Source: Pegea sp. RAD2-039 (lineage: Eukaryota; Chordata; Thaliacea; Salpida; Salpidae). Taken from it: a stretch of DNA of 64,000 bases. The stretch is from NCBI GenBank assembly GCA_034620365.1, contig JAQGEQ010000204.1:620001-684000 (forward strand). The letters run 5' to 3'. This document shows positions 1 to 64,000 of this stretch, piece by piece (the first letter of the stretch is position 1; the number at the start of each line of letters is the position of its first letter). A program made the translations under genes and the position numbers. The notes beneath the pieces are model-generated. The model was not told the origin of the DNA, made no database searches, and saw nothing but the letters and a program-made list of their open reading frames with translations.

Positions 1-111
1 TTGAGTCAAATTGATGTGGAACATTTGGAAGAGGCAAGACCAAGTCAGGTTTCGTTTAAAGATAAGATTACAAAAGAGCCTAGAAAAAGTCTAACAGTAA
101 TAAACGAATAG
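1..111 (+). CDS. Possible 3'-terminal coding exon of an unknown gene (partial)
   Basis: Frame 1 is open from the window edge to a TAG at 109-111 and gives a 36-residue hydrophilic, Lys/Glu-rich tail ending in TVINE. A cluster of AATAAA signals at about 170-186 follows, then T-rich sequence, as expected for a short 3' UTR. If real, the gene enters from the left and converges on Eph copy A. No domain is recognisable and an open stretch this short could be chance. The protein is unidentified. Confidence 0.3.
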   Translation: MSQIDVEHLEEARPSQVSFKDKITKEPRKSLTVINE

Positions 112-169
112 GAGTTACTTTTGTCATTCAAGGAACTAATAGACAAATTATTAAATTAGAAACTTGATA

Positions 170-186
170 AATAAATAATAAATAAA
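170..186 (+). terminator. Overlapping poly(A) signals (AATAAA)
   Basis: Several overlapping AATAAA hexamers lie 59-75 bp after the stop at 109-111, followed by T-rich DNA. They fit 3'-end formation for the putative left-edge gene, but the motif is common in AT-rich sequence. Confidence 0.3.
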
Positions 187-765
187 GATTTGAAAAATAG
201 TTTTGTTCTTTTCATCTATACACAATTTTTTTAAATGATAAATTGGTTTTCTGCCACTAAATTACCAACAGCAGAACCACCTTAAAATTCTTTTTAACAA
301 ATTCGAAATGATTTCAGGGAAATTTAATGACAAGGAAAGTTTTCTGTCAATAGTTTCATCGATCAAATTCTACTTTTGACCAGACTTTGACAGCTTTGTA
401 GTCATGACGACCATACAAACGAAACATGCACAGCTACGAAGACAGCTGTCTATATGCCCTAAAATGTATGTCCATTGACAGCTCTTAAAAGACTTGCAAC
501 TCATTTGCAAGATTTAAATCTGATGATGCTTTACCGAATCATGAAGATAAATTAGTTAGAATGAAGATGCATCATCATCATGATATAGAAGATTGAGCAA
601 AATCTGATGAAAGAATTAGTTTGTGCAAGTAAGACTGTGTGCTGCTAAAGAGAAGCATAACACATCCGATCATTATCATAAGAGGTAATTAGGGACTTAC
701 CCCAAACTAAGATTTCACAAATCAGCTGCTTCATCGAAAATATTTGTGTATTCTTTCGATATCAC
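187..765. other. Gene-free stretch between convergent 3' ends
   Basis: No convincing exon or RNA gene was seen. It is somewhat less AT-rich than the large intergenic regions, with short CATCAT/GATGAT runs around 560-590. It probably holds the 3' flank of Eph copy A. Confidence 0.5.
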
Positions 766-771
766 TTTATT
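766..771 (-). terminator. Poly(A) signal of Eph copy A
   Basis: The plus-strand sequence tttatt reads AATAAA on the minus strand, about 110 bp after the Eph A stop codon. This is a plausible 3'-processing signal. Confidence 0.45.
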
Positions 772-881
772 AATACAAAACATACAAGAGCGGAAAGTAA
801 CAGACTACAAAATGAAAACAGTTTGAAATAGGGCAGCTAATGGTTGTGTCTTGAGACTGCTTGCTAATTGGCTGATTGCCG

Positions 882-3800
882 CTACGACGACACCACGTGA
901 CGACTAAACTGGCGACGCAGCGTGTTGATACCGTTATCGACTTGGCTCAAATGTTCCGGTCCAATGATTCCAAGGCGTTCCAGATCGCTGCACACGCATC
1001 AAGTCACCGATCAAGTCGTGATCAAAAAATTGAAGAGCTCACCTGGCTGTGAAGTTAAGAAGATCTTCGAGATTTTTGATGCCATGACTGTTAAAGTGAC
1101 ATCCGAAGTTTTGCATTCGGATCAGATCTAGCCACTCTTCTAGGGAGCTAACTGCTAAAGAGTCATCTTCTTCTCCACCAAAAGCTAATTGCGAGTTGTT
1201 GAGAAGGTTTAGTTGAGACTCGCCAGTAAAAGATGGCTGTGACGTCATGTACACGTCATCAAAGCACTCTAAGCGTGTTGGAGAGTTGACATAATCATTG
1301 AGCAGTCGATGAAGATCATCAAATGTGGGACGTTTCGTTTCCAAGACACTCCAACAAGTTAACATGGCATCATGAAGATGCTTCGGGCACTCCTGCCGAT
1401 GACGTCACAATTTACAATTGGTCAAATGGAATCAAATCAGGCACCTTCGGACACGCCAGTCGGTAGCCGTTATCAATACATTCAGTGACGTCATCATTGT
1501 GCATGTCCCAGTACGGCTTCTCTCCATATGACATGATCTCCCACATGACAATACCGAAGCTCCATACATCACTAGCGGATGTGAACTTCCGGTAACGGAT
1601 ACATTCTGGTGCAGTCCATTTTAGTGCAATCTTGCCGCCCTGTAAGCACACAAGTGGGTCAAGGGTCACATCTTATTTGCATAGAAGCTCACTTGAGTTG
1701 TGTAAGTTGCGTTTGGATCATTAGAAAGAGTCCTGGACAGTCCAAAGTCGGACACTTTGCAACACAAATTGGAGTCGATGAGGATGTTACGAGCTGCTAA
1801 ATCGCGATGGACATATTTCATCTCAGCTAAATATCTCATTCCACTAGCGATCCCTCGTTGCATCTTCAACAGATCCACCAATAGCAAGTCTCCTTTTCGT
1901 TTCTACAAATAATCAAGTTGTTCTTGAGCACAAGATCTTCTAGATCAAAGATTTGTTGATAAGATACCTGCAAAAACTTGTCTAAGGATCCATTGCTCAT
2001 ATATTCAGTGATAATCATTGCTGGCATCTCTGCAAAACAATCAGAAGATCAGATGAAGAAGAAGATTGGAATGTAGAGCAAGTGACTTTTTGTGACAACT
2101 CCTTTCAATTCGATGATGTTTGGATGATTAAATTGAGCCATTGTACAAGCTTCTTTGAGGAAGTTAGTTTGATCAACGATTCCAACTCCATCTTTTAATC
2201 TCTTCACTGCTACATCAATCACTTTATTTTTGCCCTCAGCGATCTTTCCACGACAAACTTCCCCAAACTCTCCACTTCCAACCACTGAGTGGATGTGAAT
2301 AATCTTTGGATCAAGCTCTATCGCAATATGTCTGATAGATTTGCTGGGCTCGCGGTAATCGACATAAGTTTTCCCGACACTTGCTTCAGCTGGATACAGT
2401 CATCATAGAAAGTGATCTTCGGACACACTTTTACTTACCACTAATTGTAGTCATGTAAATCTTTGAGTCATCTTTAGTACTCAGCTTCTTCGCTGCTTTT
2501 TGTAGTTCACTCCGACGTCGACGCCGACGAACGAGATAAAAGATACCAGCACAGATCAGACCTCCGATTACGACAATGACAACCAAAATGATGACAGGAA
2601 AAGATTTCTCTTCTTCCGTGACAAAAGTGATTTTCTCACTGAGTCTTCCTTCACCGATATCATCGCTTGCGCAAATTCGAACCTCATATTTAGTTCCGGG
2701 TGATAACTTAGTGGAACTCAAATCGATGAATGGTAAAGAAGTGGTAAGGATAGACTGATGGTACTTCAAGGAGGACTTTCCATCAGGTGCAAGAGGTTGC
2801 AACTGTATCTCGTATTTATGAATTTGACCTTTGAACCGTTCAGGTTGTGACCAGTGTAAGAACAAGCCCTCTGGATCTTTCTTCTTGATTCTAACATCTC
2901 TTACTGCTGATGGAACTGATAGAAAGCAAGTTTGGTAAATGATCATTTAATGATGTAAGATCAAAAAGACCTTCTTCACTGATTGAGAATCTCATCTTTG
3001 CTGATTTGGCGGTTTGTTGCGATCTTTCTGAGACTCCATTATAAGAAAAGATCTGTAGATGTTGATTGGTTAACTTCACTTGATGTGATCTCAATCAAAA
3101 CTTACTTTGATTTCATAGAAGAGAGATTGATTCAAGTTAGGGATGAAGATACTGGTCTTATCTAATCGATTCACGTTGTTGGGAATAAATTTGACAGAAT
3201 CAGAACATTTTTGGCAACTGATGAAACTTTCATCACAGATGTTACAAGAGACACTGAAGAAGTAAAAATGATTTCAATAAAAACAATCACAAAATAAAGA
3301 AGATAGAAACCTGTAGTAAATATCACTTCTTCCTCCTGTGTCCTTAGGAGCCATCCAACTGATTGAGACACTGTTTATCGCGATTTCATTTTTCAAATTA
3401 CGAGGAGCTGACGGAGGCTCTGGTGGTTAGATCAAGATTTAATAAATGAAGTAGAAAAATTAGTTCGATTGGTAGCTTCATGAGAAGAAAGATCTTTAAA
3501 CGTCTGCTAAACAGTAAGCTTCAAAAACTGAAAACTTCCAACTACTCATGCATGACTTCTAACTAAAAATAACTTTTTAAAAGCTTATGTTGGTTCTATT
3601 ACAGTTTGTAAGGTTTGCTTAACATCCTGCTAACTCCATTCCTTATTTACTTTTGTATTTATTGAACTACCGACTATAAGTGCTTAGCCGTCTTGGTGGT
3701 CACCATTAAAAAAGCGTGATGAAAATCTTTAATGATCTATGACAAATTGGATTGATGAGCTTGTGTCAAAATGATAAATAAAATGAAACTATTCGATTTG

Positions 3801-6665
3801 GGAAAATGTTTTTAATAATGTCTTCTAAAATAGATGTTTTTAGTGAGAAACGAACATTCTCCTAAATTGAAACAAGTGAATAGTAGCAGCTGCTAATTAT
3901 TTTTGCAAAATGTTTGGTTTTTAGTCAAGCTGAAGTTTTAACGCTTCTGTTATTTCAAGAAATTATTTGTTTAGAATTTTAGTGAAAATGTTTAATGCTT
4001 CTTTCAACAAATGTTGTTTTAACTTGAAAACAAATAAGTTAGTTTCCATAAAAAAGGTATTCTGAAATAATAAATTGTCAATTACTTGTACAGGAGTGAC
4101 CATTACTTTCATGATCGGCTCGGTAGTGATCATTCGAGCATCTACACATAGTGGAACCAGTTTGCAAAGCTTCACTATTTGCTGGACATCTGATACAATC
4201 ATTGTTGCCAACAAATGATTTGTAATGGTCTGTTGAACAAGCTGAAAAACAAACATGAAAATTATTAAAGTTTTTTTGCCTGTAAATCAAACATTAGTTT
4301 TGTCAGTTGCTAAATTATCTTCATGCTTCGATTTTTGTTTTACTTTCATGAAAAACTTTCTTTTTAATTTACAGATTATGGTTGGTTACTCAGACAACTC
4401 TCTTGCAAATATTGAAAGGTCATCACTTATGAGAAGATGAAGTCAGGGTAAAACAAATAAAAAACCTTTTCTCAATTATAAATAACATTCTATTTCTATT
4501 TTTTCATCGACAAAAGTTGAAATGTAATTCTATATTTTCAGAGAATTTTTTGTACAACTTTTCAGAACAAGACAAATAAAATTTGAAAATCTCCAGAAAT
4601 AATCAAAATACAAGTTTACTTATTAAATATATAAATAGAATGGGAACAAGTTTTACACCTTGACATTTGCCAGCAAGTAGAGTGTAGCCCTGACCACATG
4701 AGCAACTACCAGTGTTAACTGACCATTCGCCATTTGCATTACACCAGTACAACGGAACTGAAATACACAACTACTAATTAGGTCAATTTTTTCACCAAAC
4801 TATTTTTAATTAAAAGTTAATATTTTAATCTAATTGATTAAGTGACGCTGATTTAACATCAGATAAAAATTCTTTTATATTTATCTTAAATTTTATTTCC
4901 TGGAAAATTAAACAACTCTTCGACTTAACTTGAATGACTAACAAAAAGTTTTTACCCTGATCGCTTCCAACTGCATTTGCAACACATTGGCCTTCTGCTT
5001 TTGTCAATGAAGAAGAAATGGGACCAGATACTGTTCTTGGGTAGTTGACCAGTTGATAGGTGGTTTGAGGACAGTAGTTATAGAGTAGACGGATTTTAAT
5101 GATTGAAATACAACCACCTTGATCCCGAATGGCTATATACATTCCTTTTCTATAAAGAAATCTCAAGTTAAGGTCAAATTGGCAACATTATCTTCGACCA
5201 CCTCTCATTAATTTGATTAGGCAAAGAAATTACAAAATAAACAAATCGATAAATAGAGGTTGAGGTCTAGACCAGCTTCCTGTCTATCTCTTCAAGTGTA
5301 CTTTTGATAATGTACCTAGTAACGTTGTTGATCGGGAAGATCTTTGTCTCCATAGCATTTAAACTGCCAGGTCTGTTTTGGTCGTATTGATTGTGAGCAG
5401 CTACCACGTCTATTTTTTTATAGCGGGACTCATCCCAGGGGGGATAGTCCGGGTTGGCGATATCAGACTGGGCTTGGTAATTATAAATTGTGAAAGATTC
5501 ACGACATGAATCACATTTCGAGATCGTGAAAGTGATTTCGAGGAAGACTCTTTTTGCTGATCTAAAAACAGAAAATGGATTCATCAGTAAAACTATTAAG
5601 AAAGTCGGCATTAGTAATGACGTCATCCTAATGCTCTAAGATGACGTCATACTTACCTGACATCGATGTAAGGTGATCTCGTCCAATAATCCTTTAGATA
5701 GTGATCCGGTTGACAAATTTCTAGTGTTCGGATTGTTCCATCCTTTTTTAATCCCTTTCCTGACTGATCAGTCCACTGGAAAAATTGGAAGTTTGTAAAC
5801 AAAAGGAATGTTTGTTTAATCCAAGCTGACATTCCCAAGTCAATTATTTACAGATAAATCAGATTTTGATTTCTTTCATTTAAAATTTATTAATGGAAGA
5901 GAGGGTGTCTTTCACATAATGTTATGCTTCAGTTATTTTATTCATAAACAGTTTGAACTAAGAAGCTATAGTATCATAGCAATCGTCTAGCGAAAAATTC
6001 ATCTTTTTTTCTTTCAAAAGTTTGAACTGTAGGCAATTTGTTATCAGTTTAAAAACATTAAGCTCTTTCAAAAATGTCTTTCTAGTCATAGATGGTAATG
6101 GTTTCTGACTACTAGAAGATGACGAAGCATTTCACGGTTTATTTCTAAGTTCTCTAGAGACAAATGACATTCTGGCCAGGGCCTGCTTCTTCATTTTTTT
6201 AATATTTTCTGAACAAAATATTTAAGAATCTTTTTTACCATCACTTCCCCTTCTTTCATTGTCCAACCGAGGTCGGTTTTTAATAGCGCTGTGTTGTATA
6301 GTTCATCTAAAAAATAGACATCACTGTTTACATACATAAATATCATGTATAATATCTTGAAAAAACATGATAACTACATCCAGCTTTATGAAGCATTGAT
6401 AAAATATTCAAGATAACCAGCATAAAAAGAAAAAAGTTAAATCGTTCAATACGTTTTGTAACATAAAAAAGAGTTTCAAAGCCACCAAAATTTAAATGTG
6501 AATAAGTCAGTTTGAAAATCTAAGTTCAATATTTTTGTCGATTAACTTCACTAAACAAACATTAAGGTATGTTTGCATAAATAGAAAAAACAAACCAGAG
6601 TCTGAACAAGCCAGAGGCAAATTGCTGAAAAATCCGACCAAAAGAATTACTAAAAAAGGTTTCAT
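882..6665 (-). CDS. Eph receptor tyrosine kinase, copy A
   Basis: Receptor for membrane-bound ephrins, acting at the cell surface in contact signalling. Seventeen coding exons: 6665-6596, 6306-6239, 5775-5657, 5561-5316, 5149-4956, 4757-4659, 4241-4086, 3419-3311, 3253-3106, 3052-2971, 2915-2439, 2389-2087, 2029-1968, 1902-1693, 1639-1445, 1392-1043, 987-882. They total 2994 nt (997 aa, normal for Eph). Order: signal peptide (1-20), ephrin-binding domain with GTIRTLEIC, Cys-rich EGF-like part, two FN3 domains from about residue 318, TM at about 537-559 followed by a run of Arg, juxtamembrane TYVDYRE, kinase and SAM (about 928-985). The kinase looks active: GSGEFGEV loop, VAVK lysine, [11 protein letters not shown]. 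The C-terminus HVVSS is not a PDZ ligand. FN3 and kinase blocks are nearly identical to copy B at 15082-23190, whereas the ligand-binding half is not. It lacks four introns that copy B has. Family assignment is certain; the exact orthology class is not. Confidence 0.93.
988..1042 (-). other. 55-bp intron in the SAM domain of Eph copy A
   Basis: The donor GTGAGC and acceptor GTGCAG lie only 55 bp apart, and removal restores the SAM reading frame (ARxDLERLGI region). Copy B has a 49-bp intron (22952-23000) at the same codon. This is an example of the very short intron class in this window. Confidence 0.8.
1482..2231 (-). repeat. Kinase-core homogenised block, partner of 21548-22297
   Basis: This 750-bp block equals the plus-strand block 21548-22297 read in reverse complement, without gaps. 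I found only two differences, both synonymous (Leu codon CTG/TTG, Gly codon GGC/GGA). It spans four exons and the three introns between them, and the introns are identical too. Sequence on both sides diverges at once. It is best read as a gene-conversion tract; an alternative is a very recent partial duplication. Confidence 0.9.
2781..2859 (-). repeat. 79-bp homogenised block in FN3-2, partner of 20406-20484
   Basis: It matches plus-strand 20406-20484 with a single difference (Lys/Arg codon). It is separated from the 480-bp block by 33 bp of clearly diverged sequence, so it looks like a second short conversion patch or the remnant of a longer tract. Confidence 0.75.
2893..3372 (-). repeat. 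FN3 homogenised block, partner of 19893-20372
   Basis: This 480-bp block is the exact reverse complement of 19893-20372; I compared it line by line and found no difference. It covers most of FN3-1, the start of FN3-2 and three introns. Identity begins inside one exon at AGTGTCTC and ends inside another at GATGTT, so the borders do not follow exon or domain limits. Confidence 0.92.
5618..5649. promoter_or_regulatory. Paired TGACGTCA palindromes in an Eph A intron
   Basis: Two perfect TGACGTCA octamers (5618-5625, 5642-5649) lie 16 bp apart in the intron between the ligand-binding exons. The octamer is the consensus CREB/ATF half-site palindrome, so these could be binding sites; function is inferred only from the motif. 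Confidence 0.35.
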
Positions 6666-9600
6666 GATGCATCAAAATATAACTCCGGAATAATAAATAA
6701 AATAATAGCCTGTTACAACTTTTAGGCTATTCTATAATAAGCTGTATAAAATCTGTAAAATAAACAATTAAAAAATTAAAACCAGCACTATCATTCAAAT
6801 ATGACATTTTTAATTTGTTAAAGCTGTTAGCAAACTAGCAAGTATTTACATATCGGAAAAAATGTTGTGAAAAACAACGAATAAACTTGACACGAACTTA
6901 AAGACAATTTTAAGATCATAAAAACGTCAAGAAAACTAGTTTAGTTTTCAGCAAAAGTAAAACAGTTTTAAGAGAACATCTGTTACATTATCCAGAAATA
7001 GTACAAATGTTTGTAAACTAGTTTTTATCTGTTGTATATCAACTAATATTTCTTTTTTTGTTTGTAAATATTTGTGTAAAAAAACTGTAAGAAATCATAA
7101 AAAAATAATAAAAATAAACTTGTGTATAATCTTCGATATCAGAAAATCAAAATATTTTTAGAGTTAATGACATAAAAATACGAAAATTTAGAAAACATAC
7201 AAAATTAAAAAACAACAAAGTTAATAAGTCCTGATGGTTACTTTTATCACATGTCTAAATCATTTTTATAAACATTTTGGGCGACAAAACTATGGCCAAG
7301 CCAAAATAAGCGTCTAACTTACAGCCGCATACACTTAAAACCTTACCCAAAATAAATGGACATCGGGTAGTTGCTTGAAATTGAAGAAAGAAAAGAGAAA
7401 AAAGGAGAAAAAATGAAATAAAAGAGTAAGCGATTTCGTAATAACTTTTCGATTATTTGTAATATCAAAATAAAGAAATTGTTTTCTTTCAAAGCAGACT
7501 GAAAAAGATACAATCTTGAATCCAAATATGGTTAGCTAGATTAAAAGTTTATTTTCTTGTAAAAATAATAAGTAATAACATTAAAATCGATTTTTTTTCA
7601 AATAAAACAGTTTTTTAAATTGGTTGAAATTCATGTAAATATATTGTAGCTTCCAGCTACTGTAAATTGCCCATTTTCACTATAAATCTGAAATTGAGTG
7701 TTTATATTTCAATATCTACCAAATTTCTCATCGTAAATTTTTTGTGAAAGTTACCTTTTACAAGTGCTTTATTAAAGCAAGTTACAAAAGGAAACGATTT
7801 GATAAAAATTCATAATTGAAGTAGATGAGACGTCATAAAAGAAAAGTTCTTTTGTTGATTTGTTAGGGGTATTTTTTAAGGAAAGTCATATATTTAAAAG
7901 ATTGGCTATCATATAAGAAAGAAAAAACAAAGTCTAAATCTATTTCCCAAGACTAAAATTGTTTTTACGACTTAAATGTTTTGATTTTGATAATGTAAGG
8001 AGTTAAATTAAAAAGTATTTCAAAACCAGCAAAAATGTTTTCAAGTAAAAAGTATATAATTGTTAAACCGATAAGATATATGACTAGCAGAAAAAAAAGA
8101 AATAAAAAACAAGAAATAACTGTCATAATTTCAAAATGAGATGTTATCATATGTAAAGCAAAGAATTATAAAATTAAACTAGATTAGATACTAGTTTGAA
8201 AAGAAAAGGAAAAATTTGATTCTAATCAAGTTATAAAGCACAAAAGCATGCAAGAGTTGAAAAAGCCTTATATTATAAAGTTTTTTTTTAGTTCATAGCT
8301 ACGTATTATTATATTTTGAAAACAATATAGTTTGTTGCAGATTAAACTGAGTTTGCTGTTATGCCTCAACAAAATTGAAAACAATAAAAAGGGATTCAAT
8401 AAAATGTTTTTATATGAAGTAAAAGATTGCCGTAAAGATTTTTTTAAATAGCTGACTATAAATAGCATCTACCTGTACAGTCTCTCCAAAATATCGACAA
8501 ACAATTCCTTCTTCATCAGCTACTGTTTAATATTCTCTTTATTATTCTTAAGCTTTTTAACGAGTTAAAATTTAAAACCAACAAAATGTCTTTTTAGCTA
8601 ACTGATAACTCAGTATAATCAGTTGATGTTCTACTAAAATGGTTCATAAAGCATATGCTTTGAGATAACAATTAAACATTTAATTTGAATCTTCGTCTGT
8701 AAAAATTGATGATCAGTAGAAGTATATGATAGTCGAAAAACTATTGTCTACACAGATCTTGTACTTGGTAGTATTTAGCAGCTGATACAATTGCTGCATT
8801 CGTGTACTTTACTACACAACTATATTGTTTGCTTGAAGAAAAACAACAAATTTTAGGTTGGTTTTTTAATTACTGTAATATTATTCAGATAATCTTTCAT
8901 TCTCTTGACATAATCAAATGATAAACAAATTGTCAATTATTTTTCCTCTAAAATCATTTCCTTGCTGTAGATTATTAACTTTGGATGATAAAGTCATGAA
9001 ATGTTTACTAACCCTAAACCTATGAAAAAATGAAAATCACTGAAATTAAACTATCAATACATAATGAAATAGTTCTACCCATCATCTTTGTTTTCTTTAA
9101 CCACCACTGCTTCTTGATTTTTTAAATGTTTTCATAAAAATAATATTTGCATTAAGTTTTATAATTGCTAATAAAAGCATAGCCTGTGTATAGTTCATTA
9201 TAAACTGCTATTGTGTATAAACAAAAGTAGTGAAAAATCAACTGAATTTTATTACTTAAATTCTCCTTGATATTCATAATTAGGAAACGAAAAATAAATC
9301 TAGAGATTTCCGTATTTTGTCTACTGGTGAGTTGAATTATTGGTGCTTTATATTTAAAGTGATAATTTATGATAAGTAAAGGGGATACACTATAGAAAAT
9401 TGAGAATTACTGCTGTAACCAGTTACATTGATTTTATTTAATGAGAAGATAAGAAGTTTTAACTCTACTATCAATGAAGACACTTTGTTGTACGAAATTG
9501 GGATCAGATAAGTTACATGACCTTTTACCTGCCAAGTACAAGTGAAAATAACTTACTTGCATTATGTAATGAGAAATATGAGAATACCAGCAATATTTTA

Positions 9601-12600
9601 ATATCAAATAATTTGAATACTGTAGTATTTATTTATACAATATTTCAAGTAATTATCAAAATAAACATTCAGATAAATCAACTTTATTTCTTCGGGAGGT
9701 TGTATGTCTTATTATTCCAAATAAATTTCCAATGACATCAATTTTAAATCAATTACAAGATTGTTTTGTTGGAAATTTTCAAAAACAAAAATATCCTATA
9801 ACTTTAAAGTTGTCTTCATCCAATAAAAAATCTGGTTTGATTACCTGCTTCTACTGCAGTGATTTCGAAAGTAAAATTTAACTATGTCCCTGCTGCAATT
9901 GCATCAGTTTAAAATATGAGGTAAAATATTATAACAGTCATAAATTTCTAAAATAATTAACAACAGATCAAGAATCTGGTATATTAATGAGTTTTATAGA
10001 CGTAGAACCGTTTTAACCTGTTTATGATTTAGTTTTAAAAAGAAAATAATATAGATGCTGACTTTAAACACTAAAATAGTTGTTTTTCATTATTGATAGT
10101 ACGTAATGCGATAGAGTTCCTGAAATTATCTGTTTATTTTGTTGGCTTGTTTCGAACATTGTTCATTGACATCAGTATTTATGCATTCTGAAAACAAACA
10201 AATATCTTGTTAATTTTTAATCGTGCTGAAATGCTCTTACAATTTTTCAGTCAACAACTTTTTCATTAATAAAATATTTGTATTTTCCAGATTTAAAAAC
10301 AATAAATAATTAAATTTCAGCCGCAAAGTTTACAAATATATTGTTAATGTTGGAATTAATACTGAGTTTGTTTTAAACAATATAATCCATTAAAAATTTG
10401 ATTTTGTTTTTTTTATATTTTTGTCATTTTTGATAAAATGGTTTTGTAAATCCCAAACTCTAAAAGCATTTGTCAACAACCATTTTTCAAAAATATTTTT
10501 CTTTGACAGCTTAGTGCGACCTTTACTTAAACCCATGCTCAAAATAGTCCAACTAATTCATTTGAACCAGTGACAAAGTTGCTTGGTCTAAAGATAATCA
10601 ATGTAATTGCAACATTGAACAATTTAATTTCAATTCTGCAATCTTTGCTGCAAATATTCAATAATTATATAAAACATTTTGAAAATCAAATTAAGTTGAA
10701 GAAGTTTGAAAATGATGTTTCAACTCATCATGTGAATACAAATAATCTTTATTTGCTTCTTGCTTTTTTATACTGAGCATCAAATTTATCAAAACATTCT
10801 TTATGTTGTTGTAAGTTAGAAAAAATCCTTGCAATAAAACTATCGATAACTTTCTATAAATATATTATTTGTGATGTTTAATTTTTGTTTGTGTTTAGTT
10901 CCATATTTGAAAACTTTTCGACAATATCATTAAAAGCTTCCAAAATAGATTTAAACTTGTTTAAATGCCAATCTTTATTAAGAAGTTTTATGAATTTGGT
11001 TTTTAATAGAGTTGAAATTTAAAAATAGTAAACTCATGATTAGGAGTTTTTTGAAGTTAGGCTAGAGATTTATCTGAATCAGTTGAGAATAAAAAGGTCT
11101 TTACAAAAATATTTTCAAATTATTCCGTTTACTAATTTACACTTTTAAGATATTATCCTTCAAACATTAACAAAAGAAGTAGAGAGTAGAAAAATAAACT
11201 TTGTTCGTGAGATTTATGTTGTAAAAGAAATAGTACTTGAATCAAATAAAAGGTAAACGACAAATTTCATTGTTAAAAAGTTACTTTTAGCTCATATCTA
11301 AAACTTGCTGGGTGGGCCGGAAATAAGCTTCCGGCTTTGGCTTGTTAGTCGAAAACACTCACAACTAATAGTTTGTATAGTTCTATTGCAAAAAACTTGA
11401 AAAAAATTGTTACAAATTGAAGTATATAAAATTTTTATAGAAAAAATAAATTTTGCTGTAAAATATTTAATAGTTTTCTTAAAACTTCTCGAATTTAACC
11501 GCTGAACGTCGCAGCTGAGTGTGATAAATGTAGCTTAAAAACTGACTAAAGATACTAAGCTCTCTTGAAAAACTTGGTAGTAAAATATTTAAAACATGAT
11601 CTTCCACATATTCAGCAAAAGTTCTAAAAAATGTTGTATTTATGATTAAATTTTTATAAACCTATTTTGAAACCACGAGACTAGAAAAACTTTTGGCAAA
11701 ACTATCAATAAATTAAAAACTATCGCCTTAAAGCTAAAAGTATCTAAATATAACTTTCAAATTAAATAAAAAGGAGTTTGGTAATAAAAATCAATTTTAG
11801 AGTTGTTTTAATTAAATCGTTTATCATTTTAGCTGCTTTCATTTAGAGGAAAAATATTTTTACTTTTAATTTTCTTTATATAATTTATTGTTAGTTTAGT
11901 AACAAACGTTCACTAGCTGTTAACATAGATCTTTAATTAAAATCTTTCAAACTTGCAATTCATCAGCTAAAGGATCGAAATCGAGATGTTTTGGAATCAG
12001 AAAGAGTTATATTTGAGTAAAAATAAAATCTATTTAAATAGGCTGACTCAAACTTGTAAACTGAAGTTATTAAATATATCTTTTTTTTTAATATAAATAA
12101 ATCGAAAAATATAATTTTTATTTAAAGTATTCATCTATACAAAAAAGATTTAATTACGATTTTATATAAATCATTTTTCAAATTATTAAACAAAAGTGAC
12201 ATGGATTTTAAAAAAATCAATTTATTTCTGTTTATATATTTTGAATAAATGTTGATAGATACAATAAAAAGCTTGAAGGTGATGAAAACTTTCTGAACAA
12301 TATTGGGAAGAAAAAAAATCTAAAAAAAAACAGAAAAATATTCTAGATTTAAATTTAGTTAATGAAAAGTGAAGTAGAAAATAATCTGCTTCTGCGTGAA
12401 AATTTATTATAACTAATTTATTATTTTAATTATCAGCTAAAAATCAATATTTTGTATTAACTATTCACAAGTAAACCAGCTTGAACTTTTTATTATATTT
12501 ATCTTAGATAGACGAAAATATAAAGTTTTTATATCAAAAAAATCATATCTGTTATAAAAATTAATCATTATAATTATCAATAAATATTATGACAATTTGT

Positions 12601-15081
12601 TTATCATAATAGTTAAAGTTATTTTTAAAAAAGTTTTGAAATAGTTTTTATTTAATTTGATAATTTATATGGATTTTCAGGTTAAACATTCATACTTATT
12701 TTCATTTCAAAAATCTAATTCACTTAAATAACTTTTGTCAAATCGATATTAAAAAAATATGGCAAAATCTTGACATTTGTTGCAAAAGTATCTTGATTTA
12801 TTTTGCTATTCCGTTTTTGAGTATAACTATCAAATATAAATCTGTATGTTCATGTTTGGTCTATTACATACAGTTTTTACAGGATTGAACTGCTATACAA
12901 TGATTTATGAAGCAATTAATCAGTACAGAATATTTTGTTGTTTGAAATCCGTTGCTGAACAAGTTTTTTCTTGATATTTTCAACTTGTAAAACTGCATGT
13001 ATCTGATATATAATTGCTGGCATAAGCACAGCATATCAAATGTTACAGGCAAGTGAATTATAAGAGCATGTTGTAAGTTGAAAATAGCAAATCTTACAGA
13101 TAAAATCGTCTTCAAAAATCTATCTCAAACTATTTACAAAAATGTAAAATTATAAATTACTGTAAATAGTGTTTTAAGTAGAACCTACTCTTTATTAATT
13201 AAAAAAAGTATTAAAACTGTATTTAAAGCAAAACAATGATACATTTTATAGATTAAATATTTATGAAATATTCTATTTAAGCTATCAATACTTGATACCG
13301 ATTAAAATTAATTTTAAGTTGTTTGTTGTGAATTCTTATAACTATTAACGACATGTAAACCATAGAGGTTTGTTTCAATTACAACATTACGACTTACTGT
13401 TGTATTTTTAGCATCTTAACTTTGCTAAATTCCCTATTATTTAGTGATCGTCAAAACCTCGCCAGAAAATTGAATTTAAAAAATTAGATATTTATATATA
13501 TTATTTAGACAGGTTGAAATTTATGAAAATAATTGTATTTTCAAAATATAACAAATGTTGTTATCACAAAGGTTCCAAGAAGTTCGTTTTTGTTGTCTGA
13601 AACGTTCTTAAGTATTTCTAACTATTTTTCTAAATATTTTCAATGTGAAAATATTTCAACTGAATCCATTTTTAATACAAACATAATGAATTTGATTTAG
13701 CCTAAAGGCATGTGTCAAAACTTATACGTCTTCAATTGACACCATTGACAGGTAAAATGAGAAAAACCACAAATATTTCCCACTACCTACGAATAATAAA
13801 ACTTCAAAATACTCATTATGTTTATCTTTTATGTTTGTTACGCTTAAATAAGTTCGAGTTCTCCTATTTAATTAAAAAGCTAATTATAAAAAGATTTTGT
13901 AACATTTTTAGAACCATCTCTTAGCAGTAAAAAAGTTCACCGAAAACAAGCTACGAAAATTAAATGAAGAAAATACGAATTTCAAAGCTTGAGTCATTTT
14001 TGCTTCTAGACAGGAATTTTGTGGAAAAATGTTCGAATAAAAACTGCTGAGTTACAACTGTGTTTTGTCACTTTGTATAAAAACAAAATCTTTTACAATC
14101 AAATTACTATTCTTCATTTTGTGTTATCTATTTCAAAGTTAAATCGACTTTTCATCTGATACATTCCTCTTCAATTGGACTGATAAATGGTAAATTCAAA
14201 GCTTTTATGTTTTAACAAAATTGCAGAAGAAGAGAAAAACGTTTAAATCATAAATGATGACATCAGATAGTATCAGGAGACATGTTAAAACATAAATCAT
14301 AAAAGGCAGCCTCTTTAAGTTTAGTTTCATGTGGTTTCTATCAAATAAACTTTTCAAATTCAAAATCAGAGTTTAAAGTAGTCACCTTAAAAATTTAGTT
14401 TTTCAGGAAGAAAAACCACAGAATGTTCACAATCCGAACAGGTGTGCAAGATTTGATATACAAACATTTTATTAAATTTTTCAGAACATTTTTATCATAT
14501 TAATTAGAAAAAGTGATAATGATTTCTTAAAATTTTAAAATTTAAGAAATAGCACCAGATTCATTTTCTAACTTTTATGAAATCATTTTAGAAGTAACAA
14601 AACCATTATCAACTATTTGATCGATTTATTAATTATTATATGAAATTATTGTTAGTCAAAAATCAAGAAATGCCTCTTTTTATGAAAGTCTAAGCTTGTT
14701 AAAGTATCTTCTTTTAGAGTATATGTTCAATGAACCGTGATAATATCCGTACTCCAGTGCGTCACCTCTCGGTAAAATTGTTTTAAAGAATGTGAGAAAA
14801 GATAGAAGAAGGCGAAATGATGTACTTTTTGTTACCAACTCTAAAATACCACTTCATTCTCTGTTTAGTGTTGTTTAGTGGTAGTTGTTCATTTTGTGAC
14901 TTTTTGTTTTGAGTTTAGTTGAAGATCTGTTAACTACTGTTATTTGTTTGAGTTGTTTTTCAGCGTTCACAGTTTTACCTAATCTGTAAGCAAAAGTAAT
15001 TTCAATTTTCACCTTTTGATTTTTACAGTTTGTAGAAACAAGATTGGTTAAAAAACAATTTATTAAGAACATTTTTCAACA
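6666..15081. other. Gene-free region between the divergent Eph genes
   Basis: No exon with splice support was found in these 8.4 kb. The DNA is strongly AT-rich with many homopolymer runs. Because the two Eph genes start at its two ends, promoters and any shared enhancers must lie here. Notable spots are a GC-rich hairpin with two ETS-like cores at 11315-11334 and a more GC-rich patch near 14740-14790, about 300 bp before the copy B start codon. Confidence 0.6.
11315..11334. promoter_or_regulatory. Inverted repeat with paired ETS-like cores
   Basis: A perfect 7-bp stem (GCCGGAA and TTCCGGC around a 6-base loop) sits in a GC-rich island within very AT-rich DNA. Each arm carries CCGGAA, the core recognised by ETS transcription factors. 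It lies midway between the two Eph start codons. Regulatory function is inference. Confidence 0.3.
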
Positions 15082-18000
15082 ATGAGCTTGTTTTTGAGTC
15101 TCTATTTATTCATCATTGGTTCTTCAGCAGTCAATTCGAATACAGGTAAGCTTAACTGAATATTTTTGTCAAAAGGTCATCGTAGCTTTGACAGAATGTC
15201 TAATTGAGGTCGAATCATCCATGACTTTTCTATTCAGCTGATTTAATAAAAAAATAAACTTTTTGAGAATAAAAAAGATGGTAATTTGTTGAATGAATGT
15301 AAAAAGCTTGAAAATGATAAAATTCAATTATATCTATTATGAAATTGTTAAACAAATTCAATTTGTTGTAAAGCTTTCAAAAATAGCTTTTAAAAGATTA
15401 TTTCAAACAAAAAAGATTTAGTAATAAAATGATGATTAGCAAAAACTAAGTATCTAAAAATCTTCTCAAAAACAAAAACTTAACATTTCGAAACTTCGAA
15501 TGATTTTTGTTACATTAAAATCTTGGGAGAAAAACATGAAACTATTTGAACAGCCCAGGGCAGTTCTACAATTCGGAAATTTCGCTAAACTCGTTTTGAT
15601 GACGAACAAATTATTTTCAGTTGACATCTACAACACAGTTGATATGCACAGTGATCTGAGCTGGTCATCGAAGCCAGGAGATAATGCTGTGAGTATATTG
15701 TCAGTAATCTAAATGCTTGTTTCCAAACGTCTCAAGTCCAGTTTTTTTTCTGTCACCAAACCTAAAATAAAATTATCTGATCAAAAAGATATCACATCTG
15801 ATCTAGTGACGTCATACGACGGTTGTTAACTATTCTTGCTGATATGACGTCATATCCGATTTAAATCTTTCAAAACTACGTAGTGGTCTGAAGTAAGTGG
15901 AGGAGATGGGAGAGGAGGAACGATCCGTACTCATGAGATCTGTGCAACGATCAGTGACTCTGAAGAAGAACATTGGCTCCGTTCTCCCTTCATCAAAGTC
16001 CAGTGAGTCTTTCATTACTTTTCAGTCTTCTCACGTTTCATACTGCTGGGAACAAAGTAAAGATATCAGCTTCAAGTGCAAATGTCGGCGTGCGATGCAA
16101 TGACGTCATCGAAAATGGAAAAGTTGTAAATCATTCACATTAACTAAAAGTGATTTGAAGGGTCCTTGGAGTCTTTCTCAATTTCTCGCTCCTTCGGTTG
16201 CGAGCGTTCAATCGAAGTATTGATTGCTCGGAAATTGTAAACTTGTGAATTAGCAAACGAGACGTTTGAAGCACCAAAATTCCAATTTCTCTTCTCTTCT
16301 TTATCTTCGAAATATTTGAAATTTAAGCATTGGAAACACTTCACTATCTTTTTTATCGATTTTTTGACACAGACGTCTGACCAGTTATTCTTTCAAATGT
16401 TTTTCGTTTTTAATTGCAATTTCCTTTAACAGAAAAGAACATTTTAAAAGATTACAATCTAAATCTTCGTTTAAAGCTTTTTTTATGAAAAAAACTTCTA
16501 GATAAGCTTACGAAATGTAAACATGTCTCCTATCTGTACTTCTATTCTTTAATATTTAAGTTAGATATCTATATTTACATTGAAACATTTGTATATGTAG
16601 TAGACATGTTTCAAACTTCATTTTAATCATTTGTTCTTCATCAGATCAGCCAAACGAGTTTATGTGGAAATCCACTTCTCAATCTTCAAATGTGCCGACT
16701 GCCGTGAAACTTTTACTCTTTATTACTATCAAGCTCAGCGTGATATCTCGACATCAACATTCCCTCCATGGAATGAAGACTTGTATGTCAAGATAGACAC
16801 AATTGCAGCAGATAAACGTTTCGATGGAAGTACCAAGCAAAATGTAGTCAACAAAAAGACTCTCGTCATTGGATCACTTAAAAGGTGTTTAAATTTTGTT
16901 ACTCACGAGGAAAAAATGTATTTATGACTAACAGTTACATCATTGCGTCAATAGTTGTCTCGAAAGTTCGAAAGTTGTAATAAAGTGAGCTTTTGTAGAA
17001 AAACATCAACAATCACTTCATAAGATCATTTGATTAGTTTTGCTATTTTAAGAAATGGAAGTGAAATAAGGCAACTTTTGTGACAGAAACTGTGATTCGA
17101 ATAAAAAAGTTTATAAATAAATTGTTGATGATATCAGAAAGAGATGTATATCATAAATCACTCAAATTGATCAAATCATTTATTAGACAGCTACAATCTG
17201 CTTATGACAACTCTATTTGTAACTTTTCAGGGAAGGCATTTATCTTGCTATTAGAGATCAAGGTGCTTGTATGTCGATAATGAAGATTCGTTTGTTCTAT
17301 AACTACTGTCCTGAAATATCACGTGACCTCGTTCACTTCCCAAGAACAGTAGCAGGTGGCGAGCAGGCCTCATTGGTGGCTGTTAATGGTCAATGTGTCG
17401 CTAACTCTGTCCCCAAAGATAACAATGAAGGTTGGTATCATTATACTAATTAATTTATGAACAAAAAATCTGTTCTAGTGGAAAAAATGACATATTGAGT
17501 GAACTTTTCTGTATATCACTGAAAGATAGATTTTATAGATATCGAAATGTCAACTGTAAATAAGATACTGCAAAGTTGACTTCTATTTTTATCAGACTGA
17601 ATGCTTATTTTTATCAATAATGACTTTTGCTCAGACAATGACGTCATCATAAATCATATTTCTATATTACAGTCAACCGATACCACTGTAACACCAATGG
17701 AGAATGGACAGTGCCCACCGGGTCTTGTTTATGTAACTTGGGCTATCAAAATGTACTTGGTAACTGTAGAGGTGTGTTAAAATTAAAATATTTTCAAGAA
17801 CTCAAAGAGAGGATTTATTCAGTTATAATTGAAAATATTTATAAAAGTTAAATTAGCAAAATACAAATTCCCTCAAAAGACAATTGTCAGCCAGCCTTTT
17901 ATTTGTAAAATTTTGTTCTTCTAACTTTTGGAACTTCTTTCTCCAAACTAATCTCATTCATAAAACTGAATTGAAAACTCGCACAGAAAGAGGATAGTAT

Positions 18001-21000
18001 CTTCCGATGAGTCAGAGGAGAATTGCTTTTTATCTCATCTCTACTTTCATCTTTTTGTAACTTTTTTTGACGATTCAAAAAGATTAGCTTCAATTCATTT
18101 TAAATCAAGTTAACTCATTTTTGTTGGAATCATAGAGTTTTCATAAAATTTAGTTGATTTGTGAATCGAATCAAAATAAGAAAACAAATTAGAAATGAAT
18201 TTTTGCGTAATCACTTTTTAATGGGTTTGAGTCTTAAGCATCTGCCACCTACAAACACATCTGTTTTTATTCCTTAAAACCCTTTCATACTTTGTTGAAG
18301 TTTTTCTTTTTCTAGTCTTTCTCTAGAACCAAGCGTTTTATATGTTAAAAAACTAATAAGTTAATTTTTAACTAAGTCACGTGTTTGCATGCCGGGTTAA
18401 CGAAATGCCGAACTGAATAAGGCCACTTATAATTCCTGCAAAAATTTAACCTTATTTCTCTAAAAAACAAGTTTTTTAACTTATTTTTCGACTTTTATTT
18501 TACAATTAATTAATTTATACCGACCTAATGCACAAATTTGTTGTTTATTTAGCATGCAAACTGAATACTTATAAATGGAATGTTGGAAAAGGAAACTGTT
18601 TAAAATGTCCTGAATACAGCTACACAAAAGAAGAAGCAGCTTCAGTATGTCAATGTGTGCGAGGATATTACAAATCACAAACTGATAATGTTACTGTTGC
18701 TTGTACAAGTAAGTTATTTTGTTAAAAACAAGTTCACTTTACGATTTGTTTTTGAGAAAACAACTTCAATTAATTTCTAAGTTGAAGAAGCTGAGTTAAT
18801 AATTAATTCAGAACTTCAGTTGTAAAAGGGCTACAAAAAAGTGCTTTTATCCACCAAAATTTAAACATGAAAAGTATAGAGCTAAAATAGAAGACCACCC
18901 ATATTTAGGAACGCCTTTTAAGGGTATTTCGTCATCTATACAAAATTAGAACAACCTAATTTCAAACCTTACCACAAAAATGTATGTTAGATTATACGCC
19001 TAAGGTTTTCAGATAAATAGAAATGAAAAAAACATCGACATTTCTTTAAATGCTAGCCGATCATAAATATTAAGCTTAGACTGGTTCTAAGAAGTCAAAT
19101 TTCAAGTAATTTGCTCCAATGTAAGTCTCTTTTTCAATTGTTTTAGAAAATCGTCAATTATGTTGTAAAATAAACTGCAGTTCACTTGAAAATTTAATCA
19201 CACCAAAAGCGTTAATCTTGTAGTACTATTAAGACAACAGCCCATCAATAATATATTTAAAGTATCTTTGCAATTAATCTTCTAATAACTACATAAGCAG
19301 GATTGTTTACTTTTGAAGATTCACTGTTTTCTTATAGTCAGTAACTTAAAGTCTGCTAACAGCCTGTAATTGATTACTTGTTTGTGGAAGGCTGTTCCCT
19401 GGTAGCTTGCTTAATAGACCTCCTACTGACGTTATGATGTAACTTCATCGCTTTGGCTTTCAACACTGAGCTTTCTACAAATTCCAACTAGTTCAATTTT
19501 ATCAGTAGTTACCAGAGCTTTTTATCAGTACCTTTTTATCTTTTAAAGATTAACCAAATCAGAGATAAACCATTTCAATTATTTTAATACTTATTTAATT
19601 GCACACAAAAAATTGAATCTATATTAAAGAAAAATTAAAATTATGTCAACAGAAATAGAAAAACATAAATGCTTCACAAATTTTGAAGTTTGTTATGAAA
19701 GCAAATTAAAATTTCTTTAAAACTTATTTGTAGTCAGCAGCGATGCGTGAGTGCTTTATATCTTTTCAAGCTTACTCTATAACAAATATTTATGAAGTTG
19801 ATTTTTATTACAGTAAATTTACTTTGATCTATTGTTTATCTTCAGAACCTCCGTCAGCTCCTCGTAATCTAAACAGAAAAATAGAGAAGAATAGTGTCTC
19901 AATCAGTTGGATGGCTCCTAAGGACACAGGAGGAAGAAGTGATATTTACTACAGGTTTCTATCTTCTTTATTTTGTGATTGTTTTTATTGAAATCATTTT
20001 TACTTCTTCAGTGTCTCTTGTAACATCTGTGATGAAAGTTTCATCAGTTGCCAAAAATGTTCTGATTCTGTCAAATTTATTCCCAACAACGTGAATCGAT
20101 TAGATAAGACCAGTATCTTCATCCCTAACTTGAATCAATCTCTCTTCTATGAAATCAAAGTAAGTTTTGATTGAGATCACATCAAGTGAAGTTAACCAAT
20201 CAACATCTACAGATCTTTTCTTATAATGGAGTCTCAGAAAGATCGCAACAAACCGCCAAATCAGCAAAGATGAGATTCTCAATCAGTGAAGAAGGTCTTT
20301 TTGATCTTACATCATTAAATGATCATTTACCAAACTTGCTTTCTATCAGTTCCATCAGCAGTAAGAGATGTTGGAATTGATGGTCGAAGTACGAACAGTT
20401 TATCTTTACACTGGTCACAACCTGAACGGTTCAAAGGTCAAATTCATAGATACGAGATACAGTTGCAACCTCTTGCACCTGATGACAGTTCTTTCGAAGG
20501 AGCACCTCTTTCTTTTTTGGTAGATATTCTGAAGATCACAATTAATTTATAACTTTTATAATTTTTCGTTAAAAGGTTGACACCCAGAACATAACTATCA
20601 CTGGACTAATGGCGGCGACCAGCTATCGTGTTAGGGTCAGGGCCCGAAGCACTGAAGGTTTTGGATATTCAAGCATACCTCAAACTTTTTCTACGACCGA
20701 AGGTAGTTTGAAATGTGATCTGGAAGCTAATTGTGGTCCTAACTGTTTTCTCTTTCTCTGTAGAAACCAAAAACCTTCAGATCCCAATCATTATTGCCGC
20801 TTGTGTTGGAAGTCTTTTATTCGTATTAGTTGCTGTCTTCTTATTGGTTAGAAAACGTCGCAAATCAGTGAAGCATAGAGTAGAAAAAACTCGTGTTTCG
20901 TTAAAGCTTGAAAATGGATCCTCTAAAATCTTATCAAACATCGCAACCAAACACAACCTTAATGCTGAACTCCATGGTAATTACAATTATTATTTTTTTC

Positions 21001-23190
21001 CTAAATCTGCTTCGCTCTAAAGTAATTTTCTACAACTAGCTCCTGTTTTACAAAGATTGAAAGTCTTCAGTTAGATTGATGCTCAATAGTTGGCAGAGTA
21101 TTTATTTTGAGATTATATACTTCTTATCCTCTAGTTTTTTAACTCAACGTTTATTGGCTAATCTTACTCGACTGTAACCAATCCTCTAATGCACATGAAA
21201 TATTCTTTCATTTATCAAATTAGAACTCCCGTTTTAGTAAAGACTTCAATCTTGTTCAGCTTCACTGAAAACCTTGAAGCTTACTAGTCATTATTTCTAA
21301 AAGACTTGGTCTCTTCAGGGAGGTCAATGCGGAAGACATACGTCGATTATCGAGACCCTCATAAGGGTGTAAAAGATATCGCGAAAGAGATTGAAGTTTC
21401 TAAAATCAAAGTTCAATCTGTAATTGGTCAAGGTCAGTTTGTCGTCACTTACCACATCCTCGCTATTTTCGTCGAAATTTTTCACCTAGTAGCATTTTTC
21501 AAATAGGAGAATTTGGAGAAGTTTGTCGCGGGCAAATATTTGAAAGTAAAAATAAAGTGATTGATGTAGCAGTGAAGAGATTAAAAGATGGAGTTGGAAT
21601 CGTTGATCAAACTAACTTCCTCAAAGAAGCTTGTACAATGGCTCAATTTAATCATCCAAACATCATCGAACTGAAAGGAGTTGTCACAAAAAGTCACTTG
21701 CTCTACATTCCAATCTTCTTCTTCATCTGATCTTCTGATTGTTTTGCAGAGATGCCAGCAATGATTATCACTGAATATATGAGCAATGGATCCTTAGACA
21801 AGTTTTTGCAGGTATCTTATCAACAAATCTTTGATCTAGAAGATCTTGTGCTCAAGAACAACTTGATTATTTGTAGAAACGAAAAGGCGACTTGCTATTG
21901 GTGGATCTGTTGAAGATGCAACGAGGGATCGCTAGTGGAATGAGATATTTAGCTGAGATGAAATATGTCCATCGCGATTTAGCAGCTCGTAACATCCTCA
22001 TCGACTCCAATTTGTGTTGCAAAGTGTCCGACTTTGGACTGTCCAGGACTCTTTCTAATGATCCAAACGCAACTTACACAACTCAAGTGAGCTTCTATGC
22101 AAATAAGATGTGACCCTTGACCCACTTGTGTGCTTACAGGGCGGCAAGATTGCACTAAAATGGACTGCACCAGAATGTATCCGTTACCGGAAGTTCACAT
22201 CCGCTAGTGATGTATGGAGCTTCGGTATTGTCATGTGGGAGATCATGTCATATGGAGAGAAGCCGTACTGGGACATGCACAATGATGACGTCACTGACGT
22301 CATACTAGATGGCTACCGCCTCACTTGCCCTGAAGTAAGTTGATGACGTCATTATGTCTTTGCTGTGCACCCATGTATGACAAGTTGTCACAATTTTGAA
22401 TGATGACGTTTTGTTACCCTGTTTTGATCTCTCATATTTGTCTCATGTCCATCAAAGTGGTCACCGAGTTGTTCCGCCTCATTGCACAAGCTTGTAACTG
22501 AAAGCCCTTCAACTGTTTGCGGTCACTGAAGTGTGACGGCTCGATGGAAATCTTTTACTGATCCTTTTCTCTGTATTCAGGAGTGTCCTATGGCTCTTCA
22601 TGATCTTATGCTGAGATGTTGGAGTTTTGATCAGCATAAACGACCCACATTTATCGAAATTTACTCACAGCTAGATGGTCACGTGACCAAACCTAGCTCA
22701 CTACTCATCAATTCATCCAATGAGAACTCTTGTGATCTGACGTAAGTGAATCTCGTCTAAAACCATCTTCAACTAATCACATCATCTGCATCTTGTAGTC
22801 AGCCTCTAATCAACCCAGACAGCCCGTCAAGTCTACAAGATGTGTCCACTGTGGACGAGTGGTTAGAAATCATCTGCCTCGGCAAGTATCGTCGCAGCTT
22901 CCTTGCAAATGGCATCAATGATCTTGAAGCTCTCAGCAACATCAACACCAGGTGGCGCACTCATCATTTGATGATGAATCTTTCAACTTGCTCTCTACAG
23001 TGATCTTGAAAGGCTCGGAATCGCGTCTCCCGAGCATCGGAGTCGATTACAAAGCGGAATTGATACATTGAGAAGACACATTCATCAAAATACTCATTTG
23101 CGAAGAGACACCAATTCAGATTCCATAAATCTCATCAACAAAGGAGCTTATCGAAGTCCAGCTGATGAGCCTCCGACTGCGATCGTCTAA
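15082..23190 (+). CDS. Eph receptor tyrosine kinase, copy B
   Basis: Divergent paralog of copy A with the same role. Twenty-one coding exons: 15082-15145, 15621-15688, 15884-16002, 16645-16884, 17231-17430, 17673-17771, 18553-18708, 19846-19954, 20012-20159, 20213-20294, 20350-20519, 20576-20702, 20764-20976, 21319-21432, 21507-21692, 21750-21811, 21877-22086, 22140-22334, 22581-22741, 22799-22951, 23001-23190. They total 3066 nt (1021 aa). Domains: signal peptide, ephrin-binding domain (GTIRTHEIC), Cys-rich region, two FN3, TM at about 535-557 followed by RKRRK, juxtamembrane TYVDYRD, kinase ([23 protein letters not shown]) and SAM. The C-terminus is TAIV, a weak PDZ-ligand candidate. Compared with copy A it has extra introns in FN3-2, before the TM, in the glycine loop (21433-21506) and between kinase and SAM. 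FN3 and kinase-core blocks are almost identical to copy A; the ligand-binding exons are clearly diverged. Confidence 0.93.
16140..16640. other. Intron of Eph copy B without recognisable content
   Basis: The intron between the third and fourth coding exons holds a locally GC-richer patch (about 16150-16330), including a short CGCTCC/GAGCG inverted match. No splice-supported exon or known element was recognised. Confidence 0.3.
19893..20372 (+). repeat. FN3 homogenised block of Eph copy B
   Basis: This is the partner of 2893-3372: identical over 480 bp in reverse complement, including three short introns. Outside the borders the two genes differ immediately, for example in the start of FN3-1 and in the FN3-2 codons after AVRDV. 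Confidence 0.92.
20406..20484 (+). repeat. 79-bp homogenised block of Eph copy B FN3-2
   Basis: This is the partner of 2781-2859, with one difference in 79 bp. Sequence after it, including the copy-B-specific intron at 20520-20575, has no close match in copy A. Confidence 0.75.
21433..21506 (+). other. 74-bp intron inside the kinase glycine loop, copy B only
   Basis: The donor is GTCAGT and the acceptor AAATAG; splicing yields VIGQGEFGEV. Copy A encodes [10 protein letters not shown] without interruption. The conversion block begins at 21548, just 41 bp into the following exon, so this intron difference was not erased. Confidence 0.8.
21548..22297 (+). repeat. Kinase-core homogenised block of Eph copy B
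   Basis: This is the partner of 1482-2231 (748 of 750 bases the same by hand comparison). The right border falls at the last bases of a TGACGTCA octamer region, where copy B continues into a second TGACGTCA and copy A does not. Confidence 0.9.
22286..22302. promoter_or_regulatory. Double TGACGTCA within a kinase exon
   Basis: Two TGACGTCA octamers (22286-22293 and 22295-22302) are separated by one base inside a coding exon, encoding part of DDVTDVI. The first is shared with copy A; the second is specific to copy B and lies across the end of the homogenised block. It may be a binding site or a recombination-associated motif; neither is shown. Confidence 0.35.
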
Positions 23191-23484
23191 TTAATCTTCC
23201 TGGAACCTCATTCTGTTTGTCTTTTTTCGACTATTTATATTTTCCCTTTTTTATCTTTTATTTATATTTCTATTTTGCCTACAAATAGTGAGAGGTTTTG
23301 AAGATGATCATGAGAACCAAACAATCCCACTGTGTAAGAAAACATCTTTCCTTGGGAATCAAACATGTTACTATGACAACCTCTTTAACTAGAAACAGAG
23401 TTGCAAGTTTATTTTTTTAATTTTTTGTATTGATTTTTATTTTTACGTAAAATCTCACATTTTTGTCTACTTTGTATATTTGGC

Positions 23485-23490
23485 AATAAA
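23485..23490 (+). terminator. Poly(A) signal of Eph copy B
   Basis: AATAAA lies 295 bp after the stop codon at 23188-23190, at the end of a less AT-rich 3' UTR-like stretch. It fits as the 3' end of the transcript. Confidence 0.55.
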
Positions 23491-26400
23491 GCAAAAACAT
23501 ATTTCAAACTTTTGTCCAAAATCATCTTTCCATATCTAAACTTTTGAGACATCTTTTCGGAGTTACTCCTTGTTGGTATTTTTCTAAACCGACATCAATT
23601 GTCAGAAATAGAATTCTGAAGTTGATTGAGTGCATGACTTTCATGTTTGTCTATTGGACAGAAAGTCCACAACTTGATAAAACAATCAATCTTGACAAAT
23701 TTTTATGACAAAGTTATCTTAACAATAAATATTTGTCAAAATTGTTATTACTCCATAAAACATTTTGATTTACTTTTCTAGAGATTGAAATAAAATCTTT
23801 AAAATTAAATTGAAAGTACTTACCATGTTTAAAAGCTTTGTTTTCATTTTTATCAATTTCTACTTCAGTAAATTACTTACAAATCCCTTAAAAATCTGAT
23901 GAAAGCAAATTTTAAAAGAGATTTAAATCATTACAAATTTATACTGAGAAAAAAAACATGATAGAAGATGAAAGAAGAGAATTTGTTGGTATTTGATTTC
24001 AAGTTTTTTACTGAAATAATTTTGTTTATAAAAGTAGTTATTGAGAATTAATTAGAATTCGTTTCAGTCAGCTCACTGCAAAACAATGAAACCGTTTCTT
24101 ACTACTCTTCTAATATTTTAAATAGATCTTTTTTTAGGTTCTATTTTTACATAAAAGCTTTGCAACAAAAATTTAAATCTCTATTGGCCACTCCTTATCG
24201 GTTATAAATAATTGTTTTCTTATTTATTAGAAAAGTATTAAAAAATTAATTTAGTTTAAGCAACATTCTTAATTTTTCAAAGTTGAAAAAATTAGACAAT
24301 TAGCTTTACAGAATTCTGATATAATAAATTGGATATGAATAATTTACTGAAGAATAAGCGTCTGGTCAAGAAATTTGATGAAAAAATAAAACTAAAGATA
24401 ATAAAACATAAAAAATATCAAAACAAAAAGTCTTTGTATCTAGACTTTTGAAAATAATTAATTAAAGTTTAATATTAACTGGGATATATAAATCAAGCAA
24501 TCAAAAGTTTTTGAAAAATTCTTAAGAAGATACAAATGTCTTTAAATTAAATCGTGTTAAAATGAAAAAGAGATTATTCAGGTAAATATCGAATAGTTTA
24601 AAAACGATAAAATTTAACATCCTTTTAAATTTGCTTGTATTTTATTCATCAATATTAAAGATATTATAAAAATTGTTATTTTAAATGCTTAAAAAAAGTG
24701 TCAAATATTGTATCAATGTTTCTTTTAACTATAAATAAATAATTATTTTTATATGGATTAACGTTTAAGAAAATTTGTTGGAAGCACTCGCGTTGAAATT
24801 GACGTCACAATGTCAAAACAAGTTACGACAGGTTTAAGTTTGAAAGTATCGACACAAAGAATTCTTTATCTATTTGATATGAATGTGAGTTCATTATTTC
24901 GAAACCCTATGCTATAAATACCATAAATTCTTCAGGCAAATGACTTTTTTTGCTGAATATTATTAAAAGTATGAAAAATATTTAACGACACAATAAACAA
25001 AAGTGCAATTTTGATAAATGTTTGACTGATTATGTAATATACAACTTCACGCTTCATTAACAACAGGGTTCAAAGTTCACATTCTTTATAAAGTCATAAA
25101 AATTAAAGCTTCACAAGCTGAAAATCAAGTTTACAGAAATCTTTTACAAATTTGAAATATAAGTTGTTTTAATTGTTTGGTATTTAGGTTGTTTTCAGTA
25201 AAAACTTGAGAACCAGCTTGACAATTTTCCAAGCCTAAACAGCAATGTAAATTACTAAATTGGCTTTTCTATAGAACTTTGTATTCAAAACACGAAAAAT
25301 GAACATCAAATTAATTTCAACATTTTTTGTATTACGTGTTATGTATAAAAACCTTGACATTTAATCATATTCTTTAGTTTTCAGTATCATAAAACCAAGA
25401 GATTTGTTTTAATGTACATTTTTATTAGTAAAAATGACATAAACTAAATTACATAAGAATAAAATAATTGAATTCTTCTTATTATTTTAAATATTTTTCA
25501 TACCAATTCAGTTTTGATGTAAGTTAAGATAAGTTATATTTACTTTATCAGCTAACCGCTATTATTAAACGATTTTATTTTATTATTTAATTATAAATTG
25601 ATTGTAGTTGAATTTTCAACTTTTTACATTTTAAACTTTGGAGACATTTGTTCTTTGTTAACAGTTTCTTATTAAGAATTATGATCTTCTAAATTAAATA
25701 AACAACATTTGAATTTTACTTTAGTATTTATGGCGGTATATCTTTTTAAATAAGCAACAGTGCATTTTATGTGAAATATATTTTTATAAAAATTTATGCA
25801 ATTTTTCTATTAAGAATACTTAAATGAAAAAATTAAACTTGATCAAAATAATTGTAATAATCATCGAATCAAAAACTTATCCAAAGCCCTCAATAAGCCG
25901 AAAAACGTAAATTAGAAAGACTAAGATGAAAAAGTTCAATCAAATTTTATAATTTTCAAAAAAAAAAAATTTGCTTAGTAAATTTGTGACATACTTTCAA
26001 AGGATTTTTTTGTTGGGCTTGCAGGAAATATATAATCTTTAAGGTGTCTGAGAATTTCAATTTTGAAAAAATTTCATAAAATGTAAAATCAAGACAAAAA
26101 GAATTGAAATACTTTTCAAATATTTGAGCGTTTTCAAATTTATATTAACCTGTATATGATCAAAATTTTCTTTTTTATTGCCTTCTTGTATTATCATAAC
26201 AGCTTTAGTTTGTTTTCATTTCTAATGCTGCTTATATATTAGTTTTTTTCAAATACAATAGGTTCTTATACATTGGCTCTTTAGCTCTAATAGTGTAAGC
26301 TTGAATTTGAAATTAGCTCTGGTTTAACAAATTGTAGTTAAAAAGGAAAATAATTTAAAATGATAAACTAATTTTAAATCAATTGAATCTAAAATCAAAC

Positions 26401-29400
26401 CAATCAAAAGGCTGACAAACTTAAAAAAATTAATCAGTTTTATACTTTTTAAAAAACAGTTTTGATTTATAAAATTTCTAATTTAAGTAAAAAATATTTT
26501 CTCTATCCAATTTTTAAATAAAATTGTATTTTTCAAATAAAGTCACCGCAAAAACTTTACCTTAAATATGAAAATGTAGTTTTACCATCAGTTTAAAATC
26601 TCAATTTTTTCGTCAATTACATTAAAAAGCTTATCTTTACAATTATTGGTTTGAAAGAAAATGTACTTAATGAAAAGTTGTTTGACAAAAGATAAAGGGA
26701 CAAGTAGTTTTTTTAGTGTCTTTAAAGTATTTCAATTATTTTCAACACAGCTTTGAATTTAATTTCTTTGAAAATTTTACTCAAATGCTTATATCCCTGG
26801 ATACTGTAGTATTAATTGAAAGTAATGAAATTCTTATTTCTTACATTTAAAAATTATTTGAAATAATTCAAAAAAAAATGTTTCAAAAAAATGTTCAAGA
26901 CATTAGAAAACTTTATTACAAACTCTAATATTTTCACCTTTTTCTAAGTAATAATTGTAAATAAGATATACTGCAATAAATTACTTTAATTTATTATAAT
27001 TATTTGTCATTAAAATTGTTTTAACAAATATTATTTGATTCAATATCAGTTACAATACAATTTCATGATAAACAAAGTTGTCCAAAAAGTAAAAATACAT
27101 AAACCTAAAATGTAAAGTTCTTCTATCAAATAATGACATCATTGAGTTTCTAGACACACTGTGAACTAAAAGTCACATTATTTTTAAGTAGTACTTAATA
27201 AAGTGAAATTTTAGAGGTTTCAATAGTTTTTTCTTGTATTCCATTTTATGTTTATTTAGCTGTTTCAGTTATTGGTTACATGTAGCGCAAGTTAGAAGGT
27301 ATTTTTTAAGTAAATATCAGTTGTAGAAATTTTTTGAAACATTTGTTCTCAAAACAACTCAAAAATTTCAAATGCTTTCCAAAATGTCTAAGCTGTTACA
27401 CTTTAAAAAACATATTTTAATTTTACTTGAATTGTTTTAAAAAAAATGTACACATTTTTTGAAGGAATTTTATTTATTGATAAATAGTACTTTTTTAGTC
27501 AAAATTCTATTTGATTGAAAATAAATAAAATGACTTTTTTTTAATATTTATGATAAAGTCTTAGAGAATGCAAATGACATTTTAAATTATTTAATTCATT
27601 ATTTACATAAATACAAATAACACTATATAATAAGAGTAAAACAACCAAATAAACAACCTTTTTATAAAATTCACGAACTTTTGTATAAATTTATAAATAA
27701 AACAGCAGGTATATTTTTTTTTTTATGTAGATGTTAATTTTCTTTCTAGTTTATTTTTACCATCTTCTTAAATTCCCTAAAGTCAAAAATGTAAATTATC
27801 AACAGCCAGCACTATAAACAAAATTTATTAATTTGTTTATTTAAAAAAAGCGATCGCTTTGCTGGTAAAAATAAGCTGAATTTTAGTTTTTAAACTTATA
27901 AAAAATTTCATAATTCATAAGTAAAATAGAATTTATAAATGATGATTTTTTTAGAATAAATGATAAAAAATTTAATATTTGATGATTTTAGATATGGTTC
28001 GAGATAACACTATATTTACTATTTATGATATTTTGGGTTATTTATACAAGTCTTAAAAAATTTAAACATTTTCAAAATAATTTATACCACTTTTTCTAGT
28101 TTGGTCACCAAATAAGATTGTTCGGTGTAATTCTTTCAACTTGTGAAATCTATACTGCAATAAATATTCAATCATTCAAAACATTTTTTTGAAAATTTTG
28201 CAAGTACTTTAAGAAGAAATATTTATTTTTTCAATTAAACAAGGTTGATGATAAATTTTAAAATATATTTGTGGTTTTATTTCATCGACTTTTTGTGTAA
28301 GTAAATTTAATAATCTTAATTTATCTGGGTTTGAATTTTAAAATCAAATATTCGATTTTATATTTTTCTAAAAATTAGTGAGCTTACATTAAAAAAAGTT
28401 TTTGCTGATATTTGATTTATTACAAATTTATAAGAAGCTTGTAGTAAATATCATCGTCATCCTTCAAAGCTTTATCAAAATATTGAAAATAAAATGTTTA
28501 ATTATTCTAATCAGAAAATATTAGATAAAGATCACGTGATATTCTGCTTTAAACAACTTTTTTTACTGAAATTTATGGTTCTTTGCTGAGAGCTAAGCGA
28601 TAGTCCTGATTAAGTTCAATTCATGTTTAAGGACAAAAATTGACAGTTAGATTTAAAAGTCACTTTAAGAAACAAAAATTATCAAATATATTAATGGCTA
28701 TTAATCTAAAATTAAATGTAAACAATTTCATTCTAAACTACCTTCGTTTGTAACCATTTAAAATAACATTAATTTCAAAGTACATCTAGTCAAAAACATA
28801 AAAGAAAGACCTTATGTGGCAATAGTATCTCCGCTCACTTTTAAATTATATACAAGAAATTTGGAAAACTATTTCTCAAATTATCAAACTTTGTTTTGTT
28901 TACGACAAAATACAATACTTTGGTTTTAAATTAAAGAAATTGTTTAAATTTAGCTTTAGAAAGTTTACATATCAAATACGAACGCTTGTTTCAAACTTAT
29001 CTTTTAATAGCAGAAATAATATTTTGTTTTCTTTTGCATTTATTTGCTTATAAATTTGTTTACTAGTATTTACAATAACTATTCTATAGTTAAAATAAAC
29101 TAAGCACAAGAATAATTAAGAAAAGCAAATGATAGTTAATTAAATAGAAATTGATTTAAACAAAATTAAACTTAAACATGTTCTTAAGTTTTTGAAAAAC
29201 TTTGGTGCTTTTCTTTTAAATCTATAAATATCGATCGTTTTTACACAACATTTTTCAGTTTTTACTTAGGGAATTTAGAAATACGTTTTACAGCTGAAAT
29301 ATAGTTGTTGTTTTGAATCGTGTTATAATACTGCTTTGCAAGAATCATTTAAACTTGTATTTAAAGTGCAAATTGTTTACTTAGATGTAAGAAGTATCAA

Positions 29401-29809
29401 AATTTAGTTTTTTCTGTTATATTTTTATGATAAAATCTTTGTACTACAAAGTAAGTATATAGTTGTTTTTTTCTTAATGTTTAGAATGCATTGTTGGACT
29501 AAAATATTTTAGTTTATGATCATCTATAAAATTACTTTAATATCTATAGATGAGAAAACATCTGAACAAAATTTTCATATTTGTTAAAATGCAAATTGCT
29601 GATTTGATTAGTAAATGAAATTAACAGTTTTCAAAAGATAAATAAGAACACTTTAATAATAACTTAAAATTTATACAAATGTTATGAAATAAGTTTCTAT
29701 ATACACATTGAAAATATAAAAAAAAATGTTTTTATTTAATTTTTGTTTAAGCTTTTTATTCTTACAGCATTTGTTTATGATTTCAAAACTTTGTTAAACA
29801 ATTTATCAA
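23491..29809. other. Gene-free AT-rich region
   Basis: I see no exon with usable splice sites and coding character, no RNA gene and no mobile element. Content is long A/T runs. Two local marks are a TGACGTCA at 24800-24807 and a perfect 14-bp palindrome centred on GCGATCGC at 27847-27860. Confidence 0.6.
27847..27860. repeat. Perfect 14-bp palindrome around GCGATCGC
   Basis: AAAGCGATCGCTTT reads the same on both strands and stands out as GC-rich in an AT desert. No function is evident. Confidence 0.4.
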
Positions 29810-31734
29810 ATGTTAGCATACAAAATATTCTTTGCAATTCTAACATCAATAATTTTTGGTATGTTTTAGCTGTTGTTATCCATTTTATGTTGTAGTTTTT
29901 GTAATTTTTAACCAAATTTGGATGTTTAGAGCATAAAATGTGCTTTTAAACACATTCAGTATCCATTCTTACTAATAAAGGCTTTTTATATGTAAGATGG
30001 CATGAATTATTCAACAAAAATCAATATTTAATAAAAAGAATAGTCTAATACTGTTGAAAGTTATAAAGTTAATTATAACTACTGAATGTTGTTTACTTGA
30101 AGTATAAATTTACTAATTAGAATCAACTTTTGAAAAAAAATGTTTTGTAAAATCAGCCAACAAATATTATCAAACCTTAATCGCTACATTTATTTATTTT
30201 TTAAATTTGTTGATAGCTGAAAACATTGAATCTATCCAAGTCTATCTTGAAGGACAAAAAACTGGTATTGTAAAGAAAAAAGTATTTTTAGGGGCACGAA
30301 CCCAACTAACTTGTGACCCATGGGACACTAACTCAGAAAGATTGAGGTAGAAGATGTGATTCAGTTTAAGTGAATCTAGCTTTCCAGAATCTGTTTTTCC
30401 AAATGAAAATTGTTTTCTTTAGTGTAGTTTGGACTTATAGAAGATTTGATGATGAAGCAGGACTTCGTTCTTCAATTGCTCACAACAAAATATTAGAAAA
30501 ATACAAAAAGAAGTTTTTACTTCATACAAAAACAACATTGATCATAAAAACACCAGACAGAAATGACTCAGGTATGTGGATCTCTTGGATGTTTGAATGG
30601 AATCTTTATAATATTTAGCTTAATAAATGTTTATAAATATTAGACAAAGATATAAGTTTTTTGAAATAAATGAATCAATCTTTGTAGGTATTTACACTTG
30701 TATTCTTGAAAACCAAAGTGATAAAAAGTTAAAGTCTTCACAAGGATCTTACAATCTTCTTGTGATGTGTGAGTTGATGTGATCATTATACGATTAAACA
30801 AATTGCTGAGTCATTAAATTTCAAATAGTTCCACCATCAAAACCTCACTGTATGTATCCATCTCAACGATATCTAAAACTAAATGAAAAGGACAAAATCA
30901 TTTGTAAATCAGACGCAGGTAAACCACATCAACACGTGACTTTGTACACAGCCAACCAATTAGTTTCTTGTATGAGTGTGTTTTGCTGACAGCTGCACCG
31001 AAACCAACTTACTCTTGGTATAAAGATAATCGCTTACTGCCAGTAAGGAGTGAAAATGATCCCAGATACAAACTCGCTCAATTCAAATACAACCAAATTG
31101 ATGGAACTCTTCATTTTACGGTCTCTTCAGTTGCATTTAACTCAAAGTTGCAATTTCTTCAAATGTTCTTCTAGAATATCAACGATCTCAATTCAGGGAT
31201 CTACTACTGTATAGCAAGAAATGAAGCTGGATGGAAAAGATCTATGTCCTTCAAACTTCGTATTTGTACGTCTCTTCCTTTGCTTCACACTTATCAACTG
31301 TTTGCTCTTTAGTGTATCCTGTTACAACGGAAGTGATGATAGCTACTTCTTCCGCTCTCTGTCTCTTCCTCTTTCTCCTTATCCTCGCTTGCAAACATCG
31401 TTCACTTCTACTTCAAACTTGTTTTAGTGAGTTTCTCATCACTTACACTCTCAATTCTAACCAATCAAATTTGACTTTTATGTGACGTTTTCTATTCAAG
31501 ATGGGACTTTTGATTCTCACAGGTTTTTTCACTTTCATATCAAATGTTGATAACAAAAAACTTTCAAATTATTTACAGTGGTTCAAATGAAAGTGCAAAT
31601 GACGTGGTCTTGGACGGTGCTGGTCCACATATTGTTAGAAGTGTACCAGTGCCTATGACCAAGCCTGTAACTTACAATTTGTTAATGCTATTATTAATTT
31701 AATTTTTTTACAGAAAAAGTCTATTGTGATTTAA
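29810..31734 (+). CDS. Two-Ig-domain transmembrane adhesion protein, JAM/CTX type
   Basis: A likely cell-cell adhesion protein. Ten coding exons: 29810-29858, 30217-30346, 30423-30571, 30688-30768, 30829-30918, 30993-31120, 31175-31265, 31313-31481, 31579-31666, 31714-31734 (331 aa in this model). Order: signal peptide, V-type Ig (Cys in QLTCDPW, later DSGIYTC), linker FPPSKP, C2-type Ig (ICKSDAG, SWYKDN, SGIYYCIARNEAG), then a single TM (about VMIATSSALCLFLFLLILAC) and a short cytoplasmic tail. The V-C2 layout, the PPSKP linker and the tail ending SIVI (class II PDZ-ligand pattern, as JAM tails end in FLV) support the JAM/CTX group. The end of the TM exon is uncertain: the better-looking donor at 31427 breaks the frame of the last two exons, while a GTGACG donor at 31482 keeps it. 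No kinase domain follows, so it is not an FGF receptor. Confidence 0.72.
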
Positions 31735-32695
31735 GATCTGTGATCTCAATCAATTTCACTTCAATCATATTCCACTTCAAAATTCATTCTTCAACAACTG
31801 GTTGCAATAGAGGCGGTGTCGTCGATTTGATGACGTCATCACGGCTGGAAATGTTCATTTGTTTCAATTTGTGTTTTTTTTATTTTAACAAAAATTAAAA
31901 CATTTGGATATTTTGATTCAGACCTTTTTAATATTTACACAAAAAAAAGGATTTAAAAAGATTAATTTTTAGATTTAATTTAATTCTATTTGAAATTTAA
32001 AGATCAATATTAAAACAATGGCTTCGGTCGAGAACGACCATGCTGCCTAATCGATAATAGACTCGAGAATCAATAGTTTGATATTGTAAAAGTCGAATAA
32101 TTTCAGAAGTTGAATTATTTTGTTCGTATTTGTGTTCAATTTATTGGTAATAAGAAACAGACTTCTCTCACATTTAATGTAAAAAGTTCCCTGTCACACG
32201 CTGATGTTAAAAACAGATGAAAAAAGAATTGTGCAGCTTTCAAGCTTTCTGATTTGAAATTGTTTGAAGTTTTATGCAAATATTCTTGATAGAAGCAGAA
32301 TCAATCGAGTTTAGTATTTTTAGAATATTATTAGATGACTACGATTGAAAAAAGAGAAATCAGTAATTTATTGTAAGATTTACAAAAATGATCAGAAGTA
32401 CATCTAGCTTGTTTGCTTACGATCGATTCATTTAAGTTGACTTTAACATGTCTCGTTGAAGATGTAACTTCTAGCGAATAAATCTTCTAGTCGATAAAAT
32501 ATTGAACAAACTAAAATATGAAACTTTTAATTAATGTGCTTACAATGATTTTGATAAACAGTTTGGACTTCAACCTCCACAAAAAAAATGTTAAAAGAAT
32601 TAGAGCAAATAATATGAAAATAAAGGCTTTGTGCAAAAGAACTTAGTATTTTCGCAATATGATGTTTGTGTAATAATTTGCAGCAATCTAATCGA
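31735..32695. other. Region between convergent JAM-like and eEF2K genes
   Basis: It probably carries the two 3' UTRs facing each other. ATTAAA at about 31894 (+) and a minus-strand AATAAA at 32367-32372 are candidate poly(A) signals. A TGACGTCA lies at 31831-31838. No further gene was seen. Confidence 0.5.
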
Positions 32696-35600
32696 TCATT
32701 CATCACAATAAACTTCTTCTGCTAGTTCGTAATATTTAGTAGCCAGTTTTCCTTTTTGTTGCATCATCGCTATCTCAGCTGCTTCATTATATAATTCAGC
32801 TGTAAAAATTAATCAGCAAATCGTGAGTCAGCATCAAATGATTCAAACTGAAGATTATTTCAAACACTAGGTGTCGATAGACAACACATTTCAAGATGAT
32901 ACTTTGTGGGAATTCTACAAACCTGCAAGATCTCGATCTTTCGTCACCCCATCACCTCCTTTTAAGTATATATGAGCCTTATACTCGAGAATCTCATATT
33001 TAGGAGCCAACCGACTCAGCACCGAGTCATATTGGCCTTCGGCATCGTATTCATCTTCATTGTGGAGTAAGCGATCAAATAATTCCAAAGATTTTTTCCA
33101 ATCTCGTTTTCTGAAAACATAAATTCAACATCCGATCACAATGATTGCTAGTTAGCGGTCACCTGTCCACAGGAAGACCCTGTCCAGTGTAGAAAGACTT
33201 GGCCACAGTAAAGATAGCTTCCCGGTCACCTGCTTTTGATCCAAGCAGCAAGTAGTTGAAACCAATTGCCCGATTCTGTTCTGTGTCCTAAAAACTGATC
33301 CAGTAAAGATTTGATGATTCAAAAGATGATGATCTGACTAACTTCAATCTGAAATTGAGAGATCAGATCATGAGGAAGTCCGAGGAAGATTTTTGCCGCT
33401 GTTTGAATAGCGCTGAGACATCCACAATCTGCAGCGATTTGAAGATGAAAAACAGCTGATTGGAAGTCGAGTTGGAAGCGATCACAATCATAATAGATGA
33501 CCATGACATAGTGGATCTGTAGATGAAGAGATTGAGTGGAGAAAATAAGAAAGAAGATAAAGACCTTTCCTAGGATTGATTTACCAAACTCGATTTGTTT
33601 CTCAGCTAAGAAGCAAGAAGCTCTTCGATGAAAATGAGAGTTGGAAGTAGAAGGATGAAGAAGCGAGATCTTCCGCTCTGAGGATCGTTCATTTTCTTCG
33701 GGAGGTTTAATAACAGGAGGAGGGTTCAGTAGCATCTCATGATAATCCTGAAAAAAGAAGAGATCAACACTATTCGGGATGATCTAAGAAAATCATACAC
33801 TATGATCGGATGTGACGGTGATTGTTCGGATGCGAGGAACTGATCCGTATCCGATCGAATCTACATCACTATTTGTGCTACTTCGCGAGCGACGGATCAC
33901 TTGATGATCACTATCTTCCTTGATGTAGTCGTTATCATCACCTGCTCTTAGAGAATCTCTTAACCTCCGATCACTTAAAACGAGATGATCACCTTCAGGC
34001 GATCTTGGAGGTAGATACAACTCTTCGTGAATACAATCAGATTCGAAGGAATGGAAGGCGGAAGAAAGAGGTTCTTCGTGTCCAGTGGGAACGGTTTCTC
34101 GTCTCTTTGAAAATATTTTAATGTTACAAGCGCCCTCTAGTGTCATCTTTCACTGACATTTTCAAAGACATTCCTATCTTTGAGACGTAACTCGAAAGGG
34201 GAGAGATCAAAAGATGAGAGATTGAGACTCTGACAGATTTGATTGCATCTGTGTGAGTAAAAGAATAACGCCATTCCCTTGGTTCCCAGATTACCCGTTC
34301 CGTATTCAGTTCCTCTACATCAGATCATAAAAAGGATTTGAAAGATACAAATATAATCCTACTTGTGAGTATGAATCTGAGGATCTGTCCAAAGATCACC
34401 GACTCCTTGAATATCAACAACAATCAAGCGGTGCTGAGAACACTCGAAAGTAAAGTGACTGAAAGCCTGAAGAAAAGAGGAGGATGAAGATGAGAAGAAA
34501 GATCAGAGTGAGATGCGACCTGTGGTGTGGCTCGAGCTTCATCAGACACAAATCCTGAGTTGGAATTGTATTTGATGTAGTCACCTTCAATGTAGTTCTC
34601 CAAATGATAAAGAGGTTTATTCGGTTCTTCAAACATTTCAATCACTGACATTTGCATAATATCAACCTGAAGATAACAATTTGATGAGGATGATGGGATC
34701 ACTCTTATGAGGTTGTGAAGATAACAATTTGATGAAGATGATGGGATCACTCTTATGAGGTTGTGATGATCAATTTGATGAGGATGATGGGATCACTCTT
34801 ATGAGGTTGTGATGATCAATTTGATGAGGATGATGGGATCACTCTTATGAGGTTGTGATGATCAATTTGATGAAGATGATGGGATCACTCTTATGAGGTT
34901 GTGATGATCAATTTGATGAGGATGATGGGATCACTCTTATGAGGTTGTGATGATCAATTTGATGAAGATGATGGGATCACTCTTATGAGGTTGTGATGAT
35001 CAATTTGATGAAGATGATGGGATCACTCTTATGAGGTTGTGATGATCAATTTGATGAGGATGATGGGATCACTCTTATGAGGTTGTGATGATCAATTTGA
35101 TGAAGATGATGGGATCACTCTTATGAGGTTGTGATGATCAATTTGATGAGGATGATGGGATCACTCTTATGAGGTTGTGATGATCAATTTGATGAGGATG
35201 ATGGGATCACTCTTATGAGGTTGTGATGATCAATTTGATGAGGATGATGGGATCACTCTTATGAGGTTGTGATGATCAATTTGATGAGGATGATGGGATC
35301 ACTCTTATGAGGTTGTGATGATCAATTTGATGAGGATGATGGGATCACTCTTATGAGGTTGTGATGATCAATTTGATGAAGATGATGGGATCACTCTTAT
35401 GAGGTTGTGATGATCAATTTGATGAGGATGATGGGATCACTCTTATGAGGTTGTGATGATCAATTTGATGAGGATGATGGGATCACTCTTATGAGGTTGT
35501 GATGATCAATTTGATGAGGATGATGGGATCACTCTTATGAGGTTGTGAAGATAACAATTTGATGATTTTGATGATGGGATCACTCTTATGAGGTTGTGAT

Positions 35601-37223
35601 GATCAATTTGATGAGGATGATGGGATCACTCTTATGAGGTTGTGATGATCAATTTGATGAGGTGAGGGAAATTATTTATCAACACATCTTATGACAATTT
35701 GATGAGCGAATGATTTTGATGACTCTTCACACTCTTATGAGGTTGTGACAATTTGATTGATGGGATCACTCTTATCAATTTGATGAGGATGAATCACTCT
35801 TATGAGGTTGTGATGATCAATTTGCTGTCATTAGCTATTTAATCAAACTAAAAATACAAGTTTACAAATTGTGATAATCGAAATGAAGTGCTTTTTTAGG
35901 AGGCTGATGATGATTGAACTCTTCACCCCACAGCTTTGCATCCATTTGCAAACGGACATCATCAAACAAAGATTTAGGATCAACATCATCAGACATATAG
36001 CGCTTAACTACACAGACAGTAGCACTTGACCAATCAGTCGATGTACTGAAGTTGGATAACTTCTTCCTAAATTCACACATTAACTGGTTTCTACAAATCA
36101 TCTGAACAACTTACGCTAGAAAGCATTCCCTCATCGCACCATGATTGAAAGGCTACAAAAAATTTACCTTAATCAGTTTATCACTTCAAACTCTAAAGAT
36201 CATACTTCTTTTTGAATCTTAATCATGATTATGTCTTCTGTCCACACTCCTTTCCGAGGACTGTATCGGAATCTACGAGCTTTTTGAGTTTCTACCAAGT
36301 TTATTTCCTTCCACAAGTCGTGGTGAGTTAATCTTGCGTGTGAGGCAGATATCTTCCACAACTTTCTTTGTTTCAGATGTTTATCTTCCAGTTTTTTGGC
36401 CTGTTCAAAATATTTTCTAAATTAGTTTCCTGGAAACGGAAAAATAAATTGAAAATTTGTCAAAAGAGATCAAAAATAAGTGAAAGCTGGTGAAGATACG
36501 AAACAATTCTTCAAATCATTCGTCAAAAATGACAAATTTCTAACAACCAATTGATCTTAATATGAAGTCATCATTGAATGTAAATACATTCATAAATTCT
36601 ATAAATACAAAATGATATGAAATATAGGAAGGACTTATAACTCTACTTCAGCCACTTCACCCAGCATTTGCATTTTTATCTCTAAGCCAACATTGTAATG
36701 ATGACGTCATCTCTATCATGTTAATACAATACTTTCATTCAAGTTATTCTATATCAACTATAATGAATAAAGTAGCAGATATCGGAGAATATTAAGATAG
36801 ATAGGTGGATAAATAAATACTATAAATATAAATTAAGAATCAGTTCTTAAGATACCTTCAAAGCTAGTGAATTGAAGATAAGTTGACGAAAATCACTATC
36901 AGGCTCATTTGCAACTGGTTGTGTGTCCTCATGTTTTCTGAATGAAATATTCATAATTCTATTTTGAGAACACATTTTATGTGATTACGAAAATCTTCTT
37001 TAGCTTTATATCAATAGATATCTTAACTGTTTTACTTTTGTAAAGCTTATTGAAATAACATATTGAAATTATCTATTGAATCCATTTACACTAAGTCTTC
37101 AACTTTCTTTGTAGGAGATGAAGGACTGTAATCTTCTAGATCAGAATCACTAAATAAACCTCCATCCATAGACATATATTCATCATCATCATCAGATGAA
37201 AAACCATCTCTTTCTTGAGGCAT
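32696..37223 (-). CDS. EEF2K: Eukaryotic elongation factor 2 kinase
   Basis: An atypical alpha-kinase that phosphorylates eEF2 and slows translation elongation in a calcium/calmodulin-dependent way (family knowledge). Fourteen coding exons: 37223-37090, 36937-36856, 36400-36206, 36152-36115, 36066-35892, 34666-34520, 34466-34363, 34314-34158, 34104-33799, 33747-33565, 33516-33343, 33287-33163, 33110-32923, 32799-32696 (2112 nt, 703 aa; human about 725). Visible: acidic N-terminus (SSDDDDEYM), alpha-kinase core with [49 protein letters not shown] and the Gly-rich [17 protein letters not shown], a Ser-rich linker containing RIRTIT, the FGKSILGK block and a C-terminal helical-repeat (SEL1-like) region ending [12 protein letters not shown]. 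Two introns are tiny (48 and 53 bp). The junction between 35892 and 34666 needs a GC rather than GT donor, and that intron holds a minisatellite. The start Met fits the family's N-terminus. Identification is secure. Confidence 0.94.
34669..35825. repeat. 46-bp minisatellite in an eEF2K intron
   Basis: About 21 head-to-tail copies of a 46-bp unit (core GGGATCACTCTTATGAGG, then TTGTGATGATCAATTTGATG) run from about 34669 to 35680. Decayed partial copies follow to 35825. Copies differ mainly at one G/A position (GAGGATG or GAAGATG) in a mixed order; two to three copies carry AAGATAACAATTT instead of GATGATCAATTT. The first copy abuts the 3' splice site of the exon beginning at 34666. Tandem without spacers, so not a CRISPR array. 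Confidence 0.95.
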
Positions 37224-40200
37224 CTTATTCAATTTAAATTATTTTCTAAAACCAATTAAGTTTCAATTATTTTATTTTGATGTTTCATCATTCATATCAA
37301 TTTTATAAAATAGTTTATTTTGGATTAAAAAGAATATTTAAAGCATTGCTTAATTATTATAAATAATCTAATTATCAGTTTAGTACATTTTATTTATGCA
37401 GACTAAAGTATTTTATCATTAAATAACAATAAGTATAAAATAAAAACTATATAAAGTTAAATAGCTTTTTATGTAATCACATCATCGTTTTAATGAGTTG
37501 AGGATAAGGATAAAATTAAATGAATACCCATAAAAAATAATAATAATTATCATTTTTAATTATATTTGCATCTGTTTATCTATTTTGATTCTAATGAAGA
37601 ATGATCAATTTGAAGAATTTTGTAAGCTAAAAGGAAATATTAAAATTATATATTTATAAAAATCACCTTTGAAAATATCAGCATAACAAGTTTACATAAA
37701 CAATAAATTTTTTGAAAAAGCAGTTTAACATTTAATAGCAATCAAGTAACTTTACATTTGAAATTGTTTAAATTATTTGTAAATTGAAGAAATTTAAGTA
37801 TTACCAAAAAAGTTATACAACCAAATATCAAAATATTAAATAATACTTGAAGTTAAATTTAAATTTTCAAAATATCAGATAGTTTTAAATATTAACATTT
37901 TTATGCTTTACGATGACAAATAAAAAAATAGTTGATAATCTATGATTTACTTGAAAATCAATGTTGTTTACAAACTAAGTTATAATTTTATAAAAAAAAG
38001 TTTATTTTTTTAATTAATGCAATTGAAATTTACAAATAAAGTTTCTAACTAAGTAAAAATAAAATTAAAAACAAAAGATAATTTATATGATTTGAATCAT
38101 TATTATTTTTTAACTAGTATGCTAACATTTGACATCAATAAAAACGTATTAATTTTTATGATTTTTCAAAAATATTAAGAAAGGCGAATGATAAACATCA
38201 TTTTGCACGTACACAAAGCTATGCCTGCAATAGCTAACGAAAATGGTGTCAAGCCTTGAAAGGCTAATAATAACTACTATTATTTGCAAGTCAGTTACAT
38301 TTTAACATCTAATCTCTTGGGTATACTTTAAAATAGCTTTGATTATAATTTAGTAATCAGAAAGATTTTCTATAAATAGTATTTATCAGTGAATAAACTT
38401 ACCGGTAAGATTGAAGCTTGCTATTATAATATTAATTCATAATTGTCATCCAATTCATAATTCATATTTTGAATAGTTGATAGAAATAGCAATAATCTTT
38501 TTTTTTATAAAAATAAATCAATTGAAAGTTTACTATTTACAGCTTTAATTATTTTAAAAAATTAATCAAAGCAGTATAAATTAGGGTAGTTGTTTTCTAA
38601 CTTCTATTTTTAATTATTATACTTTTTATACGATACTACAAAGTTATTTTTGAGAAAATAAGATTCAAATGAAATAATTATTCATTTCTGATGAGTTTTT
38701 TTTAATTTTGTATCGTTATAGTATAATAAAGTAAAAAAATTACTAATTTAGACTGTAAAATTTGCATTCAAAAATCTAAAAATTAGATTAAGTATAGTAA
38801 CTTTTTTATTAACTTATAAAGAAGTAAACACCTAGATTTATAAAAATTTGTAGTTTAATGTATGAATGCTATAATATTTAAATAAAAAAGTTACATAGAA
38901 GAAATCAACTATATTTAATATAATTACATAATATACTGTTTAGTTTAGTTTTACTAATAGCGATGAATTTTATGTTTTATTTGCATGCTAGAAATATATT
39001 TTATTTGACAGTATCAGTAGGGCTGGCTAAGTAGATAATTGTAGATCTTTCATCGCATAGAATAGTTTTCATCTCTTGTCAAACATATCAATGACATATA
39101 GATAGGCTCTAATAGTGCATTTTGTAGATTACTACTAAAAAGAATAATTAGTTGTTCAATCAATTTTTATTATTATGAACCGCTTTTTTGATTTTGTTAT
39201 CATGTTTCCTATAATAACTCTCATATGAACGTTTATAGAAGCAATTATAAAAAGAAAATCCCATTTATACAGTTAAGCATAATTTTATACTATCGAAAAG
39301 TCTAATAGAAAACTCAGCTAGTAAATAAAATTTAGAGAGCAACATTTCTCATTACAGCTTTTAAGCGTAAATAATTCTTAAACATTTTTTATATATTCGA
39401 AAATTAAAAAAAATATATACATTAAAAACAAGTTACAATTTTGATTTTAGTTTCTAACTTGATTTTTATTCATTAGAAAACTTTTTGATTTGTAACTTTG
39501 TGGCACTTTGGTATTTGTATCGGTATAATTGAACTTTTATTTGCTTTCTAAATTATCATATTAAGCTGTACCTCATGCACAGTAAGAACTTTATGTAGAT
39601 AGCGTTTATTATTGATATGTGCACAATGCACTAAATATAAATTAGTTTAGAATATAAGCGATGTAGTAAATACAAAAATTTATTTATGTACTTTTTGTGC
39701 ATATATGTACAAAGTTATGTAAAAGTAACGTAGAGATATTTTTCATGTTGAATGTTAATCAACATTCCGCTTGCGAATCACATAAATCTGTTGTTTGACA
39801 ATTTGTCAACACTTTCTTTCATTTAACAGCCTATATTACAAGTTTCAATGTTCAGGTAATGATTTGTAAAAAAAATAAAAAGTCGAAATGACTTTTTTTA
39901 ACAGCTTTTAAGAAAAAAATGTTATTTTGTTGTTGGTATACTTAAAAGGATTTAAGTTTCAGCAAAAGTGAACAGCAACTATCCATTATATTCGTGCAGA
40001 TAATGAAGACAATAAACTTATAAATGCATATCACAAATATCTTTTCCGTTTTAATAAAATTATTTTACAAATTTTTCAATGAAGTTCAAAATTTAATCAT
40101 AAACACTTTTTGATAAAAACTAGTAAGTTATTTTTTTAGTTAAGCCAAATTTTATATTTTCTCAAAGGTTTATTCCAAGAAAAAAGCGCTGAAAAGTTTG

Positions 40201-42771
40201 ATAAAAACCAAAAGTGAATTACCACTAAGTACTTACAAAGTGCTTTTACAAAAGATTGAACTTTTGCTTTGTAAATTTTTTTAAATCTGACAGTCATGTT
40301 CCAGTAAATCAAGAAAATAGCGTTGATTGACTTTTCCTGCCAAACATTATTTTATTCAAACTTGAAAAAAACAAAAAGAAATTCAAGCATCTAATACCAC
40401 ATAGAAATATTTAGGATAAGATTTTTTGTCACCTTTAATCAATTTTTCGGTTTGATCAAATTCATTACGTAACTTTTGCTTTCAAAAAGTGTAATAATCA
40501 GGCTAAAAGCTTTTTTAAGGATTTTTACTTATACTTTTTGATGCCAAATTGACAGTTGCTTATTTAGTATCAGAAATAATAAATTGATTTTAAACCCACA
40601 AATACAGTTTGCAAAGAACTATAGCCAGTTTATTTACCATAAAAATACTTTACATCTACTGACTATTTGTTGTAACGGAACATAATTACATCGTAGGTTG
40701 TATTCATGGTGAGTTTTCTTCTTTTCAACAATTTTCAAGAATATGTCAAGTAGCTTTTGTTAGTTTTGAAAACGTGGAATAATGATAAGCTTTTTTATCA
40801 TCTATTTTTAACAATAATGATTTATCTCACAATCTTATATAATTTGACAACTAAATGTTGCAATCTACTGTTCACATCTTTCTATCAGTATGTAAAGTAA
40901 ATAGATTAAAGTTTCAATTAGATATCTATGAAATTTATTAAACCAGAACAGATTTTTATCAAGATACAATTTGTAAATTTTTTGTAAAAACTCCCAAAAT
41001 ACTTTACATCCTGCTTAAAAATGAACTTTAAAAGTTTTAAAAATAAGCTAGAAGCAATTACAAGACGAGTAATCAAAAAGTTAGTTGTATTTTGATGGCT
41101 AAGCAAAAAAAAGAGAACTACAATTCGGCAATTCAGTTAACATAATCTGAATATAGGTAGATTTGTTGCAAAAAAACAAACCAGATATTCATATAAAGCA
41201 AACAATTGGAAGAAAATAGAAATATATCAAAGTGATTTCAAAATTTAACCAAATAGCAGTATAAGCCACGCTGTCAATTTTCACTGATCAAAACTCACTT
41301 AGTTCAAAGATAATTTTCTTTAATAATTAAGTCAAAGGAATGATGATAAAAGCAAATTTTTAAGTGAAATTTTCAAGAGACGTAATGTATTCTTAAAAAC
41401 TTTTTCTTGAATTTATCAATCAGTAAAGTTTTTCAAAATTACATTTTCAGGCGAAAGAAATTTGCAAAATATTTGAAAAGTAATTAATAGAAGTTATTTT
41501 ACGTTATCGCTACTTTTTTATAAACTTTTTTAGTAATCTATTCTCTCCTATTTTACTTTGAACACTTGTTTACAAATCTTTTATTAAAAATGACGTCAGA
41601 ACATCACGCTGTACCAGTTAAGCAGGAAATAGTTTATGATTCATGCATCATACTGGTAGAAGCCAAAAGAAATAATAATTGATAGAATGAAATAGAGGTA
41701 ATCAAATTGTTATAAAGTAATAATTTATTTATATCTTCCAAAGCTTTTATCAAATCAATTTTCGGCGTTTTTTTAACCATGCTTCTTAGTAAGGTAATTT
41801 TTTAATATCAACTATCAGCACTTGAAGCATATTTGACAAAAATTAGATAATGTCAAAAGCTAGTCATTAAATACACTTAAAATTGTTATTTGAGCGATAA
41901 TATAATCCAGACTTTTTTGTCAATATTGCAATCACAGTTACTTCTTTATTAGTTTCATCCATGATATAAAAATTGTGACCTTTTGCTGAAAGTTTTAAAT
42001 CCAAAGAAGAATAAACCCATTTTGTTGTCATCGGAAAATTTTCATTAAATTGAATTTTATCAAATGAAATTTTCAGTTCTTTATAAAGAACTTTCTGTTG
42101 AAACTTAAGATTTATATAATCATTTTTATATTATTATGTAGTTTGTAAACAACAGCGACGTTTAAACCATAAAATATTTCAAAATGGTTAAAAATAATTT
42201 AAAAGAAAAATGTTTAAAAAAGTTTTGATAGGATTGAAGTTTTTCTTTCAACATGAAACTAGCAATTTAGAAGTAAATTATATATATAGGCTCAAAACAA
42301 CTTTTTGTGAATTATTTGCAGGAAATTTCGCGCTAAAGTGGCGCAGAGTCTTAATTGGTTCTTAAATTATTGAAATTCATCAATATTGACGCAAATAACT
42401 TCAACTTTTGCGCGGAATCGATTTGAACTTTTTCATTAAATACAAAATGCTCGAATAGAACAAAAGGAAAACGATAAAATTATTTTGGAGCTTGATGAAT
42501 GTTCACTACTTCAACACGTCTCCAATAATCAGCTGATATATTCAAGATCGTTACCGACAAGGTACCGTTCTAGTCGATCATTGCATAAAAAAAAGAAAAG
42601 TTAAATTATCAATTTAGATCAAGCTGATTGGACGGAAATTGGTCATGACGTCAGCAACTAATGAAAAGTTTCAGTTGCTGAAAGATTGTTGAAACGATAA
42701 AAAGATTTTTAAGTTTTAATAAAGGCACAAGAAGAGTTCCAAGTGGTACTCAAGTGGAAGTCACGTGACCA
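37224..42771. other. Gene-free AT-rich region upstream of eEF2K
   Basis: No exon or RNA gene was supported. Very AT-rich, with long runs of A and T. A TGACGTCA lies at 41591-41598 and another at 42646-42653. The right end (42480-42770) is less AT-rich and probably holds the 3' flank of the furin-type gene. Confidence 0.55.
42715..42720 (-). terminator. Candidate poly(A) signal of the furin-type gene
   Basis: ATTAAA on the minus strand lies 52 bp after the stop codon. It is a weaker variant of the canonical hexamer; no AATAAA was seen closer. Confidence 0.3.
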
Positions 42772-45700
42772 TCACAGCTGCATCCGATTTGAAAATATCT
42801 CTTCATCTACAGGATCAAGAGCAGCGTCCGGATCAGATTTTAAAACTTGATAAGATGTCAAATGATTAGATCGTCTGATGCAAAAGATAGCGGCAAAAAG
42901 GACGCCCCCGAACACAAAAAGCGCGATTGCCAACATCCAGAAGATAATTGCTTTTTGTTGGAAAAAGCCGTGAGTCAAACGTCGCGTTTCTTCGATCAGA
43001 TGATCAGAAATGTGAGAGCAGGAATTATCGGATTCTCTCATCCGTGATCCAATCACACATTGGATGCAGTGGTCGGCTTCAGCACAGTTGAGACATCTCG
43101 GAGGACATGAGACACAGATCAATCGAGTGAGGTCAGATGTGAATCTTCTAGGATCCGCTACATCGGAAGCGAGAAGCTTTTCTTCACGAGCAAATTGTTT
43201 TGGAGCGCAGTGATAGAGGCAGCGGGAGGTGTGAGGGTCTAGCACGAACTCATCTTCACAAACTATCGGTGAGGTAGATGAAAGTAGATGAGAAGAAGAG
43301 GCAGTTGTTGGTGGATTGGTTGGTTTGAAGTTGGAATTGGACCACAAGATGGCGTAGAAGAACATCATCAAATTGAGACATCATTGATTTGAGAAGAGCA
43401 GGAAGAAGTGAGAATCGAAGAAAAATAAAAAAATTACTTCACGAGAGTTAAACGGAACTGTTAGTTGGCCACCAAACTACCATCTAACCTTACCTGTGTC
43501 GTCATTTATTTCTGATTAATTTAAACAGAAATAAACAAAAACGAAACAATTAAGCTCAGCTACAAGTCATGCATCAAAACTACTCATCTGATTACAGAAG
43601 ATCCAACAACGTAGATGACGACATTCACTAATTCAACCAACATTTAAAGTGGCTAACTAACAGTTCCAGATTGGTTACTACTGGTTACTAGATTGGTTAC
43701 AATTAAACATCGACAATACAACGAAGACATGCTAAAAGCAGTCGCGATAAAAACTTCTCTCGCCTACCTATACAAGTTCCGTTGATAGGAGAAAAAAACA
43801 AACAATGGAGTGTTGAAGTGGCTTCATCTGAAACATCAATGTCAGATAGTTGATAAAGTGGTGATAGCACCTTACTTTCAGTCGTCTGTCGTTCATCTAT
43901 ATGTACTCTAGAAGGATTTGTTGAAGTTGCTCCAATTTGCTGAAAGTTACAAAAGCTAAATATTCAAAGATTCAAACTTCTTTTATTTACTTCATTTTTT
44001 TCTTCTTTTTGCACAACAGCTTTGACAGGTTGCCATTCGTTGATGAAAGTTCCATATAAGATCAAATTAAAAAGAGATAATTGAGCTGCTACAACAACAC
44101 CACGTCACACACAACATCAGCTACTCGACATACTAACTCACCGATTGGTTGTTCAGTTTTTGTTTCAATTTGTAGAATCCATTTTCCTCGAGGGTTTTCA
44201 CCCCAACAATGTGTGGTCATAAAAGACCACCTCTTGAATCCGGATGAAGTGTAATCTCGATCTCTAGAAGAAGATCAGCATGATTATTTATCAATGAAGT
44301 CATCATCAACCAACCGGACTCCTAATAATCGAGATTTCGTGTTTGAAGGTGAGTATAAATGAATACTGAGTTGTCCTCGGTGTTTATTAGACAGTGTCAG
44401 TTGGGCTTGGACATGTTCAAGAGTGTCCATCAATCGATCTTTACCAGGGCATGCGTTTATCTGCAAACATTTGAGACAACAGTTTTGTGAAGAAACAGAT
44501 TAATCAAACGTCTCACATCAATTGGAACGCGAAGGATTTTGGAATGGAAGATTCGGGGAGATCCATTCTCAGCAATGACGCTAATGTTACAGATACGTTG
44601 TTCTGGGACATTTTTCCAAGTTTTAGCTCTAGTCACCATCGCGTATGCATCCATCATACCAAACCCAAAAGCATGACTAACTGCAGATGGTGAATGGTTA
44701 CTGGTTGTAGCCAGATCAACTGGTTGCCACTACCAATCAACCAACCATTAGAACCAACCTCGTTTACCAACTCCATTTAAACTCCAACTTTCTGAAACAT
44801 CAGCTAAACCAGTAGAGTTGGAAGTTTCGACGACAAGATGCTGCATATCTCTCCATGTCAGGTTACCACTAGATGATTGGAAGTAGAACACAGTGGTTCC
44901 AACCAACCAACCGAGGTACTTACTTGGCTTCTAACGCTAGAGCGCAGATTCCAGCTGCTAACGGAGCTGAAGCGGATGTTCCGGTGTGCATGGTGGTACA
45001 TTTATTGTTCAAATCAGTTGTCACCTTTACACGTGATTAATCGATTTCGTTGCCATGACAACAAGCTAAGCTACTTACAATTTGTCCATCATTAGATGAA
45101 GATGACCCGCTACTGTAAGTGGTGGCCAAAGTGGATGAGCATGACTCCGAGTACCAGGGACGTGTCCCACGTTGAGTGGCGCTACTAATGGACAGTGTGT
45201 AGATGCTGTCCGTGTATCCATCACAGTTGCAGTCATCATGATTCTTCCCACCGTTGCCTGACGCCCACACGAAAATCGAACCTTTCCCGTTTCGACCCTG
45301 TAATCAAATGACGTAATCAGCGCGCGATGACACGTTTTCAACAAATGTTGAAATTTATCAGTTGATTCTATCAGTAGATTTTTATTTCGGTGAAATCGTC
45401 AGATGACGTAATAAAAAGGAGGCGATGAAAGTACTTCTCGAACTCCCTTTTCAAATGCTAATCTTGCCAGCTTAGCCGGTCCATCAACAGTGAAACCATC
45501 GTCATCTGGACCCCATGACGCGCTGTAGATGTCAATATGTTGCGGATTAAGTCCAATAGCACCAGCTTCAACCAGGTCAGTGACACGTCCGTCTAACATC
45601 CGAACACCTGTCCAATTATCAGATATATGTCAACAAAAATTGACAAGCTGATTTCTACATCACCTCCAATACTAGCGTGGTAAGCGATTCCAACCGAGCA

Positions 45701-46731
45701 GAACTGGTTATTAGCAACTGCAGCTACTTCACCAGCACATCTAGTACCATGTTTATTCTCATTACTCAAAGTGTAGGCTGGTGAAGGATCGTTGTCATTG
45801 CTGTTCAAGTCTTTAGATGCTAAGGGGTCCTGATATAACAAATGATTGAGTTGATGTGATGAGGATTATGTTGACACTAACATAGTTTGCACGTAAATCA
45901 TCATGTGTATGTTCGATTCCATCATCTAGAATCGTGACAGAGATGTTTTTGCCAGTATACCCAGCCTTCCAAGCTTTTAAAACTTTCATATCTGGCTGGT
46001 TGCTTGCTTTCTGTAATCAATATATTTTTAGAAAAACAGAAGAAGTGGAAAAGATAAAAATCAATCAGATAATTTGATGAAACTATTAGCTGCAGTTGCT
46101 ACCGACTTAATTGATTTTTTTTTCTTTCGATTATTGAAATTTTTTAGATTAGGTTAGTTACCAGATACCACATTCGATCAAAATATTTATCGTTGTAAGT
46201 CATCTTGTTGTGATCTTCATCAGATGCAAGATCACGCTTTATTCTCCTTTTGATCTTTTGCTGCTCAGCCCATTTAACCTGCAGCATTTCACAATTGAAG
46301 ACTGGTGCTTGTTTAGATACCAGTGTGACATTCAGTTTCTTTTAGCTTTTCAAAGATTACTCCAAAAGAAACTCATTCATAATTAAGAAGGTGTGAGAAA
46401 GTAAAAGTTACTTTTGGATGCGAAGCTAATTTTTGGTGATGGAGGTTGTTGGGATCGACAGAGCGGCGAGATACTCTCTTATGTTCAAATCGGTAATAAG
46501 ATTCGCCTTCGATAACCTGTAGTTAGAAGCATGTGACATTATAAAAGAGAAGAAAACCACGTGACTTACAGTTCCATGGTTGATAAATCCATGTTCAGCT
46601 GCAACCTGATCTGCTATCATATCATCACCATCAATGTGAACGGCCCATTCATTAGCAAAATGATTTGCATGAACGCAAATATCAACAAAAAATAAATTAA
46701 AAATGAAGATTAGTATTAATTTAGTTAACAT
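42772..46731 (-). CDS. FURIN: Furin-type proprotein convertase
   Basis: A calcium-dependent subtilisin-like protease of the secretory pathway that cleaves precursors after paired basic residues. Fifteen coding exons: 46731-46570, 46516-46412, 46278-46162, 46010-45882, 45829-45664, 45607-45435, 45297-45079, 45024-44924, 44868-44759, 44680-44517, 44460-44315, 44263-44142, 44085-43991, 43939-43876, 43262-42772 (2364 nt, 787 aa; human furin 794). Order: signal peptide, prodomain ([10 protein letters not shown]) ending at the RIKR activation site (about residue 104), catalytic domain with Asp in LDDGIE, His in [15 protein letters not shown], oxyanion Asn in WASGNGG and Ser in [10 protein letters not shown] domain (ICALALE onward to LILYGTF), Cys-rich segment, one TM ([20 protein letters not shown]) and a tail with YQVL and acidic DPVDEE, as expected for TGN sorting. 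All catalytic residues are present. Identification as a membrane-bound furin-like PC is secure; furin versus a close PC paralog is less so. Confidence 0.92.
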
Positions 46732-49700
46732 TTTAAAAACTGCACATAAAACTGTGAAAATAAGATTGTAGATTCTAATTTATTAAGTACATTCATAACT
46801 AACATTTAATTACTAACAGATAATTAATCAATCAACATTTACAACATAATTATCTTCAGATATAAGTAGAAGATAATGAATTACTATTAACTAATTAGCA
46901 ACAATCAGATGAAAAACATTTTGTTTCTAGAAACATATCAAGCAAAAAAGCAGGTAAGACTTTGTTAAATAATGCATGAAACAGACCAGACCATGGCTAA
47001 GTGAAACATGCTTTTACCTAAAAATATATTTTAAATCAAAATAAACAGATTTTATGTTACATTAATCTGAATTTAAAGTAGCTATTATCAATCTTAAAGA
47101 TTAGGATTTGGTGCTGATTATACCACAATGTTTGGATAAATAAAACTAAATCCGTTTGTGGTTTTTATAAACAAGTTTCTTTCTGAAATGATATTATGTC
47201 ATTTTAAAGACTTTTAATTAGCAGTTAGTGTTATTTTATCTTTGTTGAAAAAAACTTGTTCTACTTTTTAAAAACTAAGCCATATCTAAGTATAAAATCA
47301 AATTAGTTCAATACATTAATTTAGTTGATTAAAATCTTCAAAAATGTTGTATAAAAATTGAAAATACTTATATACTAAAATACTGTTGCTCATAAAATAT
47401 TATTAATGTGATAAAAGATGATTTGTCATAAAGAATATAATAAATGAAATATCAGCAGATTAAGAAATGAAATCAGCAACTTTTAAAAGTAGAAAAACAA
47501 ATAAACAGATAGATAAAAAATTCATTGAAAGTTATCAAAATAAAAGCAATTAGAAGTTGTCTATAGTAAAAATATATTTATTTTTACAACTGTTGACAGG
47601 AAGAAAAAATATTAAAAAATAAATATTATTCATACTTAAAGTGATTTAAAAACATATTTATTATAAAACTAAAATAACATTACTTGAACCTGGTGGTCAA
47701 TTTATAAAACTAGATTAAACAACTAAATTCATAAAAACAAAATAATCTATATTTAAATTTTTAAAACACCTTTTTGATAAAAATTTCATTATATGAAAGA
47801 AAGAAGTGAAAAACAAAAAGCTTAGAAATAATAATTTTTCTATTTCATTATCAAAAGTGAAATTTATTTGAAAGAAATTGATAAAATAACATCAAAATCA
47901 AAAATTTAATATTATATAGCATGCAATCAAATGTTTAAATAGTAAAAAATTGTTCTAAGTATTTGTGTATAAAAGAATTCTAATAATTTACTAGTTAAAC
48001 ATAACTATAGAACAACTTACAAAAAAAAATCATTGTTAGAAAATAAAACAAATAACACAAATAAACCAACTACCAAATAAAACAGTGATACCAAAATAAA
48101 ATAATACTAGCTAAGACAATAAAGGCATACAAATATAAATACTATATTAATTAATATAAGTAATTAATTCATTCTAGGTCTTTAATTTATATAAACAAAA
48201 ACTAAGATAATTAAATTATTAAAATAAGATATTAATAAAAAAATTATCTATAATAACAAAACATGAACCAAAACACATGTCATAACTTGATAGCTAAACT
48301 ATTTAACAAAATAACTAAAAGATAAAAAGTATTTAAATTATAGAATAAAAGATTACAACAAATGCAATATTACTCTATAATTCATGCCTGCTGATTAAAT
48401 ATGAATATAAATTAATAATTACATAATTTATATCACAAAACAGTTATGCCAGATATATATTACCAGATTCTTTATTACATCAGCAAAAAAAAACTTTAAA
48501 TAAATACTTTTTACGAACAACATTTAAATCTATTTTTAAAAGTTCAAAAATAAAATTTAACAAAAATATTTACTTGGTTAGAATAAAACATAAACAAAGT
48601 TTTGTAAATTTTGATAATTTTATTAAGATATTTATAACTTATTAGAAACTTGTATAAAATTTATAAAATAGAAACTATGTGTTACAATTAAATTGTTTAT
48701 TTATCAAAAAATTGATAACATTTAAATAATTTAATAAATATATATATTTATACTAAACTAAAAAGTTCACAATTTACTTTTACTAAATAAAAGTTTATTT
48801 ATTCTCTAAAAAATGTACAAAGTATATATACAAATATACATAAAATATTCATAAAAATCACTAGAGCCCCAAAAGCGTGACTAGCAACCGACAAGCTACT
48901 ATTGAAAACTATTGATCATAAGATATCCAATTTCTAAATTTGGAGATGTTTAACGGTTTCGCCCAATTTTAGCTTAAAGTAGTTTCAATCATTTAACTAA
49001 ATTTATTCTCTTAAAAATGTAGAAAACTAGAAAACAAATTTTTGAAATCTAGAATATAAACTTACTTTGTCGTTAAACTTTAAAATCGATTCCAGCAAAG
49101 CTAATTCTAGATACCCAATAAGAACTTAATTATATTTGATTACCTGTAAATTATAATGGAAGAAAAATTACAATTATTGAAAGTCTCTTTTAGTACAATA
49201 CTTGGTGTTTTTATATACTTATATGTATTATTTACTTACTTGGTATTGTATTTATATAGCAATAAAACTTAGAGAAGTAAAATACAAATAAGGAAGTACT
49301 AAAACGCATTAAGTGGCTAACTTGTTTTTAAATACTGTCTAAAGTTATCTACCATTTTGTTAAGTATCAGTAAAATTTGATGCAAATAACTTTTGAAAAT
49401 TTGTTGTTTAACGTTGAATGTAATTCATGGCCTTCAAATTTGTATACTTTTGTGCTGAAAATGTATTTTTGTTTTAAGGTAATGGCAATTGAGGCACTAC
49501 TTGCTGATCACTTCTAATTCACTTTTTTAATGGCATAAAATGCTTTAGAAATACTTCCTTAACAATATTTTTTGAAATTTACTTTATTCATGAAAGCTCT
49601 TAAAAGTAAATACAATCAGCTACAATCAGCAAAGGGTTATCTTATTTAATTATTTAATGCAAGATAATAAATTTTGTACTCAACGTAGGAATAATATCAG

Positions 49701-52700
49701 CTTTCTTGATATTCTAAGCCTGCTGTTGCTATTTTTATTATTATTAGGAAAATCTTTTAAGAAATAAGTTTCCATCTGTGAAGAGTATATGATGTCATTG
49801 ATTAACAAGCGAAGCAAATCCAATTTGCACCATGGATAATTAGCTTGTACAAAAACTTTAATTTAATTAGTTGATGATTTTGTGTAATATTTGTATTTGA
49901 AGTACAGCTTGAATAGAGGTGATTTTTGGATTTGTTATTTTAGTGCTACCAGTGTGTCAAGTTTTTAATGTGGACGTATTTTCAGATTATAACAATTTAT
50001 TCAAGTTTATAAAAGTTAGTTGATTTAAAGAAGATGTTACGCTTCAAAGAGCACATGAGTCTTTATAAATCATCTAAGTAATTTTGCAACTGAAAAATAA
50101 TCTTAAATATCATGTTTGTAGATACAGGCCTTGTTAGTCTGTTTACTCTTCTAGTAGACGCAAAACTCCGAATTTAAAGCCGGGGTTGAAGCCACTGTAC
50201 TCAGTGCCGTTCTGGCAGCTTTGAGCACATATGCATCAGCCATTCTGCTGCATAACCTTGTTGGCCTGGAGAGTGGAATCCTGTTACATTGATAACAACT
50301 GTTTCTCCATAATTTCTGCCCTAGATTACAGCATGACCGTTCTCGGTCAAAGTAGGTCATGCCAAGACAAAATTAAGTATTTTACGTGTAGTATAAGCGA
50401 GCACTGTGCACGCATATGTCACAAAATGATAATTTCCCAGCAAGAGGTTGAAACCAGAAATCTGAATCAGATTCTCAAGACAATCTACTTTAATTTTTTA
50501 TATATATTCAGGTATTTTCAAAGAAATCGAGTATTTAAATTTTAACAAAAACTTCAAAAATCATTTTATAAATTATGTATATGTTATATAAGGCTAATTA
50601 GTGTTTTGTGGTTATGCCAAATTTTCTAAATACATATTTTTATACTTTATTATTTAAAATTTATTTAAAAAAACCTAATAGTTTCTTTTTGGAATAGTTT
50701 AATAAATAATAAATTTTAGAATATCTAAAATCTAAAAAAATAGTTGACACTTCAGTTTTATACAACTTTCAGTTTTAAATTCATAAAAAATGGCTTAATA
50801 CGACTATTTTTGAAATGAAACTTACAGTTAAAATGAAATGGTAACCCTTTAAAGATAATTTGAGTAAAATAAAATTTTGTAAAAATAATAAGTGGTAATT
50901 GCAGTAGGTTTTTATGTTAACTCCGAACAGTACAAGTTTTGCATCTTTCTGTCATGCAACATTTGCGTCTAATATCTTATAACAGACTTAAAGCTATCAT
51001 GAGTGAAAAATATTTTCCAAGTAGATGTAAAACATTGATAAGTTAAAATGATAAACTAATAAGCTATTAATATATGCTAATAAGATGATCGAACATAGAA
51101 TAAATGGCAAGCTTGAAACTGTAGACGACAAGGTAGGATTCGAATTCATGCAAAGCACTATAGAGTAGCAATCAATCACTTTAACTACCCATATTTTTAA
51201 ATATTTGTTGAGAACGACCTTCTATGTAGTTTATTTTGACTTTCTCATTTAACTAATTAGGGCTTTTGAATATTTGAGCTTACTTTATAAACCGCGGCTA
51301 ATTGGTTTGGTATTTTATAGGTTTTATACTGATAAATATAAAATTTCTTTTTGTAGACCATACACACTACCATCAACGTATATGTTTCTTTATGTCGAGT
51401 TGTTTAACTTTTAAATTCTCTTGACCACAAAGTATAATATTGATATGTTCGATTATTTTACTCAGTCTAGTTTTTAGGGACACGGAGTTTTTTACAGGCT
51501 GAAGTAAGCTTTTCAATGCTTCTAGTTTTTGTTTTACCTTAAGTGAGGTTTAAATTCACTTTTATGGTATAGAGACCGTGCACAGCATTAATTGTTTTAT
51601 CTATAAGTTGTAAAAAACTCATAAATTATAAATTATAACCAACTAAACCGAATAATTGCATTCAAGTGTTCACGTCCAAATGATTTATTAAAGATCAATC
51701 CCCCCCCCCACAAAAAATCGACAAATACTCTAATTTATCACCTATCTATTTTTTTTCTTCAATTTAACAACATCAATGTTTTTCTAGATCTTTTTGTAAA
51801 CGTTATGAAAAAAATTATAAATCAAATAATTTCAACAAAACTATGATTACCAGCACAATATATGAAAGATTTATGTAAAGCTTGTCATACAAATGATTTA
51901 TACCAAAGAAAAAATGGTAAGTAGAAAATGCTTTTGTCATAAAAAAATTGTCGTTTATTTTTCTTTTTACAGTTTGAAATATTATCTTTTCGTATATTTC
52001 ATGTATACGCATGTCTACCACCTTTTTGAATAATAAAATTGTAATGTTTTCGTTTATAAAAAGGTACAAGCTGCTTATCACACTTTAAAATGAAGAGTAA
52101 GCATCTAAATTTATTCACTAAAACTGAAATAAATTTACTTTGATATTTGTTCAAATGCACAATAAAAAGATAAATATTTTAGAACTGATTGAAAACCTTC
52201 CAAATACTTTCTATGCATATATATTAAGTCAACCATAAGTTGATGAGTAAGCATTAACTATTATTCTAAATGTTTTGAAATTAGCAACATTATAAAAAAA
52301 ACATTTAAAACCATTCTGTTTGATAAATAATTAATAGATAGGAAGACAATTTTCTTTAGTTTTAGAGCAACTACTAAGACTATTGTTGCATTTACTGTCT
52401 ACCAACAACTTATACCTAGGTTTTCTGTTACGTCAGTGTTTTTAAAAGTATATTTTATATACTTTTAATTACTTGGGTGAATTTTTTACTATCAGGCTTC
52501 TAAGGTACTATGTAAGTTAATTATATCTTTATGGGCTTTTTGTTAAATAACAACTTTTACAGGTATTTTACTATTTGGTGTTAAATTTTTGTTTCTATGA
52601 ATTATTTGAACTAAGGCAGGATTCTAACCTAACTTCATTAGAACTTCAATAAAATAATTTTACCTTGTAGCTGGGCAAAGACACGAAAATGAATTATCGT

Positions 52701-53744
52701 TTTCACAAACTCTTCCTCCGTTTATCTGCTAAAATTAGATTTCTAATAAATTTTTAACAATTTTAAAATGATGGTGAGGTTGAAGTAAACTTATTTAGTA
52801 AAAATCATTAGAAAAAGATTAATTTTAAAGTAATAGTTTTTGATAAAAAAGGTAAACAACAAATTTTGTAGTTAGTTTAGAAGAGGGTTTGTAAAAACAA
52901 GTTCAATGAACAACTGATTTCATTTTTGTAGACACAAATTATTTTTTAATAAGAGCAATACAAGAATACGGATAAATTCAAAATGTTAAGTAATTAATAC
53001 AAGCACATTTGTACAAAGTACTTTTTCATCTTATTAGTTAGAGCTTCATTTCGATAAAAAATATTTTATCTGAAAAATCAGAATAAAAAAAAGTAATTTG
53101 TTTTAAAGAAATGGAGCTAAAATTGATAATTAACGATTTATATAATCTTAAAATAAATAAAATTTCATGTACCATCGACACATATGAAAAAAAAAACAAT
53201 AAAATAGTCAATCGATGTAAAAGCTAATGGCAGAATTTAACTTAGAGATTTTAGTATAAACAAAAGTTAACACTGAAACCGGTAATTAGCACGCCACAAA
53301 ATAACTTTAAAAAAAGTTGAAGCTTTACAAACAAGCACAAACATTTTAGTGTAGAAACACTGACTGTTTCTACTAAATAATTCCGATTGGATTGATAACA
53401 AATTATTTGGCAACATTAATTTTAGGGTTATATGGCGCGAATGGGAAAAAAATCACGAGACGGATTAGAATCAGAATACTAAAAAATATCTTAATTAAGA
53501 AAATGTGGCTTCAAAATTTTTGGCCGGCATAAATCAAACAAAAAGGATAAAATGGTGTAAACAAATTAATTTTCCAAAAGAAGTAAGATAATCAAAGTTG
53601 ATAAAATATCTTCATCAATTGATAATCTTAAAACCCAATTTTCAAAATGATTAGAATAAAAATCAATAACAGAACGGTTTAAAATAGTGTTGCAATAACA
53701 ACACGGTGTAATGATATTCTTGGAAAATAAGATTAAAAAAAAAT
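46732..53744. other. Gene-free region between furin-type and nuclear receptor genes
   Basis: Mostly extremely AT-rich DNA (46740-49400 in particular) with no supported exon. A compositionally different, GC-richer island lies at about 50130-50430 and a run of 10 C at 51700-51709. Nothing else recognisable. Confidence 0.55.
50130..50430. other. GC-richer island of unknown nature (possible SINE-like element)
   Basis: About 300 bp of near-balanced composition is embedded in AT-rich intergenic DNA. On the minus strand, TGGCTGATGCA is followed some 40 bases later by GGCTTCAACCCCGG, loosely like the A and B boxes of a tRNA-derived SINE. A minus-strand open frame (50360-50151) crosses it, but without splice context or a known domain. 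Identity is unresolved. Confidence 0.25.
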
Positions 53745-55307
53745 TTAATTATTTTTATCTACTTTATTTTCAGTATTAATTTCAAAAATAAGTGGGTTCA
53801 TATCATACTCGTGATTTGATTGTAAGTTTTCAATGTCTTCAGAAAAAAGTTTTTTAATCGTTCTAAGCTCGGGTAGAATTAAAAGAATTTCTGAGTATGA
53901 ATTTCGAGCCTTATGTTGAGGTTTTGATGTATATTCGAAAGATTTCAAAGCAATTGATATTACACTTTGCATTTTTTCGACAGCCACCACATCATTAAGA
54001 TCTTGTCTGTCAGGTGAAAAGAGTACTAGAGCGAGAAGAAGACACACTTCTTCAACTTCTAACTTAAGTTTTCGCATTCGTAAATGTAAAAAATTGTATT
54101 TTTCTATAAATTGGGGACTAGCACCAGCTTTAATGAAATCAGTTGGTATATATTGAAATTTATTGGAAACATAAGTGTTTCCAGTGGCAGAGAAAGCAAA
54201 ATAAGAGCGCAACACCAACATTTCAAGACAACCTCCTTTTAGCAATGAAATTTGGTCAGCGATTGTTAATTCAATAAATTCTGGTATTTTCTTACAAAAT
54301 TCAATAACTTTTCGTATACCCCAAGACATTATATCGCAAAAATGTTGCAACAAAAGTAAAGACTTTGTATCTTTCATCATTGAAAGTGAGAAGCCTTGAC
54401 TATAAATTAGTCCATTAAAATAATACATGGATTTCAAACACTGCTCTTTTTTAGAAGAACTTGCTTCTTCTGATTCATTTTCTTTGATGTAATTATCTAA
54501 TTTATCGCGATGCGTTTCCAAATTAGATGGCATTTGTGAATATTTGTATGAGTTTTCTTCTGAGCCTTGGGAATTAGAAACTCCATGTAGAAATCTAAAA
54601 GGATTAGAATTATCTTTTTCTTTTTGATTTTCAACACCAAAAAAAATATTTTCAATCTCAACTTTGTCATAAGCATCAAATTCTTCTTTCGCTTTTTTAT
54701 CTTCATTCACATCACCTTGTTCCTTATCTTTTCCTGCAGAATGCCAAGAAAATGAAATATCGTCGTTGACTTGCCCACCAGGTGTAAGTATCAGGTTGTG
54801 ACCACGAAACGACTCAAATTCACTGTAGCTAAAATCGTAACTTTCCATGTGACTACGAAGTAAAATTTCAATCAGAGCTTTACTCTCCATACTCATCTTT
54901 ATAGATGCTGGTTCACTGGTTGCAGGTTCATCACTACTTACCAGCTTCTTTTTCTTTTTATCTTCTTTTTCTTTTTGCAGCAAAAGCTTTTGAGCTCTGT
55001 TTCTTCTTATTAACTCTCTCTTTTGATTGACTGCTTCGTCAGACATGACTAGTTCCGATTTCATGCCAGATTTCATGCAGGCATTGAATCGGCAAGACTG
55101 ACAGTGCTTTCTGGTCAACTTGTTAATTACACACTTATTATCAAATAAGCAGACAAACGCCACTTTCTTTTGGACCGATCGACGAAAAAAACCTTTACAA
55201 CCCTCACATGTTATGACTGAAAAATGAACCCCGGTAGCTTTATCACTACAAACTTCACATATCTTAGGAGTAGAGGTCTTAGAAATCTTAATTTTTTCCC
55301 GACTCAT
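53745..55307 (-). CDS. VDR/PXR-like nuclear receptor (NR1I type), single exon
   Basis: A ligand-dependent transcription factor of 520 aa in one uninterrupted frame. DNA-binding domain at residues 17-83: first finger CEVCSDKATGVHF then CEGCKGFF (P-box CEGCKG), second finger C-x5-C-x9-C-x2-C ending CRFNACMKSGM. The segment after it (DEAVNQKREL) matches the VDR/PXR pattern, followed by a Lys-rich hinge and an acidic Ser-rich insert (about 180-290). Ligand-binding domain from about residue 300: IPEFIELTIADQISLLKGG signature, LLLALVLFSPDR and an AF-2-like PLIFEI at 505-510, near the VDR PLVLEVF. Both zinc fingers and AF-2 are intact, so it is probably functional. Absence of introns is unusual for this family and could reflect intron loss or retroposition; no A-rich tail is seen after the stop. 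The ligand cannot be inferred. Confidence 0.87.
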   Translation of the reverse strand: MSREKIKISKTSTPKICEVCSDKATGVHFSVITCEGCKGFFRRSVQKKVAFVCLFDNKCVINKLTRKHCQSCRFNACMKSGMKSELVMSDEAVNQKRELIRRNRAQKLLLQKEKEDKKKKKLVSSDEPATSEPASIKMSMESKALIEILLRSHMESYDFSYSEFESFRGHNLILTPGGQVNDDISFSWHSAGKDKEQGDVNEDKKAKEEFDAYDKVEIENIFFGVENQKEKDNSNPFRFLHGVSNSQGSEENSYKYSQMPSNLETHRDKLDNYIKENESEEASSSKKEQCLKSMYYFNGLIYSQGFSLSMMKDTKSLLLLQHFCDIMSWGIRKVIEFCKKIPEFIELTIADQISLLKGGCLEMLVLRSYFAFSATGNTYVSNKFQYIPTDFIKAGASPQFIEKYNFLHLRMRKLKLEVEEVCLLLALVLFSPDRQDLNDVVAVEKMQSVISIALKSFEYTSKPQHKARNSYSEILLILPELRTIKKLFSEDIENLQSNHEYDMNPLIFEINTENKVDKNN

Positions 55308-56622
55308 TTGAGTTTTTTTACTGACGAGATGCGTAAAAATTCAAGAGCTGAACTAACAAATGAGATAAAAGAAGCTTCTGCAAACTGAAGAACTGTTAGT
55401 AAAATGAACTTCGGTGAAGCTAGTTAGGATATTGAATAAAATTGTACAAATGTCTGTAACAAACCAAAGAGAGCTGAAAATGGAACAATTTGTTACAAAA
55501 TAAGCGTGTTTAGTCATTTCGTTTTACTTAATAATTTTTCAAATTAATCAACTATCTATTTTTGCCATCTTGAATAAATAACGCTACAAAAAAGCTTAAA
55601 AAACATTTTCTTCGCAAAATAATTTAAAAATACGTATGATACTATTAAGAGAAAAATTCATTAAACTTTAGTGCAACTACAAGATTCATTGCTATATTTA
55701 GTATCTCTCAATAATTTCTTCAAATTTTCTATTACGTCAGTATTAGATAACTTATTCAAAAAATACTGATTTACAAAATGAAAAATTATGGTTAAAAGTA
55801 TTCAAGCCAGAAGCATTTAGTTTTAAATGGAAGTTTTTTATTCAAGCAAAAATATAATTTTTAGCATTGAAATTAGCTTTACAAAAAGTTAATTTACTGC
55901 TTTAAGTAAAAAAAAACTGACTTAATTAAATAAGTTAGAATGTTTTATAAATTATAAAATAACTAATTTAAATTGTTCATCAATATCAGTTTTAATTTTA
56001 TATCACATTAATAATTGCAGAATATTGTTAAACAAATTTACATACAAAATTTAATTACAAATTAATTAAAGTATAATTAAAACTAATTAATAGAGTCTAA
56101 ACATAATTAACTTGATTATAGTTCAAACTGTACATTTTTGATGAAAAATTTCATAAGCTTCACTTTATAGTATAGTTAATCTTTATGAAACAATTCCAAC
56201 ATAAAATATAATTCTTTTTTGTAAAAAATACATAATAATAATACCTATTATGGTAAAAATAATTTATAAATAAAAGTAGTTTGTTATAAAAATTAACTCA
56301 ATTAAGAATAAGAAATATTATAAGAGAACACAAAATATCTTTATTTTAATTAAAAGTAAAAACAAAATTTTTCTAATAAATATTGATAATATTTATCATT
56401 AATAAACTATCAAATAATGAAAAAAGCAAAAAATGAAAACGCTGCCTTATCTGCAAACAATTAAGAGAGTAATTTAACTAGACATACATAAGCGGTGCTT
56501 ACATAAACAAAATGAGCTTTCGTAACATTGCTTTTAGTATTTGAAAATATTTTGCATGAGATTATGAGGTGTATCATCAATTTTTATAAATAATCCATAA
56601 GAAAGCTTTAATAATAATAAAT

Positions 56623-56712
56623 ACATACAGTAAATGCATACAGTAAATACATACAGTAAATGCATACAGTAAATGCATACAGTAAATGCATACAGTAAAT
56701 GCATACAGTAAT
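56623..56712. repeat. 13-bp tandem repeat, about 7 copies
   Basis: The unit GCATACAGTAAAT (sometimes ACATACAGTAAAT) is repeated head to tail; the last copy is shortened by one base. A simple minisatellite in intergenic DNA. Confidence 0.9.
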
Positions 56713-56959
56713 AAACAATTTAATACAATAGTACTTAAAAGAAGGTGTATTTCCTAAAAATTATTTTAAATATAGGGCTTAAAAATAAATTATATAAATA
56801 CTTCTATCAAGCAAACGAAAATCGATTCATTTTCAACAACAAATTTACTCTTAAATAAAATTAATTCGGTAACTAAGAAGCATTAAAAACTGCTAACAAG
56901 ATTCAATTTTTGTTGAAGTATAATGACATAAAAATATATGGTGAACAAACTTATTTTTA

Positions 56960-57130
56960 GGTTGAATTGTGAAACCGAAGTAGTTGGTGGAAGTAACTTG
57001 GTGGCCATACTTCCCTTCTGTCTGCACAAGTGGTTTAACTATAGTGGAATGCAGCGTGCGCTGAACTACCCCTTCCTCTTTAGACTGCTCGGTGAAACGG
57101 CCCAGTGATCTAAGAGTGATATTTAGGTCA
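56960..57130 (-). other. GC-richer island with a minus-strand open frame
   Basis: About 170 bp stands out in composition. The minus strand reads an open, hydrophilic peptide (SLGRFTEQSKEEGVVQ near its start). No splice sites with a partner exon and no family resemblance were found, so it may be an isolated exon, a transposon fragment or chance. Confidence 0.2.
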
Positions 57131-59814
57131 ACAGATTTAATGATGAAGTACATAATAAGTTTTTGGAGCTTCAAGAAAGCTTTAAATTCTTTTTATTAAA
57201 AAAATTGTTATTTTTAGAAAAAAAAACAATTTTTTCTTGTTAATCTGTTCTTAAGCTATAAGTTTCTAGATGTTTTCAAACAGCTCTCAACTGAAAAGTT
57301 ATACTGCAGTTCTCCTAAATAGTCTCTAAATTTTGAATTTGAACTGTTAGTAAAATAATTTGACTAGTAATAACACACACTTCAAGTTTTTTAGTCAAGA
57401 GTATTATAGACTGACTGGTTTTTAGTACAAGGCGCTGAATTATTTATAAAAAAGTTACTTTATTATTTACCACAAATAAAAAACCACTTTTATAAAAACT
57501 GTAGAATTTAATCGATTTCTCTCCGAATTGAGTCAACAACAAAAAAAAGTAGCTAAATTGAATTCAAATAGATACAGCCTGTATCGTGCTAAGTAAAGAT
57601 ATTGAAAAGTTGTTCCATCTTTTTGTTAAACAATTTTATTAACTTAAAATCATTTGAAAGTAAGCTAAGAAGTAGAAAAATATATTTTATGAGCATTGTA
57701 GATGACTTTAATCAACCTTCTTGGAATACATATACAGATGGTGTATAAAAACTAAATGCTAGCAGCAAAAAACTGGTTGAACAAAGCTTTTCAAAATTCT
57801 TAAAAGCTTTATCGAAAGCGTATTAATTAGTTTGAAGAAAATAATTTCTTTAAATATTGAAGAGGTTAAAAGAAAAAAAAAAACAACTAAAAAAATTGTA
57901 AAATGAAATACTACAAATGTTTGGCAATAAACGCCTAACTGATTATATTATAATTATAACTAAAAGTAATTTTAAATGGAATGCTAAGTTTTAGGGCAAT
58001 CAGTTGTGAGATACAGATGCAATACCTTTTGATAGTGTGCAAATAATATCTATCTAAATTTAAAAAATAAAATTGGTAATTTCTACTAAATTTGTTTAGA
58101 TCTCCAGATTGATTTTACCAGATGCTAAGCACCAATTATATATGTTATGTTTCATATATTCCTACACATGTGGTAGTACTATCATAATGTGGCGCGTTCT
58201 AAATTACTCCATATTTGTACGGTTGACAATTGAAAAGCATGCATGTAACTTATAAATTAATCGGCTGGCTTTGTTGCTGCTATTTTATGATGCGTTTTCA
58301 TCGTACCAACATTTTATACTTTAACTATGATAGAACTGTTTTCTAAAACGTGATCTGATTAGAATTCTCATAAAGAAGCTTATTTTTATCAAGTCATGTT
58401 CTTATCCTTCACCTATACTTACAATAGAATAATTATAAAATGAATTATATTTTCTTTTTAGTTTATTTAGACCACTGTTTAAACAAAATTTGGTTTTTAA
58501 GAAATAAGATGTTTATCATTTTACTTATCACAAAAGTTTTTTAACATATAACTTTCTGTACATGGAGCTTTGTTTTGGTTTTTATATTTAAAAATGAATT
58601 GAGTATTTTTAAGAACTTTAGACCTTAAAAGCAATTTATCAGTTCATTCTTACATTTACCCAGCAATTACTAAAGTTAGCAATAACTAAATGGTTTAATA
58701 CAAATCAATAAAATGATCATAATAATAATTAAATTAAATAATAATAATAAAATTATTGTTAGTAACAATATTTTGTATACATGATTTTAAAACACTTTTA
58801 AAATTTTTATATGCTAAATATTATGAAGTGTTATTTTTATCTTGTGTTTACAAAAATAAACAATAAAAGTGTTTACTTTTATTTTTAAGGTAATATAGTT
58901 TAAACTAGAACTAAAATTATCATGATAAAATTGATATTAGTTTAAAAAAATATTATATATAACTATTGTGTTATTTATAAAATAATCTTAAGATTTCATT
59001 AATTTTTTTTCTTTAATTTAAGTCATACAATTTAATTATAAAATGATTCATTCTTAATGATAAATCATTATTTCTTATAATTTCTTATAATTATATTTAT
59101 TAATTTTTACTTAAAGTGTTTTTATTGTTGTTTGTTAATAAATGTAAAAGTGTTTTCTTTTTAAAGTTAAAAAAAGTTGAATAACAATTCATCTTTGTAA
59201 GATAACTTGGCCACTTAACTAGTTTTTAAAATAATCTTTATAGAAATACAATGTCTCTTAGTGGTATAAGCTTGTATATAATTTGATATTATTTGTAAAT
59301 TTTAAAAGTTCATATTTATTAAATTGTTACAGAAAGTATAATAAAAATGTATGTATTGATCACAACATAATTGCTTTAACTTGATATAGTAAGTGCTAAT
59401 TTTGGTTTGTCATATTTGAATAATCATTGTTTAATTTTAACAATTTGGTTAGCACTAGGGTTTAACTGCTGTTATTTTTTATCAATATTTCTTTTTATTT
59501 AGAGAAATGATGTTTAAGTCTACTATTTAATGTAATCTTCATTTAATTGTAAAAAAATAAGTATATTTAGTTTTTAAAAAGTTGTGTAAAGTAATTACAT
59601 AACAGATAGATGCAAGAATTTCATTAATTTCTATTATAAAAATATTTAAGAAAGCTTTCATAGCTTTTTTATTAGCAGTTAGCTTAACATTAAACTAGTT
59701 TATTTTTACTTTGTTGTTTTTTATAATCTTTATTTATATATTTTTTATTTTACAGCATGTATCTTTAAATTTATGATTTAGCAGATTGATGTTAATATTT
59801 GTTTTTATTTCTTT

Positions 59815-59826
59815 AGCCAACAAAAG
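59815..59826 (+). other. Acceptor-like site immediately before the ceramide kinase start codon
   Basis: TTTCTTTAG ends at 59816 after a T-rich tract, 10 bases before ATG at 59827. It suggests either an untranslated first exon upstream or a spliced-leader trans-splice site. No upstream exon was identified. Confidence 0.45.
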
Positions 59827-62800
59827 ATGGTGGATGATGTTTCTTTGTCAAATTATGAAGATGCAAGATTTATTTGCCAAGGCTCTATTTTTACACTAAG
59901 CTTTACATCTGACAAACTTCAACTTAACTATATTCAGACTGTTCAGTCTAGTATCTTGGATAAAACTTTAATAGGAAACCAATGGATTTCATTTGAAAAT
60001 ATTATTAACGCTTCCAGTATAGAACATGAACAAAATCAATTTGATGGAACTTTTCACATTAGACAAACAGCTAAAAACTATCCTTTGAAACCCTACTCTT
60101 TGGTTATTCATCATTATGTTAAAAAAAGTAACAAAACTTGGAAAAGAAGAAGCTTATATCTTCACTCACATAACCAACTAATGACTAATTACCTTTCTAT
60201 ACTTGTAATGAACCGAACTAATGAATATATAAAAGAACATAATTACCACCGACCTAATAAACTTCTTGTATTTGTAAATCCCTATGGTGGTCGCAAAAAA
60301 GCCAAACCTATTTATCTGAATATTGTGGCACCCATCTTTTCCCTTGCTGGTATCGAATGTAAGGTGGTGTACACGGAGTACCAGAACCACGCGCGTAAAA
60401 TCGTGGAACAAGAAGATGTGAACTCCTACTGTGGAATCATTGCTGTTGGCGGTGATGGAATTTTAAATGAAATTATTAATGGACTTTTGCACAAAACCCA
60501 GAAATTGAACAATGTGTCTATGGATGTGTCCCAACAACAACTTTGCTCTGGATTTCGCTACAAAAAACCCAAAGTTCGAGTTGGAATCATTCCGGCGGGT
60601 TCCACAAATGCTCTTGTCTTTTCGATGCAGGGAATCGATGACCCAGAAACAGCTGCTCTTCATATAGTGGTCGGGGACAGTCATCCTCTTGATCTCTGCT
60701 CCATCCATTCCCATTCAGGGTCTTTTATTCGCTATTCTTTTGCTATGACGTCATACGGTTTCTATGGCAATATTCTTCGTGAAAGTGAGCAGCTTCGCAA
60801 GCTAGGACCAGTCCGATACGACCTAGCTGGTCTTAAGACCTTCTTTAAACTACATTCGCACGAAGCTGAGGTCAGTTACTTACTCAGTGATTACGAAGAT
60901 AGACACAATGTGGCTGAGGACCGTACGCGCTGCCGCTACCCTTGTCACGTTTGTGGGGCAGATGAAGACAGTAAAAGCGGGCTCAATACGTCATCAAGTT
61001 TGACTTTAAACAGTCACAACGTCACTAGCGTTAGTGATGAAGCAGAAGGTGGTTGGAAGGTAAGTCGATCGTTCTATTGTCTTGTTGGGTTAGAAATTAG
61101 GGAGGGACTTTTTATTACTTGCAACTTGTTTAAAGGGCTTTTAACAAGTCAAAAATGGAATCCAGCCAGAAGTTATTTAAGTTAAATAAGTAAATTATTT
61201 GTTAAAAGTAAACTACGTCACTGATCTAACTTTGAAATTTCTATTTTTATTTTCATCATAAACAAATAGAAGAGCTTTAACTATTTACTGTTAATTAACC
61301 CGAATAGTGGTACAAAGTTTGTAAAGTTCTTGTGAAATAACCGATGTTTTGCTAATCAGACAAAAAATTAAGTTTTCTTTTTCTTTCAATATAATTTCAC
61401 CTGATTTTAGCAAAATATTTTGATGATGTAAAGTTTAAGTAATAATGTTTCATATCAAAATACAATTCATCTTTACTGAAATTTTATCAACTTGTGGTGA
61501 AGTAAAACCTTTTTGTTTAGTAACATGTGCCAATGAGACTTTTATTACTTCACTGTGAGTTTCTTCTTTCTATTGTGTTATATGTATTGTTCAATTTTCA
61601 TTCAAAATTATACTTAGCACAAAACAACATTTTGACATTATTTGAAAAAGCTTAATCTAGACTTTGTTATAATCGAAAAGTTAATATGTAACTGTTTTTA
61701 TCTCATTTGTAAAATGTTTGATTTAATTTTAAATCAAAATTAACAAATTTAATAATGTTTTAACCTTTTAAAGTAATTCAAACATTTTCAAAAACTTAAG
61801 ATGGTTTCAACGTAGGTTGTATTTGCTTTTGTTGAGAATATGAGAAAAATTAAGGAAATGATAAAAAAGTGTTCAAAACTCTTGTTGCTGTTGTTTGAAA
61901 AATAGATAAACTTACAATTCAATCTAAATATTATCGTGAAATTGTTCATCTAAACAATTTCAAATGTATTTTTTAAATTTTGCATCTTTGCAGACAGAAA
62001 GAGGCAAATTTACGGTGGTTTCCAGCAGCCTGATGTCTTGTGCTTGTCGGAAAAGTCCACTTGGCTTGTCACCATCAGCCCACCTCTCAGATGGCAACAC
62101 AGATCTTATACTTGTTCGTAAATGCTCAAAATTTGATTTCTTCAGGTTAGTAATGAAAAATCTAAAATTCTTCAAAACGAATCAAATTTTTTATTAAATT
62201 TATTGAAAAATATATTTTCTATTTTTAGATGTTTTAAAATTTTGTAACTTTCTAAACCTAATATCCGAGACACTATTTGAAATGATTTTTTATTCAAAGG
62301 AAGTTTTTATTGATTTTTTTATCATCTTTCAACAAATTGTAAATTAAATCCTGGTTTGTTGAAATTAAAAAAAGACATCAGATCAATGTGACAAGAAATT
62401 TCAAAATATAGAAACAAATATTTGACTGGAGCTTGTTTTGACCTTGTTTTGATTTACGTTGTTTGTTTATTTTGTTTTTGAATTATTAACCAATAGCAAG
62501 AAAGTTTGTACAAATAAAAGAGAAAACATGTTTGTATTAGAATAATTTATTTGATAAATATTTCTTTAAAGTACATTTTTAAAGACAATTAAATTAAACT
62601 TGACAGAGATTGACTCTGTATGAAGTTCATTTCCTCTTGATATTGTCTTTCTATCTTTTCTTTCAAGAAATACTTCTCAATAATTCTAATAATTTGTCAT
62701 CAGCTGCTTTGTGTCATCTACTTACAAAAGATTAAATTTTATATATGAACTAAGATAGATTTTCTATTTTAATACTTTATTTTCAATCTTTTGTATTTCT

Positions 62801-63257
62801 TTAAATCTAAATTTAAATAATTTTTGATCTCTTTTGTTTGCTTCTAGTAATTCTAATAATAAATTATTTGTTGTACAAATATTTCATTTCTAACAATCAA
62901 CTGTATGACTTACTTGGATAGAAACTTTTTTATAAACAACTTTTAGCTGTAAATATCATCAGCTACTATTTCAGTCTTTCACTTGTTTTCTTCCACAGGT
63001 ATCTCCTCTCTCACACTGGAAGTGCTGACCGCTTTCGTTTTCCATTTGTTGATGTCAAACGTGTTATTGCTTTCAAATATAAATGTCTTAACAATCAACT
63101 TTCTAAACAAGACTCCTCATTAGAATCTTCAGATAATGAGTACCAAAGTAAGACCAGCTGTTGGAACACTGATGGAGAATTTATCAACTCACCTAATATC
63201 ACTTTGTGGGTTCATAGAGGATTAGTAGATATGTTTGCACGTGGCATCGAACCTTGA
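59827..63257 (+). CDS. CERK: Ceramide kinase
   Basis: Phosphorylates ceramide to ceramide-1-phosphate using ATP, at Golgi and plasma membranes (family knowledge). Three coding exons: 59827-61059, 61994-62145, 62999-63257; total 1644 nt, 547 aa (human CERK about 537). A PH-like N-terminal part is followed by the diacylglycerol-kinase catalytic fold: LLVFVNPYGGRKKA, the nucleotide-binding GGDGILNEIINGL (about residue 207) and PAGSTNAL. The C-terminal half has the CERK-specific CxxxCxxC motif (CRYPCHVC), then SCACRKSPLGLSPSAHLSDG, LILVRKCSKFDF and the end SPNITLWVHRGLVDMFARGIEP. CxxxCxxC and the C-terminal block separate it from sphingosine kinases and CERK-like proteins. Splice phases all agree. 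The start Met lies 10 bases after an acceptor-like AG. Only two coding introns, fewer than vertebrate CERK. Confidence 0.95.
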
Positions 63258-64000
63258 AGTACAATTGATGCTAAAATATTTGTAATCTCTTTTTTGTGCT
63301 GAATATATTTTTGAAAAGTGAGTAGTTACTACCAGTATCATTTCAAAATTGTATTTGCTCTTTTAATTTTGTGCTTTTGTTTTATTTTACAACTTTAAAG
63401 CTGCAATCTTATACAATTTATATTTTTGCTTTATGTAGCTTTTATGATGTCAAAACTACTGAGAAGAAACGATTACCTTTATATAATCGACTGCCAGTCT
63501 TTCTTTTCTGGTTTGATATCAAATCTACTGAATATATGTTTAATTGACAAATCATACGTAAGAAATCAGTGATATATTTGTTAACCAATTTATTTAATTC
63601 ATTTCTTATTACTTAACTTTATTCATAATTTGCTTTTCAACTGTTTATAAGAAAATGTTGTTGTAGAGTTTTATTGTTTAATGAATCATGGGAGTTTTCT
63701 CTTTATGTTAGACGCTATTATCTTTCCGAAAATTTATATAAATATCAACTTTTGTAAACTAAGATTAAATATAATACCCATTAAGAATATAGTTTTATCA
63801 AATTTGAAATCAAAATTGAAATTTTTAAGCAATCTATTTACAGCATTTTTTCGTTTTGTTTCTACTCCACAGAAATTCTATTTTATTTTCAGTGAAAAAA
63901 ACGTTATTTTGGATTTGAATTTGATATTCAGCTCTTGTATATAATGAAAAGTTTGCAAATAAATGAAATTATGTGTTTTATTCTATTACTTATGTTTTTA
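63258..64000 (+). other. Ceramide kinase 3' UTR and flank
   Basis: AT-rich sequence after the CERK stop codon. AATAAA at 63958-63963 is a likely distal poly(A) signal, which would give a 3' UTR of about 700 bases. An open frame at 63681-63944 has the composition of UTR and no family resemblance. Confidence 0.45.

Follow-up and report, generated by a model that had tools for sequence, protein, structure and literature searches.

The Drosophila Hsp70Aa/Ab, Hsp70Ba/Bb and Amylase pairs are palindromic paralogs that undergo ectopic conversion (PMC3924832). They resemble the two Eph receptor genes considered here, A and B, in being linked, inverted paralogs that conversion homogenises, or in our case very probably homogenises. 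The Eph case differs in that homogenisation touches multi-domain receptor genes only in part, introns included, and in that a third, directly oriented gene is involved. In the Caenorhabditis hsp16, act-1/act-3 and col-12/col-13 genes, conversion reaches into introns, whether the paralogs are inverted or direct (reviewed in PMC3966223). Introns lying within the tracts, adjacency of the paralogs, diverged flanks and compact introns are common to these genes and to the Eph case; unlike them, the latter has several interrupted tracts per receptor gene, one of which is common to three genes. The GOT1 paralogs of the copepod Tigriopus, like the Eph genes, combine diverged islands with conversion in novel mosaic combinations (PMC3728101), but there several populations were compared, whereas the present case is a single genome with islands of identity in a diverged background.

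According to Mellott and Burke 2008 (PMC2405795), the Eph receptors of urochordates form a separate clade. The passages on tunicate Eph receptors in that paper and in PMC6993872 do not mention conversion, and the term "gene conversion" is absent from the main text of the latter; five Eph loci are found in the present genome: A, B and C, plus D (C258) and E (C293). A search of the openly licensed PMC literature by titles and the beginnings of abstracts (weak evidence of absence) turned up no earlier report of conversion among Eph receptor genes. Gene conversion as a process is well known; its occurrence in an Eph cluster appears to be new.

Two inverted receptor genes and their near-identical tracts

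The window, a stretch of 64,000 nucleotides from the salp Pegea sp. RAD2-039, contains gene A on the reverse strand (882..5775) and gene B on the forward strand (15905..23190). For A, 15 exons are modelled, from e1 at 5657-5775 to the stop at 882, with GT..AG at all modelled junctions and the upstream signal-peptide exon or exons falling outside the model; for B, the model comprises e2-e15 (16645-23190) and misses e1, which is placed at about 15905-16003 by tblastn only. The spliced frames are open: 952 codons for A and 938 for B, stop included (the modelled part of gene C, to which we return below, is also open). The joined ectodomain exons of A score as Pfam Ephrin_lbd (3.2e-25), with Ephrin_CRD and Ephrin_rec_like; B scores as Ephrin_lbd at 1.1e-34, finds its best ectodomain match in EphB2 (6.9e-91), and can be aligned to EphB2/EphA4 from the ligand-binding domain (LBD) through the second FN3 domain (FN3-2). 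The architecture is that of an Eph receptor, with an ephrin-binding domain, a Cys-rich part, two FN3 domains, a transmembrane (TM) segment, a tyrosine kinase and a SAM domain in one chain; the LBD, CRD and Ephrin_rec_like assignments come from Pfam, while TM, kinase and SAM were read from the open frame. Introns e9a/b, e10a/b and e14a/b are absent from A and present in B and C; among the three genes, intron e9b/c is found only in B.

Comparison of A segments with the reverse complement of B segments yields three gap-free tracts, just as the first-pass annotation had proposed. Tract 1 covers the kinase core, running from within e10 to within e13 and taking in introns e10/11, e11/12 and e12/13 (1482..2231 in A, reverse strand; 21548..22297 in B, forward strand), and is identical at 748/750 positions. 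The two differences (window positions 1891 and 2108) had been called synonymous and are so in frame: GGA/GGC and TTG/CTG. Tract 2 covers FN3-1 (part of e6, e7 and e8) and the start of FN3-2, with introns e6/7, e7/8 and e8/9 (2893..3372 in A, reverse strand; 19893..20372 in B, forward strand), and is identical at all 480 of its 480 positions. Tract 3 lies inside FN3-2 on the diagonal of tract 2 (2781..2859 in A, reverse strand; 20406..20484 in B, forward strand), with 78/79 positions identical, the sole difference being AAA/AGA, Lys/Arg. This makes 3 A-B differences in 1309 bp. All six introns within tracts are identical (1.00), likewise as first noted.

Divergence around and within the tracts

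Outside the tracts, A and B are old. In six tract-free exon units pS is 0.61-0.81, that is, silent sites are saturated, against 0-0.02 in the three units that lie wholly within tracts (e7-8, e11 and e12). Seven other shared introns were compared, and in six the match does not exceed the best obtained from 20 shuffles (for e5/6 the two are equal to two decimals); the seventh, e14/15, is slightly above the shuffled level, 0.73 vs 0.71. The strong divergence of flanking exons and introns reported at first pass is thus borne out. The transition is abrupt: along the same diagonal, 21 and 12 differences are met in the 42 bp past either end of the 750-bp block, and on the second side 45 more in the next 57 bp. 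The longest A-B identical run is 108, compared with at most 57 in 10,000 synonymous-codon permutations of the A-B alignment; none of 10,000 permutations reached the observed run in any of the A-B, A-C and B-C comparisons.

Homogenisation between A and B is confined to FN3-1, some of FN3-2 and the core of the kinase. The original suggestion that FN3 and kinase modules are kept the same while the ligand-binding end is free to differ therefore holds by halves: like the ligand-binding end, the TM/juxtamembrane region, the last part of the kinase and the SAM region (e9, e14 and e15) are diverged. The FN3 tract is itself interrupted. Tracts 2 and 3 are parted, immediately ahead of the conserved FN3-2 Trp, by an unconverted 33-bp patch (2860..2892 in A, reverse strand; 20373..20405 in B, forward strand) in which 20/33 positions differ, and at the corresponding place of FN3-1 a 24-bp patch (3373..3396 in A, reverse strand; 19869..19892 in B, forward strand) differs at 11/24. 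Upstream of the latter, 21 of 21 bases are again identical (A 3397-3417).

A third partner and the rest of the genome

Gene C, a third intact Eph gene (profile scoring covered its ephrin-binding exons), is located about 9 kb beyond the window on the strand of B, and is thus oriented like B and opposite to A. It carries a 236-bp tract on B's strand (C42:608505-608740), consisting of exon e12 (HRDLAARN...DFG) and about 24 bp of the upstream intron, which matches part of tract 1 in A (1691..1926, reverse strand) at 232/236 positions and in B (21853..22088, forward strand) at 233/236. The dS in this tract is 0.04-0.07; apart from the last codons of the exon, C and B differ once within it, and private bases are seen inside the shared part at position 1891 in A and in an AGA codon in C. 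The remaining C-A and C-B exon units compared are diverged: silent sites in e11 and e13 of C are saturated relative to A and B, and the protein identity of FN3 e7-8 between A/B and C is only 26%. Conversion had been proposed for the inverted pair; the proposal stands, its restriction to A and B does not, since the tract in C makes it a matter of three genes and of inverted as well as direct pairs.

Genome-wide, 57 of 60 scored kinase exons have at most 66% amino-acid identity, and only those of A, B and C exceed it. The 750-bp block matches A, B and two stretches of C; a haplotig or fourth copy can be set aside, the 480-bp block and the FN3 stretch each matching just two places in the genome. 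Self-comparison of C42:580001-694000 and of 30 kb each of C258 and C293 yielded no further patchwork, the Eph blocks and one tandem repeat being the only sequences above 80% identity.

The assembly also contains 47 exact sites of a 16-nt spliced leader, ATTCTATTTGAATAAG, followed by GTA (reversed control: 0); a single array on C4, where the spacing is mostly about 199 bp, accounts for 33 of these. The leader is as given in PMC7986045; carried in repeated SL-RNA genes, as in genomes of Ciona type, it points to a tunicate. The Sm-binding motif AGCTTTGG of the 46-base SL RNA, by which Ciona intestinalis itself would be recognised, is missing from the opening 60 bases in all 8 array units examined, and COX1 was not found in the assembly.

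Origin, age and direction of the tracts

Interlocus (ectopic) gene conversion in a cluster of three old Eph paralogs is the best explanation, and we hold it with considerable confidence. It was the explanation first offered, and it is upheld by introns that are identical, and silent sites that are identical or nearly so, within sharp-edged blocks, by saturation outside them and by the further tract in the third paralog. A broken copy would be repaired with a neighbouring paralog as template; repair would overwrite exons and short introns alike and leave the flanks untouched.

What else might produce this pattern? In Eph receptors generally, few parts are as conserved as the kinase domain (PMC2405795), so that purifying selection might by itself be credited with holding kinase core and FN3 identical. 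The match of introns and silent sites within the blocks, next to saturated silent sites outside, discounts this (as the first-pass annotation had argued from the introns) unless every intron hides a constrained element; FN3 e7-8, at its low identity between A/B and C, is not strongly constrained, and in C silent sites are saturated in both e11 and e13. Selection alone has next to no probability. The evidence being a single assembly, one paralog's sequence might have been written into another through confused reads during assembly or polishing, but private bases persist in the shared part, three loci with unrelated flanks are involved, and the 33-bp patch survives unconverted amid near-identical stretches: such an artefact is very unlikely. 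Other routes of copying a segment, namely template switching in replication, which would fit a series of short blocks set apart by diverged sequence, or the double crossover between inverted copies that had also been suggested, lead to the same end product as conversion, so that one genome offers nothing decisive; the third, directly oriented gene requires further events of a double crossover. We regard these routes as highly improbable.

Conversion is not free of difficulties of its own. The remaining coding DNA is about 54% identical between A and B and about 49% between C and either of them, which would be too low for ordinary homologous repair to initiate, so that a start in flanks this diverged is hard to account for mechanistically. 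Probably, therefore, earlier rounds of conversion have kept the tracts alike, as islands, ever since the duplications. The 33-bp patch, with its 20 differences between near-identical stretches, needs an extra assumption: it and the 24-bp patch may have escaped through patchy mismatch repair, may mark the borders of separate events, or may reflect selection for difference. One can go further and imagine a long-running, domain-wise concerted evolution, in which repeated conversion among three saturated receptors keeps the kinase core (and, in A and B, the FN3 stem) alike while ligand-binding, TM and SAM regions diverge, and selection preserves, at matching positions of the two FN3 domains, small patches specific to each paralog; this we consider possible but rather doubtful.

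From the few A-B differences over all tracts and the single C-B difference short of the exon's last codons we infer that the last homogenisation of all of them was recent and of similar age. As donor to A, B is weakly favoured on account of intron losses in A, which lacks 3-4 of B's introns, none of them in a tract (the chance probability, 0.049-0.243 over four ways of counting, makes this a weak indication). Loci D and E are uninformative as to the donor, since in e12 the amino-acid identity to each of these loci varies by no more than one residue among A, B and C. A candidate edge motif, TGACGTCA (1486-1493), is present at one edge of the 750-bp block, but the listed A and B sites lie near no other A-B tract edge.

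Known from one genome assembly of a single individual, this is a very clean natural case of recent partial conversion: tract introns are identical in paralogs that are saturated elsewhere, and one exon recurs in three genes that between them show both orientations. How conversion starts or persists where the other coding DNA is no more than about half identical is a question that can be put to the test. The case also bears on phylogeny. Kinase-domain trees of such Eph receptors can mislead, since A, B and C would come out together, as near-identical, on exon e12.

Tracts shared by an inverted pair of Eph receptor genes

Two Eph receptor tyrosine kinase genes are divergently placed in the window (bare positions are window coordinates; exon units are designated e1 to e15): gene A (882-5775, minus strand) and gene B (e2-e15 at 16645-23190, plus strand). 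Both have open spliced frames over their modelled parts (952 and 938 codons, respectively, including the stop), the models being without the first exon or exons; e1 of B, near 15905 (plus strand), was found by tblastn only and missed by the exon-model script. The joined ectodomain exons match Pfam Ephrin_lbd, Ephrin_CRD and Ephrin_rec_like, and 440 and 439 query residues of the B ectodomain align with EphB2 and EphA4, respectively.

The first-pass annotation claimed three near-identical A-B blocks, and reverse-complement alignment bears this out: there is no difference in 480 bp (A 2893-3372, B 19893-20372), one in 79 bp (2781-2859, 20406-20484) and two in 750 bp (1482-2231, 21548-22297). The last two are synonymous, as claimed; the lone difference in the 79-bp block is a Lys to Arg change. 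The 480- and 79-bp blocks share a diagonal, interrupted by a 33-bp patch (A 2860-2892, B 20373-20405) that differs at 20 positions; the other flank of the 480-bp block is a 24-bp patch (A 3373-3396, B 19869-19892) with 11 differences, followed by 21 identical bases (match-string count). At the edges of the 750-bp block, 21/42 positions differ on one side and 12/42 on the other, where 45 of the next 57 also differ. The longest A-B run (108) was never reached in 10,000 synonymous-codon permutations (permuted maximum 57).

Silent-site divergence follows the tracts: A-B pS is 0 for both e7-8 and e11, 0.02 for e12, intermediate (0.20-0.45) where a tract edge crosses the unit (e6, e10, e13), 0.56 in e9 (which contains the 79-bp tract and the final bases of the 480-bp tract), and 0.61-0.81 in the tract-free units e2-e5, e14 and e15. 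Coding identity over 1791 bases, with identical runs of 60 or more left out, is 0.544. All six introns within tracts (57, 53, 55, 57, 65 and 53 bp) are identical, again as the annotation had it. Of the seven shared introns compared outside the tracts, six score no higher than the best of 20 shuffles (e5-e6 equals it at two decimals); the e14-e15 intron lies slightly above, at 0.73 vs 0.71.

A third partner and the possible direction of transfer

The assembly searched has 387 contigs totalling 105.7 Mb, and the window corresponds to C42:620001-684000. Exon-level matches to the ephrin-binding domain numbered 13 and fell at five loci: genes A and B, a site near 602 kb on the same contig (C42), and one locus on each of two other contigs (C258, C293). 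Gene C (C42:602224-611165, plus strand; 980 codons including the stop) ends ~9 kb outside the window and is convergent to A and direct to B. Its e12 (encoding HRDLAARN and DFG), together with ~24 bp of upstream intron, is identical to A at 232/236 positions and to B at 233/236. Two of its differences from A/B in this part lie in the final two codons of e12, where C may have retained its own bases. Within the C tract there is one C-B difference (AGA/CGA), and A carries one further private site. The e12 dS for C vs A/B is 0.04-0.07, and pS is at least 0.59 in the remaining C-A and C-B units compared. The whole e11-e12 intron of C scores 0.86 against A or B (shuffles at most 0.71), and 0/10,000 C-A and C-B permutations reached the observed run. 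The e12 peptide has matches (E <= 0.001) at no fewer than 60 places in the genome, A, B and C at 99-100% and the other 57 at <= 66%; these counts are lower bounds, with 146 candidates scored.

A is without the introns e9a-b, e10a-b and e14a-b, all three present with matching phase in B and C (judged from exon lengths), and also without e9b-c, found only in B among the three. All of these fall outside the tracts, as would be expected if B DNA had replaced that of A there; the three or more common to B and C lie in the 3' half of A. The chance of no A-missing intron falling in a tract is P 0.049, 0.091, 0.162 or 0.243, depending on the introns counted, so that the evidence only leans toward B as donor to A. 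Separately, the e7-e8 intron is present in A and B and missing from C.

Palindromes, other genes and the spliced leader

The genome contains 3824 sites of the 12-base palindrome GATGACGTCATC vs 4 of its reversed control; the first sites listed (on contig C1) look clustered. TGACGTCA has 18 sites in the window (0.54 expected), 50 in C42:570001-704000 and 0 in 60 kb taken from C258 and C293; some sites lie within A and B coding exons. Palindrome sites in the window include 1240-1247, 1486-1493, 22286-22302 and 60746-60753. The palindrome is reminiscent of the highly iterated palindromes known from cyanobacteria. Among the matches listed, no paper was, by title, on the abundance of GATGACGTCATC; the palindrome may merit separate study.

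A tandem repeat occupies 34677-35669 (a 46-bp unit repeated ~21.5 times, 96% matches), with blastn self-matches extending to 35827. A dispersed repeat has related copies, 65-74% identical to one another, at C42:670122-670359, C42:685614-685947 and C293:235172-235467. A single open frame (53745-55340, minus strand) encodes a nuclear receptor that has a zf-C4 domain, a hormone-receptor domain and a long linker; its best matches are RAR beta and LXR beta (VDR for the ligand domain alone), and RAR, LXR, VDR and PXR are among its solved-structure matches. The open frame at 59782-61185 (plus strand), with a diacylglycerol-kinase catalytic domain, is presumably sphingosine/ceramide-kinase-like.

Genome-wide, 47 sites carry the spliced-leader sequence ATTCTATTTGAATAAG with GTA directly after it (reversed control, 0), 33 of them in an SL-RNA gene array (C4:1135044-1142220, including loci L031-L038) with spacing mostly near 199 bp. 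The leader is identical to that of Ciona intestinalis, as given in PMC7986045; the Sm motif AGCTTTGG, named in the same paper, is absent from the 60 bases examined in each of 8 array units, so the genome is probably that of a different tunicate. The nuclear receptor above is neutral on this point.

Probable gene conversion and its precedents

Selection on protein, which the first-pass annotation had dismissed, does fail as an explanation because introns and silent sites are identical. An assembly artefact is unlikely because the copies carry private bases and have unrelated flanks, and because a third locus is involved. Gene conversion among clustered paralogs, the ectopic process the annotation favored, explains all of these observations. 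The per-tract counts (0/480, 1/79, 2/750; one C-B difference inside the tract) fit a single recent episode; several episodes in quick succession would give the same picture. The rest of these genes is now too diverged for ordinary homologous repair to start, and for that reason it would have been earlier conversion that kept the tracts alike.

The 33- and 24-bp patches occupy equivalent sites in two FN3 domains, each immediately ahead of the conserved Trp (EphB2/EphA4 alignment). Selection could be keeping A and B different at both; however, two patches are too few to make that case, and such patches are also expected from patchy repair, each being near a tract end.

Conversion is described for the inverted paralogs Hsp70 and Amylase of Drosophila (PMC3924832), for Caenorhabditis, where it reaches introns in either orientation (PMC3966223), and for GOT1, with divergence islands amid conversion (PMC3728101); the Eph receptors of urochordates group in a separate clade (PMC2405795). 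In the part of the literature covered, no report of conversion in Eph genes was found. Conversion between inverted pairs, its extension into introns and islands of divergence are already in print.
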